Assembly: GCA_026027325.1 (NCBI GenBank)
Contig: JAMSLZ010000023.1
Coordinates: 174,566 to 238,565, forward strand
Direction of reading: 5' to 3'
From: Actinomucor elegans
Lineage: Eukaryota > Mucoromycota > Mucoromycetes > Mucorales > Mucoraceae
DNA: 64,000 nucleotides
Below, in pieces: positions 1 through 64,000 of this stretch. Below the pieces are notes generated by a model. That model had not been told where the DNA came from. It was given only the letters and a program-made list of their open reading frames with translations, and made no database searches. Within the stretch, counting starts at the first letter, position 1. Each line of letters begins with the position of its first letter. The position numbers and the translations under genes were made by a program.

Positions 1-346
1 TATTATTACTTTCTAAAAATTCATCATATATGTGGTGAAATCCACATATAACATTCTGCATTATATTAAAAAGACGGGATTCATTTAATAACTATCCATC
101 AAAAGAGGGAGTTTTGAATCACCGCTGAAAATACAATTAATGAAGAATGAACATAGATTAAAAAGACCTTTGATTGTTACTAAGAGACCATTTCTTTGGA
201 AGTATAAATACAAGAGATACAAGCTAGATAGAAAAACTTAACTCACTTTGAATCAATAAAACCCCATAAAACGGTTCTAACTGATTCACTCGCTTTTATT
301 CAATTTTTACCGCAATATATATCTTCTTCGATTACTTCTTTATCTA
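1..346. repeat. Outer flank repeat, downstream of LINE-1
   Basis: No gene is visible. This AT-rich stretch is the reverse complement of 55100-55445, with one base difference that I noticed, and sits immediately beyond the poly(A) tail of LINE-1 exactly as its partner sits beyond LINE-6. Read on the plus strand it has a TATAAATA box near 204-211 and an AATAAA near 255, a layout like a retrotransposon LTR, plus a hairpin-forming pair around 31-49. I could not find TG/CA ends with a target duplication, so LTR identity is only a suggestion. Confidence 0.8.
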
Positions 347-412
347 TTTTTTTTTGTATTAAATGTAATTTATTGATCTTAAAGTGGTTTTACAAAGCTA
401 AATTACAAATTA

Positions 413-3400
413 CTAATCTAATGTTGTGCTAGTAGACTCATCAGGAGTTCTACTATCTAAGAACGTGGTGATAACAAGGCTGTTATCTGTCTTGAAGGAA
501 TTGAGGACCCAAGCTGAGGACCAAGTATCATCATGAATAACACATCGCCAATGTGCAGCCCATAAGGTATAGAAGATCGAACCCAAAATGGAAAACACAT
601 CCGCGTCAAGAGGTTTACAATCGAGGCCACTTAGAGAGACAAGAGCAGCCCAGATGTTCGCATCTGACGGAAAGTCTTCACCCAAAGAGAGAAAGGCAAG
701 AGCTTGGCGCCAGTAGTCGGCCTTTTGCGGGCAACCGACAGCAAAATGGTACAAGTCTTCATTAGCACCGCAGAGAACACAGAAAGGAGAAGGAAACTGC
801 TGAGGAGACCAGCGATTCACCCGAGAGCGGTAACCAATCTTGTCGTGAAGCAGGCGCCACCAGGGAGTGAAAGCCTTGGCCACCATGGGAAGAGACCAAA
901 ACAAACGCCAAAAGAAAGGACGCAAAAGCAAGTGAGAAGCCACAGCCAAAGGAGGACCAGGGCGAGCGGAAACAACAGAGTGATCAGCGTGCCAGAAGCG
1001 ACGCAAGACACCAAGAGGAAGTTTGGCAACAGATACCACCGAAGAGGGACCAGAAGGGACAGTCCAATGACGGGTCGATGGCATCCAGGAAGAAGCACCA
1101 GTGCTAGAAACAGGAAGAGCACGCTGTTCATCGTAAGTGAAAGCAACTTTGGACCTAATCACCGGAGGGAGAGCCAGAGAAACAGGACCAAAAGGAGGAC
1201 TTAAACCATAATAAACCGACTTGACATGGCTGGAACTTGGCAGAGCCTTATTGGAGAACAGGGTACCAGAGTGAATATTCCAGTGGAATATGTCAGACAT
1301 GAGATACTTGGGAGCAACAGACGAAGGAACAAAACCAGGAGACAGATCATGAGCAACACCAGGAACAGAAGACACCACACAGCACAAAGGAAGATCCAGG
1401 AACCACCGAGAAGACCAAGAAGAATGCACCACCAGAGGAGGCAGCCGAACCAGAAGCTTGGTTAGATGATCCAGGGTTGGAATGCTATTCAACCGAGGCT
1501 TGAATCGGGATGGATACATCAACCAAGGGAGAACCGAAGAATGACCAGAATAGGCTTGAAAGCAGAACACCAACCAAGGAGACACAAAATCCGAAGACAC
1601 CAGAGGACGAAGCAGACGTTGAACATACACAAGATGCAAAGCAAAGCTCTGATCTTGGATGTCCACCAGACCAACACCACCATACTTGCGAGGAAGACAC
1701 AAAGAAGACCAAGACGGCGCGGGCCAAAACGATGCCACATACTTGCGCACTACTGCCTTGATATCCAGAAGCCACTTGCCAGGCACAGGAACCACACGAA
1801 GAAGATGATACACCTTGGAGAGCAACAGAGAATTCGCCACCAGACCAGTACCACGAATAGACAGGTGTCGTTCACGAAGCATGTTTGCATGCCTCTCCAA
1901 CTTGACTTTGACACCATCCAGGAAATGCAGCAACTGAGCATCGGTATGATACAGTGGATAACCAAGGTAACGCACCGAGCCAACAGACGACGAATCATGC
2001 CACTCTACACCAGCAGCAGAAGCTATATCAACCCAAGGCTGATGAGCCACACCCGAAAGAGACACCAGAACAGTCTTGCTGAGATTCACCTTGGCGTTGG
2101 AGGCACGACCATAGACCTCAAGAAGAGACAGAAGCACCAACCATTCACCAGGCGAAGACAAGAACACCTCAAGATCATCGGCATAACTGAGAAGCTTGAT
2201 AGGAGCCGGAGGAGAAGAACCACTGACAAAATCAAGCGGGTAGTTACCCGTATCATCACCCAAATCAAGATGGACCTTTTGAGGGTTAGGGAGCCAAGTC
2301 CGAGGAACCACCACAGGAGTCAGAGAAACACCAGAGAGAGAAGAACAAGCCAAGACAGACCGCAACAGGGGTTCAAAAGCCAAGTTGAACAACAGAGGTG
2401 ATAGTGGATCACCCTGCCTAAGGCCACGCAACTGAGGAACAGCTGCTCCTAACCACCCGTTAATGGACACGGAGATCTTGGTACCAAAGAACAAAGAAGA
2501 GAGACAACCAACCAGACCAGAAGGAAAACCAAAACGAAGCAACACACGACGAAGATACTCAGGATGGACCCGATCATAAGCCTTCTCTTGATCAAGTAAC
2601 ACCGCAACTTGAGGAAGGTTTGGAGCCACCGACCGAAGATTAGCCATCAACGTTTGATTCAACCACCCATTATCCGAGATCAATCGATGAGGAAGGAACC
2701 CAGTTTGATAGGGGTTGATCAGCTTGGGAAGAACACGGTTGAACCTATTGGCCAGCAACTTGGTAAACAACTTGGCATCCGAGTTGATCAGAGAGAGAGG
2801 ACGCCAGTTAGCCAAGAGCAGAGGATCACCTTTCTTGAACAAAAGCACCATCCGAGTTTGTTGCCACGAAGGAGGAAACACACCAGAGAAAGTACCACCA
2901 AGGACTGCCACCAGCAAGTCCAGAAAAGGTCGCGAACGACCAGCCAAGTAATGATATACCTCGAAAGGAATACCATCCATGCCAGGAGACCGAGACCTAG
3001 GGGCGTGAGCCAGTAGATCCAGCACCGTAACGGCATTAGGCAGAGCCATCAGATACTTGGCATCATCCGAAGACAACACCACTTCTTCAGGAATACCATT
3101 CAAAAGAGAGTCCACGGCTTCGGCATCGATGTCGTCCGGGGTGTATAGCTTTCGGTAGAAACCACGAGCCTCCCGAAGTATATCAGCCGCTTCCACCAAG
3201 ACCTCACCAGTAGTAGAGCACTTCAAGGACTGGATTGTCTGTTGAGACTGGCGATCCTTGATGACACGATAGAAATACTTGTTGTTACGTTCACCCAGTT
3301 CATGCCAACGAGTGGCAGAGCGAAGCATATTCTGGCGTGTTTCTTTCTGAATCTGACCATCAACCAATTTCTCTAGCTCATGCACCACCTGAAGAGGAAG

Positions 3401-3477
3401 TGAATCATCACTAGGTTGAATTGACGGTGTAGCATCACTAGTCATAATACCTGAGACAGAAGAGGAAACAGCCTTCA
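413..3477 (-). pseudogene. LINE-1 ORF2, 3' part (reverse transcriptase and C-terminal domain)
   Basis: An open frame of about 1,020 codons holds the whole reverse transcriptase and C-terminal part of ORF2. Visible motifs in order: NWRPLSLINSDAK, the motif A segment LLDQEKAYDRV, the motif B segment RGLRQGDPLSPLLFN, the catalytic SYADDLEV, and near the C-terminus a CCHC zinc motif (CVLCG...H...C) typical of zf-RVT in L1-type elements. I see no RNase H domain. The first methionine at the LTR border is internal to the normal protein, so this is the downstream half of a split gene, cut off from its endonuclease. Compared with the intact LINE-3 copy I see no internal stop or frameshift. Confidence 0.9.
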
Positions 3478-3841
3478 TGTTATATCGAATATAATAAAGA
3501 CTGTAAAAATAACCAGACTGATAAAACGAATTGATTTATTAAAGCATTAAAATGATGAGCTATTTATACAAAATTGAAGTTCGGATTTAACTTGATATTA
3601 TAGACGATTGAATTAGTCAAAGACTGTGCTCATGGAGTTAACAAGGATTTATAGTAATCCATTCTAGTACGACTTTATATTCGGTGATAGATAGTTTATG
3701 AAGGTTAGTTGCACTAAGCATTGATTTCCATATATATCTCTTAACCGACGTTACAAAGCTGTCAAAGCACAAGCTGAGTATAAGCATTGTCGAACATTGA
3801 CCTGATTGGTGACGGACACTGAACAAGTCATGTTTACAACA
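3478..3841 (-). mobile_element. Solo LTR (364 bp) with 5-bp target duplication
   Basis: The sequence runs TG...CA (TGTTATATCG to TTTACAACA on the plus strand) and is flanked by CTTCA at 3473-3477 and again at 3842-3846. The uninterrupted LINE copies read GCCTTCATACG across this site, so exactly 5 bases were duplicated. On the minus strand it has a TATAAATA box near 3561-3568 followed by AATAAA near 3535-3540, as in an LTR promoter and polyadenylation region, which sets the orientation. No internal retrotransposon sequence remains, so it is a solo LTR left by recombination between two LTRs. I cannot tell whether the parent was Ty1/copia or Ty3-type. Confidence 0.9.
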
Positions 3842-4834
3842 CTTCATACGTTCCTGTTGTAAAGCAGCAACCTTGTTCTTGAATCGAGCCTTAGCACCCC
3901 AAGCGTACTTTTGCGCACAGCACTTGAGCAACAACTTGAAGGATTCCCATTGAGATTGGACCCTCAAAGGTTCACCCTTACCACCAGAGCTAGCATTGTC
4001 ACCATCACCACCAGAAGATTCGAAAAAGAGAGACACCGTCTTGTCCAGCAATAGGAGAAACTCTGAATCCTCCAGCAGAGTGGGGTTAAAGCGCCAACAG
4101 CCAGGACCAATACGAGCACAAGCAGGCTGCAGATCGATTGTCAAAAGACAGTGATCGGTCCACACACCAGGAACATAATGGACTTGACCATTCACCAACC
4201 GAGTCACCAGCGAAGTATGACCAAAGATATAATCAATAGTAGTACCAGCCCTAGGAAACGTAATAGGACCGTCCGGGAAACAGTTGTTAAAGTGGAGACG
4301 AAGCCAATCATACAGCGGAGCCACAGAGGAAAGACTTGTCTCGGCAGAAGAGTGCAGATGAATGTTGAAGTCACCTACCAACATCCAAGGCGTGTTGGAC
4401 ACCTCAGACCACAAAGCAAGAGAGAGAAAAGATTGTATAAACAGTGGACGGTCCGAAGACTGTGCCGGTGCATAGATATTGGCCACACGGCACAAGACAT
4501 TATGCTGGGCATCCTTGACAGTAGCCACAACACAACGCTCATCCAGGAGAACTTGAGTAGCATCCAAAGAAAGACCAGGCTTGAGACAGACAATGGCACA
4601 ATGTTTGGATACCACAAAGGGACAGCGAGGAAAGAAGAAAGAGAAAGAGCGGATTTGATGATCAGTGAGAGAAGATTGAGAATAGAAGTGAGATACCTCT
4701 TGCAAGCAAAGGATATCCACACCGAGAGAACGAGCGCGTAGGTAAGAAGCGAACTCCTTTTGTGTTGTTTTTTGGGACTCCATAAAAATGCTACGCACAT
4801 TTAAGGAACCCAATCGAATGTTTTGACCTAGCAT
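3842..4834 (-). pseudogene. LINE-1 ORF2, 5' part (APE-like endonuclease)
   Basis: This is the N-terminal third of ORF2, starting at the ATG inside TAATG at 4830-4834. It encodes the endonuclease/exonuclease/phosphatase fold: LGSLNVRS, ILCLQEVSH with the catalytic Glu, VGDFNIH, TIDYIFGH and the final WTDHCLL. After the LTR junction the frame continues for about 70 codons of LTR-encoded sequence and then stops, so the product would be a bare endonuclease of about 398 residues. The segment shares the GTATCC variant (GGATAC near 4606-4611) with LINE-6, where LINE-3 and LINE-4 have GTGTCC. Confidence 0.9.
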
Positions 4835-6291
4835 TACGCCCTATGGGCAGAAGAAGAAGACTTGGAAGACTTGGACGTCTTGATAGCAGAAGCAGAAGCC
4901 TTGGTCTTCGCCACATTCACAATATTCTTCTTGAGAAAGTCAATCTTGTTTTGAGTTCGAGCTTTGACTTTACTCAGATCCAGCATTTCTTGAGCACTAT
5001 CCACCTTCATAGTAGAAGCAACCTCGAAGTCAGCAAACTTGGAAGCATTCACACCGTACGGACTGTTGGGATTGTACTCCGCCTTCTGGCCAGAAGACGA
5101 AGGAGCACCCTCACCATCAACTTCCATTGTGTCAACAGCATTATCATTGTTGACTACACCAGTAACATCACCACCAACAACACCAGCAGCACCAGAGACA
5201 CCACCAGAGACACCACCAGAGACACCACCAGACCCAGACGCAGAGCTACCCACAGACACCATAGACACCACAGAGGCTTGGTCTTCCTCATCATCAGCTG
5301 TAGCTTCCTCTTGTACTACAATATCTTCTGAATCAGAGCTTGGACCAAGCTTCTTACCACCAGACAGAGCAACGTACTCACTTAGCTCTACCGCAAACGA
5401 CTTGTCCTTATCCTGTTTGGTCTTGGACTTGACCTTACAGAAGCGAGCCGTGTGACCATGCTCTCGACACGAAAAGCACACGCGCTTGGCTAACTCGGGG
5501 CAATCCTTACGGACATGACCGGATAAACGGCAGAAATGACAAACCGGAGGGGCGTTCTTGAACTGAGCAGGTGCGAAACTATCCCAGGCATTCAGATACA
5601 GCATTCTTGATAAAGGCTGAGATGGGAGCACCTCTCCATCCTCACCTTTCATGCCCACTGACGTATCTAACAGCACCGACATCTTGCCTTCAAAGTAACC
5701 CTTGCGACTGTACTTTTTAAGCTGATACACCTTACCATAGAACGCCAAGGAGTCTAACATATCCACCAAAAAAGTATGTTCATCGGGGATAGCATTCAAC
5801 ATTGTAAATTGAACATGCGTCAAATTACCACCAACAGAAACACCCGAACCAGAACAAGTGGAAACAGCTTTGTATACCACACCATTGACAGTAACACCAT
5901 CACTGACAGCCTTAGTGGCATCCACCTTTGCCTTGAAAGTGGCTTCCACCAATAGGTCACCACCAGCATTTTCACGCCATGTGCTAATGGGCCTGAATTG
6001 CACATTGGCACCGACTTGTTCTTGGATGACCTTGTACGCATCAACACGGTCACCAAACAATCTTCCGGGAAAAGAAAAGAGAACAGAACCAGAAGAGAGA
6101 GCTTGTTGCACAATAGCAGTAGCCTTGCGCACCAAAATTTCAGATTTGAGGTCATCATCTTCAAAGATGACCTCACCAACAAGAGGAATGGAGGAACTGT
6201 CGACATTACGTCGAGCAGGAGTAACGAGTACCTTCTTAGAGGCACCACGAGCGACAATAGTCGTCCAGGACACGGCAGAATTTTCAGTCAT
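4834..6291 (-). CDS. LINE-1 ORF1 (nucleic-acid-binding protein)
   Basis: 485-residue ORF1, open from MTENSAVSW to the stop that overlaps the ORF2 start. It carries two CCHC knuckles (CHFCRLSGHVRKDC and CFSCREHGHTARFC), a central region that may form an RRM-like fold (inference), a short Ser/Gly/Val repeat and a Lys/Ser-rich tail. The family role is to coat LINE RNA and assist target-primed reverse transcription. Its C-terminal end matches LINE-4 and LINE-6, but most of the protein differs clearly from them (QFRPISTWREN against DFRHISSMRAN), so the ORF looks like a mosaic with a switch point near 4950-5000. Confidence 0.88.
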   Translation of the reverse strand: MTENSAVSWTTIVARGASKKVLVTPARRNVDSSSIPLVGEVIFEDDDLKSEILVRKATAIVQQALSSGSVLFSFPGRLFGDRVDAYKVIQEQVGANVQFRPISTWRENAGGDLLVEATFKAKVDATKAVSDGVTVNGVVYKAVSTCSGSGVSVGGNLTHVQFTMLNAIPDEHTFLVDMLDSLAFYGKVYQLKKYSRKGYFEGKMSVLLDTSVGMKGEDGEVLPSQPLSRMLYLNAWDSFAPAQFKNAPPVCHFCRLSGHVRKDCPELAKRVCFSCREHGHTARFCKVKSKTKQDKDKSFAVELSEYVALSGGKKLGPSSDSEDIVVQEEATADDEEDQASVVSMVSVGSSASGSGGVSGGVSGGVSGAAGVVGGDVTGVVNNDNAVDTMEVDGEGAPSSSGQKAEYNPNSPYGVNASKFADFEVASTMKVDSAQEMLDLSKVKARTQNKIDFLKKNIVNVAKTKASASAIKTSKSSKSSSSAHRA

Positions 6292-6573
6292 GTGCCAGAT
6301 TTCTAGAAAATGGCGAGATTACGAAAAAAAGTTTTTGAGATGTCGAAATTGGCGAATTGAGATGTCAAGATCGAGCGAAATGTAGAAGATGTTGGAGATG
6401 TGCAAAAATAATTATACCACCAGAAGCGCAGCGACGAGTAGAATACGAATACGAAACAAGCGGAGATGGATGGATTGAATTGAGCGAGATATCGACAAAA
6501 AACCAGACGGATGCAAAATTTTTTGTAAAAAGTGATCTTTAAGCGAAAGAGCCTTTCCTTTAAGCGAAAGAGC

Positions 6574-6668
6574 CCACTACAACATCATCTTTTGGCGTAG
6601 GATCAAGGCCAGATTTCTTTGCACCAGACAAAGCCACATAATCGTCCAGTTCAGCCTCGAAAGACTTC
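6574..6668 (-). pseudogene. Detached ORF1 fragment between LINE-1 and LINE-2
   Basis: About 95 bases match the interior of family-A ORF1 just downstream of the zinc knuckles. It corresponds to roughly 24556-24650 of LINE-3, but carries the GGATCAAGG variant of LINE-4. It lies in the same orientation as the LINEs, between the 5' unit repeats of LINE-1 and the poly(A) tail of LINE-2. It is too short to be a gene and looks like filler copied into a 5' junction. Confidence 0.85.
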
Positions 6669-6715
6669 TTTTTTTTTTTTTGTATGAAGTGTAACTTTAT
6701 TTAACAATTAGTATT

Positions 6716-8185
6716 CTAATTTAATTCTAACAAACTAGGAGATTCAGTGGCAGTGGATGTACTAGCCATGAATTCCGAAATTATAAGTGAATGATCATGC
6801 TCGAATGCATTAATAGCATGAGCAGAGGACCAGGATTCATCATGAATCACGCATTTCCAATGCAAACGCCAAACTGTAGCTAAGCCGGCACCAAGGAGCA
6901 CCAAGGAGCACCAAAAGGTCGTTCGAAAGAGGTACTGACTTGAGATCACACAAGGTGACCAAGCCAGACCAAACAGAAGCAAGATCGCAGAGAGGTTCTT
7001 GGAGACAGAGCAACTGGATCATATCCATCCAAAAGATAGCCTTCATGGGACAGTATACGAGCATATGGCCAAGTGTTTCCACTTCACCACAGAGGCCACA
7101 GAGAGGAGACAGGTACACATTTGGATCCCACCGATGCAAGCGAGCACGATAGCCAATGCGGTCATGCAAGAGACGCCACCAAGGAGTGAATGCTTTTGCA
7201 GGCATAGGCAAAGACCAAAAGAGACGCCAAAAGAAGGGCCGAAGCAGAGCATGAGCACCCATAGTAGCAGGAGGTTGAGGACGGTGCATCACAAGTGATG
7301 CATACTCCGGATGCCAAGAGCGACGCAGAACACCAAGAGGAACCTTTCGAATTGAGACTACCGTTTTACTGGTAACCTGGATAGTCCAGTGGGCAGTAGA
7401 AGGCAGCCAAGAAGAAGCAGCAGGAGAACAGGGCAGAGCAGACAGTTCCGAAGAAGAGAAGCCAATCTTGGAACGGATTACCTCAGGCAAAGTCAGAGTC
7501 GGAGGACCATTAAATGGTTGGAAACCAGACCAGACTAGACGAACTTGCCTTTTCATGTTGTTCTTGAGACCAGCAGAGACCACACCGAGATGAGGAATCC
7601 AGAAACACAAGTCCGAGAGCAAATACCTTGGAGCAAGGGCAGCAGGATCCAGAGGAGGAGGCTTACCCAGAGGATTCTCGCAAGGCGATACCACAGAACA
7701 AAGAGGAAGATCCAAAAACCAGCGAGGAGACCAACTTTCCGACACGACCAGAGGAGGCAACCGAGAAAGCAACTCCACCAAGTGAGAAACCACAGGCACA
7801 CCCTTGAAAAGCGACTTGTACATGGCTGGATACATGAACCAGGGTAGGACCGAAGAGTGACCAGTATACACCTGGATACAATGCACCAACCAAGGAGAAA
7901 CAAAGTCCACAGCAGAACGAGAAGGAAACAGCAATCGTTGGATGTACACCATATGGAGAGCCAGGCTTTGATCTTTGACATCAACAAGAGAGGCACCCCC
8001 GAACTTCTTTGGTAGACACAAGGAAGACCAAGACACAGACGGATTGAAAGGAACCATGAATTCATGAATGACCCTTTTGAGCTGGTCCAGCCAGGAAGTA
8101 GGAGCAGGAATCACCCGAAGAATATGGTACACCTTAGAGAGCAGCAGAGAGTTAGCCACAAGACTTTTACCACGGATTGACAGCT
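6716..8185 (-). pseudogene. LINE-2 ORF2, C-terminal part, frameshifted
   Basis: C-terminal third of ORF2: the thumb-like region and the zf-RVT type CCHC motif (LCGLCGEVETLGHMLVYC). The 10-bp motif CACCAAGGAG is tandemly duplicated near 6889-6910 relative to LINE-5, which shifts the frame, so about the last 60 residues fall in another frame (6716 to about 6900). The N-terminal side is cut at 8185 by the CACTA element. The LINE-5 copy (46173-47018) lacks the duplication, so it arose in this copy. Confidence 0.88.
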
Positions 8186-8204
8186 CACTATGGCGAAAAT
8201 ATTG
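8186..8204 (+). repeat. CACTA-1 left terminal inverted repeat
   Basis: CACTATGGCGAAAATATTG. The first 14 bases are shared with CACTA-2 although the rest of the two elements is diverged, so this is the conserved transposase recognition end. Behind it the subterminal region to about 8300 repeats ATTTACCTACTAATA-like units. Confidence 0.93.
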
Positions 8205-9822
8205 TGTGCTACCCATAATATTATGTGGTAAAACGACGATTTTATTATCATTTACCTACTAATACTATAGATTTACCTACTAATAATAATCTGCGAACCA
8301 ATGAAATTAGAGCAATTATTTTCTATGGCTGCGCAATTAACAGTGCTTTGCTCATTTATTAGTGGTTACTCCTAATATTAGTGGAAAGCAGACAATAATG
8401 TTATGGGTTTAGTCAATATTATAACATAAATTGACAATAAGAAAGAAAAGCCTGAACTCCATTTTATTTGCAAACAATTTTTATGTATTCTTGTCTTTTG
8501 CCGATGAAAGCCAAATCTTGCAAACTTCTTATAAATGAGTACATGAAATTCTGATGCTTGTACGCAACAACATAATCCTCGTTTATTTTATTTACTAAAA
8601 TGAACTCTGCTTTTCGTTTCAACGATCTTTTATGTAAATTCCTAGAAACGTTTAATTTCAACGTTTGTCAAAAATAATGTTGAACAATTGTCTTTCAAAT
8701 GCGTTTATTATTCGTTGAAAAGTCTCTTATACAGGTCAGGTTGCAAAAAATTCTCTTGTAAATTACTCTTTTGGAAACAAGAACGAATCGCTAGTTCCAT
8801 TTAATAAGCTGAGCACTTTCATTGCCGTGATTTAGCCTTTGGCTAATAGCTGTGTATTTAAAATGCTGAATGACATTAAGAATGAGCTGCCATTAAGTGT
8901 CTAATTTACTCAATTTTATGTTTAGTAAAATTATAGAATAAAGAAAGAAAGAAAGAAAAAAAGAAAATACATTGCGTTAAAAAAAAAAAGAAATACATTG
9001 CGTAAAAAAAAAGAAATACATTGCGTAAAAAAAAAGAAATATATTGCGTAAAAAAGAGATAAATTATTGTGTAAAAAAAAATAGGTCAAGTAGCGATTAT
9101 TAATTGCCAGTAATCTTAGTCATTATTGCTAGGCGGTTATTTAACTAGATGATTTATTGTCAAAATCATATATCCACTTCTCAAACTACAAAAAAACGCG
9201 TTCGTTTTTGGACTTTCGAGTAATTGATGATTATGATAGAATTCTTAATGACGATCGAAAGCTTCAAAAACATGCACGTTTTTTTAGGTGCTAGAAAACT
9301 ACAATCGATGAACATTTTTGCTGTCTGTTGGAAAATTAATCCGCATTGCTTGATAATAAACTAATTTTACTATAAAGATAAACAAGAGCATTAATCATAT
9401 TTTACATTTGGTTTTAAAGATTAACTGGAGCAACTAAATAGTCAATTAACATTATTGAATGATGAATATAGAACTGTATAACTTGGGTTATCCTGGTTCT
9501 ATATTTCTGATATTATGAAATAATTTCTTAAACATCAGGGAAATGGGTTAAATTTTTGATTAAGAAATGTTTTTACATTCTGTTGCAAGATTGCTAATAC
9601 CTTTCTCTCGAATTAATAACATGATATATAAAAACGAGTTAAATTATCTATAGTTTATATCTACTACAGAAAGTGTAAATACCTATTTTACTTTTGCTAT
9701 ATTATGATGAAGTCCTTTTGGAGGGAAGCTTTATATTATTTTCGGTGGTTTAAATACATAATCAATTCAGAGAACAATTTTATTTCAAAATAAAACGCTT
9801 TTTGCTCTTGTCTTCATGCTAT
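8205..9822. other. CACTA-1 left subterminal and non-coding region
   Basis: No convincing gene. Near the end lie repeated TAATA/ATTTACC motifs; further in is AT-rich sequence with the minisatellite at 8938-9083. A 65-codon minus-strand frame at 8464-8661 has no recognisable features and no counterpart in CACTA-2. The region is probably the subterminal binding zone plus the 3' flank of the transposase gene. Confidence 0.7.
8938..9083. repeat. Minisatellite, TACATTGCGT units with A-runs
   Basis: Four to five imperfect copies of a unit of about 20-24 bases (GAAATACATTGCGT followed by 8-11 A) preceded by a GAAA microsatellite. The last unit is degenerate (TTATTGTGT). Direct orientation and variable A-runs indicate replication slippage; it is not a CRISPR array. 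Confidence 0.85.
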
Positions 9823-12797
9823 TTACAAACGACTTAATATGCCAGCATTTTGCTCTAGATCTTGTTTAAATATATGATGAGAGATGATCTTGAACTCTTT
9901 CTCATTAGATTCACTTGAACGCACAAGACCTACACTGGCAACAATATCTTCAAACCGACAGACAGCGTAACTGTGTGCACCGCTACTGTGCAGCTCAACC
10001 AAAGCAATAGTCTTGTCATATTTGGTAGTTGCATTTTTTTTCGCTAAATCAACCAAAGCCAAATACTGTGGTCTACCATTGAATGAATGCTCGAAAGAGA
10101 AAACGATAGAACCAATGAACCAGCTTTCACGAATGGAATTATTTCGACTATTAACAAAGGTTGGTTAATCAAAGAGGTTTTTGTTCTTGAGCTAATTACT
10201 TACTTCAAGTAGCTGGCAGTGATCATCACGTAATTGTTTCCTCGACGATATTCATTTATATGGCTTTTATACATGGTAGACGTATATACATTGCCATATG
10301 CCCAGGCACGACCAGCGATGGAAATACTATTCAACGAATCAATTTCAGCAATATTTACACCATTTGCTTCAGTACGGCGATAGTAATGCAATAGCGCCTT
10401 CAAAAAAGTTTGAGTGGAGACACCAAAGGGAAGAGTATCCACTGAAATATTACTAAAGGGAGCCCATAATTGTGGATCACTAGCATCACCAGAAGGGTTA
10501 TTCCTGAAAGTGGATTCGCTGTATTTTCGAGGAGTGATCAGGTCAAGCTCAGTATGAACATCCCAAGTCTGGCTGTTTATATGATTACGCGTTATGAGTC
10601 TTTCCAAGATATTACCAGCGTTTGCGCCAGCATCAACCTTTGACTTGATGAGCTTTTTGTATTTTCCGATGCTTCTTTCCATTGATCGGGCGGAATATGC
10701 TCTCAACACACCTTGTTGTTTGATCATATAGACTATATGCGAAAGGTAGTGTTGAACAGGCTTGAATACACCGGAATGAATACGCTTTGCCTTGATTTCT
10801 GCCAACAAAAATTCTTGCCATTCTTTGATATATCTTTGGAAAGTATGTAAGTAAACTAGATTTATGAGTACAAAAAAAAAATATATTTACCTTTCCATCA
10901 GAATAAGGTCTTCAATAGAAAGTTCCCATTTAAGAGCCAATGCGACAGCTTTTGTCAGATGAATCAATGGTTTCTTAGCGGATTCTTGAATCAATTCAGG
11001 AACGAACAAGGTGGGAATCATATATAAGAAAATATCAATCCAGTCAACAGCACGTTTGCCACCACTCTTGATAATTGGATCTTCCCATTTGGATGAAAAG
11101 GATGTCGGTACAGTGGCTCTAGAAGCTTCAACAAGTTTACCAATTTTGATGAGCGATAATTTTGGAATATAGAAAGTATACGGCCATTCATCAGCAGACT
11201 TCAATCGGGCATCACTCAATTCATCTTCATTGGGCTTATATCGAGTTTTTCTTGCTGCATTGTACTCTTTACCCATGTCGACTGTCAGCATATTGAATAC
11301 GTGTTGAGCGATACCTTGTCCGAGAAGATGCATTTCGTCTAAACCAAAAAAAGTAGCGCCAGTAAAACTGGGAAGTATTGCAAATGGTGTTGCAGACTTG
11401 ATACTGTAGCTCTATGAGGTAAAAAGAAAAAGAAATGTTAAAAACTTGTAAAGATTAATGCTGATTATAGTACTTACATTCGCTGCATCTGGGGAAATGA
11501 AATCGTTTCTGCTTCTGATCTCATTGTCGATCGTTAAAAAACAATTATGATAATCATGACGTTCAGCTTGGACACGACAAATACGGCAACCAAACGTAGC
11601 CATATGACCAATATGATTTGCAAGCTCAGCTGCAGCAGGAAGATCACCAGTAGCCATCACCAAGTTGACTTTAGCTTGACAAACAATTACACCATCCTTT
11701 TGTACAAGCATGCCTTTGGTAGACAGAGCATGAAACTCATCAATAATAGGCTTTAAAAAGGTATGCATGTACTTTGGGTAGTTTGGACCTGGCAAGATCG
11801 CCAATTGAAGCATGTATTCGTCTTGGTAGCGGTATTCTGGGGGAATGTTCATATTCAAGAGATGGATGATTGTTAACTTGTCCCCTTTATGATTCTTGCT
11901 AGTACAGAAACCATCGACAAAAAGAACCATTGCGACATCATCTTCACCGGAAAACAGAATGCTATTATCCTTAAAGTACTTGTATGCTGCACCATCAAAG
12001 TAATCTTTATATTCACCGTCAGTTGATTTATAGTTGTAGCGGTATTTCATCAAGTCTCTTGTCTTTGCATTCGCAAGCATTTGAGCGACTTGTTCACCAA
12101 TAGGAAGCATCTTCATAGAGCGACGAGGTTTACCATGATCATCAAAGCGATTTTCTTTACAAGCAGGGTTTTTACATTGAATAGTCTCTATATCTTCCTT
12201 TTCAAACAGCATGCAACCATTGACGCAGACATCATGAAAATGACATTGAATATTGGTTTTTGCTTTAAGAGTACGATCCAAGGTATCAGGGAACATGAGA
12301 GTGGATGGTAGGTAACCTATATATAATGGGAATAAAAGCTGATAAGTACTTTTTTTTTAACTCTATTTGAATAGATACATACCCAATCCATCGGTTTTAC
12401 GGCTCTCTTCATTGTTTTTGATTATGGTACGCATTAGATAGACAAGTTCTCTTTGAGCCTCTCGAGGAATACCATACGTGTCGCAAATATCTCTCAATTG
12501 GATGCTATTTAATTCCGTATTGGTGAAAAGGTTTTGATCCGAGGATTTGACGTTGTAAGCAATTGGAGTAGGCTCTATTTCAAACAAGGTATATTGTTAA
12601 ATTAAAAGCTTTAGTAATATATCTGTTAACTCACCTTGGACAGGAATGCTAGCTTCTTGCGTTTGGACGACCCTTTGTTTTCTATGATCACGATTATGGC
12701 TATAGTGATTACTCCTAGCTTTAACAGTTTTGAATGGCCTCAAACAAGTAGCGCAAGTATATTTATATGGTGTAGCAGAAGAGGAAACTTTGCCCAT
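9823..12797 (-). CDS. CACTA-1 transposase, Tnp2-type, six exons
   Basis: Six exons joined by GT-AG introns give a continuous 889-residue protein: 12797-12635, 12574-12383, 12316-11478, 11411-10891, 10833-10204 and 10147-9823. Intron phases match CACTA-2 at every junction. Features in order: an N-terminal C2H2 finger (CATCLRPF...HYSH), a helical region (TNTELNSIQLRDICDTYGI), then the Tnp2 catalytic part with LFVDGF, LAILPGPN, MATGDLPAA, a CRICR cysteine pair and FFGLDEMH. The C-terminal segment (HYLSHIVYMIKQQGVLRAYS) resembles the DUF4218 region often found with Tnp2. It should cut and paste CACTA ends. No stop or frameshift is visible, so it may be active. The family assignment is by motif, not by search. 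Confidence 0.88.
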
Positions 12798-13202
12798 TTA
12801 AAGATAAGTAAAAACAAGTAAATATATCGAATTAATGAATAGCGGTTTTGTTGTTTAGAAAAAGCAGGTCTTAAATACGTTTGCTTGGTCTACAATTGAC
12901 AGAGTTCTCAATGGTAATTCATTGTTTTAGGCTGTTGAATCCTTTGAACTAATCGGCTTTTCATATTACTCAGCCTTCCAGATTATTCAGATATCGAATA
13001 TATTTTAATGGATCCTTATGATTTCTAATCAAGCTAATTCCTTTCCAAGTCAGTCATACCTGTCAGTAAGCTTACTTTCCAGAAAGCTCTTTGGACATTA
13101 GTAAGGATTACTAATGGATAAATGGTAAAGTACGCTTATAAAACAGTTAAATAGCTCAAATCATTCAATCACTTTTCTTTATAATATATTTACTTTATAG
13201 CT

Positions 13203-14285
13203 ATGTCAAACAACAACAACAATAATTGGAGCGTCTACTTTGAGAAGATTGAACAAGAAATCTTAATCAACCGTCGTTTAATTCAAGATTTGATCCAAAT
13301 ATTAGCACCTCTATTTCCTCGAGAAGCTTCGAGGGTTTCATCTAACGAAGAAATTGAACAAGCACTTGACGATGGTACAATCATATCTGAAGCATGTTAC
13401 TACATTCAGTTTTATTAACCTCTTAGCTTGTCATATATAGCTGAACGAGAAGCAATTGCAAATGCTTTGAATCCTAATTTACGTAGTAAACGGTCAATCC
13501 CAAAAGTGCTAGAAGAAGCAAAAGTGCGTTATCAACAAAAGGCAACCAAGACAAATGTCACCCCTTCTGCACCATTAAGGTTGTATGCCCTCTTGAAACA
13601 CCTCAAGTATATAAAAGGCCAACAAAATGAACTGACCGATGATGATGTTCAACCGCAATACAATACGTTGAAATACTTGGCAAGAGATGTCTTGAAAGAC
13701 ATGGAAAGGGCAAATATAAATATTGTTGGTAAAACTTGGAGTGAAATTGGCGAAGAGGATACCAGCATTCAAGAACGTTATGCTTTGCTTTTGGAGAAAC
13801 GTGCTTTAGATGTGGGCTTGCATCTGCATCTCTGTGTAGAGATGTGGGCTGCCAAGTTACTTTTATCTGAAGCACTCAAAAACAAGAAGACTGTACGTAC
13901 CAGAAGTAATTCTGCTGAAGAAGGTGAAAGTCAACAAAATCAAGAATCTGTTGAAGACAATGAGATTGAATCGTTCTTCAGGTTAGATGCTTTTTTATTT
14001 CTGTTTTTATATCTTTATTAATATGCTTGTTATGCAAATAGTGTGGATAATCAGCATATCCTTGTTGATCGTCTAGCTACTTCTGTTGCTCCAGTTGGTC
14101 TTGCATCTCCAATCACTAGCTTGTTGGATCTACATTCTGCTCGCTCATCAACGAAAAGAAAAGCCATTACGGTTCAACCTGACGTTGGTGAAGATGAGGA
14201 GGCTGGATCTGACAATCGTTCCAAAGAAGCGGATTCCAATAAGCGTAAACCACGCTCTAAGAAAAATACAAAAAAAACGAAATAA
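13203..14285 (+). CDS. CACTA-1 accessory protein (TnpA-like position), three exons
   Basis: Three exons, 13203-13374, 13441-13981 and 14042-14285, give about 318 residues; the exon 2 start at 13441 restores the reading ALDDAEREAIANALNPNLRS. It is transcribed divergently from the transposase. Its partner in CACTA-2 aligns throughout, with shared LQ/IQDLI.ILAP.FP near the N-terminus, TSIQERY.L.LEK.ALD, LHLC.EMW.AKLL and a Lys/Arg-rich acidic tail. I do not recognise a named domain. By position it resembles TnpA of plant CACTA elements, which binds subterminal repeats, but that role is inference. The Asn-rich start and basic C-terminus suggest a nuclear DNA-binding protein. Confidence 0.82.
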
Positions 14286-15567
14286 ATATAGATGTTTTTT
14301 TATTGGTTTAAGTAGCTGACGTAGCATTTTTCTGCGGCTTTTCAGTATTAAGAAAAACTTTTTTACACCAATCTTGAGTTTCTTTCTTTTTTTTCGTTTG
14401 CTAAATTGGCACATTAAACGTAAGGTTTCTTGACATTTGTCACTCTTATTGCGCACAACACTTTAACTGAAGCTTCTGTATAATAGGAATTAACCTCAAT
14501 GTCAGCTTGTAATTGTGTTTTTTTTTCCAAGCTTTCGAATATCTCCCTCGTTCTTAATGTCGTAATTATCTATAAATACGTCGTCATTCATACTGCTTAT
14601 GTTCTTATACTGACTTGTATTCTTAAATACTTATACCACTTCAGTAATACTTATAGCCAGTAATGCCATATGGCTTTTGAACCTTTACTATTAGTTTTAA
14701 AGCTAATAACCATTAAGTAAGTGCAATGATTACTAATCCATTAATTTCTTTGTATATTAATCTAATACTGTTATAATAGATTTAGTTGTATATATATACA
14801 AGACGAAGACTATTAAAACTGTAGCCCAGTGAATTATAATTGATTGTGTCTGATATAGTGTTGGTAAGTCTGTAGCAATAGCGAGTTTCATTCAAGAATC
14901 TAATCATTACTTTAGGAAAAGATGATTAAAATATACTATTATACAAGCTCGTGGGCCATTCTTCTAAAGGTTAGTTCAAATATAGTCTTGAAATATTGTT
15001 TCATCAACGATAACTGACATTATTTATACAGTTATTTGCTTAATTCATTTACCTGTTACTTGCCAGTGGGACATAAATTATTTTATACTTGTATGACAAT
15101 AAGGTAAGTTAAATACTGTTCGTGTGTGATAGAAAGCTGGTTATTGTACATTCAGCTATTGAAGGCTAGTGTGTATTAGAGTAATATCTGTTGAAGTTAT
15201 ATATTATATAAATAAAAAAAATAGCAATTAAATTATTATCTGAATAACCAAAATGACTATAATATTATTAGTAGTGTATTGTGAATATATGATAGAAAAC
15301 TAATAATAATATTGATTATAAATCATCAATATGGAGGGATTAATCCATACTATTATTGACTGGAAACCACTACTATTATACAATTTACCCATAATAATAT
15401 TGAAGGAAAACCCCTAATACTATAGTATTTACCCATAATATTATCGAATAAGAGTCACTAATATTATCAACCGCCGAAAAAACACTGCCTAGAAATTGAC
15501 AATAATTATTAGCAGAACTATAGTCGATTTTACCCCTAATATTATCAACTTTTGGGCAAAAAACCGA
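14286..15567. other. CACTA-1 right non-coding and subterminal region
   Basis: No gene. From about 15200 to the end there are many copies of a short motif around CCCATAATATTAT and CCTAATATTATC, in both orientations, matching those at the left end. This is the pattern expected for subterminal binding sites of a CACTA accessory protein. Confidence 0.75.
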
Positions 15568-15586
15568 CAATATTTTCGCCATAGTG
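15568..15586 (-). repeat. CACTA-1 right terminal inverted repeat
   Basis: CAATATTTTCGCCATAGTG is the exact inverse of the left end over 19 bases. It is followed by G and then AGCT, the probable duplicated target. Confidence 0.93.
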
Positions 15587-18190
15587 GAGCTGTCGTTCCT
15601 TAAGCAGGTTACTATGCCTTGTAACCTTGACCAAGATAGCATCCAGATAGTCCAACAGTTGAGCTTGTGTACTGTACAGAGGATAGCCCAAGTACCGCAC
15701 CGCACCAGAAGAAGAAGCATCATGCCATTCGATACCAGAAGAATCTGCCAGAGACACCCATGAAGCATGAGAGACACCAGAGAGAGACACCAAGACCGTC
15801 TTGCTAAGATTGACTTTTGCATTGGAAGCGCGACCATAAAGATCCAAGAGAGAGAGTAGTAGAGACCATTCATCCGGAGAGGAGAGAAACACTTCAAGAT
15901 CATCAGCATAACTTAGGAGCTTCACCGCTGGAGGAGGGGTTGAGCCACTGACAAAGTCAAGAGGCCAATTGCCCGTACCATCCTTTGGATCCACATGCAC
16001 CGAGAGAGGAGAAGGCTTGAACCGAGGAGACACCATCACCGAACCAAGAGAGACACCAGCCAAAGAAGACACCAGAAGAGAACGCAGCAGTGGCTCGAAA
16101 GCCAAGTTGAAGAGCAAAGGCGAGAGAGGATCACCTTGCCGTAAGCCTCGCTGTTGAGGTATTGGAGCCCCTAACCAACCATTGATGGACACCGAGATTT
16201 GGGTACCAAAAAAGAGAGAAGAGAGGGAACTCACCAACGAAGCGGGAAAGCCAAAACGAAGTAGAACCAGTCGGAGGTATTCAGGATGAACCCTATCATA
16301 GGCCTTTTCTTGATCCAAGAGCACAGCCACCTGCGGTAACTCTGGAGAGACCGAGCGCAAATGAGACATCAGGAGCTGGTTGAGCCAGCCGTTATCAGAG
16401 ATCAACCGACGGGGCATAAAGCCAGTTTGGTACGGATTGATCAGACCAGGAAGCACCTCATTGAACCGATTGGCCAACAGTTTTGTGAACAGCTTGGCAT
16501 CCGAATTGATCAAAGAAAGGGGTCGCCAGTTAGAGAGCAGCTGAGGATCACCCTTCTTGTACAGCAGAACCATTCGAGTTTGTTGCCAAGATTGCGGAAA
16601 CACACCTGAGAAAGCATCACCAAGAACCGATACTAAGAGATCAAGGAAAGGACGGGAGTTTGTAGCCAAGTATTGATACACCTCAAATGGAAGACCATCC
16701 AGACCAGGACTACGAGACTTGGGAGCATGAGCAAGCACAGAAAGCACCAGAAGAGCATTAGGCAAAGCCGTCAGCTTTTCCGCATCCGAGGATGAAAGCA
16801 CCACCTCAGGAGGTATAGCCGCCAAAAGAGAATCTATAGCTTCCGCATCGACATCATCAGGAGTGTACAGCTTTTGGTAGAAACCTCGAGCTTCCTTCAG
16901 AATATCAGCCGCTTCCACCAAGACCTCACCAGTAGTAGAGCACTTTAAGGATTGGATAGTCATAGAAGACTGCCGCTCCTTGATGACCCGGTAGAAATAC
17001 TTGTTGTTGCGTTCCCCAAGTTCATGCCAACGAGTGGCCGAGCGAAGCATATGTTGGCGAGTTTCTTTTTGAATCTGACCATCGATCAATTTCTCTAGTT
17101 CATGCACCACCTGAAAAGGAAGTGAATCACCACTAGGTTGAATCGACGGTGTAGCATCACTAGTCCTAACACCTGACTCAACAGAGGAAACAGCCTTCAT
17201 ACGTTCCTTTTGCAACGCAGCAACTTTGTTCTTGAACCGAGTCTTCATGCTTCGAGAGTACGTCTGTGCACAGCACTTCAGTAACATCTTGACGGATTCC
17301 CAACGTTCCTGCACCGAAAGCGAAGGGTCTCCACCACTACCATGACTAGAATTGTCAGAATCACCATCACCACCATCAAAGAACAGAGCCACAGTCTTGT
17401 CCAGCAAAGCCAAGAACTCCGTGTCATCGAGGAGTGTGGGATTAAACCGCCAACAACCTGGACCAATAGAGGCACGAGCAGGAAGAAGATCAACCGTCAA
17501 AAGACAGTGATCTGTCCACTTTGGGGGTACATATTGGACCAGAGCATTCACCAGGCGCGTAGCCAAAGACCGATGACCAAAGATGTAGTCAATGGTTGTG
17601 CCAGCTTGAGGGAAGGTAGCAGCCCCATCCGGGAAGCAGTTGTCAAAATGAGTACATAGCCATTCATACCAAGGGAGCACGGCAGAATGACTAGTCTCGG
17701 CGGTAGTATGCAGGTGGATGTTGAAATCACCTACCAACATCCAAGGCGTGTTGGACACCTCAGACCACAAAGCAAGAGAGAGAAAAGATTGTAGAAACTG
17801 TGGACGGTCCGAAGACTGTGCCGGTGCATAGATATTGGCCACACGGCACAAGACATTATGCTGGGCATCCTTGACAGTAGCCACAACACAACGCTCATCC
17901 AGGAGAACTTGAGTAGCATCCAAAGAAAGACCAGGCTTGAGACAGACAATGGCACAATGTTTGGACACCACAAAGGGACAGCGAGGAAAGAAGAAAGAGA
18001 AAGAGCGGATTTGTTGATCAGAAAGAACGGATTGAGAGTGAAAGTGAGATACCTCTTGCAAGCAAAGGATATCCACACCGAGAGAACGAGCGCGTAGGTA
18101 AGAAGCGAACTCCTTTTGTATGTTTTTATTGGACTCCATAAAAATGCTACGCACATTTAAAGAGCCAATTCGAATGTGTGAACCTAACAT
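15587..18190 (-). pseudogene. LINE-2 ORF2, N-terminal and RT part
   Basis: This part starts at the ATG of the TAATG overlap (18186-18190) and runs through the APE-like endonuclease (LGSLNVRS, CLQEVSH, VGDFNIH, TDHCLL) and the reverse transcriptase (LLDQEKAYDRV, RGLRQGDPLSPLL, SYADDLEV, VRYLGYPLY). It is cut within ...LKERQL by CACTA-1, after which about 12 codons of transposon sequence lead to a stop. Apart from the insertion I see no break, so the element was probably intact when CACTA-1 landed. The first ~400 bases are almost identical to family A while the rest is clearly diverged. Confidence 0.9.
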
Positions 18191-19662
18191 TACGCCCTAT
18201 GGGCAGAACCAGAGGACTTGGAAGGCTTGGGGGCCTTAATCGAAGAACTACCAGAAGTCTTGGTTACGTTCGCAATGTTCTTTTTCAAAAAATCAATCTT
18301 GTTCTGAGTAGAAGAGTTGACCTTGGACAAATTCAACATCTCCTTAGGACTATCCACCTTCATTCCAACACCAGAAGCAAAAGGAGCATGCTTCGAAGCC
18401 AATGAACCGTACGGACTGTTGGGATTGTACTTTGAATTCACGCCGGAAGACAAAGGAGCACCCTCACCGGTTTCGGTCATCACCACATCTTGATCACCAG
18501 CATCATCACCAGCACCAACACCAGAGTCACCACCAGCACCAACACCAGCACCAACACCAGCACCAACACCAGCACCAACACCAGCACCAACACCAGCACC
18601 AACACCAGAGTCACCACCAGCACCAACAAAGGACACACCAGAAGATTCCGGAACCTCGTCCTGATCAGCCAAATCAACTGTAGCTTCCTCAACCACTACG
18701 TTATCTTCCATTGACTTGGAATCAGAACCAGTTCTCATATCATCAGACAAAGCAACATATTCATCAAGCTCTACCTCAAAAGGCTTCACCTTGGACTTCT
18801 TCACTTTACAAAAACGTGCAGTATGGCCATGCTCTTGGCAAGAGAAACACCTGCGCTTGGCCAATTCAGGGCAGTCCTTCCGAACATGACCTGAACGGCG
18901 ACAGAAGTGACACACAGGAGGAGCATTCTTGTACTGAGCGGGAGCAAAGTTGTCCCAGGCACTCATGTAGAGCATTCTTGAAAGCGGCTGAGGAGGAACC
19001 ACCTCACCATCCTCATTCTTCATACCCACAGAAGTATCAAGCAACACCGACATCTTGCCCTCGAAATACCCTTTGCTGGTAAACTTTTTCAATTGGTACA
19101 CCTTACCATAAAAAGCCAAAGAGTCAAGCAAGTCAACTAAGAATGTATCCTCATTGGGAATAGCATTGAGCAGCGTAAACTGCACATGGGTTAAACTATT
19201 TCCCACGGAAGCACCAGAACCAGAAGACGTTGAAACAGCCTTGTAGACAATACCATTCACCATAATACCAGAACCAACAGCCTTGAGAGCATCAGCCTTC
19301 AGCCTGAAAGTTGCTTCCACCAGAAGGTCACCACCAGCAGTTTTGCCCCAAGCACTAATAGGCCTAAACTGTACCTTACTATCAATTTGGTCTTGAATCG
19401 CCTTGTAAGCAGCAAAACGATCAGGAAACAACTTTCCAGGGAAAGAGAACAAAACAGAACCAGAAGAGAGAGCTTGCTCCACCAAAGCAGCAGCCTTGCG
19501 GACCAAGATTTCAGATTTAAGGTCATCATCTTCGAAAATGACCTCACCAACAAGAGGAATTGCGGAATTGTCGACATTACGTCGACCAGGAGTAACAAGT
19601 ACCTTCTTAGAGGCACCACGAGCAACAATAGTTGTCCAGGACACGGCAGAATTTTCGGTCAT
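18190..19662 (-). CDS. LINE-2 ORF1 (family B)
   Basis: 490 residues, complete. The N-terminus MTENSAVSWTT is common to all ORF1s here. Knuckles are CHFCRRSGHVRKDC and CFSCQEHGHTARFC. Downstream is a long Gly-Val-Gly-Ala repeat, expanded relative to the LINE-5 copy (474 residues), then a conserved YNPNSPYG segment and a Lys/Ser-rich tail. The stop codon overlaps the ORF2 start by one base (TAATG). ORF1 is expected to bind its own RNA; the Gly-rich part is probably disordered (inference). Confidence 0.92.
   Translation of the reverse strand: MTENSAVSWTTIVARGASKKVLVTPGRRNVDNSAIPLVGEVIFEDDDLKSEILVRKAAALVEQALSSGSVLFSFPGKLFPDRFAAYKAIQDQIDSKVQFRPISAWGKTAGGDLLVEATFRLKADALKAVGSGIMVNGIVYKAVSTSSGSGASVGNSLTHVQFTLLNAIPNEDTFLVDLLDSLAFYGKVYQLKKFTSKGYFEGKMSVLLDTSVGMKNEDGEVVPPQPLSRMLYMSAWDNFAPAQYKNAPPVCHFCRRSGHVRKDCPELAKRRCFSCQEHGHTARFCKVKKSKVKPFEVELDEYVALSDDMRTGSDSKSMEDNVVVEEATVDLADQDEVPESSGVSFVGAGGDSGVGAGVGAGVGAGVGAGVGAGVGAGGDSGVGAGDDAGDQDVVMTETGEGAPLSSGVNSKYNPNSPYGSLASKHAPFASGVGMKVDSPKEMLNLSKVNSSTQNKIDFLKKNIANVTKTSGSSSIKAPKPSKSSGSAHRA
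18525..18625. repeat. 12-bp coding minisatellite in LINE-2 ORF1
   Basis: Tandem ACCAACACCAGC units (plus strand) encode alternating Gly-Val-Gly-Ala on the minus strand. The LINE-5 ORF1 has far fewer units at the same place, so copy number changes in steps that keep the frame. Direct 12-bp repeats without unique spacers are not CRISPR. Confidence 0.9.
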
Positions 19663-19877
19663 GTACCAGAATTCTCAAAATTGAGGAGATTGAGCAAAAA
19701 AGTTTTTGAAATGTCGAAATTGGCGAATTGAGATGTCAAGATCGAGCAAAATGTGCAAAAAGTTGGAGATGTGCAAAAATAATTATACCACCAGAAGCGC
19801 AGCGACGAGTAGAATACGAATACGAAACAAGCGGAGATGGATGGATTGAATTGAGCGAGATATTGACAAAAAACCAG

Positions 19878-19934
19878 ACCGCCTCGAAAGACTTCACTGC
19901 TTGTTTCTTAACCTATTTTTTGTAAAAAGTGATC
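19878..19934 (-). repeat. 5' filler of LINE-2 with an ORF1-derived piece
   Basis: Between the common 5' block of LINE-2 and the poly(A) tail of LINE-3 lies a piece of ORF1 coding sequence (plus strand GCCTCGAAAGACTTCACTGC), then TTTTTTGTAAAAAGTGATC from the usual LINE 5' end. The two parts are out of their normal order, which points to template switching during reverse transcription. Confidence 0.75.
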
Positions 19935-20013
19935 TTTTTTTTTTTTTTTTTTTTTTGTATTAAATGTAATTTATTAATCTTAAAGTGGTATTACAAAGCT
20001 AAGTTACAAATTA

Positions 20014-23000
20014 CTAATCTAATGTTGTGCTAGTAGACTCATCAGGAGTTTTACTATCTAAGAAAGTGGTGATAACAAGGCTGTTATCTGTCTTGAAGGA
20101 ATTGAGGACCCAAGCTGAGGACCAAGTATCATCATGAATAACACATCGCCAATGTGCAGCCCATAGGGTATAGAAGATCGAACCCAAAATGGAAAGCACA
20201 TCCACATCAAGCGGCTTGCAATCTAGACTACATAGAGTGACCAGTGCAGCCCAGATGTTCGCGTCACAGGGAAAGTCTTCATCCAAGGAGAGGAAAACAA
20301 GAGCTTGACGCCAGTAGTCGGATTTATGAGGACAACCGACAGCAAAATGGTACAAGTCCTCATTAGCACCGCAAAGAACACAGAAAGGAGAAGGAAACTG
20401 CTGAGGAGACCAGCGATTCACCCGAGAGCGGTAACCAATCTTGTCATGGAGCAGCCTCCACCAGGGAGTGAAAGCCTTGGCTACCATAGGAAGAGACCAA
20501 AACAAACGCCAAAAGAAAGGACGCAAAAGCAAGTGAGACGCCACAGCCAAAGGAGGACCAGGACGAGCGGAAACAACAGAGTGATCAGCGTGCCAGAAGC
20601 GACGCAAGACACCAAGAGGGAGTTTGGCAACAGATACCACCGAAGAGGGACCAGAAGGGACAGTCCAATGACGGGTCGATGGCATCCAGGAAGAAGCACC
20701 AGTGCGAGAAACAGGAAGAGCACGCTGTTCATCGTAAGTGAAAGCAACTTTGGACCTAATCACCGGAGGGAGAGCCAGAGAAACAGGACCAAAAGGAGGA
20801 CTTAAACCATAATAAACCGACTTGACATGGCTGGAACTTGGCAGAGCCTTATTGGAGAACAGGGTACCAGAGTGAATGTTCCAGTGGAATATGTCAGACA
20901 TGAGATACTTGGGAGCAACAGACGAAGGAACAAAACCAGGAGACAGATCATGAGCAACACCAGGAACAGAAGACACCACACAGCACAAAGGAAGATCCAG
21001 GAACCACCGAGAAGACCAAGAAGAATGCACCACCAAAGGAGGCAGCCGAACCAGAAGCTTGGTTAGATGATCCAGGGTTGGAATGCTATTCAACCGAGGC
21101 TTGAATCGGGATGGATACATCAACCAAGGGAGAACCGAAGAATGACCAGAATAGGCTTGAAAGCAGAACACCAACCAGGGAGACACAAAATCCGAAGACA
21201 CCAGAGGACGAAGCAGACGTTGAACATACACAAGATGCAAAGCAAAGCTCTGATCTTGTATGTCCACCAGACCAACACCACCATACTTGCGAGGAAGACA
21301 CAAAGAAGACCAAGACGGCGCGGGCCAAAACGATGCCACATACTTGCGCACTACTGCCTTGATATCCAGAAGCCACTTGCCAGGCACAGGAACCACACGA
21401 AGAAGATGATACACCTTGGAGAGCAACAGAGAATTCGCCACCAGACCAGTACCACGAATAGACAGGTGTCGTTCACGAAGCATGTTTGCATGCCTCTCCA
21501 ACTTGACTTTGACACCATCCAGGAAATGCAGCAACTGAGCATCGGTATGATACAGTGGATAACCAAGGTAACGCACCGAGCCAATAGACGACGAATCATG
21601 CCACTCTACACCAGCAGCAGAAGCTATATCAACCCAAGGCTGATGAGCCACACCAGAAAGAGACACCAGAACAGTCTTGCTGAGATTCACCTTGGCGTTG
21701 GAGGCACGACCATAGACCTCAAGAAGAGACAGAAGCACCAACCATTCACCAGGCGAAGACAAGAACACCTCGAGATCATCGGCATAACTGAGAAGCTTGA
21801 TAGGCGCCGGAGGAGAAGAACCACTGACGAAATCAAGCGGGTAGTTACCCGTATCATCACCCAAATCAAGATGGACCTTTTGAGGGTTAGGGAGCCAAGT
21901 CCGAGGAACCACCACAGGAGCCAGAGAAACACCAGACAGAGAAGAACAAGCCAAGACAGACCGCAACAGGGGTTCAAAAGCCAAGTTGAACAACAGAGGT
22001 GATAGTGGATCACCCTGCCTAAGGCCACGCAACTGAGGAACAGCTGCTCCTAACCACCCGTTAATGGACACGGAGATCTTGGTACCAAAGAACAAAGAAG
22101 AGAGACAACCAACCAGACCAGAAGGAAAACCAAAACGAAGCAACACACGCCGAAGATACTCAGGATGGACCCGATCATACGCCTTCTCTTGATCAAGTAA
22201 CACCGCAACTTGAGGAAGGTTTGGAGCCACCGACCGAAGATTAGCCATCAACGTTTGATTCAACCACCCATTATCCGAGATCAATCGATGAGGAAGGAAC
22301 CCAGTTTGATAGGGGTTGATCAGCTTTGGAAGAACACGGTTGAACCTATTGGCCAGCAACTTGGTAAACAACTTGGCATCCGAGTTGATCAGAGAGAGAG
22401 GACGCCAGTTAGCCAAGAGCAGAGGATCACCTTTCTTGAACAAAAGCACCATCCGAGTTTGTTGCCACGAAGGAGGAAACACACCAGAGAAAGCACCACC
22501 AAGGACTGCCACCAGCAAGTCCAGAAAAGGTCGCGAACGACCAGCCAAGTAATGATATACCTCGAAAGGAATACCATCCATGCCAGGAGACCGAGACCTA
22601 GGGGCGTGAGCCAGTAGATCCAGCACCGTAACGGCATTAGGCAGAGCCATCAGATACTTGACATCATCCGAAGACAACACCACTTCTTCAGGAATACCAT
22701 TCAAAAGAGAGTCCACGGCTTCGGCATCGATGTCGTCCGGGGTGTATAGCTTTTGGTAAAAACCGCGAGCCTCCCGAAGTATATCAGCCGCTTCCACCAA
22801 GACCTCACCAGTAGTAGAGCACTTCAAGGACTGGATTGTCTGTTGAGACTGGCGATCCTTGATGACACGATAGAAATACTTGTTGTTACGTTCACCCAGT
22901 TCATGCCAACGAGTGGCAGAGCGAAGCATATTCTGGCGTGTTTCTTTCTGAATCTGACCATCAATCAATTTCTCTAGCTCATGCACCACCTGAAGAGGAA

Positions 23001-24066
23001 GTGAATCATCACTAGGTTGAATTGACGGTGTAGCATCACTAGCCATAACACCTGAGACAGAAGAGGAAACAGCCTTCATACGTTCCTGTTGTAAAGCAGC
23101 AACCTTGTTCTTGAATCGAGCCTTAGCACCCCAAGCGTACTTTTGCGCACAGCACTTGAGCAACAACTTGAAAGATTCCCATTGAGATTGGACCCTCAAA
23201 GGTTCACCCTTACCACCAGAGCTAGCATTGTCACCATCACCACCAGAAGATTCGAAAAAGAGAGACACCGTCTTGTCCAGCAATAGGAGAAACTCTGAAT
23301 CCTCCAGCAGAGTGGGATTAAAGCGCCAACAGCCAGGACCAATACGAGCACAAGCAGGCTGCAGATCGATTGTCAGAAGACAGTGATCGGTCCACACACC
23401 AGGAACATAATGGACTTGACCATTCACCAACCGAGTCACCAGAGAAGTATGACCAAAGATATAATCAATAGTAGTACCAGCCCTAGGAAAAGTAATAGGA
23501 CCGTCCGGGAAACAGTTGTTAAAGTGGAGGCGAAGCCAATCATACAGCGGAGCCACAGAGGAAAGACTTGTCTCGGCAGAAGAGTGCAGATGAATGTTGA
23601 AGTCACCTACCAACATCCAAGGCGTGTTGGACACCTCAGACCACAAAGCAAGAGAGAGAAAAGATTGTATAAACAGTGGACGGTCCGAAGACTGTGCCGG
23701 TGCATAGATATTGGCCACACGACACAAGACATTATGCTGGGCATCCTTGACAGTAGCCACAACACAACGCTCATCCAGGAGAACTTGAGTAGCATCCAAA
23801 GAAAGACCAGGCTTGAGGCAGACAATGGCACAATGTTTGGACACCACAAAGGGACAGCGAGGAAAGAAGAAAGAGAAAGAGCGGATTTGATGATCAGTGA
23901 GAGAAGATTGAGAATAGAAGTGAGATACCTCTTGCAAGCAAAGGATATCCACACCGAGAGAACGAGCGCGTAGGTAAGAAGCGAACTCCTTTTGTGCTGT
24001 TTTTTGGGACTCCATAAAAATGCTACGCACATTTAAGGAACCCAATCGAATGTTTTGACCTAGCAT
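20014..24066 (-). CDS. LINE-3 ORF2: endonuclease and reverse transcriptase
   Basis: 1,350 residues, uninterrupted. The N-terminal APE-like endonuclease carries Glu46 in CLQEVSH, GDFN at about 154-157 and TDH at about 226-228. The reverse transcriptase has motif A Asp at about 625 (LLDQEKAYDRV), motif B RGLRQGDPLSPLL and YADD at about 761-764. A CCHC zinc motif lies at about 1229-1245. The enzyme nicks target DNA and primes cDNA synthesis on its own mRNA. Start choice: the ATG inside TAATG overlapping the ORF1 stop, giving the LGSLNVRS motif directly. It differs from LINE-4 ORF2 at only a handful of residues. All catalytic residues are present, so it is potentially active. Confidence 0.95.
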   Translation of the reverse strand: MLGQNIRLGSLNVRSIFMESQKTAQKEFASYLRARSLGVDILCLQEVSHFYSQSSLTDHQIRSFSFFFPRCPFVVSKHCAIVCLKPGLSLDATQVLLDERCVVATVKDAQHNVLCRVANIYAPAQSSDRPLFIQSFLSLALWSEVSNTPWMLVGDFNIHLHSSAETSLSSVAPLYDWLRLHFNNCFPDGPITFPRAGTTIDYIFGHTSLVTRLVNGQVHYVPGVWTDHCLLTIDLQPACARIGPGCWRFNPTLLEDSEFLLLLDKTVSLFFESSGGDGDNASSGGKGEPLRVQSQWESFKLLLKCCAQKYAWGAKARFKNKVAALQQERMKAVSSSVSGVMASDATPSIQPSDDSLPLQVVHELEKLIDGQIQKETRQNMLRSATRWHELGERNNKYFYRVIKDRQSQQTIQSLKCSTTGEVLVEAADILREARGFYQKLYTPDDIDAEAVDSLLNGIPEEVVLSSDDVKYLMALPNAVTVLDLLAHAPRSRSPGMDGIPFEVYHYLAGRSRPFLDLLVAVLGGAFSGVFPPSWQQTRMVLLFKKGDPLLLANWRPLSLINSDAKLFTKLLANRFNRVLPKLINPYQTGFLPHRLISDNGWLNQTLMANLRSVAPNLPQVAVLLDQEKAYDRVHPEYLRRVLLRFGFPSGLVGCLSSLFFGTKISVSINGWLGAAVPQLRGLRQGDPLSPLLFNLAFEPLLRSVLACSSLSGVSLAPVVVPRTWLPNPQKVHLDLGDDTGNYPLDFVSGSSPPAPIKLLSYADDLEVFLSSPGEWLVLLSLLEVYGRASNAKVNLSKTVLVSLSGVAHQPWVDIASAAGVEWHDSSSIGSVRYLGYPLYHTDAQLLHFLDGVKVKLERHANMLRERHLSIRGTGLVANSLLLSKVYHLLRVVPVPGKWLLDIKAVVRKYVASFWPAPSWSSLCLPRKYGGVGLVDIQDQSFALHLVYVQRLLRPLVSSDFVSPWLVFCFQAYSGHSSVLPWLMYPSRFKPRLNSIPTLDHLTKLLVRLPPLVVHSSWSSRWFLDLPLCCVVSSVPGVAHDLSPGFVPSSVAPKYLMSDIFHWNIHSGTLFSNKALPSSSHVKSVYYGLSPPFGPVSLALPPVIRSKVAFTYDEQRALPVSRTGASSWMPSTRHWTVPSGPSSVVSVAKLPLGVLRRFWHADHSVVSARPGPPLAVASHLLLRPFFWRLFWSLPMVAKAFTPWWRLLHDKIGYRSRVNRWSPQQFPSPFCVLCGANEDLYHFAVGCPHKSDYWRQALVFLSLDEDFPCDANIWAALVTLCSLDCKPLDVDVLSILGSIFYTLWAAHWRCVIHDDTWSSAWVLNSFKTDNSLVITTFLDSKTPDESTSTTLD

Positions 24067-25532
24067 TATACCCTATGGGCAGAAGAAGAAGACTTGGAAG
24101 ACTTGGACGTCTTGATAGCAGAAGCAGAAGCCTTGGTCTTCGCCACATTCACAATGTTCTTTTTAAGAAAGTCAATCTTGTTTTGAGTTTTGACCTTGAC
24201 TTTGCTTAAATCCATCATCTCTTGCACCGTATCAACCTTCATAGTTGAAGCAACCTCGTAGTCAGCAAACTTGGAAGCTCGAGCACCAGTAGGACTGTTG
24301 GGATCGTACTCTACTCTCTCGCCAGAGAGCAGAGGATCACCCTCACCATCGAGCTCCATGACTTCAATGATTGAGTCATCACCAGGAACACCACCAGAGA
24401 CACCACCAGCAACACCAGAGGCAACACCAGAGACACCAGAGACACCACCAGCAACACCAGAGGCAACACCAGAGACACCAGAGATACCACCAGAGACACC
24501 AACCAAGGGCTCAGAATCGCCCTCCTGCTCAACCAGTTCAATAGGAGCCTCTTCAACAACTACAACATCATCTTTTGGCGTAGGGTCAAGGCCAGATTTC
24601 TTTGCACCAGACAAAGCCACATAATCGTCCAGTTCAGCCTCGAAAGACTTCACTGCTTGCTTCTTGACCTTGCAGAACCTAGCCGTATGGCCTTTCTCGC
24701 GACAAGAGAAACACGTACGCTTAGCCAACTCAGGACAGTCCTTACGAACATGTCCTGACAAACGACAAAAGTGACAAACAGGGGGCGCATTCTTGAACTG
24801 GGCAGGGGCAAACATGTCCCAAGCACTCAGGTACAGCATTCTTGTCAAAGGCTGAGGAGGAACCACCTCACCATCCTCACCTTCCATGCCTACCGACGTA
24901 TCAATGAGCACCGACATCTTGCCCTCGAAATAGCCTTTGTGGGTATACTTCTTCAACTGGTATACCTTACCATAGAAGGCCAAAGAATCCAACATGTCCA
25001 CCAAAAAGGTAGCTCTGTTCGGAGTACAACATAGCAAATTAAACTGAACATGGGTCAGATTACCACCCACAGAAGAGCCAGAGCCAGAAGCAGCAGAAGT
25101 CGATACGGCCTTGTACACCACACCATTGACAACAACACCATCATTAACGGCCTTGGTAGCATCATCCTTAGCGTCAAAATTGGCTTCAACAAGAAGGTCA
25201 CCACCAGCATTAGCGCGCATGGAACTAATGTGTCTAAAATCCACATTAGTATCAATTTGTTCTTCTATGACCTTATAGGCACCAGTGCGGTCACCAAACA
25301 GCTTCCCAGGGAAGGAGAACAGAACAGAACTTGAGCAAAGCGCCTGCTCCACCAGAGCAGCGGCTTTGCGCACCAAAAGTTCGGACTTGAGGTCATCATC
25401 TTCAAAGATGACCTCACCAACAAGAGGAACAGCAGCATTGTCGACATTACGTCGACCAGGAGTCAATGGAACCTTCTTGGAGGCACCACGGGCAACAACA
25501 GTCGTCCAGGACACGGCAGAATTTTCAGTCAT
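24066..25532 (-). CDS. LINE-3 ORF1
   Basis: 488 residues from MTENSAVSW. The frame is also open 38 codons upstream to 25646, but that part is the conserved 5' UTR of other copies, so the downstream Met is preferred. Two CCHC knuckles (CHFCRLSGHVRKDC, CFSCREKGHTARFC) sit in the middle. A Gly-Val-Ser repeat near 24385-24510 is longer than in LINE-4. The C-terminus is Lys/Ser-rich. It ends in TATAATG, sharing one base with the ORF2 start. Confidence 0.93.
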   Translation of the reverse strand: MTENSAVSWTTVVARGASKKVPLTPGRRNVDNAAVPLVGEVIFEDDDLKSELLVRKAAALVEQALCSSSVLFSFPGKLFGDRTGAYKVIEEQIDTNVDFRHISSMRANAGGDLLVEANFDAKDDATKAVNDGVVVNGVVYKAVSTSAASGSGSSVGGNLTHVQFNLLCCTPNRATFLVDMLDSLAFYGKVYQLKKYTHKGYFEGKMSVLIDTSVGMEGEDGEVVPPQPLTRMLYLSAWDMFAPAQFKNAPPVCHFCRLSGHVRKDCPELAKRTCFSCREKGHTARFCKVKKQAVKSFEAELDDYVALSGAKKSGLDPTPKDDVVVVEEAPIELVEQEGDSEPLVGVSGGISGVSGVASGVAGGVSGVSGVASGVAGGVSGGVPGDDSIIEVMELDGEGDPLLSGERVEYDPNSPTGARASKFADYEVASTMKVDTVQEMMDLSKVKVKTQNKIDFLKKNIVNVAKTKASASAIKTSKSSKSSSSAHRV

Positions 25533-25811
25533 GTGCCAGATTTCTTGAAATTGGCGAGATTGTGAGAAAAAGTTTTTAAGATGTCGAAATTGGCGAATTG
25601 AGATGTCAAGATCGAGCGAAATGTGCAAAAAGTTGGAGATGTGCAAAAATAATTATACCACCAGAAGCGCAGCGACGAGTAGAATACGAATACGAAACAA
25701 GCGGAGATGGATGGATTGAATTGAGCGAGATATCGACAAAAAACCAGACGGATGCAAAATTTTTTGTAAAAAGTGATCTTTAAGCTAAAAAGTGATCTTT
25801 AAGCGGTACCT

Positions 25812-26202
25812 TAAAAACGTTTATACACCGAAGCTCATACAAAAAAAAAGGTTTATACTCCGAAGCGCACATACTCTCGAAACACTTACCTTTCCCATAT
25901 TACCTTTCCCTCATATTACCTTTCCCATATACGTAACCTCAGCAGAAAGTTGAAAAATTAAAAAATGAAACAACACATTTACAACTTATGCAGAGACAGT
26001 GTTGTTTACAAGCTTTCACTGATATATGATCAGCAATAAGTTGGAGTAATATTTTGTATATTGTAAAACATTTGTTATAAGACATATTTTAATATGTAAA
26101 AGTTATAATTATATATCATAAATAATATTTATTACTAATAATTCTATTGTAAAAACGTTATATTTACCATTCAAATCTATAACTAATGACAAAAAATAAT
26201 AA
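25812..26202. other. LINE-free AT-rich core between divergent arrays (candidate centromere core)
   Basis: About 390 bases with no LINE sequence and no gene, lying exactly where the minus-strand and plus-strand arrays meet head to head. The left part (25812-25935) has higher GC and short direct repeats: two copies of a TTTATAC.CCGAAGC unit (about 25820 and 25851) and three TTACCTTTCCC units. The right part (25940-26202) is strongly AT-rich, with an ACATATT-TT-AATATGT hairpin at 26082-26097. TAAAAACGTT occurs at both edges (25812-25821 and 26150-26159). The layout, an AT-rich tract beside a short motif inside LINE arrays, matches what is described for Mucor mosaic centromeres; function is inferred. 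Confidence 0.6.
25886..25929 (+). repeat. Three tandem TTACCTTTCCC units in the core
   Basis: Units of 14, 16 and 14 bases (TTACCTTTCCCATA, with TC inserted in the middle one). I see this sequence nowhere else in the window. It is the most motif-like part of the core and a natural candidate for a protein binding site. Confidence 0.9.
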
Positions 26203-26435
26203 TGGCACTTTCGCTTAAAGATCACTACTGGTTTTTGTCAATATCTCGCTCAATTCAATTCATCCATCTCCAAAAGATCACTTTTTTTACAAAAAATTTT
26301 GCATCCGTCTGGTTTTTTGTCGAGGCTCTTTCAAGGCTCTTTCGCTTAAAGATCACTTTTTACAAAAAAAAAAAAAAAAAATACAAAAAATACAAAAAAA
26401 AAAAAAAACTTTTTACAAAAATTTTGCATCCGTCT

Positions 26436-26466
<31 letters not shown>

Positions 26467-26468
26467 GT
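26203..26468 (+). repeat. Shattered LINE 5' ends and homopolymer tracts
   Basis: Several incomplete copies of the LINE 5' terminus lie in series: a GCTTAAAGATCACTACTGG piece followed by GTCAATATCTCGCTC (26203-26271); an AAAAGATCAC...GTCTGG piece with GAGGCTCTTTC (26272-26330); then CTTAAAGATCAC with long A-runs interrupted by ATAC (26345-26410); then a 5' piece ending in a long T-run (26411-26466). No ORF1 or ORF2 body is present. It looks like a stack of extremely short insertions or filler DNA. Open frames here are low-complexity only. Confidence 0.8.
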
Positions 26469-26732
26469 CAAGGCTCTTTCGCTTAAAGATCACTTTTTAC
26501 AAAAAATTTTGCATCCGTCTGGTTTTTTGTCGATATCTCGCTCAATTCAATCCATCCATCTCCGCTTGTTTCGTATTCGTATTCTACTCGTCGCTGCGCT
26601 TCTGGTGGTATAATTATTTTTGCACATCTCCAACTTTTTGCACATTTCGCTCGATCTTGACATCTCAATTCGCCAATTTCGACATTTCAAAAACTTTTTT
26701 CTCAATCTCGCCAATTTCAAGAAATCTGGCAC

Positions 26733-28160
26733 ATGACTGAAAATTCTTCCGTGTCCTGGACGACTGTTGTTGCCCGTGGTGCCTCTAAGAAGGTTCCATT
26801 GACTCCTGGTCGACGTAATGTCGACAATGCTGCTGTTCCTCTTATTGGTGAGGTCATCTTTGAAGATGATGACCTCAAGTCCGAACTTTTGGTGCGCAAA
26901 GCCGCTGCTCTGGTGGAGCAGGCGCTTTGCTCAAGTTCTGTTCTGTTCTCCTTCCCTGGGAAGCTGTTTGGTGACCGCACTGGTGCCTATAAGGTCATAG
27001 AAGAACAAATTGGTACTAATGTGGATTTTAGACACATTAGTTCCATGCGCGCAAATGCTGGTGGTGACCTTCTTGTTGAAGCCAATTTTGACGCTAAGGA
27101 TGATGCTACCAAGGCCGTTAATGATGGTGTTGTTGTCAACGGTGTGGTGTACAAGGCTGTATCGACTTCTACTGGTTCTGGCTCTGGCTCTTCTGTGGGT
27201 GGTAATCTGACCCAAGTTCAGTTTAATTTGGTGTGTTGTACTCCGAACAGAGCTACCTTTTTGGTGGACATGTTGGATTCTTTGGCCTTCTATGGTAAGG
27301 TATACCAGTTGAAGAAGTATACCCACAAAGGCTATTTCGAGGGCAAGATGTCGGTGCTCATTGATACGTCGGTAGGCATGGAAGGTGAGGATGGTGAGGT
27401 GGTTCCTCCTCAGCCTTTGACAAGAATGCTGTACCTGAGTGCTTGGGACATGTTTGCCCCTGCTCAGTTCAAGAATGCGCCCCCTGTTTGTCACTTTTGT
27501 CGTTTGTCAGGACATGTTCGTAAGGACTGTCCTGAGTTGGCTAAGCGTACGTGTTTCTCTTGTCGCGAGAAAGGCCATACGGCTAGGTTCTGCAAGGTTA
27601 AGAAACAAGCAGTGAAGTCTTTCGAGGCTGAACTGGACGATTATGTGGCTTTGTCTGGTGCAAAGAAATCTGGCCTTGATCCTACGCCAAAAGATGATGT
27701 TGTAGTTGTTGAAGAGGCTCCCATTGAACTGGTTGAGCAGGATGGCGATTCTGAGCCCTTGGTTGGTGTCTCTGGTGGTATCTCTGGTGTTGTCTCTGGT
27801 GTCTCTGGTGGTGTCTCTGGTGGTGTCTCCGGTGGTGTTCCTGGTGATGACTCAATCATTGAAGTCATGGAGCTCGATGGTGAGGGTGATCCTCTGCTCT
27901 CTGGCGAGAGAGTAGAGTACGATCCCAACAGTCCTACTGGTGCTCGAGCTTCCAAGTTTGCTGACTACGAGGTTGCCTCAACTATGAAGGTTGATACGGT
28001 GCAAGAGATGATGGATTTGAGTAAAGTCAAGGTCAAAACTCAAAACAAGATTGACTTTCTCAAGAAGAATATTGTGAATGTGGCGAAGACCAAGGCTTCT
28101 GCTTCTGCTATCAAGACGTCCAAGTCTTCCAAGTCTTCTTCTTCTGCCCATAGGGTATAA
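26733..28160 (+). CDS. LINE-4 ORF1
   Basis: 475 residues. Order: conserved N-terminus MTENSSVSWTT; a central region (GGNLTQVQFN...SLAFYGKVYQLKKY) that may be RRM-like; CCHC knuckle 1 at 253-266 and knuckle 2 at 274-287; an acidic Val-rich linker; a short Gly-Val-Ser repeat; and a C-terminal Lys/Ser tail that could contact RNA. It is the upstream cistron of a bicistronic mRNA; its TAA overlaps the ORF2 ATG by one base. A near-twin of LINE-3 ORF1 except for the repeat length. Confidence 0.95.
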   Translation: MTENSSVSWTTVVARGASKKVPLTPGRRNVDNAAVPLIGEVIFEDDDLKSELLVRKAAALVEQALCSSSVLFSFPGKLFGDRTGAYKVIEEQIGTNVDFRHISSMRANAGGDLLVEANFDAKDDATKAVNDGVVVNGVVYKAVSTSTGSGSGSSVGGNLTQVQFNLVCCTPNRATFLVDMLDSLAFYGKVYQLKKYTHKGYFEGKMSVLIDTSVGMEGEDGEVVPPQPLTRMLYLSAWDMFAPAQFKNAPPVCHFCRLSGHVRKDCPELAKRTCFSCREKGHTARFCKVKKQAVKSFEAELDDYVALSGAKKSGLDPTPKDDVVVVEEAPIELVEQDGDSEPLVGVSGGISGVVSGVSGGVSGGVSGGVPGDDSIIEVMELDGEGDPLLSGERVEYDPNSPTGARASKFADYEVASTMKVDTVQEMMDLSKVKVKTQNKIDFLKKNIVNVAKTKASASAIKTSKSSKSSSSAHRV

Positions 28161-28162
28161 TG
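28158..28162 (+). promoter_or_regulatory. TAATG stop-start overlap, ORF1/ORF2
   Basis: The ORF1 stop and ORF2 start share one base. The same five bases join ORF1 and ORF2 at 4830-4834 and 18186-18190 (minus), 24062-24066 (minus), 33920-33924, 48832-48836 and 61641-61645 (minus). Conservation in both families argues for coupled termination-reinitiation, the mechanism reported for the UAAUG of the silkworm LINE SART1. The sequence around it is also strongly conserved. Confidence 0.85.
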
Positions 28163-31100
28163 CTAGGTCAAAACATTCGATTGGGTTCCTTAAATGTGCG
28201 TAGCATTTTTATGGAGTCCCAAAAAACTACACAAAAGGAGTTCGCTTCTTACCTACGCGCTCGTTCTCTTGGTGTGGATATCCTTTGCTTGCAAGAGGTA
28301 TCTCACTTCTATTCTCAATCTTCTCTCACTGATCATCAAATCCGCTCTTTCTCTTTCTTCTTTCCTCGCTGTCCCTTTGTGGTGTCCAAACATTGTGCCA
28401 TTGTCTGTCTCAAGCCTGGTCTTTCTTTGGATGCTACTCAAGTTCTCCTGGATGAGCGTTGTGTTGTGGCTACTGTCAAGGATGCCCAGCATAATGTCTT
28501 GTGTCGTGTGGCCAATATCTATGCACCGGCACAGTCTTCGGACCGTCCACTGTTTATACAATCTTTTCTCTCTCTTGCTTTGTGGTCTGAGGTGTCCAAC
28601 ACGCCTTGGATGTTGGTAGGTGACTTCAACATTCATCTGCACTCTTCTGCCGAGACAAGTCTTTCCTCTGTGGCTCCGCTGTATGATTGGCTTCGTCTCC
28701 ACTTTAACAACTGTTTCCCGGACGGTCCTATTACTTTTCCTAGGGCTGGTACTACTATTGATTATATCTTTGGTCATACTTCGCTGGTGACTCGGTTGGT
28801 GAATGGTCAAGTCCATTATGTTCCTGGTGTGTGGACCGATCACTGTCTTTTGACAATCGATCTGCAGCCTGCTTGTGCTCGTATTGGTCCTGGCTGTTGG
28901 CGCTTTAATCCCACTCTGCTGGAGGATTCAGAGTTTCTCCTATTGCTGGACAAGACGGTGTCTCTCTTTTTCGAATCTTCTGGTGGTGATGGTGACAATG
29001 CTAGCCCTGGTGGTAAGGGTGAACCTTTGAGGGTCCAATCTCAATGGGAATCCTTCAAGTTGTTGCTCAAGTGCTGTGCGCAAAAGTACGCTTGGGGTGC
29101 TAAGGCTCGATTCAAGAACAAGGTTGCTGCTTTACAACAGGAACGTATGAAGGCTGTTTCCTCTTCTGTCTCAGGTATTATGGCTAGTGATGCTACACCG
29201 TCAATTCAACCTAGTGATGATTCACTTCCTCTTCAGGTGGTGCATGAGCTAGAGAAATTGATTGATGGTCAGATTCAGAAAGAAACACGCCAGAATATGC
29301 TTCGCTCTGCCACTCGTTGGCATGAACTGGGTGAACGTAACAACAAGTATTTCTATCGTGTCATCAAGGATCGCCAGTCTCAACAGACAATCCAGTCCTT
29401 GAAGTGCTCTACTACTGGTGAGGTCTTGGTGGAAGCGGCTGATATACTTCGGGAGGCTCGCGGTTTTTACCAAAAGCTATACACCCCGGACGACATCGAT
29501 GCCGAAGCCGTGGACTCTCTTTTGAATGGTATTCCTGAAGATTTGGTGTTGTCTTCGGATGATGCCAAGTATCTGATGGCTCTGCCTAATGCCGTTACGG
29601 TGCTGGATCTACTGGCTCACGCCCCTAGATCTCGGTCTCCTGGCATGGATGGTATTCCTTTCGAGGTATATCATTACTTGGCTGGTCGTTCGCGACCATT
29701 TCTGGACTTGCTGGTGGCAGTCCTTGGTGGTGCTTTCTCTGGTGTGTTCCCTCCTTCGTGGCAACAAACTCGGATGGTGCTTTTGTTCAAGAAAGGTGAT
29801 CCTCTGCTCTTGGCTAACTGGCGTCCTCTCTCTCTGATCAACTCGGATGCCAAGTTGTTTACCAAGTTGCTGGCCAATAGGTTCAACCGTGTTCTTCCCA
29901 AGCTGATCAACCCCTATCAAACTGGGTTCCTTCCTCATCGATTGATCTCGGATAATGGGTGGTTGAATCAAACGTTGATGGCTAATCTTCGGTCGGTGGC
30001 TCCAAACCTTCCTCAAGTTGCGGTGTTACTTGATCAAGAGAAGGCTTATGATCGGGTCCATCCTGAGTATCTTCGGCGTGTGTTGCTTCGTTTTGGTTTT
30101 CCTTCTGGTCTGGTTGGTTGTCTCTCTTCTTTGTTCTTTGGTACCAAGATCTCCGTGTCCATTAACGGGTGGTTAGGAGCAGCTGTTCCTCAGTTGCGTG
30201 GCCTTAGGCAGGGTGATCCACTATCACCTCTGTTGTTCAACTTGGCCTTTGAACCCCTGTTGCGGTCTGTCTTGGCTTGTTCTTCTCTGTCTGGTGTTTC
30301 TCTGGCTCCTGTGGTGGTTCCTCGGACTTGGCTCCCTAACCCTCAAAAGGTCCATCTTGATTTGGGTGATGATACGGGTAACTACCCGCTTGATTTTGTC
30401 AGTGGTTCTTCTCCTCCGGCTCCTATCAAGCTTCTCAGTTATGCCGATGATCTCGAGGTGTTCTTGTCTTCGCCTGGTGAATGGTTGGTGCTTCTGTCTC
30501 TTCTTGAGGTCTATGGTCGTGCCTCCAACGCCAAGGTGAATCTCAGCAAGACTGTTCTGGTGTCTCTTTCTGGTGTGGCTCATCAGCCTTGGGTTGATAT
30601 AGCTTCTGCTGCTGGTGTAGAGTGGCATGATTCGTCGTCTGTTGGCTCGGTGCGTTACCTTGGTTATCCACTGTATCATACCGATGCTCAGTTACTGCAT
30701 TTCCTGGATGGTGTCAAAGTCAAGTTGGAGAGGCATGCAAACATGCTTCGTGAACGACACCTGTCAATTCGTGGTACTGGTCTGGTGGCGAATTCGCTGT
30801 TGCTTTCTAAGGTGTATCATCTTCTCCGTGTGGTTCCTGTGCCTGGCAAGTGGCTTCTGGATATCAAGGCAGTAGTGCGCAAGTATGTGGCATCGTTTTG
30901 GCCCGCGCCGTCTTGGTCTTCTTTGTGTCTTCCTCGCAAGTATGGTGGTGTTGGTCTGGTGGACATCCAAGATCAGAGCTTTGCTTTGCATCTTGTGTAT
31001 GTTCAACGTCTGCTTCGTCCTCTGGTGTCTTCGGATTTTGTGTCTCCCTGGTTGGTGTTCTGCTTTCAAGCCTATTCTGGTCATTCTTCGGTTCTCCCTT

Positions 31101-32212
31101 GGTTGATGTATCCATCTCGATTCAAGCCTCGGTTGAATAGCATTCCAACCCTGGATCATCTAACCAAGCTTCTGGTTCGGCTGCCTCCTTTGGTGGTGCA
31201 TTCTTCTTGGTCTTCTCGGTGGTTTCTGGATCTTCCTTTGTGCTGTGTGGTGTCTTCTGTTCCTGGTGTTGCTCATGATCTGTCTCCTGGTTTTGTTCCT
31301 TCGTCTGTTGCTCCCAAGTATCTCATGTCTGACATATTCCACTGGAATATTCACTCTGGTACCCTGTTCTCCAATAAGGCTCTGCCAAGTTCCAGCCATG
31401 TCAAGTCGGTTTATTATGGTTTAAGTCCTCCTTTTGGTCCTGTTTCTCTGGCTCTCCCTCCGGTGATTAGGTCCAAAGTTGCTTTCACTTATGATGAACA
31501 GCGTGCTCTTCCTGTGTCTCGTTCTGGTGCTTCTTCCTGGATGCCATCGACCCGTCATTGGACTGTTCCTTCTGGTCCCTCTTCGGTGGTATCTGTTGCC
31601 AAACTCCCTCTTGGTGTCTTGCGTCGCTTCTGGCACGCTGATCACTCTGTTGTTTCTGCTCGTCCTGGTCCTCCTTTGGCTGTGGCTTCTCACTTGCTTT
31701 TGCGTCCTTTCTTTTGGCGTTTGTTTTGGTCCCTCCCCATGGTGGCCAAGGCTTTCACTCCCTGGTGGCGCCTGCTTCACGACAAGATTGGCTATCGCTC
31801 TCGGGTGAATCGCTGGTCTCCTCAGCAGTTTCCTTCTCCTTTCTGTGTTCTCTGCGGTGCTAATGAAGACTTGTACCATTTTGCTGTCGGTTGCCCGCAA
31901 AAGTCCGACTACTGGCGTCAAGCTCTTGTTTTCCTCTCCTTGGATGAAGACTTTCCCTGTGACGCGAACATCTGGGCTGCACTGGTCACTCTATGTAGTC
32001 TAGATTGCAAGCCGCTTGATGTGGATGTGCTTTCCATTTTGGGTTCGATCTTCTATACCCTATGGGCTGCACATTGGCGATGTGTTATTCATGATGATAC
32101 TTGGTCCTCAGCTTGGGTCCTCAATTCCTTCAAGACAGATAACAGCCTTGTTATCACCACTTTCTTAGATAGTAGAACTCCTGATGAGTCTACTAGCACA
32201 ACATTAGATTAG
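28160..32212 (+). CDS. LINE-4 ORF2: endonuclease and reverse transcriptase
   Basis: 1,350 residues, no stop or frameshift. Endonuclease: Asn12 in SLNVRS, Glu46 in CLQEVSH, Asp155 and Asn157 in GDFN, TIDYIFG, and Asp227-His228 in TDH. Reverse transcriptase: NWRPLSLINSD, Asp625 in LLDQEKAYDRV, RGLRQGDPLSPLLFN, Asp763-Asp764 in YADD, NLSKTVLVSL and VRYLGYPLY. C-terminal CCHC: Cys1229, Cys1232, His1240, Cys1245. No RNase H domain was seen. This architecture fits the L1 group and the Grem-LINE1 type. The full set of catalytic residues makes this copy potentially mobile. Confidence 0.96.
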   Translation: MLGQNIRLGSLNVRSIFMESQKTTQKEFASYLRARSLGVDILCLQEVSHFYSQSSLTDHQIRSFSFFFPRCPFVVSKHCAIVCLKPGLSLDATQVLLDERCVVATVKDAQHNVLCRVANIYAPAQSSDRPLFIQSFLSLALWSEVSNTPWMLVGDFNIHLHSSAETSLSSVAPLYDWLRLHFNNCFPDGPITFPRAGTTIDYIFGHTSLVTRLVNGQVHYVPGVWTDHCLLTIDLQPACARIGPGCWRFNPTLLEDSEFLLLLDKTVSLFFESSGGDGDNASPGGKGEPLRVQSQWESFKLLLKCCAQKYAWGAKARFKNKVAALQQERMKAVSSSVSGIMASDATPSIQPSDDSLPLQVVHELEKLIDGQIQKETRQNMLRSATRWHELGERNNKYFYRVIKDRQSQQTIQSLKCSTTGEVLVEAADILREARGFYQKLYTPDDIDAEAVDSLLNGIPEDLVLSSDDAKYLMALPNAVTVLDLLAHAPRSRSPGMDGIPFEVYHYLAGRSRPFLDLLVAVLGGAFSGVFPPSWQQTRMVLLFKKGDPLLLANWRPLSLINSDAKLFTKLLANRFNRVLPKLINPYQTGFLPHRLISDNGWLNQTLMANLRSVAPNLPQVAVLLDQEKAYDRVHPEYLRRVLLRFGFPSGLVGCLSSLFFGTKISVSINGWLGAAVPQLRGLRQGDPLSPLLFNLAFEPLLRSVLACSSLSGVSLAPVVVPRTWLPNPQKVHLDLGDDTGNYPLDFVSGSSPPAPIKLLSYADDLEVFLSSPGEWLVLLSLLEVYGRASNAKVNLSKTVLVSLSGVAHQPWVDIASAAGVEWHDSSSVGSVRYLGYPLYHTDAQLLHFLDGVKVKLERHANMLRERHLSIRGTGLVANSLLLSKVYHLLRVVPVPGKWLLDIKAVVRKYVASFWPAPSWSSLCLPRKYGGVGLVDIQDQSFALHLVYVQRLLRPLVSSDFVSPWLVFCFQAYSGHSSVLPWLMYPSRFKPRLNSIPTLDHLTKLLVRLPPLVVHSSWSSRWFLDLPLCCVVSSVPGVAHDLSPGFVPSSVAPKYLMSDIFHWNIHSGTLFSNKALPSSSHVKSVYYGLSPPFGPVSLALPPVIRSKVAFTYDEQRALPVSRSGASSWMPSTRHWTVPSGPSSVVSVAKLPLGVLRRFWHADHSVVSARPGPPLAVASHLLLRPFFWRLFWSLPMVAKAFTPWWRLLHDKIGYRSRVNRWSPQQFPSPFCVLCGANEDLYHFAVGCPQKSDYWRQALVFLSLDEDFPCDANIWAALVTLCSLDCKPLDVDVLSILGSIFYTLWAAHWRCVIHDDTWSSAWVLNSFKTDNSLVITTFLDSRTPDESTSTTLD

Positions 32213-32250
32213 TAATTTGTAATTTAGCTTTGTAAAACCACTTTAAGATC

Positions 32251-32256
32251 AATAAA
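32251..32256 (+). terminator. LINE-4 polyadenylation signal
   Basis: AATAAA 14 bases before the A-run at 32270. Family-A LINEs have the same hexamer or a close variant at this place (for example 55071-55076 in LINE-6); family B has AATAAA in the context GTTAATAAAGTTACACTTC. Confidence 0.8.
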
Positions 32257-32497
32257 TTACATTTAATACAAAAAAAAAAAGTCTGGTTTTTTGTCGATAT
32301 CTCGCTCAATTCAATCCATCCATCTCCGCTTGTTTCGTATTCGTCTTCTACTCGTCGCTGCGCTTCTGGTGGTATAATTATTTTTGCAAATCTCCAACAT
32401 CTTCTACATTTCGCTCGATCTTGACATCTCAATTCGCCAATTTCGACATTTCAAAAACTTTTTTGCTCAATCTCCTCAATTTTGAGAATTCTGGTAC

Positions 32498-33922
32498 ATG
32501 ACCGAAAATTCTGCCGTGTCCTGGACAACTATTGTTGCTCGTGGTGCCTCTAAGAAGGTACTTGTTACTCCTGGTCGACGTAATGTCGACAATTCTGCAA
32601 TTCCTCTTGTTGGTGAGGTCATTTTCGAAGATGATGACCTTAAATCTGAAATCTTGGTTCGCAAGGCTGCTGCTTTGGTGGAGCAAGCTCTCTCTTCTGG
32701 TTCTGTTTTGTTCTCTTTCCCTGGAAAGTTGTTTCCTGATCGTTTTGCTGCTTACAAGGCGATTCAAGACCAAATCGATAGTAAGGTGCAGTTTAGGCCT
32801 ATTAGTGCTTGGGGCAAAACTGCTGGTGGTGACCTTCTGGTGGAAGCAACTTTCAGGCTGAAGGCTGATGCTCTCAAGGCTGTTGGTTCTGGTATTATGG
32901 TAAATGGTATTGTCTACAAGGCCGTTTCAACTTCTTCTGGTTCTGGTGCTTCCGTGGGAAATAGTTTGACCCATGTGCAGTTTACACTGCTCAATGCTAT
33001 TCCCAATGAGGATACCTTCCTGGTGGACTTGCTTGACTCTTTGGCTTTTTATGGTAAGGTGTACCAATTGAAAAAGTTTACTAGCAAAGGGTATTTCGAG
33101 GGCAAGATGTCGGTGTTGCTTGATACTTCTGTGGGTATGAAGAATGAGGATGGTGAGGTGGTTCCTCCTCAACCTTTGTCAAGAATGCTCTACATGAGTG
33201 CGTGGGACAACTTTGCTCCCGCTCAGTACAAGAATGCTCCTCCTGTGTGTCACTTTTGTCGCCGTTCGGGTCATGTCCGCAAGGACTGCCCTGAATTGGC
33301 CAAGCGCAGGTGTTTCTCTTGCCAAGAGCATGGCCATACTGCGCGTTTTTGTAAAGTGAAGAAGTCCAAGGTGAAGCCGTTTGAGGTCGAACTTGATGAA
33401 TATGTTGCTCTGTCTGGTGATATGAGAACTGGTTCTGATTCCAAGTCAATGGAAGATAACGTAGTGGTTGAGGAAGCTACAGTTGATTTGGCTGATCAGG
33501 ACGAGGTTCCGGAATCTTCTGGTGTGTCCTTTGTTGGTGCTGGTGGTGACTCTGGTGTTGATGCTGGTGTTGGTGCTGGTGGTGACTCTGGTGTTGGTGC
33601 TGGTGATGATGCTGGTGATCAAGATGTGGTGATGACCGAAACCGGTGAGGGTGCTCCTTTGTCTTCCGGCGTGAATTCAAAGTACAATCCCAACAGTCCG
33701 TACGGTTCATTGGCTTCGAAGCATGCTCCTTTTGCTTCTGGTGTTGGAATGAAGGTGGATAGTCCTAAGGAGATGCTGAATTTGTCCAAGGTCAACTCTT
33801 CTACTCAGAACAAGATTGATTTTTTGAAAAAGAACATTGCGAACGTAACCAAGACTTCTGGTAGCTCTTCGATCAAGGCCCCCAAGCCTTCCAAGTCCTC
33901 TGGTTCTGCCCATAGGGCGTAA
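32498..33922 (+). CDS. LINE-5 ORF1 (family B)
   Basis: 474 residues, complete, with knuckles CHFCRRSGHVRKDC and CFSCQEHGHTARFC. Nearly identical to LINE-2 ORF1 except that the Gly-Val-Gly-Ala repeat is much shorter (about 33535-33610). It ends GCGTAATG, sharing a base with ORF2. Role as for the other ORF1 proteins: RNA-binding partner of ORF2. Confidence 0.93.
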   Translation: MTENSAVSWTTIVARGASKKVLVTPGRRNVDNSAIPLVGEVIFEDDDLKSEILVRKAAALVEQALSSGSVLFSFPGKLFPDRFAAYKAIQDQIDSKVQFRPISAWGKTAGGDLLVEATFRLKADALKAVGSGIMVNGIVYKAVSTSSGSGASVGNSLTHVQFTLLNAIPNEDTFLVDLLDSLAFYGKVYQLKKFTSKGYFEGKMSVLLDTSVGMKNEDGEVVPPQPLSRMLYMSAWDNFAPAQYKNAPPVCHFCRRSGHVRKDCPELAKRRCFSCQEHGHTARFCKVKKSKVKPFEVELDEYVALSGDMRTGSDSKSMEDNVVVEEATVDLADQDEVPESSGVSFVGAGGDSGVDAGVGAGGDSGVGAGDDAGDQDVVMTETGEGAPLSSGVNSKYNPNSPYGSLASKHAPFASGVGMKVDSPKEMLNLSKVNSSTQNKIDFLKKNIANVTKTSGSSSIKAPKPSKSSGSAHRA

Positions 33923-36900
33923 TGTTAGGTTCACACATTCGAATTGGCTCCTTAAATGTGCGTAGCATTTTTATGGAGTCCAATAAAAACATACAAAAGG
34001 AGTTCGCTTCTTACCTACGCGCTCGTTCTCTCGGTGTGGATATCCTTTGCTTGCAAGAGGTATCTCACTTTCACTCTCAATCCGTTCTTTCTGATCAACA
34101 AATCCGCTCTTTCTCTTTCTTCTTTCCTCGCTGTCCCTTTGTGGTGTCCAAACATTGTGCCATTGTCTGTCTCAAGCCTGGTCTTTCTTTGGGTGCTACT
34201 CAAGTTCTCCTGGATGAGCGTTGTGTTGTGGCTACTGTCAAGGATGCCCAGCATAATGTCTTGTGCCGTGTGGCCAATATCTATGCACCGGCACAGTCTT
34301 CGGACCGTCCACAGTTTCTACAATCTTTTCTCTCTCTTGCTTTGTGGTCTGAGGTGTCCAACACGCCTTGGATGTTGGTAGGTGATTTCAACATCCACCT
34401 GCATACTACCGCCGAGACTAGTCATTCTGCCGTGCTCCCTTGGTATGAATGGCTATGTACTCATTTTGAAAACTGCTTCCCGGATGGGGCTGCTACCTTC
34501 CCTCAAGCTGGCACAACCATTGACTACATCTTTGGTCATCGGTCTTTGGCTACGCGCCTGGTGAATGCTCTGGTCCAATATGTACCCCCAAAGTGGACAG
34601 ATCACTGTCTTTTGACGGTTGATCTTCTTCCTGCTCGTGCCTCTATTGGTCCAGGTTGTTGGCGGTTTAATCCCACACTCCTCGATGACACGGAGTTCTT
34701 GGCTTTGCTGGACAAGACTGTGGCTCTGTTCTTTGATGGTGGTGATGGTGATTCTGACAATTCTAGTCATGGTAGTGGTGGAGACCCTTCGCTTTCGGTG
34801 CAGGAACGTTGGGAATCCTTCAAGATGTTACTGAAGTGCTGTGCACAGACGTACTCTCGAAGCATGAAGACTCGGTTCAAGAACAAAGTTGCTGCGTTGC
34901 AAAAGGAACGTATGAAGGCTGTTTCCTCTGTTGAGTCAGGTGTTAGGACTAGTGATGCTACACCGTCGATTCAACCTAGTGGTGATTCACTTCCTCTTCA
35001 GGTGGTGCATGAACTAGAGAAATTGATCGATGGTCAGATTCAAAAAGAAACTCGCCAACATATGCTTCGCTCGGCCACTCGTTGGCATGAACTTGGGGAA
35101 CGCAACAACAAGTATTTCTACCGGGTCATCAAGGAGCGGCAGTCTTCTATGACTATCCAATCCTTAAAGTGCTCTACTACTGGTGAGGTCTTGGTGGAAG
35201 CGGCTGATATTCTGAAGGAAGCTCGAGGTTTCTACCAAAAGCTGTACACTCCTGATGATATCGATGCGGAAGCTATAGATTCTCTTTTGGCGGCTATACC
35301 TCCTGAGGTGGTGCTTTCATCTTCGGATGCGGAAAAGCTGACGGCTTTGCCCAATGCTCTTCTGGTGCTTTCTGTGCTTGCTCATGCTCCCAAGTCTCGT
35401 AGTCCTGGTCTGGATGGTCTTCCATTTGAGGTGTATCAATACTTGGCTACAAACTCCCGTCCTTTCCTTGATCTCTTAGTATCGGTTCTTGGTGATGCTT
35501 TCTCAGGTGTGTTTCCGCAATCTTGGCAACAAACTCGAATGGTTCTGCTGTACAAGAAGGGTGATCCTCAGCTTCTCTCTAACTGGCGACCCCTTTCTTT
35601 GATCAATTCGGATGCCAAGCTGTTCACAAAACTGTTGGCCAATCGGTTCAATGAGGTGCTTCCTGGTCTGATCAATCCGTACCAAACTGGCTTTATGCCC
35701 CGTCGGTTGATCTCTGGTAATGGCTGGCTCAACCAGCTCCTGATGTCTCATTTGCGCTCGGTCTCTCCAGAGTTACCGCAGGTGGCTGTGCTCTTGGATC
35801 AAGAAAAGGCCTATGATAGGGTTCATCCTGAATACCTTCGGCTGGTCCTACTTCGTTTTGGCTTCCCCGCTTCGTTGGTGAGTTCCCTCTCTTCTCTCTT
35901 TTTTGGTACCCAAATCTCGGTGTCCATCAATGGTTGGTTAGGGGCTCCAATACCTCAACAGCGAGGCTTACGGCAAGGTGATCCTCTCTCGCCTTTGCTC
36001 TTCAACTTGGCTTTCGAGCCACTGCTGCGTTCTCTTCTGGTGTCTTCTTTGGCTGGTGTCTCTCTTGGTTCGGTGATGGTGTCTCCTCGGTTCAAGCCTT
36101 CTCCTCTCTCGGTGCATGTGGATCCAAAGGATGGTACGGGCAATTGGCCTCTTGACTTTGTCAGTGGCTCAACCCCTCCTCCAGCGGTGAAGCTCCTAAG
36201 TTATGCTGATGATCTTGAAGTGTTTCTCTCCTCTCCGGATGAATGGTCTCTACTACTCTCTCTCTTGGATCTTTATGGTCGCGCTTCCAATGCAAAAGTC
36301 AATCTTAGCAAGACGGTCTTGGTGTCTCTCTCTGGTGTCTCTCATGCTTCATGGGTGTCTCTGGCAGATTCTTCTGGTATCGAATGGCATGATGCTTCTT
36401 CTTCTGGTGCGGTGCGGTACTTGGGCTATCCTCTGTACAGTACACAAGCTCAACTGTTGGACTACCTGGATGCTATCTTGGTCAAGGTTACAAGGCATAG
36501 CAACCTGCTTAAGGAACGACAGCTGTCAATCCGTGGTAAAAGTCTTGTGGCTAACTCTCTGCTGCTCTCTAAGGTGTACCATATTCTTCGGGTGATACCT
36601 GCTCCTACTTCCTGGCTGGACCAGCTCAAAAGGGTCATTCGTGAATTCATGGTTCCTTTCAATCCGTCTGTGTCTTGGTCTTCCTTGTGTCTACCAAAGA
36701 AGTTCGGTGGTGCCTCTCTTGTTGATGTCAAAGATCAAAGCCTGGCTCTCCATATGGTGTACATCCAACGATTGCTGTTTCCTTCTCGTTCTGCTGTGGA
36801 CTTTGTTTCTCCTTGGTTGGTGCATTGTATTCAGGTGTATACTGGTCACTCTTCGGTCCTACCCTGGTTCATGTATCCAGCCATGTACAAGTCGCTTTTC

Positions 36901-37134
36901 AAGGGTGTGCCTGTGGTTTCTCACTTGGTGGAGTTGCTTTCTCGGTTGCCTCCTCTGGTCGTGTCGGAAAGTTGGTCTCCTCGCTGGTTTTTGGATCTTC
37001 CTCTTTGTTCTGTGGTATCGCCTTGCGAGAATCCTCTGGGTAAGCCTCCTCCTCTGGATCCTGCTGCCCTGGCTCCAAGGTATTTGCTCTCGGACTTGTG
37101 TTTCTGGATTCCTCATCTCGGTGTGGTCTCTGCT
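33922..37134 (+). pseudogene. LINE-5 ORF2, N-terminal and RT part, cut by CACTA-2
   Basis: Open from MLGSHIRIGSLNVRS through the endonuclease and the whole reverse transcriptase (LLDQEKAYDRV, RGLRQGDPLSPLL, SYADDLEV) to ...PHLGVVSA, where CACTA-2 begins. About nine codons of transposon follow before a stop. The product would lack the C-terminal zinc motif. The reading frame resumes perfectly at 46173, so CACTA-2 is the only lesion. Confidence 0.93.
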
Positions 37135-37154
37135 CACTATGGCGAAAAAATTGG
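37135..37154 (+). repeat. CACTA-2 left terminal inverted repeat
   Basis: CACTATGGCGAAAAAATTGG. Its first 14 bases equal those of CACTA-1. From here to about 37320 the motif GCCAAT/ATTGGC with TATGCC recurs many times in both orientations. Confidence 0.94.
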
Positions 37155-38523
37155 CTGCTAATATGCCAAAATGGGCAGGTAAACTGCCAATTTTTACTTA
37201 TAATGCCTTGGCTGTTTTAATGCAGTAAAAAATTTTCAAATAGCCAATAAAGGCATATTAATAGCCAAGGAAACTGGCAGAAAATATGCCATTATGGGCA
37301 TATTAGTAGCCAATACTCTCATTTTCAGTCTGCCAAATGGTACCATTAATGAATTGAAATATACGTATATACGTTTATGAAAATAATTATATTTTAATAA
37401 TAATATTGATTTTATTACTTTTTCTTTCATTAGATCAAATAGTATAGTATAAAATATATAGTATAAAGCATATATAGTATAAAGCATATATAGTATAAAG
37501 CATATATAGTATAAAGCATATATAGTATAAAGCATATATAAAGGTAAAATATACCTGCTATATAGTAATATATATCCAGGAAAAATATCAACATAGCAAT
37601 CAACTTACCGTTACCAGTCCTTTAATAAACGCACAAGAGTAGTCATTCATACAGAAAAATAAAAGGCAAAGTGACAAAAGCAACTAAACACCGGTTATAT
37701 TAGTCATTATTATGAAGGATAACTTATAAATCTTTGATAAAACTAACCTCAAACCAATCAAACGAACAAATTACTCAATCATCTACTGCTGCAACTATTC
37801 AAAAAGGAAGATGGTTAGACTAATAAAGCCTAAAGTATATACCTTAACAATGTAGTAATACATACCTGTGGAGCTTGCGTCGCATAGCAACGCGTACGTA
37901 ATATACTACACTCGACAATAGTACATTTAGAAAATAACAAGGCAAAGTTGATCCTATATATGTAAAAGAAAGAAAGAAAGAAAATAACAATGAGTAATTC
38001 AGCGAGCAATGAATTGTAAAAAGAAACATACCAAAGTCAAACAAATGCAGCCTCTAAAAAGAAAACACGTTAGAAAACAATAATGTTCGTCATTCTAAAA
38101 CATGAAAACAATACCTTAAGCAAATATATCAAGAAATGAAGTATGCTGAGCCTAGGTAGCCATAAATACAGAAAAAGAGACAGAGCTAAGAAGAACTACT
38201 ACTAAAAAATAAAGCTAACCATTAGAAACAATACAATTCTATCAAAAATGAATAATATACACTTAAAAAAAAAAGAAAGCATACACACCAAAGCGTCGTA
38301 AAAGGGGGCCTTTACTGAAAGAAAAGACAAAAGGCAAATATATGCTGCTGCTTTTTAGGTAGGCTATCGAGTTCATTAGTATACTTGTTTAAATAAAAGA
38401 AATGAAAAGAAATAAAAAAGTGAAAACATGACGAAAAAACTACAACACTCAAAGGCTAAAATGGACGCGTCATTGGCATTCAGCCAATTAAAAAGGACTA
38501 AAGTAGACTTTTATTGTTTTCTT
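37155..38523. other. CACTA-2 left subterminal and non-coding region
   Basis: Subterminal repeats to about 37320, then an AT-rich stretch with a 16-bp tandem repeat, then featureless AT-rich DNA downstream of the accessory gene. Open frames over 37236-37535 and 37844-38044 are products of tandem repeats or low complexity. Confidence 0.7.
37459..37540 (+). repeat. 16-bp tandem repeat AGTATAAAGCATATAT
   Basis: Five nearly perfect tandem copies. No spacer structure; a simple minisatellite within the CACTA-2 left arm. Confidence 0.93.
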
Positions 38524-39670
38524 TTAACTAGATCTGGAAGCAGCTTTGCCTTTCTTTTGGCGTGAAATTTGAGGCGATTCAACTTCTTCGTCATCATCGC
38601 TAAAAACAGTGCGCTCTTCTTCACTATCAACAGCCATCATACGTTTTCTTCCTTTAGCAGGGCGAGAAGAGTAATTGGATGCTGATGCAGCTAATTCTCG
38701 AATACGAGCAGCAGAATTACTGCAATCGCCAGCAAAAGGAGATTCTCGTACTTGAACCGCAGAAGCAAAGCAATGCTGATTTAACACACTGTTTATATAT
38801 ATAAAAAAAATATGTGAATAAAAAGGCTGTTGAGCAATAAATTGCAAATGTCCCATACCTGAACTCAGATTCATTTTCTAAATCAATAGAAACATCACTT
38901 CTTTCAGCTTCGTTGTGATAAAATACATTACCTGTTAAACCAGAGGCAGACATAGAAGCGGTAGAGATGGAAGCTTTACTCTTTAAACCGTTGTTCTTGT
39001 TTTTCAATACTGCAGTAATCAAAAGCTTTGCACCCCACATTTCTTTGCATAAATGCAAATCGATATGATTCTCATCCAAAGCCTTCTTTTCCAAGATAAG
39101 ACAATAGCGTTCTTGAATGCTAGTATCAATTTTGGCGATATCTTTAAACGACATACCGTCAACGTATTCACTAGTCTTCTTCAATTCCTTAATCATTGTC
39201 TGCACGACATCTCTTGCTGTCATGCGCAACTGATTATACAGATCATTGACCTCCACGTCAGTTACGGTTGTGTTCCGCTTTCGTTCTTCCAGTAGCCTGA
39301 CAAGAGATTTGAGACGTTTGGCAGCGTGAGGAGTGGCATTCTTCTTGGTAGGAATAAAGCCTTCCTTTGCTTCCTCAGGTACCTTTTCAATGCATCTTCT
39401 GCTTCTCAAATTGGGATTAGCGACATTGGCAATCGCTTCATTTCTCGCTGTATAGAAGTGTTAATTACAGTATCAACCAAAAGCATCAAAAATGAATATA
39501 CCTTGGACGAGAGCTTGTTCCATTTGTTCACTTGAAGATTGTGCTACTCTTTCGCTTGGAAAGACAGGAGCCAAGATATGGATCAAATCTTGAAGCATTT
39601 GGCGGGTGCCCAGAATATCTTGTTGCATCTTAGCGAGCGCTTGCATAATAGCATCGTTGTTGTTAGGCAT
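38524..39670 (-). CDS. CACTA-2 accessory protein (TnpA-like position), three exons
   Basis: Exons 39670-39502, 39447-38859 and 38788-38524 with GT-AG introns give about 340 residues in one frame. Intron positions and phases equal those of the CACTA-1 gene. Shared segments: LQDLIHILAPVFPSE, EAIANVANPNLRSR, DTSIQERYCLILEKKALD and LHLCKEMWGAKLL. The C-terminus is Ser/Lys-rich and acidic (SDDDEEVESP), a plausible nuclear tail. No named domain recognised. Transcribed away from the transposase; probably an end-binding protein by analogy with plant TnpA, which is inference. Confidence 0.83.
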
Positions 39671-40050
39671 TGTTTAAATAAAATAAGACTTTTTAGAATA
39701 AAAAGAGAACATATAATAATACATATGTCAAGATATATATATATATAGAATTGTATTTCACCTTCATAAAACTAGTACGTCATAGTATTTTGATCGACCC
39801 TTTTGAGGAGATAACCTATTGTTATAAGTGTCTAAAAGAATAGAACCTACTAATTCAAGTTACAAAGACAATGTGCTATATGTTTTGATCGATACTTTTG
39901 AGGAAATAGTGTTGTTGGAAGCATCCCAAAGAATAAAATATAGTCATAGAAGTTGTGAATTCAATGTCATAAGAAAAAATATAAAAGGTTATCCATATAT
40001 CACATATAATACCTTTTAATTATTATCCATATAAACATACATACTTCAAA

Positions 40051-43000
40051 ATGCCAGCCGTTAGAAACCAAAACAAGTACAAATGCGATAGTTGTGTAAG
40101 AACATTTAGAACTATCAAGCAGAGATGCAACCATTATCAATATTATCGTGACCACAAGAAAAGCGTTAACCGAGCCCAAGAAGCAACCATTGGTAAATTA
40201 ATAACCTTGAACCATGTATGTTTCACTAATTCATCATCTTTATAGAACCTACTTCAATGGACCTTGGACCCATTCCAATGGAACAAGTAGAGGATGGTGG
40301 TACTCCTATTATCCATAATGTCAGATCCACTGATGAAAACGCGTTTACCAGCACTGAATTAAATAGTATCCAGTTCAAAGATATCTGCGATACATTCAGC
40401 ATTTCTCGTGAGGCTCAAAGAGAACTTGTATATTTGATCCGTACTATAATCAAGAACAACGACCAAGACCGCATAACTCATCCAATGGGTAAGCATCTAG
40501 TTTGACATGATTAGAACGAAACATAGGCTGATCAAAACTTTCTTTTTTACGTACAGGTCATATTCCATCTACTGTCATGTTTCCTGACACATTGGATCAC
40601 GTACTCAAAAAGAAAACTAGCATCGAGACCAAACTTCGACAAGTTTGTGTTAATGGTTGCATGCTTTTTGCTGATGATGATATCGAGACAGCTTTCTGTA
40701 AAAATCCTATATGTAAAGAAAGTCGTTTTGATGATGATGGTAAACCTCGCCGCCATATGAAGATGCTGTCAGTTGGTGAGCAGGTTGCCAAAATGCTTGG
40801 AAATACCAAGATCAGAAATATGATGAGATATCGTCATAATTATGAATCAATTGATGGTGTTTACAAAGATTATTTTGATGGTGCTGCTTATAAGGTATTT
40901 TCACAAGGTCATGAAAGAATTTTCACTGGTGAAGATGATGTAGCCATGGCTCTGTTTGTTGATGGTTTTCGGACAAGTAAGGGCAATACAGGTGACAAGT
41001 TGACTATTGTACATCTTCTTAACTTTAACATCCCTCCCGAGTACCGCTACCAAGACGAGTATATGCTTCAGTTAGCTATTCTTCCTGGACCAAACAATCC
41101 AAAATATATTGATACTTTCCTTCAACCTATTATTGACGAGTTTAATAATCTGTCCACCAAAGGTTTGCTTGTTCAAAAAGATGGTATCGATATCTGTCAC
41201 GCTCGTGTACATTTGGTGATGGCTACTGGTGATCTTCCTGCAGCTGCTGAATTGGCACACCATGATGGACACATGGCTACTTTTGGTTGTCGAATTTGTC
41301 GTATCAAAACCCAGCGTCATGATCATCACACTTGCTTTTTAACTATTGAAGACGAGATCCGAAACACTAACGACTTTAAGAATCCAAATGCCATCGCTGT
41401 AAGTATCACTGACAAAGAAAACAATGTTATTCCTTTTATCAACAACAACTGAGTACTTCTCTTTTACCTTTTCATAGCATTATAACATCAAGACTCCAAC
41501 ACCATTTGCAAAATTACCTTCCTTTACGGGATCGACGTATTTTGGTTTGGATGAAATGCATCTTATCGGTCAAGGTATTGCCAAACATGTGTTCGAGATG
41601 CTGACTGTCACCATGGGAAAAGATTATAATAAGGCCATCAACACCAAATACAAGCCAACCGATGAAGAACTTGAGCGTGAAGGTTATACATCTGAAAAGC
41701 AGTGGCCGTACACCTTTAACATACCAAAGGAATCCTTGATGACCATTGGTAAACTTATTGAAGCTTCGAGGGTAACTGTTCCAACGACGTTTGCATCTAA
41801 ATGGGAGAATCCCATTATCAAAAGCGGCGGAAAGCGAGCAGTTGACTGGGTTGATATCCTTTTGTACATGGTTCCAACTATGTTTGTCCCGGCACTAAAT
41901 CAAGAACGATCCAAAAAGCCACTTTTGGCGTTAACAAAAGCTGCTGCATTATCATTAAAGTGGGAGCTTGATCATGAGGACCTTGCAATGATAGAAAGGT
42001 GAGCAAACTAATATCTTGCATTGTATGAAAATAACCTCACTTACATGTTCTTTAAAGTAATATAAAACAATGGAACAGCTTTTTGTTGCGAGAAATCGAC
42101 GCAAAGCGCATCCATCCTGGTATCCTAAAACCAGTGCAACATTATCTTTCACACATTGTCTATATGATTAAGCAACAGGGCGTATTGAGAGCCTACTCAG
42201 CGCGTTCAATGGAAAGAAGCATTGGCAAGTACAAAAAGCTTATAAAGTCAAAAGTCAACGCTGGTGCCAATGCTGGTAATATCTTGGAGAGGCTTACAAC
42301 CCGTAATCATATCAACAGTCAGTCTTGGAGTGTCCAAACCGAACTTGACTTGTTAACGCCTCGTTCATATGCCGAGAATTCTTACAAGAACAATCCTTCT
42401 GGTGAAGCTGGTGATCCCCAACTATGGGAACCCTTTCAAGATTGTCTGGTTACGTCGTTGCCTGCTGGCGTTGATTGTCGCTTTTTTTTAAAGGCTTTGC
42501 TGAAATACTATCGTCGAACCGAGGTGAATGGCGCAAGTATTGTAGGAATTGATTCGTTTGATTCCATTTACATCGCTGGCCGAGCTTGGGCATATAATAA
42601 CGTGTACACTTCGACACTGTACAAGAATTACATAAGTGAGCGCCGCCGAGGAAATAACTACATTATGTTTACTGCTAGCTATCTGTAAGTAAAAGCAAAC
42701 TGATTTTATCATTCATAAAGAAACTTTACTAACTTGCTTTATTTGTAGCCATAGAAACAATGTTCGCGACAACTGGTTTGTTGGTTCTATTGTTTTCTTT
42801 TTTGAACATGAATTCAACAACAAGATTCAATACTTGGTGTTAGTTGATGTTGCAAGAAGTAATTCCACTACTGACTACGATAAATCGATACCAATGGTGG
42901 AATTGAACCATGAAAATGCCCACGCATATGCTGTGTGTCGTTTTGAAGATATTGTTGCTAGCGTTGGCCTTGTACGTTGCAGTTCTAGCAATAGTAGAAA

Positions 43001-43073
43001 GTACAAGGTTATTTCTCATCATATCTTTAAGCATGAACTTCATAGCAGTGCTGGTGCTTTAAATCGTTTGTAA
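40051..43073 (+). CDS. CACTA-2 transposase, Tnp2-type, six exons
   Basis: Exons 40051-40192, 40246-40488, 40557-41398, 41478-41998, 42058-42684 and 42749-43073 total 2,700 bases, an exact 900 codons (899 residues). N-terminal finger (CDSCVRTF...H...H); catalytic candidates Asp264 in LFVDGF, Asp354 in MATGDLPAA and Asp434/Glu435 in FGLDEMHLIG; a CRICR pair between them; a DUF4218-like region in exon 5 (HYLSHIVYMIKQQG). The final exon (VISHHIFKHEL) is well conserved with CACTA-1. Overall the two transposases are recognisably similar but well diverged, so they are separate families. No inactivating change seen. Confidence 0.9.
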
Positions 43074-43175
43074 AAAAAATAAAAATAAAAAAAATATAAA
43101 GTATAAGAAAAAGACTTCGTAAATAAAAATACGAAATAAAACCTCTTTTACACCTCAGAAATTTTGACCTTTGCC

Positions 43176-43409
43176 AAGAGGGATATCTTTTTTTATATGA
43201 ATTTAATATATATATTAGTAGAAAACATAAATATAATGTTGTTTTTTCATGCATAATGGAACAGTTGCCTTCTTGATAATGTTTATTATACAGAATAATC
43301 ATTTTAATTTATAAAAAAGGTTATAAAGATATAAAAACTATGGATATATTAAAAAGTTTAAATATATATAGAAAAGATAAAAATGATGTAATGTCTGTAT
43401 ATATCCGTC
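43176..43409 (+). repeat. Left 234-bp direct repeat of the nested element
   Basis: Identical by eye to 45186-45419. It has GGATAT near its start and ATATCC near its end, a short inverted pair. It lacks TG...CA ends, so a standard LTR is unlikely. Confidence 0.92.
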
Positions 43410-43485
43410 TACTATAATAATAATAACAGATTATTACTAATTTTTTTCTCTAATATACAAAAATTGAATTTTCTAACTAATAAAA

Positions 43486-44470
43486 ATGGAAACTATTAAT
43501 ATTAAATATAATTTACTAAGAGAATATCAAACTTTAACAAATGAATATTGGAAATTTTTAAATTATGGTTTGCCAATTATTAATCAAAAAAAATATCATA
43601 CAAAAAGGCCAATTCCTATTAATAAAATCAAGGAAATTAAAAAGGTTTTATTTGAGAAGTTGGGAATTATACCAGTTTATTTCTTTTTAGTTACATTGTT
43701 TGGTGATGGAAACTATAGAGGATATAGTTTATATGTGGAGCCAATAATAAATAATTCAGAATTAAATGATTTTAACTTTGTATATCTTATTAGAAAAGAT
43801 AAAAATATAAATTTAGATGATGTTGAATTAAATTATAATGATCAATTTGGTAGTTTTAGATCAAAAATGGAGAAAGTTTTTTCTGATATTGGATTCATAT
43901 TTCAGAGATTAAATAATAAAAAATCATTTTTAACATCTAATATAAATATATATAATATACAATTAAAAATTGCATCTGTACTTCTAAATATTAAAAGATA
44001 TGTAAAATGGACATGTTTATGTAACATTATAAATCATGTGATTTATAATTGTGTAACCAAACATTAATTGTTTTAAATAGAAAATAATAAAAATATAAAA
44101 CACTTTTTAAAAAGTGTTCTAAATTGTTTTAAGAAGAAAATATAAATTATTAAAAAATGTTGACATGAATGGCAACTTTTTAATTTTTATTATTTTCAAA
44201 TGACAAACAATTTGATAATATTTTTTATATTTTCAGAAAGACAAACAATTAAATAATATAGAACATTACAGTTTTCAATCAAATTGGATGAATGATAACT
44301 TTGATTTCGAATATAAAAATAATTTAACTAGTAATATAGATAGCTATAGTGCACCTCCAAAATTAAATGATAGAATAAATAATTTAGATAAAATGAAATT
44401 GTTACAACATCAATTTTTAGGATTACAATTATCAAATGTTATAAATGATTTAATAATAATATGGATTTAG
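43486..44470 (+). pseudogene. Truncated DDE_4-like (Harbinger/IS5-type) transposase remnant, probably spliced
   Basis: The first exon opens at 43486 (METINIKYNLLREYQ) and contains a segment resembling the C-terminal third of DDE_4 transposases: FGDGNYRGYSLYVEPI, then NYNDQFGSFRSKMEKVFSDI, where the family has a conserved Asn/Arg/Glu stretch. A GT at 44002 and an AG at 44235-44236 (after TTTTTATATTTTC) would join exon 43486-44001 in frame to 44237-44470, giving KDKQLNNIEHYSFQ. The first two catalytic Asp are not visible, so the protein should be inactive as a nuclease. Either a degenerate relic or a non-catalytic derivative. Confidence 0.45.
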
Positions 44471-44658
44471 AGATAGTTGTAAATGATGATGAAAATATTT
44501 ATGAGATTGATATTATTTTAGATCATAAAGGATTAGTAGTTGAAGATAGTTTTTATCTCATAAAATGGAAAAATTACGATAATAGTGAAAATTCTTGGAT
44601 ACATTATACTAAATTTAATACTTTTGAATGTATTAATGCTTATTGGAACAGTAAATAA
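44461..44658 (+). CDS. Small chromodomain protein
   Basis: 65 residues, almost entirely one chromodomain: YEIDIILDHKG, then SFYLIKWKNYDNSENSW with the aromatic positions Tyr, Trp and Trp of the methyl-lysine cage, then FECINAYW. Chromodomains bind methylated histone H3 tails, and several retrotransposons use them to target heterochromatin. The ATG overlaps the end of the preceding frame by ten bases in a different frame, so it may be a separate cistron or the C-terminal exon of the DDE_4-like gene. Placement in a pericentromeric-looking region fits heterochromatin targeting (inference). Confidence 0.7.
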   Translation: MDLEIVVNDDENIYEIDIILDHKGLVVEDSFYLIKWKNYDNSENSWIHYTKFNTFECINAYWNSK

Positions 44659-44717
44659 GTAATATTTTCGGAATAAATATCAATGTTGAAAAAAATATTA
44701 CAATATTAAATACAACT

Positions 44718-45020
44718 TTATTTAAAATCCCATATTTCTTTAATACTAATATAACCTTTTCTGAGAAACCATGATTTGAAATATGTTTTTCTAATTTCTT
44801 CTGTACTTTTCAATGTTGTTTTTATAACTAAATTTGCATGTACATTTGTATTATTATCACAAAAATCATAAAATGGACCACTATATAAAATATCTTCAAT
44901 ATTCTTAATGTTTTTAATCCAAAATAATATTTTCTTGCTTAAAATTTCAAATTTTTTTCCATTAACGTCTTTTTTTTCAGGATCGAGTGTCAATACAACA
45001 GCGTAATAATGATATGTCAT
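44718..45020 (-). CDS. Unrecognised 100-residue protein of the nested element
   Basis: Starts MTYHYYAVVLTLDPEK (an in-frame Met lies 17 codons upstream in an A/T-rich lead). It has alternating strand-helix character, with VHANLVIKT and GYISIKEIW as likely strands. That order is loosely like the RRM-type fold of replication initiators, but only one His is present at the HUH-like place and no tyrosine motif is clear. Function unknown; could be a fortuitous frame, although its composition is more protein-like than the AT-rich surroundings. Confidence 0.35.
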   Translation of the reverse strand: MTYHYYAVVLTLDPEKKDVNGKKFEILSKKILFWIKNIKNIEDILYSGPFYDFCDNNTNVHANLVIKTTLKSTEEIRKTYFKSWFLRKGYISIKEIWDFK

Positions 45021-45185
45021 TGTAAAAAGATTAAATGTTTTTTTTTGTAAATATATAATAGAATATGTCAATATTTATATTTTTTTTACAAGATATTTTT
45101 AGAAATACCAAGAAATTTATTTTTGTAATGTTCATGTGATTATTTTTAATTAATATAACAACTTTGTATTCCCTATGCCCTATAG

Positions 45186-45419
45186 AAGAGGGATATCTTT
45201 TTTTATATGAATTTAATATATATATTAGTAGAAAACATAAATATAATGTTGTTTTTTCATGCATAATGGAACAGTTGCCTTCTTGATAATGTTTATTATA
45301 CAGAATAATCATTTTAATTTATAAAAAAGGTTATAAAGATATAAAAACTATGGATATATTAAAAAGTTTAAATATATATAGAAAAGATAAAAATGATGTA
45401 ATGTCTGTATATATCCGTC
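45186..45419 (+). repeat. Right 234-bp direct repeat of the nested element
   Basis: Second copy of 43176-43409. Identity with the left copy implies recent insertion, duplication or conversion. Confidence 0.92.
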
Positions 45420-45464
45420 CAATACAATAAAATATTTCCGTATGATTCCTCGACAATTCTGAGG

Positions 45465-46148
45465 TTAATGTCGCATTTAATCTCTTGAACATGTTTAGAA
45501 TAAGTTATTATGTCTACCAGATCTTGTTTAAATTAAAGCTTCAAGCAGAGATTTCATTAAATTGTAGTAATCCGTGCCATTTCATTATAATTAGACCTTT
45601 AAATCTTAACTCTAGCCTGATTCCAGTCAAACATCACATCTGATTAACATTATATATTCAAAAAAAGCTTCTCAATCTACCAAAATTTTAACTTAGACTC
45701 AAAAAAGCCAATATACATTATATTTATGAATAATTATCTGTAAAGTTTAAACAACTCTTATATCACCAAGTTTACATTTTAATAACAACGTTTTTTTTTT
45801 TATCTGCTTATTTTGCACAATATATAAGAAGAGGGTATGGTGTTAGTAATTAATCTAACAGTACAAATACGCTTTAAAAGACTTTAAATAAAAAAAAATA
45901 GCCAGGTCTCCCTTATAAGTAACAGTACTAGCTGAAATTTCACTTTATTGGCATATTTTCAGCCATTATTGGCAGGTACCTGCCAATTCCAAGAAAAGTC
46001 TTTCAGTTTTTTGGCGTCAAAACTTAGAAAAAAAAATTTTTCCTCAATTTTCATTGGCTAATATAACAAATTGGCATAAAATCTGCCTCTATTGGCATAA
46101 TTTTAGCCACTAATTGGCATAAAATATGCCTTTATTGGCAGCTAGTAA
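45465..46148. other. CACTA-2 right non-coding and subterminal region
   Basis: No gene. From about 45945 to the end the motif TTGGCATA and its inverse TATGCCAA/GCCAAT recur at least eight times, mirroring the left end. The sequence before that is plain AT-rich DNA. Confidence 0.75.
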
Positions 46149-46168
46149 CCAATTTTTTCGCCATAGTG
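46149..46168 (-). repeat. CACTA-2 right terminal inverted repeat
   Basis: CCAATTTTTTCGCCATAGTG, exact inverse of the left 20 bases, followed by the TGCT target duplication at 46169-46172. Confidence 0.94.
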
Positions 46169-46172
46169 TGCT

Positions 46173-47018
46173 GGTCTCAAGAACAACATGAAAAGGCAAG
46201 TTCGTCTAGTCTGGTCTGGTTTCCAACCATTTAATGGTCCTCCGACTCTGACTTTGCCTGAGGTAATCCGTTCCAAGATTGGCTTCTCTTCTTCGGAACT
46301 GTCTGCTCTGCCCTGTTCTCCTGCTGCTTCTTCTTGGCTGCCTTCTACTGCCCACTGGACTATCCAGGTTACCAGTAAAACGGTAGTCTCGATTCGAAAG
46401 GTTCCTCTTGGTGTTCTGCGTCGCTCTTGGCATCCGGAGTATGCATCACTTGTAATGCACCGTCCTCAACCTCCTGCTACTATGGGTGCTCATGCTCTGC
46501 TTCGGCCCTTCTTTTGGCGTCTCTTTTGGTCTTTGCCTATGCCTGCAAAAGCATTCACTCCTTGGTGGCGTCTCTTGCATGACCGCATTGGTTATCGTGC
46601 TCGCTTGTATCGGTGGGATCCAAATGTGTACCTGTCTCCTCTCTGTGGCCTCTGTGGTGAAGTGGAAACACTTGGCCATATGCTCGTATACTGTCCGATG
46701 AAGGCTATCTTTTGGATGGATATGATCCAGTTGCTCTGTCTCCAAGAACCTCTCTGCGATCTTGCTTCTGTTTGGTCTGGCTTGGTCACCTTGTGTGATC
46801 TCAAGTCAGTACCTCTTTCGAATGACCTTTTGGTGCTCCTTGGTGCCGGCTTAGCTACAGTTTGGCGTTTGCATTGGAAATGCGTAATTCATGATGAATC
46901 CTGGTCCTCTGCTCATGCTATTAATGCATTCGAGCATGACCATTCACTTATAATTTCGGAATTCATGGCTAGTACATCCACTGCCACTGAATCTCCTAGT
47001 TTGTTAGAATTAAATTAG
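46173..47018 (+). pseudogene. LINE-5 ORF2, C-terminal part
   Basis: Resumes the ORF2 frame as GLKNNMKRQVRL and continues to the natural end, SPSLLELN. It contains the zf-RVT type motif (LCGLCGEVETLGHMLVYC). The first usable Met is at 46188. No frameshift; the duplicated 10-mer that breaks the LINE-2 copy is absent here, so this copy gives the true C-terminus of family B. Confidence 0.92.
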
Positions 47019-47365
47019 AATACTAAATGTTAATAAAGTTACACTTCATACAAAAAAAAAAAAAAAGTCTGGTTTTTTGTCGATATCTCGCTCAATTCAA
47101 TCCATCCATCACGCTTAAAGATCACTTTTTACAAAAAATTTTGCATCCGTCTGGTTTTTTGTCAATATCTCGCTCAATTCAATCCATCCATCTCCGCTTG
47201 TTTCGTATTCGTATTCTACTCGTCGCTGCGCTTCTGGTGGTATAATTATTTTTGCAAATCTCCAACTTTTTGCACATTTCGCTCGATCTTGACATCTCAA
47301 TTCGCCAATTTCGACATCTCAAAAACTTTTTTTCGTAATCTCGCCATTTTCTAGAAATCTGGCAC

Positions 47366-48834
47366 ATGACTGAAAATTCTGCCGTGTCCTGGACAACTGT
47401 TGTTGCCCGTGGTGCCTCCAAGAAGGTTCCATTGACTCCTGGTCGACGTAATGTCGACAATTCTGCCGTTCCTCTTGTTGGTGAGGTCATCTTTGAAGAT
47501 GATGACCTCAAGTCCGAACTGTTGGTGCGCAAAGCTGCTGCTCTGGTGGAGCAGGCGCTTTGTTCAAGTTCTGTTCTGTTCTCCTTCCCTGGAAAGCTGT
47601 TTGGTGACCGTACTGACGCGTATAAGGTCATTGAAGAACAAGTTGGTGCTAATGTGGACTTCCGACACATTAGTTCTATGCGTGCAAGTGCTGGTGGTGA
47701 TCTTCTGGTCGAAGCTAATTTCGATAGCAAGGCGGACGCTACCAAAGCTGTCAATGATGGTGTTACTGTGAATGGTGTTGTGTACAAGGCCGTTTCTACT
47801 AGCTCTGGCTCTGGCTCTTCTGTTGGTGGTAATCTGACCCATGTTCAGTTTAATTTGGTGTGTTGTACTCCCAACAGAGCTACTTTTCTGGTTGACATGT
47901 TGGATTCATTAGCTTTTTATGGTAAGGTGTACCAGCTGAAGAAATACACTCGTAAGGGCTACTTTGAGGGCAAGATGTCGGTGTTGATTGATACCTCGGT
48001 TGGCATGGAAGGTGAGGATGGTGAGGTGGTTCCTCCTCAGCCTTTAACAAGAATGCTGTACTTGAGTGCTTGGGACATGTTTGCTCCTGCTCAGTTTAAA
48101 AATGCTCCTCCTGTTTGCCACTTTTGTCGCTTGTCGGGTCATGTCCGTAAGGACTGCCCTGAGTTGGCTAAGCGTATGTGTTTCTCTTGTCGCGAGAAAG
48201 GCCACACTGCAAGATTCTGTAAGGCTAAGAAGCAAGCTGTGAAGTCTTTCGAGGCTGAGCTCGATGATTATGTGGCTTTGTCTGGGGTGAAGAAATCTGG
48301 TCCTGTCACTACGTCAAACGACGGTGATGTAGTTGTTGAAGAGGCTCCCATTGTGCTGGTTGAGCAGGATGTGGCTTCTGAGCCCTTGGTTGATGTTTGT
48401 GATGGTGTACCTGGTGTCTCTGGTGTTGCTGGTGGTGTCTCTGGTGCAACTGGTGGTGTCTCTGGTGCAACTGGTGGTGTCTCTGGTGTTACTGGTGGTG
48501 TCTCTGGTGATGTTCCTGGTGATGACTCAATCATTGAAGTCATGGAGCTCGATGGTGAGGGTGATCCTCTGCTCTCTGGCGAGAGAGTAGAGTACGATCC
48601 CAACAGTCCTACTGGTGCTCGAGCTTCCAAGTTTGCTGACTACGAGGTTGCTTCAACCATGAAGGTTGATACGGTGCAAGAGATGATGGATTTGAGCAAA
48701 GTCAAGGCTAAAACACAAACAAGATTGACTTTCTCAAGAAGAATATTGTGAATGTGGCGAAGACCAAGGCTTCTGCTTCTGCTATCAAGACGTCCAAGTC
48801 TTCCAAGTCTTCTTCTTCTGCCCATAGGGTATAA
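47366..48834 (+). pseudogene. LINE-6 ORF1, frameshifted near the C-terminus
   Basis: Family-A ORF1 with both CCHC knuckles (CHFCRLSGHVRKDC, CFSCREKGHTARFC) and a Gly-Val-Ser/Ala-Thr repeat. Near 48718 the run CACAAACAAG lacks one A present in LINE-4 and in the inverted copy at about 61755, so the frame ends early at 48751 with a changed tail (TRLTFSRRIL) instead of the Lys/Ser-rich end at 48834. Confidence 0.9.
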
Positions 48835-49172
48835 TGCTAGGTCAAAACATTCGATTGGGTTCCTTAAATGTGCGTAGCATTTTTATGGAGTCCCAAAAAA
48901 CAACACAAAAGGAGTTCGCTTCTTACCTACGCGCTCGTTCTCTCGGTGTGGATATCCTTTGCTTGCAAGAGGTATCTCACTTCTATTCTCAATCTTCTCT
49001 CACTGATCATCAAATCCGCTCTTTCTCTTTCTTCTTTCCTCGCTGTCCCTTTGTGGTATCCAAACATTGTGCCATTGTCTGTCTCAAGCCTGGTCTTTCT
49101 TTGGATGCTACTCAAGTTCTCCTGGATGAGCGTTGTGTTGTGGCTACTGTCAAGGATGCCCAGCAGGATCAG

Positions 49173-49215
49173 TGCTAATATAAGGACACCAGGTGGATTT
49201 GGACGAATTGAGACC
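49173..49215 (+). repeat. Merlin left terminal inverted repeat
   Basis: 43 bases, exact inverse of 51518-51560. Starts TGCTAATATAAGGACACCAG. The bases outside (GGATCAG left, GGTTAAA in inverse right) are only loosely similar. Confidence 0.95.
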
Positions 49216-49309
49216 ATAAGGGGGTTACCTAATTCGGATGAGACCACGTGATGGTCACGTGATTAATATATGTCCTTGTTGGGCTGTTACCATTTTTTTA
49301 TTTGTAAAA

Positions 49310-49380
49310 GAGTGCGCATTTGGCCTAGGTGTAGGCTCGGTTCAGTTATATTGAAACGGTTGGGAGTTCAATACTAGTAG
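49310..49380 (+). ncRNA. tRNA-like module in Merlin left arm
   Basis: GTGCGCATTTGGCCTAGGTG then GAGTTCAATACT: the second part matches the Pol III B box (GTTCAATAC fits GWTCRANNC) and TGGCCTAGGTG is an imperfect A box. I could not fold a proper cloverleaf. It shares GCGCA, GTTCAATACT and TAGTCAACATTATTATT with the right-arm module. Confidence 0.4.
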
Positions 49381-49645
49381 TCAACATTATTATTTTTCCA
49401 TTGCTCTGTAGTGTATGTAGTCTTTTATCTGGCTTACTCATCAATTTTGAGTCTTAATGACTCATTTTCTTTTGTAGTTAGTAATTGGCTGGCTTATATA
49501 GCTCAGTATGACATATTATGACTCATTGTGACTGCTAGTTGTAGAAAAAAAGTAATAAAAAGGTGCCTTTTTCCACCTTCTCCCCTTTCTTTATCTCTTT
49601 TATCAAGTATTTACTATCTTCATTTTATCTAAGCTTCTTGTCAAG

Positions 49646-51176
49646 ATGTTCTCCTCATTCCATGCTTTTGATTCCAGTTCTACCAACGCTTCTGGTTCTC
49701 TCTCAACTCCTATTCCTACTTCTTCTATTGAAGTTCGCTCGACTAGTCCTCAATTATTGGATGACCTAAGTCTGGAGCAGAATACTGTGACTTCAACCAG
49801 ATCCTCTGGCGACGAGGAGGATGATGGTGATGCTTATTTGGCTTATTTGGATAGTCTTCAACCTCAGCAAGTTGAACCAAGTACATTTAGTGGCGTTTCT
49901 CTCCCAACGGCTTTGCCTCTTAGTCAGCTTGGTGAAATAGAGCTTTGGTCTAGAAAACCTACCACTAAAATGATCACTATCTTTGAACTTATTGGAAATC
50001 AGTTAAAAGACGACAATAGTACAGTGCGGTACGTATATACATTCACCTAGCATAAAGTATAATTAACTGAATTCATTTTATTTAGTTATCTCATGGAACA
50101 AAAAATACTTTATGACTATACTCACACAGGAATAAAGTGTCCTAATGGTATCACCATGAAACTAACCTTTAATAGCGATCGCGGCTATGTTTGGCGTTGT
50201 CACAAGAGCAAATGCTGCAACAAAAGTAGATGTTCGGTTCTTTTTCAATCGTTCTTTGCTGAACGTAAAAGCACTCTCCGTGATCAGTTTATTGTTTTGT
50301 ATTACTGGCTATGCTGTAAGGCTCCTCGTAATACAATTACTCTATCTACTGGTATCCATCCTGACACCATTAGAGGCGTAATAGATGATTTTACCAGATA
50401 ATGCAAGAGGACTTTTTATCTGGTAATCAAACGGAAGAAGATCTTAAAATTGGTAAGTGTACCAGCTAAGGAAGCGAGATAAATTTACGTTACTTACATT
50501 AAATTAACTCCTTAGGAGGTCTGGACGATAATAGAAATCCCATTATCGTCCAAATTGACGAATCCAAATTTGGTAAACGAAAATATAATCGAGGCCACCG
50601 AGTTGATGGTATTTGGGTTGTTGGTGGTGTAGAGATCACCAACAAACGAAGATGTTTTATGGTGACAGTACCAAATCGTAGTGCTGAAACGATGAAGGTT
50701 ATCATCCAAAGGTTTATAAAACCAGGTACGATTATCCACTCAGACTGCTGGAGGGCATATAACAATATTCCTCAATGGGGTGACTTTTCGCATGAAACAG
50801 TAAACCATTCAGCGGAATTTGTATCAAGAACTGGGGTGCATACTCAAGTAATTGAAGGTATTTTTATTAATACATTAATATAAACTCGCCTAATTAACAC
50901 AATTTATAAACTTTAGGTAATTGGAATGGTATTAAACTCCATGCAAAACCACGCCAACGTACCGCTGAAGAAATGCCTTGGATATTGCTCGAGTTTATGT
51001 GGCGTCGAAAATACAACGCCGACATATTTGGAGGGCTTCTGAAGACTTTGAGAGAGGTTGAATTCAACCGTAGGGAGTTCAATCCTCCAGTATATACTCA
51101 AGTAATAGAAGAACGTGAAACAGAAGAAGATATACCAATTGAAAGACGACGCCATAGAAGAAGAAGGCTAAATTAA
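49646..51176 (+). pseudogene. Merlin transposase, four exons, one frameshift
   Basis: Exons 49646-50028, 50086-50452, 50516-50857 and 50917-51176 with GT-AG introns. N-terminal acidic Ser/Thr-rich region; a zinc-ribbon-like segment (KCPNG ... VWRCHKSKC); then the ISXO2/IS1595 DDE domain: QIDESKFGKRKYNRGHRVDG (first Asp), IHSDCWRAY (second Asp) and HTQVIEGNWNGIK (Glu). The C-terminus is Arg-rich. Near 50389-50392 TTTT lacks a T needed to join VIDDF to YQIMQEDFLSG, so the frame breaks there. The same TTTT is in the inverted copy. Without it the gene would be full length. Confidence 0.88.
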
Positions 51177-51369
51177 ATTAAAATTAATAAATTTGTATGT
51201 TAAAATTCAACTTATATATGTATATATGACACTTTAAGTTACTAATCAAAGTACAGCATCTTAAGTCTTATAAAATACAAAACAATATCCATTTTCATAG
51301 ACTTTCACAATAATAATGTTGACTACATGCACTACCACCTACTAAAAAAATACAACTGACTTGAGCCAG

Positions 51370-51440
51370 TATTGAACCTAAGGCCTCATCAGCGTCAGAT
51401 TGCATTACTACCACTTTACTAAGTGCGCAACTTTATATTT
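51370..51440 (-). ncRNA. tRNA-like module in Merlin right arm
   Basis: On the minus strand TAGTAAAGTGG is a perfect A-box match (TRGYNNARNGG), followed after about 37 bases by GGTTCAATAC, a perfect B box. Spacing is that of a tRNA gene, and the part between resembles an anticodon arm, but the acceptor and T stems pair poorly. Probably a tRNA-derived Pol III promoter relic rather than a working tRNA. Confidence 0.45.
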
Positions 51441-51517
51441 TTAAAACTTATAATTTTTGCCCCTACCGACCGGAGTTTAAACCACGTGACCTCGTCCAAA
51501 TTAGGAAAGCCCCTTAG

Positions 51518-51560
51518 GGTCTCAATTCGTCCAAATCCACCTGGTGTCCTTATATTAGCA
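51518..51560 (-). repeat. Merlin right terminal inverted repeat
   Basis: Exact inverse of 49173-49215. Followed by TTTAACC filler and then LINE ORF2 sequence. Confidence 0.95.
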
Positions 51561-54500
51561 TTTAACCGGTACTACTATTGATTATATCTTTGGTCATACT
51601 TCGCTGGTGACTCGGTTGGTGAATGGTCAAGTCCATTATGTTCCTGGTGTGTGGACCGATCACTGTCTTTTGACAATCGATCTGCAGCCTGCTTGTGCTC
51701 GTATTGGTCCTGGCTGTTGGCGCTTTAACCCCACTCTGCTGGAGGATTCAGAGTTTCTCCTATTGCTGGACAAGACGGTGTCTCTCTTTTTCGAATCTTC
51801 TGGTGGTGATGGTGACAATGCTAGCTCTGGTGGTAAGGGTGAACCTTTGAGGGTCCAATCTCAATAGGAATCCTTCAAGTTGTTGCTCAAGTGCTGTGCG
51901 CAAAAGTACGCTTGGGGTGCTAAGGCTCGATTCAAGAACAAGGTTGCTGCTTTACAACAGGAACGTATGAAGGCTGTTTCCTCTTCTGTCTCAGGTATTA
52001 TGGCTAGTGATGCTATACCGTCAATTCAACCTAGTGATGATTCACTTCCTCTTCAGGTGGTGCATGAGCTAGAGAAATTGATTGATGGTCAGATTCAGAA
52101 AGAAACACGCCAGAATATGCTTCGCTCTGCCACGCGTTGGCATGAACTGGGTGAACGTAACAACAAGTATTTCTATCGTGTCATCAAGGATCGCCAGTCT
52201 CAACAGACAATCCAGTCCTTGAAGTGCTCTACTACTGGTGAGGTCTTGGTGGAAGCGGCTGATATACTTCGGGAGGCTCGCGGTTTTTACCAAAAGCTAT
52301 ACACCCCGGACGACATCGATGCCGAAGCCGTGGACTCTCTTTTGAATGGTATTCCTGAAGAAGTGGTGTTGTCTTCGGATGATGCCAAGTATCTGATGGC
52401 TCTGCCTAATGCCGTTACGGTGCTGGATCTACTGGCTCACGCCCCTAGATCTCGGTCTCCTGGCATGGATGGTATTCCTTTCGAGGTATATCATTACTTG
52501 GCTGGTCGTTCGCGACCATTTCTGGACTTGCTGGTGGCAGTCCTTGGTGGTGCTTTCTCTGGTGTGTTCCCTCCTTCGTGGCAACAAACTCGGATGGTGC
52601 TTTTGTTCAAGAAAGGTGATCCTCTGCTCTTGGCTAACTGGCGTCCTCTCTCTCTGATCAACTCGGATGCCAAGTTGTTTACCAAGTTGCTGGCCAATAG
52701 GTTCAACCGTGTTCTTCCCAAGCTGATCAACCCCTATCAAACTGGGTTCCTTCCTCATCGATTGATCTCGGATAATGGGTGGTTGAATCAAACGTTGATG
52801 GCTAATCTTCGGTCGGTGGCTCCAAACCTTCCTCAAGTTGCGGTGTTACTTGATCAAGAGAAGGCTTATGATCGGGTCCATCCTGAGTATCTTCGTCGTG
52901 TGTTGCTTCGTTTTGGTTTTCCTTCTGGTCTGGTTGGTTGTCTCTCTTCTTTGTTCTTTGGTACCAAGATCTCCGTGTCCATTAACGGGTGGTTAGGAGC
53001 AGCTGTTCCTCAGTTGCGTGGCCTTAGGCAGGGTGATCCACTATCACCTCTGTTGTTCAACTTGGCTTTTGAACCCCTGTTGCGGTCTGTCTTGGCTTGT
53101 TCTTCTCTGTCTGGTGTTTCTCTGGCTCCTGTGGTGGTTCCTCGGACTTGGCTCCCTAACCCTCAAAAGGTCCATCTTGATTTGGGTGATGATACGGGTA
53201 ACTACCCGCTTGATTTTGTCAGTGGTTCTTCTCCTCCGGCTCCTATCAAGCTTCTCAGTTATGCCGATGATCTTGAGGTGTTCTTGTCTTCGCCTGGTGA
53301 ATGGTTGGTGCTTCTGTCTCTTCTTGAGGTCTATGGTCGTGCCTCCAACGCCAAGGTGAATCTCAGCAAGACTGTTCTGGTGTCTCTTTCGGGTGTGGCT
53401 CATCAGCCTTGGGTTGATATAGCTTCTGCTGCTGGTGTAGAGTGGCATGATTCGTCGTCTGTTGGCTCGGTGCGTTACCTTGGTTATCCACTGTATCATA
53501 CCGATGCTCAGTTGCTGCATTTCCTGGATGGTGTCAAAGTCAAGTTGGAGAGGCATGCAAACATGCTTCGTGAACGACACCTGTCTATTCGTGGTACTGG
53601 TCTGGTGGCGAATTCTCTGTTGCTCTCCAAGGTGTATCATCTTCTCCGTGTGGTTCCTGTGCCTGGCAAGTGGCTTCTGGATATCAAGGCAGTAGTGCGC
53701 AAGTATGTGGCATCGTTTTGGCCCGCGCCGTCTTGGTCTTCTTTGTGTCTTCCTCGCAAGTATGGTGGTGTTGGTCTGGTGGACATCCAAGATCAGAGCT
53801 TTGCTTTGCATCTTGTGTATGTTCAACGTCTGCTTCGTCCTCTGGTGTCTTCGGATTTTGTGTCTCCTTGGTTGGTGTTCTGCTTTCAAGCCTATTCTGG
53901 TCATTCTTCGGTTCTCCCTTGGTTGATGTATCCATCCCGATTCAAGCCTCGGTTGAATAGCATTCCAACCCTGGATCATCTAACCAAGCTTCTGGTTCGG
54001 CTGCCTCCTCTGGTGGTGCATTCTTCTTGGTCTTCTCGGTGGTTCCTGGATCTTCCTTTGTGCTGTGTGGTGTCTTCTGTTCCTGGTGTTGCTCATGATC
54101 TGTCTCCTGGTTTTGTTCCTTCGTCTGTTGCTCCCAAGTATCTCATGTCTGACATATTCCACTGGAATATTCACTCTGGTACCCTGTTCTCCAATAAGGC
54201 TCTGCCAAGTTCCAGCCATGTCAAGTCGGTTTATTATGGTTTAAGTCCTCCTTTTGGTCCTGTTTCTCTGGCTCTCCCTCCGGTGATTAGGTCCAAAGTT
54301 GCTTTCACTTACGATGAACAGCGTGCTCTTCCTGTTTCTAGCACTGGTGCTTCTTCCTGGATGCCATCGACCCGTCATTGGACTGTCCCTTCTGGTCCCT
54401 CTTCGGTGGTATCTGTTGCCAAACTCCCTCTTGGTGTCTTGCGTCGCTTCTGGCACGCTGATCACTCTGTTGTTTCCGCTCGCCCTGGTCCTCCTTTGGC

Positions 54501-55099
54501 TGTGGCTTCTCACTTGCTTTTGCGTCCTTTCTTTTGGCGTTTGTTTTGGTCTCTTCCCATGGTGGCCAAGGCTTTCACTCCCTGGTGGCGCCTGCTTCAC
54601 GACAAGATTGGTTACCGCTCTCGGGTGAATCGCTGGTCTCCTCAGCAGTTTCCTTCTCCTTTCTGTGTTCTCTGCGGTGCTAATGAAGACTTGTACCATT
54701 TTGCTGTCGGTTGCCCGCAAAAGGCCGACTACTGGCGCCAAGCTCTTGCCTTTCTCTCTTTGGGTGAAGACTTTCCGTCAGATGCGAACATCTGGGCTGC
54801 TCTTGTCTCTCTAAATGGCCTCGATTGTAAACCTCTTGACGCGGATGTGTTTTCCATTTTGGGTTCGATCTTCTATACCTTATGGGCTGCACATTGGCGA
54901 TGTGTTATTCATGATGATACTTGGTCCTCAGCTTGGGTCCTCAATTCCTTCAAGACAGATAACAGCCTTGTTATCACCACGTTCTTAGATAGTAGAACTC
55001 CTGATGAGTCTACTAGCACAACATTAGATTAGTAATTTGTAATTTAGCTTTGTAAAACCACTTTAAGATCAATAAATTACATTTAATACAAAAAAAAAA

Positions 55100-55477
55100 T
55101 AGATAAAGAAGTAATCGAAGAAGATATATATTGCGGTAAAAATTGAATAAAAAGCGAGTGAATCAGTTAGAACCGTTTTATGGGGTTTTATTGATTCAAA
55201 GTGAGTTAAGTTTTTCTATCTAGCTTGTATCTCTTGTATTTATACTTCCAAAGAAATGGTCTCTTAGTAACAATCAAAGGTCTTTTTAATCTATGTTCAT
55301 TCTTCATTAATTGTATTTTCAGCGGTGATTCAAAACTCCCTCTTTTGATGGATAGTTATTAAATGAATCCCGTCTTTTTAATATAATGCAGAATGTTATA
55401 TGTGGATTCACCACATATATGATGAATTTTTAGAAAGTAATAATAATAAAAATAAAAACTATGAAGATGAAATATTA
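55100..55477. repeat. AT-rich spacer between converging LINE-6 and LINE-7; outer flank repeat
   Basis: 378 bases with no gene. 55100-55445 is the reverse complement of 1-346; the last 32 bases are (A/T)-rich simple sequence. On both sides a LINE 3' end abuts it (A-run at 55090-55099, T-run at 55478-55489), so the same DNA is the downstream flank of LINE-1, LINE-6 and, in inverse, LINE-7. LTR-like signals as noted for 1-346. Confidence 0.85.
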
Positions 55478-55546
55478 TTTTTTTTTTTTGTATTAAATGT
55501 AATTTATTAATCTTAAAGTGGTTTTACAAAGCTAAATTACAATGGA

Positions 55547-58500
55547 CTAATCTAATGTTGTGCTAGTAGACTCATCAGGAGTTCTACTATCTAAGAAAGT
55601 GGTGATAACAAAGCTGTTATCTGTCTTGAAGGAATTGAGGACCCAAGCTGAGGACCAAGTATCATCATGAATAACACATCGCCAATGTGCAGCCCATAAG
55701 GTATAGAAGATCGAACCCAAAATGGAAAGCACATCCGCGTCAAGCGGTTTACAATCGAGGCCACTTAGAGAGACAAGAGCAGCCCAGATGTTCGCATCAG
55801 ACGGAAAGTCTTCACCCAAAGAGAGAAAGGCAAGAGCTTGACGCCAGTAGTCCGACTTTTGCGGGCAACCGACAGCAAATGGTACAAGTCTTCATTAGCA
55901 CCGCAGAGAACACAGAAAGGAGAAGGAAACTGCTGAGGAGACCAGCGATTCACCCGAGAGCGATAACCAATCTTGTCGTGAAGCAGGCGCCACCAGGGAG
56001 GTGAAAGCCTTGGCCACCATGGGAAGGGACCAAAACAAACGCCAAAGAAAGGACGCAAAAGCAAGTGAGAAGCCACAGCCAAAGGAGGACCAGGACGAGC
56101 AGAAACAACAGAGTGATCAGCGTGCCAGAAGCGACGCAAGACACCAAGAGGGAGTTTGACCACAGATACCACCGAAGAGGGACCAGAAGGAACAGTCCAA
56201 TGACGGGTCGATGGCATCCAGGAAGAAGCACCAGAACGAGGACACCGGAAGAGCACGCTGTTCATCGTAAGTGAAGCAACTTTGGACCTAATCACCGGAG
56301 GGAGAGCCAGAGAAACAGGACCAAAGGAGGACTTAAACCCATAATAAACCCGACTTGACATGGCTGGAACTTGGCAGAGCCTTATTGGAGAACTAGGGTA
56401 CCAGAGTGAATATTCCAGTGGAATATGTCAGACATGAGATACTTGGAGCAACAGACGAAGGAACAAAACCAGGAGACAGATCATGAGCAACACCAGGAAC
56501 AGAAGACCCCACACAGCACAAAGGAGATCCAGAAACCACCGAGAAGACCAAGAAGAATGCACCACCAGAGGGGGTAGCCGAACCAGAAGCTTGGTTAGAT
56601 GATCCAGGGTTGGAATGCTATTCAACCGAGGCTTGAATCGTGATGGATACATCAACCAAGGGAGAACCGAAGAATGACCAGAATAGGCTTGAAGCAGACA
56701 CCAACCAAGGAGACACAAAATCCGAAGACACCAGAGGACGAAGCAGACGTTGAACATACACAAGATGCAAAGCAAAGCTCTGATCTTGGATGTCCACCAG
56801 ACCAACACCACCATACTTGCGAGGAAGACACAAAGAAGACCAAGACGGCGCGGGCCAAAACGATGCCACATACTTGCGCACTACTGCATTGATATCCAGA
56901 AGCCACTTGCCAGGCACAGGAACCACACGAAGAGATGATACACCTTGGGAGAGCAACAGAGAATTCGCCACCAGACCATACCACGAATAGATAGGTGTCG
57001 TTCACGAAGCATGTTTGCATGCCTCTCCAACTTGACTTTGACACCATCCAGGAAATGCAACAACTGAGCATCGGTATGATACAGTGGATAACCAAGGTAA
57101 CGCACCGAGCCAACAGACGACGAATCATGCCACTCTACACCAGCAGCAGAAGCTATATCAACCCAAGGCTGATGAGCCACACCAGAAAGAGACACCAGAA
57201 CAGTCTTGCTGAGATTCACCTTGGCGTTGGAGGCACGACCATAGACCTCAAGAGAGACAGAAGCACCAACCATTCACCAGGCGAAGACAAGAACACAAGA
57301 TCATCGGCATAACTGAGAAGCTTGATAGGAGCCGGAGGGAAGAACCACTGACGAAATCAAGCGGGTAGTTACCCGTATCATCACCCAAATCAAGATGGAC
57401 CTTTTGAGGGTTAGGGAGCCAAGTCCGAGGAACCACCACAGGAGCCAGAGAACACCAGACAGAGAACAAGCCAAGACAGACCGCAACAGGGGTTCAAAGG
57501 CCAAGTTGAACAACAGAGGTGATAGTGGATCACCCTGCCTAAGGCCACGCAACTGAGGAACAGCTGCTCCTAACCACCCGTTAATGGACACGGAGATCTT
57601 GGTACCAAGAACAAAGAAGAGAGACAACCAACCAGACCAGAAGGAAAACCAAAACGAAGCAACACACGCCGAGATACTCAGGATGGACTCGATCATAAGC
57701 CTTCTCTGATCAAGTAACACCGCAACTTGAGGAAGGTTTGGAGCCACCGACCGAAGATTAGCCATCAACGTTTGATTCAACCACCCATTATCCGAGATCA
57801 ATCGATGAGGAAGGAACCCAGTTTGATAGGGGTTGATCAGCTTGGGAAGAACACGGTTGAACCTATTGGCCAGCAACTTGGTAAACAACTTGGCATCCGA
57901 GTTGATCAGAGAGAGAGGACGCCAGTTAGCCAAGAGCAGAGGATCACCTTTCTTGAACAAAGCACCATCCGAGTTTGTTGCCACGAAGGAGGGAACACAC
58001 CAGAGAAAGCACCACCAAGGACTGCCACCAGCAAGTCCAGAAATGGTCGCGACGACCAGCCAAGTAATGATATACCTCGAAAGGAATACCATCCATGCCA
58101 GGAGACCGAGATCTAGGGGCGTGAGCCAGTAGATCCAGCACCGTAACGGCATTAGGCAGAGCCATCAGATACTTGGCATCATCCGAAGACAACACCACTT
58201 CTTCAGGAATACCATTCAAAAGAGAGTCCACGGCTTCGCATCGATGTCGTCCGGGGTGTATAGCTTTTGGTAAAAACCGCGAGCCTCCCGAAGTATATCA
58301 GCCGCTTCCACCAAGACCTCACCAGTAGTAGCACTTCAAGGACTGGATTGTCTGTTGAGACTGGCGATCCTTGATGACACGATAGAAATACTTGTTGTTA
58401 CGTTCACCCAGTTCATGCCAACGCGTGGCAGAGCGAAGCATATTCTGGCGTGTTTCTTTCTGAATCTGACCATCAATCAATTTCTCTAGCTCATGCACCA

Positions 58501-58980
58501 CCTGAAGAGGAGAGTGAATCATCACTAGGTTGAATTGACGGTATAGCATCACTAGCCATAATACCTGAGACAGAAGAGGAAACAGCCTTCATACGTTCCT
58601 GTTGTAAAGCAACCTTGTTCTTGAATCGAGCCTTAGCACCCCAAGCGTACTTTTGCGCACAGCACTTGAGCAACAACTTGAAGGATTCCTATTGAGATTG
58701 GACCCTCAAAGGTTCACCCTTACCACCAGAGCTAGCATTGTCACCATCACCACCAGATTCGAAAAAGAGAGACACCGTCTTGTCCAGCAATAGGAGAAAC
58801 TCTGAATCCTCCAGCAGAGTGGGGTTAAAGCGCCAACAGCCAGGACCATACGAGCACAAGCAGGCTGCAGATCGATTGTCAAAAGACAGTGATCGGTCCA
58901 CACACCAGGAACATAATGGACTTGACCATTCACCAACCGAGTCACCAGCGAAGTATGACCAAAGATATAAATATAGTACC
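55547..58980 (-). pseudogene. LINE-7 ORF2, reverse transcriptase part, many frameshifts
   Basis: Coding blocks of the reverse transcriptase and C-terminal zinc region are recognisable in all three minus frames, in order, but broken by numerous single-base deletions (for example near 55877, 56045, 57255, 57300, 57608, 57672 and 57960). The motif-C region is split by a deletion near 57297. No product is expected. Confidence 0.92.
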
Positions 58981-58987
58981 GGTTAAA

Positions 58988-61315
58988 TGCTAATATAAGG
59001 ACCCAGGTGGATTTGGACGAATTGAGACCCTAAGGGGCTTTCCTAATTTGGACGAGGTCACGTGGTTTAAACTCCGGTCGGTAGGGGCAAAATTATAATT
59101 TTAAAAATATAAAGTTGCGCACTTAGTAAAGTGGTAGTAATGCAATCTGACGCTGATGAGGCCTTAGGTTCAATACTGGCTCAAGTCAGTTGTATTTTTT
59201 AGTAGGTGGTAGTGCATGTAGTCAACATTATTATTGTGAAAGTCTATGAAAATGGATATTGTTTTGTATTTTATAAACTTAAGATGCTGTACTTGATTAG
59301 TAACTTAAAGTGTCATATATACATATATAAGTTGAATTTTACATACAATTTATTAATTTTAATTTAATTTAGCCTTCTTCTTCTATGGCGTCGTCTTTCA
59401 ATTGGTATATCTTCTTCTGTTTCACGTTCTTCTATTACTTGAGTATATACTGGAGGATTGAACTCCCTACGGTTGAATTCACCTCTCTCAAAGTCTTCAG
59501 AAGCCCTCCAAATGTCGGCGTTGTATTTTCGACGCCACATAACTCGAGCAATATCCAAGGCATTTCTTCAGCGGTACGTTGGCGTGGTTTTGCATGGAGT
59601 TACCATTCCAATTACCTAAATTTATAAATTGTGTTAATTAGGCGAGTTTATATTAATGTATTAATAAAAATACCTTCAATTACTTGAGTATGCACCCCAG
59701 TTCTTGATACAAATTCCGCTGAATGGTTTACTGTTTCATGCGAAAAGTCACCCCATTGAGGAATATTGTTATATGCCCTCCAGCAGTCTGAGTGGATAAT
59801 CGTACCTGGTTTTATAAACCTTTGGATGATAACCTTCATCGTTCAGCACTACGATTGGTACTGTCACCATAAAACATCTTCGTTTGTTGGTGATCTCTAC
59901 ACCACCAACACCCAAATACCATCAACTCGGTGGCCTCGATTATATTTTCGTTTACCAAATTTGGATTCGTCAATTTGGACGATAATGGGATTTCTATTAT
60001 CGTCCAGACCTCCTAGGAGTTAATTTAATGTAATAACGTAAATTTATCTCGCTTCCTTAGCTGGTACACTTACCAATTTTAAGATCTTCTTCCGTTTGAT
60101 TACCAGATAAAAAGTCCTCTTGCATTATCTGGTAAAATCATCTATTACGCCTCTATGGTGTCAGGATGGATACCAGTAGATAGAGTAATGTATACGAGGA
60201 GCCTTACAGCATAGCCAGTAATACAAAACAATAAACTGATCACGGAGATGCTTTTACGTTCAGCAAAGAACGTTGAAAAAGAACCGAAACATCTACTTTG
60301 TTTGCAGCATTTGCTCTTGTGACAACGCCAAACATAGCCGCGATCGCTATTAAAAGGTTAGTTTCATGGTGATACCATTAGGCCTTTATTCCTGTGTGAG
60401 TATAGTCATAAAGTATTTTTTGTTCCATGAGATAACTAAATAAAATGAATTCAGTTAATTATACTTATGCTAGGTGAATGTATACGTACCGCACTGTACT
60501 ATTGTCGTCTTTTACTGATTTCCAATAAGTTCAAAGATAGTGATCATTTTTAGTGGTAGGTTTTCTAGACCAAAGCTCTATTTCACCAAGCTGACTAAGA
60601 GGCAAAGCCGTTGGGAGAGAACGCCACTAAATGTACTTGGTTCAACTTGCTGAGGTTGAAGACTATCCAAATAAGCCAAATAAGCACCATCATCCTCCTC
60701 GTCGCCAGAGGATCTGGTTGAAGTCACAGTATTCTGCTCCAGACTTAGGTCATCCAATATTGAGGACTATCGAGCGAACTTCATAGAAGAAGTGGAATAG
60801 GAGTTGAGAGAGAACCAGAAGCGTTGGAGAACTGGAATCAAAAGCAGGAATGAGGAGAACATCTTGACAAGAAGCTTAGATAAAATGAAGATAGTAAATA
60901 CTTGATAAAAGATAAAGAAAGGGGAGAAGGTGGAAAGGCACCTTTTATTACTTTTTTCTACAACTAGCAGTCACAATGATCATAATATGTCATACTGAGC
61001 TATATAGCCAGCCAATTACTAACTACAAAAGAAAATGAGTCATTAGACTCAAAATTGATGAGTAAGCCAGATAAAAGACTACATACACTACAGAGCATGG
61101 AAAATAATAATGTTGACTACTAGTATTGAACTCCCAACCGTTTCAATATAACTGAACCGAGCCTACACCTAGGCCAAATGCGCACTCTTTTACAATAAAA
61201 AATGTAACAGCCCCACAAGGACATATTAATCACGTGACCATCACGTGGTCTCATCCGAATTAGGTAACCCCCTTATGGTCTCATTCGTCCAAATCCACCT
61301 GTCCTTATATTAGCA
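58988..61315 (-). mobile_element. Inverted copy of Merlin, 60 bases shorter
   Basis: Ends TGCTAATATAAGGAC...TTAGCA as in the plus-strand copy. It includes the tRNA-like modules and the hairpin region. The loss of 60 bases is scattered as single deletions (for example GGACACCAGG to GGACCCAGG at the end), which also damages the terminal repeats. Confidence 0.92.
59369..60862 (-). pseudogene. Merlin transposase, degraded inverted copy
   Basis: Same four-exon gene as 49646-51176, with the shared TTTT frameshift and many extra deletions. The block from KVIIQRFIKPG to HTQVIEG is still open at 59680-59839, but the QIDESKFG region is now in another frame. Not functional. Confidence 0.88.
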
Positions 61316-61643
61316 CTGATCCGCTGGGCATCCTTGACAGTAGCCACACACAACGCTCATCCAGGAGAACTTGAGTAGCATCCAAAGAAGACCAGGCTTG
61401 AGACAGACAATGGCACATGTTTGGATACCCACAAAGGGACAGCGAGGAAAGAAAGAAAGAGAGCGGATTTGATGATCAGTGAGAGAAGATTGAGAATAGA
61501 AGAGATACCTCTTGCAAGCAAAGGATATCCACACCGAGAGAACGCGCGTAGGTAAGAAGCGAACTCCTTTTGTGTTGTTTTTTGGGACTCCATAAAATGC
61601 TACGCACATTTAAGGAACCCAATCGAATGTTTTGACCTAGCAT
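61316..61643 (-). pseudogene. LINE-7 ORF2, N-terminal fragment
   Basis: The first ~110 codons of the endonuclease, as in LINE-6, with several single-base deletions (near 61597, 61544 and 61450) that break the frame soon after MLGQNIRLG. Confidence 0.88.
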
Positions 61644-63074
61644 TATACCCTATGGGCAGAAGAAGACTTGGAAGACTTGGACTCTTGATAGCAGAAGCAA
61701 GCCTTGGTCTTCGCCACATTCACAATTCTTCTTGAGAAAGTCAATCTTGTTTTGTGTTTTAGCCTTGACTTTGCTCAAATCCATCATCTCTTGCACCGTA
61801 TCAACCTTCATGTTGAAGCAACCCTCGTAGTCAGCAAACTTGGAAGCTCGAGCACCAGTAGGACTGTTGGATCGTACTCTACTCTCTCGCCAGAGAGCAG
61901 AGGATCACCCTCACCATCGAGCTCCATGACTTCAATGATTGAGTCATCACCAGAACATCACCAAGACACCACCAGTACACCAAGACCCACCAGTTGCACC
62001 AGAGACACCACCAGTTGCACCAGAGACACCACCAGCAACACCAGACACCAGGTACACCATCACAAACATCAACCAAGGCTCAGAAGCCACATCCTGCTCA
62101 ACCAGCACAATGGGAGCCTCTTCAACAACTACATCACCGTCGTTTGACGTAGTGACAGGACCAGATTTCTTCACCCCAGACAAAGCCACATAATCATCGA
62201 GCTCAGCCTCGAAAGACTTCACAGCTTGCTTCTTAGCCTTCAGAATCTTGCAGTGTGGCCTTTCTCGCGACAAGAGAAACATACGCTTAGCCACTCAGGG
62301 CAGTCCTTACGGACATGACCCGACAAGCGACAAAAGTGCAAACAGGAGGAGCATTTTTAAACTGAGCAGGAGCAACATGTCCCAAGCACTCAAGTACAGC
62401 ATTCTTGTTAAGGCTGAGGAGAACCACCTCACCATCCTCACCTTCCTGCCACCGAGGTATCATCAACACCGACATCTTGCCCTCAAAGTAGCCCTTACGA
62501 GTGTATTTCTTCAGCTGGTACACCTTACCATAAAAAGCTAATGAATCCAACATGTCAACAAAAAGTAGCTCTGTTGGGAGTACACACACCAAATTAAACT
62601 GAACATGGGTCAGATTACCACCAACAGAAGAGCCAGAGCCAGCTAGTAGAAACGGCCTTGTACACAACACCATTCACAGTAACACCATCATTGACAGCTT
62701 TGGTAGCGTCCGCCTTGCTATCGAAATTAGCTTCGACCAGAAGATCACCACCAGCACTTGCACGCATAGAACTAATGTGTCGGAAGTCCACATTAGCACC
62801 AACTTGTTCTTCAATGACCTTATACGCGTCAGTACGGTCACCAAACAGCTTTCCAGGGAAGGAGAACAGAACAGAACTTGAACAAAGCGCCTGCTCCACC
62901 AGAGCAGCAGCTTTGCGCACCAACAGTTCGGACTTGAGGTCATCATCTTCAAAGATGACCTCACCACAAGAACGGCAGAATTGTCGACATTACGTCGACC
63001 AGGAGTCATGGAACCTTCTTGGAGGCACCACGGGCAACAACAGTTGTCCAGGACACGGCAGAATTTTCAGTCAT
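61643..63074 (-). pseudogene. LINE-7 ORF1, many frameshifts
   Basis: Inverted copy of LINE-6 ORF1. The start region and knuckles are recognisable, but deletions near 62252-62345 break both CCHC motifs. The run that is short by one A in LINE-6 is full length here (near 61755), so that lesion is private to LINE-6. Confidence 0.9.
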
Positions 63075-63367
63075 GTGCCAGATTTCTAGAAAATGGCGAG
63101 ATTACGAAAAAAGTTTTTGAGATGTCGAATTGGCGAATTGAGATGTCAAGATCGAGCGAAATGTGCAAAAGTTGGAGATTTGCAAAATAATTATACCACC
63201 AGAAGCGCAGCGACGAGTAGAATACGAATACGAAACAAGCGGAGATGGATGGATTGAATTGCGAGATATTGACAAAAAACCAGACGGATGCAAATTTTTT
63301 GTAAAAAGTGATCTTTAAGCGTGATGGATGGATTGAATTGAGCGAGATATCGACCAAAAAACCAGAC

Positions 63368-64000
63368 TTTTTTTTTTTTTTTGTATGAAGTGTAACTTTA
63401 TTAACATTTAGTATCTAATTAATTCTAACAAACTAGAGATTCAGTGCAGTGGATGTACTAGCCATGAATTCCGAAATTAGAATGAATGTCATGCTCGAAT
63501 GCATTAATAGCATGAGCAGAGGACCAGATTCATCATGAATTACGCATTTCCAATGCAAACGCCAAACTGTAGCTAAGCCGGCACCAAGGAGCACCAAAAG
63601 GTCATTCGAAAGAGGTACTGACTTGAGATCACACAGGACCAGCCAGACCAAACAGAAGCAAGATCGCAGAGAGGTTCTTGGAGACAGAGCAACTGGATCA
63701 TATCCATCCAAAAGTGCCTTCATCGGACAGTAACGAGCATATGGCCAAGTGTTTCCACTTCACCACAGAGGCCACAGAGAGAGACAGGTACACATTTGGA
63801 TCCCACCGATACAAGCGAGCACGATAACCATGCGGTCATGCAAGAGACCCACCAAGGAGTGAATGCTTTTGCATGCATAGGCAAAGACCAAAAGAGACGC
63901 CAAAAGAAGGCCGAAGCAGAGCATGAGCACCCATAGTAGCAGGAGGTTGAGGACGGTGCATTACAAGTGATGCATACTCCGGATGCCAGAGCGACGCAGA
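63368..64000 (-). mobile_element. LINE-8: 3' end of a family-B LINE, cut by the window edge
   Basis: T-run at 63368-63382, then the family-B 3' UTR and the C-terminal part of ORF2 (MASTSTA, WRLHWKC, LVLLGAGLA), inverse of 46415-47066. About 19 bases shorter over 637. It runs off the window before the point where CACTA-2 sits in LINE-5, so I cannot say whether that insertion is also duplicated. Confidence 0.9.
63415..64000 (-). pseudogene. LINE-8 ORF2 C-terminus, frameshifted, partial
   Basis: Fragments of the family-B C-terminus in different frames with several 1-2 base deletions (for example GATTCAGTGCAGTGG for GATTCAGTGGCAGTGG). It lacks the 10-bp duplication of LINE-2 and so follows LINE-5. 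Confidence 0.88.

Follow-up and report, generated by a model that had tools for sequence, protein, structure and literature searches.

What occupies the roughly 390 bases that lie, in the fungal genome studied here, at the point where two LINE arrays diverge? The question reaches beyond one locus, for fungi without CENP-A need another way of marking their centromeres, and the absence of CENP-A has been reported for Mucorales (PMC9089191; this and the other articles given by PMC number are cited from the portions of their text available to us). For Mucor, a core of about 1 kb with a 41-bp motif is described (PMC9089191), as are an AT-rich 200-bp core beside the motif and a retrotransposon-rich pericentromere (PMC10977804), and a motif followed by an AT-rich region has been predicted in eight Mucoromycota (PMC12925627). 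The protein that reads the Mucor motif is speculated on, and not named, in the available part of PMC9089191. An earlier note on this DNA had taken the present stretch for the equivalent of the Mucor centromere core.

The window, i.e., the whole stretch of 64,000 nucleotides analysed, lies at the very end of contig C16, which is 238,565 bp long and belongs to a genome of 36.5 Mb and 27 contigs. The core within the window (25808-26203) consists of a conserved element, a 41-bp block of three units and an AT-rich tract. At the core edge stands a first copy of the element (ACCTTAAAAACGTTTATACACCGAAGC, 25808-25834, plus strand), followed by the tail of a 5'-truncated LINE, TCATAC(A)9 and one further base (25835-25850, plus strand), which sits inside the element, and by a second copy, GTTTATACTCCGAAGC (25851-25866, plus strand), a target-site duplication of 25819-25834 with one mismatch. 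The full form of the element reads ACCTTAAAAACGTTTATAC[AT]CCGAAGC, the part duplicated in the C16 core owing to the insertion being GTTTATAC[AT]CCGAAGC. The block (25886-25926, plus strand) is made of three TTACCTTTCCC units, at 25886-25896, 25900-25910 and 25916-25926, whose combined span is exactly 41 bp; TRF called 25886-25930 as a tandem repeat of period 14 (score 72), and the window contains the unit pair (spacing 6, at most three mismatches) a single time, while 100 dinucleotide shuffles never produced it. Next to it lies the unstranded AT-rich tract (25927-26203), with a GC fraction of 0.213 over 25936-26202, against 0.36 over 25812-25935 and 0.424 in the window as a whole. AT-richness as such is not unique, 3.2% of 267-bp intervals being equally AT-rich, chiefly at 43-45.5 kb and additionally at about 15.2 and 37.3 kb. 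No ORF above 53 aa (ATG, GTG or TTG start) was found inside the core stretch, and one of 94 aa begins at its edge (26202) and continues into LINE 5' UTR copies. The description given in the earlier note, some 390 bases that are AT-rich on one side and carry short tandem motifs on the other, is thus borne out by the sequence, the GC of the tract and the TRF repeat, and the stretch is indeed free of gene sequence; that it is also free of LINE sequence stands as an overall observation, but not for 25819-25866, where the duplicated element is split by a LINE tail.

The placement between outward-pointing LINEs was likewise verified. On the left, a full-length LINE on the minus strand (19946-25785; ORF2 20014-24066, ORF1 frame 24066-25646) turns its 5' end to the core, and beyond it lies a second one (15588-19879, minus strand) that belongs to the subfamily of the second LINE on the right (97.4% identity). 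On the right, the tract stops at about 26204, at the onset of LINE 5' UTR sequence: partial 5' UTR copies with A/T runs fill 26204-26479 (plus strand), with a LINE tail at 26390 after the 14-base, low-complexity repeat ACTTTTTACAAAAA, and are followed by a full-length LINE (26480-32281, plus strand; ORF1 26733-28160, ORF2 28160-32212), again with its 5' end to the core. Its poly(A) is directly abutted by a LINE of another subfamily (76%; 32281-37161, plus strand), in which the LINE match runs to 37019 and the ORF2 frame to 37161. The two core-flanking LINEs are 97.8% identical, 91 substitutions and 3 indels apart. Pfam domains of the right one are zf-CCHC in ORF1 and endonuclease, RVT_1 and zf-RVT in ORF2, and proteins of Mucor velutinosus match the reverse transcriptase region of LINE ORF2 at about 73% identity. 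The layout of two ORFs and a poly(A) tail matches the description of Grem-LINE1 in PMC7377519; among the protein matches listed for the LINE, none is named Grem-LINE1. A comparison of 11 ORFs, a subset of those in the window, with Pfam identified four LINE ORFs, two transposases (tnp2), one chromodomain and one zinc knuckle (LINE ORF1), the other three giving nothing above the cut-off. At 28160 and 33922, and in the left LINEs at 24066, 18190 and 4834, the stop codon of ORF1 shares its final base with the beginning of the ORF2 start codon, and this one-base overlap makes stop-start translational coupling in the LINE possible.

Several other features of the window deserve to be recorded. A truncated LINE with 0.3 kb of downstream flank occurs twice, inverted across the core (1-3478 and 51967-55445, 99.5% identical), which suggests a recent duplication or conversion between the pericentromere arms; within the LINE region, two elements resembling tnp2-type transposases (PF02992; 9822-12570 and 40301-43074) are also arranged as inverted copies, with 70% identity. 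The 3-kb block at 43001-46000 (GC 0.20-0.25), a candidate mobile element or chromatin-related remnant, contains a 250-bp direct repeat (43176-43425 and 45186-45434, 98.4%) and an ORF of 65 aa that encodes a chromodomain (PF00385, E 4e-8). At the extreme contig end, 46415-55099 and 55480-64000 form an 8.5-kb inverted repeat. Of its 149 indels, 119 are of 1 bp and 135 take the form of a gap on the distal side, and 34 of its 51 substitutions fall within the 1.7 kb closest to the centre; this looks like an unpolished or fold-back end, not like old divergence. The C16 contig begins with N, and telomeric CCCTAA repeats were seen at five of the 20 contig starts examined (C2, C5, C10, C15 and C18).

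Does such a core occur elsewhere in the genome? A DNA search with the C16 core found C7 (77% identity), C22 (69%) and C25 (86% over 83 bases), and unit-pair patterns brought in C3, then C1 and C5, giving seven loci in total (C1, C3, C5, C7, C16, C22 and C25), with a single locus per contig. All 11 matches of the permissive pattern TACCNTTCC-gap-ACCNTTCC lie at these seven loci, against three genome-wide for the reversed control; the exact unit-pair pattern gave nine matches at five of the seven (control 0), and the pattern with three mismatches gave ten (control 3), seven of which are the core loci. The remaining matches, on C2, C21 and C24, were discarded as chance, because the 600 bases shown around each resemble neither LINE nor AT tract. 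The pattern CGTTTATACNCCGAAGC alone, at three mismatches, was uninformative (211 matches vs 192 in the control). With the C3 core as query, the DNA search recovered the query locus and, over 79 bases, the motif block of C5 (78% alike), and with the C1 core it gave no match beyond that core. The unit-pair pattern searches detected no core on the remaining 20 of the 27 contigs, and the motif had no match in viral contigs; in published full texts, the matches listed for TACCTTTCCC or its complement look unrelated, judging by title.

On reading, each of the seven loci has the units, an AT tract and LINE ends at both sides, with two classes of motif: three units on C16, C7, C22 and C25, and two units on C3, C1 and C5. 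The gap of 6 bases separating the last two units is constant at all seven loci. C16, C7, C22 and C25 carry ACCTTAAAAACGTTTATAC[AT]CCGAAGC, which is absent from C1, C3 and C5; TATACTCC is retained in C1 and C3, and C5 is without it. In the six cores that have it, the distance from TATACTCC to the first unit is 25 (C16), 25 (C7), 28 (C22), 28 (C25), 23 (C3) and 26 bases (C1). The three TTACCTTTCCC units had been proposed beforehand as the best motif candidate, together with a search for one copy on each of the other chromosomes, and it is this unit pair that recurs, one locus on each of seven contigs and every one in LINE sequence. A motif found many times per chromosome, or once in the genome, had been named as grounds for giving up the idea, and the copy number provides none.

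The AT tract adjoins the units at every locus (7/7, GC 0.22-0.28), with automatically measured lengths of 255, 272, 289, 291, 296, 301 and 370 bp, of which the last, in C22, is over-measured and passes the LINE 5'-end marker at 273, while the 301 bp of C16 pass the marker at 277. We aligned the first 250 bp of the tracts locally and compared the scores with those of 200 doublet shuffles. The pair C16-C7 reached a z of 26, four further pairs within the three-unit class 5.9-7.9, and C22-C25 1.9, so that five of the six pairs of this class (C16, C7, C22, C25) exceeded all 200 shuffles; the 15 pairs involving C1, C3 or C5 gave z values of -0.1 to 2.3 and did not exceed all shuffles. Because the alignments fail outside the three-unit class, it is the position beside the motif, the approximate length and the AT-richness of the tract that are retained, and not its sequence.

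Two LINE searches, of which we kept the best 40 of 96 and the best 40 of 94 candidates, yielded 62 distinct places, 58 of them on the seven core contigs and no more than 143 kb from the core. In 51 of these 58 the 5' end is directed towards the core (binomial p 1.2e-9), and the same holds, within this selection, for 45 of the 51 places within 50 kb (p 9e-9) and for 27 of the 33 within 20 kb (p 1.6e-4); LINE sequence flanks both sides of the core at all seven loci. Among the exceptions to this polarity is the LINE that borders the C7 core directly on the left and meets the motif with its poly(A). An inverted arrangement of Grem-LINE1-type LINEs has already been published for M. lusitanicus (PMC8072676). 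A strict inside-out order of LINE ages was considered and is not supported, a copy on C3 about 99 kb from the core being as identical to the query as the core-adjacent copies.

The four places off the core contigs, again among the best 40 of 96 and the best 40 of 94, are on C6 (one minus, one plus, diverging), C21 (10 kb from the contig start) and C18 (about 12 kb from the contig end and about 65 kb from its telomeric start; the C5 core lies about 228 kb from such a start). The divergent copies at C6:791786-810342, near the contig end, have no core motif: LINE polarity predicted a core at their divergence point, and the permissive pattern did not find the motif there, nor near the LINEs of C21 and C18. 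These places on C6, C21 and C18 may mark further centromeres that are unassembled or diverged, and at the C6 divergence point a diverged, lost or unassembled centromere is possible.

The seven loci, each the only one on its contig, their AT tracts and the polarity of the LINEs around them support an equivalence with the Mucor centromere core, and we consider it highly probable that 25808-26203 is the core of the mosaic centromere of a mucoralean other than Mucor lusitanicus, a reading that is, from sequence, supported but not proven. A sequence-specific DNA-binding protein would read the TATACTCCGAAG element and the TTACCTTTCCC units, and the kinetochore would assemble on the adjoining AT-rich tract of 250-300 bp, the length and composition of which would matter, and its exact sequence not. 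The polar LINE arrays would in turn form a gene-poor pericentromere, probably silenced by RNAi. Weighing against this are the three cores with two units only, the C5 core without TATACTCC, the 20 of 27 contigs that have no core, and the motif-free divergence point on C6. The seven cores may also be an incomplete set, because ten cores are given for M. circinelloides genomes in PMC12925627, according to which cores are frequently found on very short contigs on account of the flanking retrotransposons.

The LINE tail inside the conserved element is found at the same place in two cores, those of C16 and C7. In C7 the element reads GTTTATACTCCGAAG-C-TCATAC(A)19-GTTTATACTCCGAAG, whereas in C16 the run is (A)9, a single base is added and the two copies differ at one position. 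A LINE subfamily in the window ends in TCATAC(A)n (...CTTCATAC(A)n), and a LINE copy on C1 has the same truncated tail within a perfect 16-bp target-site duplication. Since the second element copy stands 25 bases before the units in both C16 and C7, within the 23-28 of the uninterrupted cores, and thus keeps the normal distance (for the first copies it is 57 and 66), the predicted recognition need not suffer from the insertion. As the tracts of C16 and C7 are the most similar of all, we infer that the insertion was more likely inherited in common, a core having been copied from one chromosome to another, than acquired twice independently. Tail junctions filled 17 rows, from which we dropped 14266 (not LINE-like) and two that fall in the distal arm of the inverted repeat at the contig end, and the sample is biased to the cores, sequences beyond the window having been taken around them. 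The 14 junctions kept comprise six into LINE 5' UTR, one into ORF1, one ambiguous (19935), four that run into the core motif or up to its edge (25837, two in C7, one in C5) and two that have one other flank in common; all eight junctions entering LINE sequence are in the same sense as their target, both strands having been searched. At the C3 core, a poly(A) run abuts the core but shows no readable tail.

Such junctions invite a different explanation, namely that the block belongs to the LINE system itself, be it a non-autonomous element, a module with promoter function or a hot spot for insertion, and that LINEs carry or target it. This would account for the confinement of the block to LINE surroundings (7/7) and for the LINE tails found in or directly beside it (4 of the 14 kept junctions), but we regard it as improbable: 62 LINE places (best 40 of 96 plus best 40 of 94) face seven blocks, the block occurs once per contig, for the most part the AT tracts cannot be aligned from one core to another, and no target-site duplication was noticed, in an unsystematic look, around the block as a whole. 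Alternatively, the core could be a relic or inactive centromere, or some other landmark that each chromosome has once, for instance an origin of replication or a site of cohesin loading. The size of C16, only 238 kb, and the poor-quality inverted repeat at its end would suit a relic, but the motif is intact, the unit-proximal element copy keeps its normal distance despite the LINE tail, and full-length, near-identical LINEs stand at both sides, all of which makes this very improbable in our eyes. Finally, an artificial join of two LINE arrays, to which the breaking of assemblies at such arrays and the suspicious contig end nearby might point, has practically no chance of being the explanation, because the same motif-plus-tract structure recurs at seven places with diverged sequence, and the core-flanking LINEs, unlike the contig end, differ by 91 substitutions and 3 indels.

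Returning to the reading as a mosaic centromere, we add a tentative proposal about the LINE, in which our doubt exceeds our confidence: the LINE could be an active parasite that homes to the core and builds the pericentromere, the insertion shared by C16 and C7 showing that cores are copied between chromosomes. It would prefer kinetochore-bound DNA and the 5' UTR of its own adjacent copies (insertion into LINE 5' UTR copies has one orientation only so far), and from such preferential insertion at the core and into LINE 5' UTRs, the arrays would expand around the core with their 5' ends facing inward. Whenever the LINE strikes the recognition element, the target-site duplication would leave an intact element at normal spacing, so that the host would keep segregating, and the core would be the homing address of the LINE. 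The tail inside the element, together with its intact duplicate, connects the presumed recognition site with a selfish element and renders homing testable. Among the papers listed, Navarro-Mendoza et al. (2019) aside, no title or abstract opening told of a LINE insertion into a Mucor core, nor of a motif in two classes or a LINE tail within the element.

To which fungus does this centromere belong? A host protein on C22 is 66% identical, at a query coverage of 98%, to a protein of M. lusitanicus, 68% to one of Parasitella, 65% to one of Cokeromyces and 67% to one of Mucor saturninus, and 100% identical to one JGI-only protein. The host is thus a mucoralean and, by protein comparison, very probably not M. 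lusitanicus, identity with the reference of the latter being rejected mainly on the 66% of this protein and its full identity with the JGI-only one; on the contig presumed by its numbering to be scaffold_4, the interval scaffold_4:2351462-2357388, which PMC7377519 gives for Grem-LINE1, is LINE-free, an argument that is weak alone. A histone-fold search produced 13 matches, six of which represent four H3-like loci. Those on C24, C25 and C27 are canonical or near-canonical H3, and that on C12, judged by score alone, equals C24; one of the seven other matches was read and is H2A-like, and exons split by introns could escape this search. The H3 loci read fit the reported absence of CENP-A in Mucorales, and are no proof of it. 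The Mis12 profile search reached 18.2 bits, below the cut-off, and the CENP-C_C search gave no match, in a search that produced below-cut-off signals in 8 of 14 prokaryotic controls.

The value of the seven cores is that they separate what is retained, mostly the element, the spacing and the tract, from what varies, i.e., the tract sequence and the number of units; furthermore, they provide a bait set for finding the protein that reads the motif. The closest known counterpart is the mosaic centromere of Mucor lusitanicus, which Navarro-Mendoza et al. reportedly described in 2019. Like it, the present core has a 41-bp stretch, motif there and block here, the agreement being one of length, an AT-rich tract next to it, a Grem-LINE1-type pericentromere in inverted arrangement (51 of 58 places polar here), and H3-like loci that, where read, are not CENP-A-like. 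Unlike it, the tract measures about 255-300 bp instead of about 200 bp, there are two motif classes and a LINE tail inside the element, and the species is another one, in which the core is known from sequence alone. The predicted cores of eight Mucoromycota (PMC12925627) likewise present a motif and then a downstream AT-rich region, of a length consistent per genome; the mixed states within one genome concern tract length there and unit number (3 vs 2) here. With the point centromere of budding yeast (CDEI-CDEII-CDEIII), it would share a conserved motif and an AT-rich spacer in which length and composition, rather than sequence, are under constraint, a comparison of CDEII with the Mucoromycota tract that was made in PMC12925627 and that we mean as a functional likeness, with no claim of homology or membership; CDEII, at about 50 to nearly 200 bp (PMC12925627), is shorter than the tract here, and the present core, in contrast, is embedded in LINE arrays. 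As for the LINEs, poplar offers in Celine another LINE that accumulates at centromeres (PMC11288735), but Celine resides in CENH3 chromatin, whereas here no CENH3 is known and the arrays are polar around a short core.
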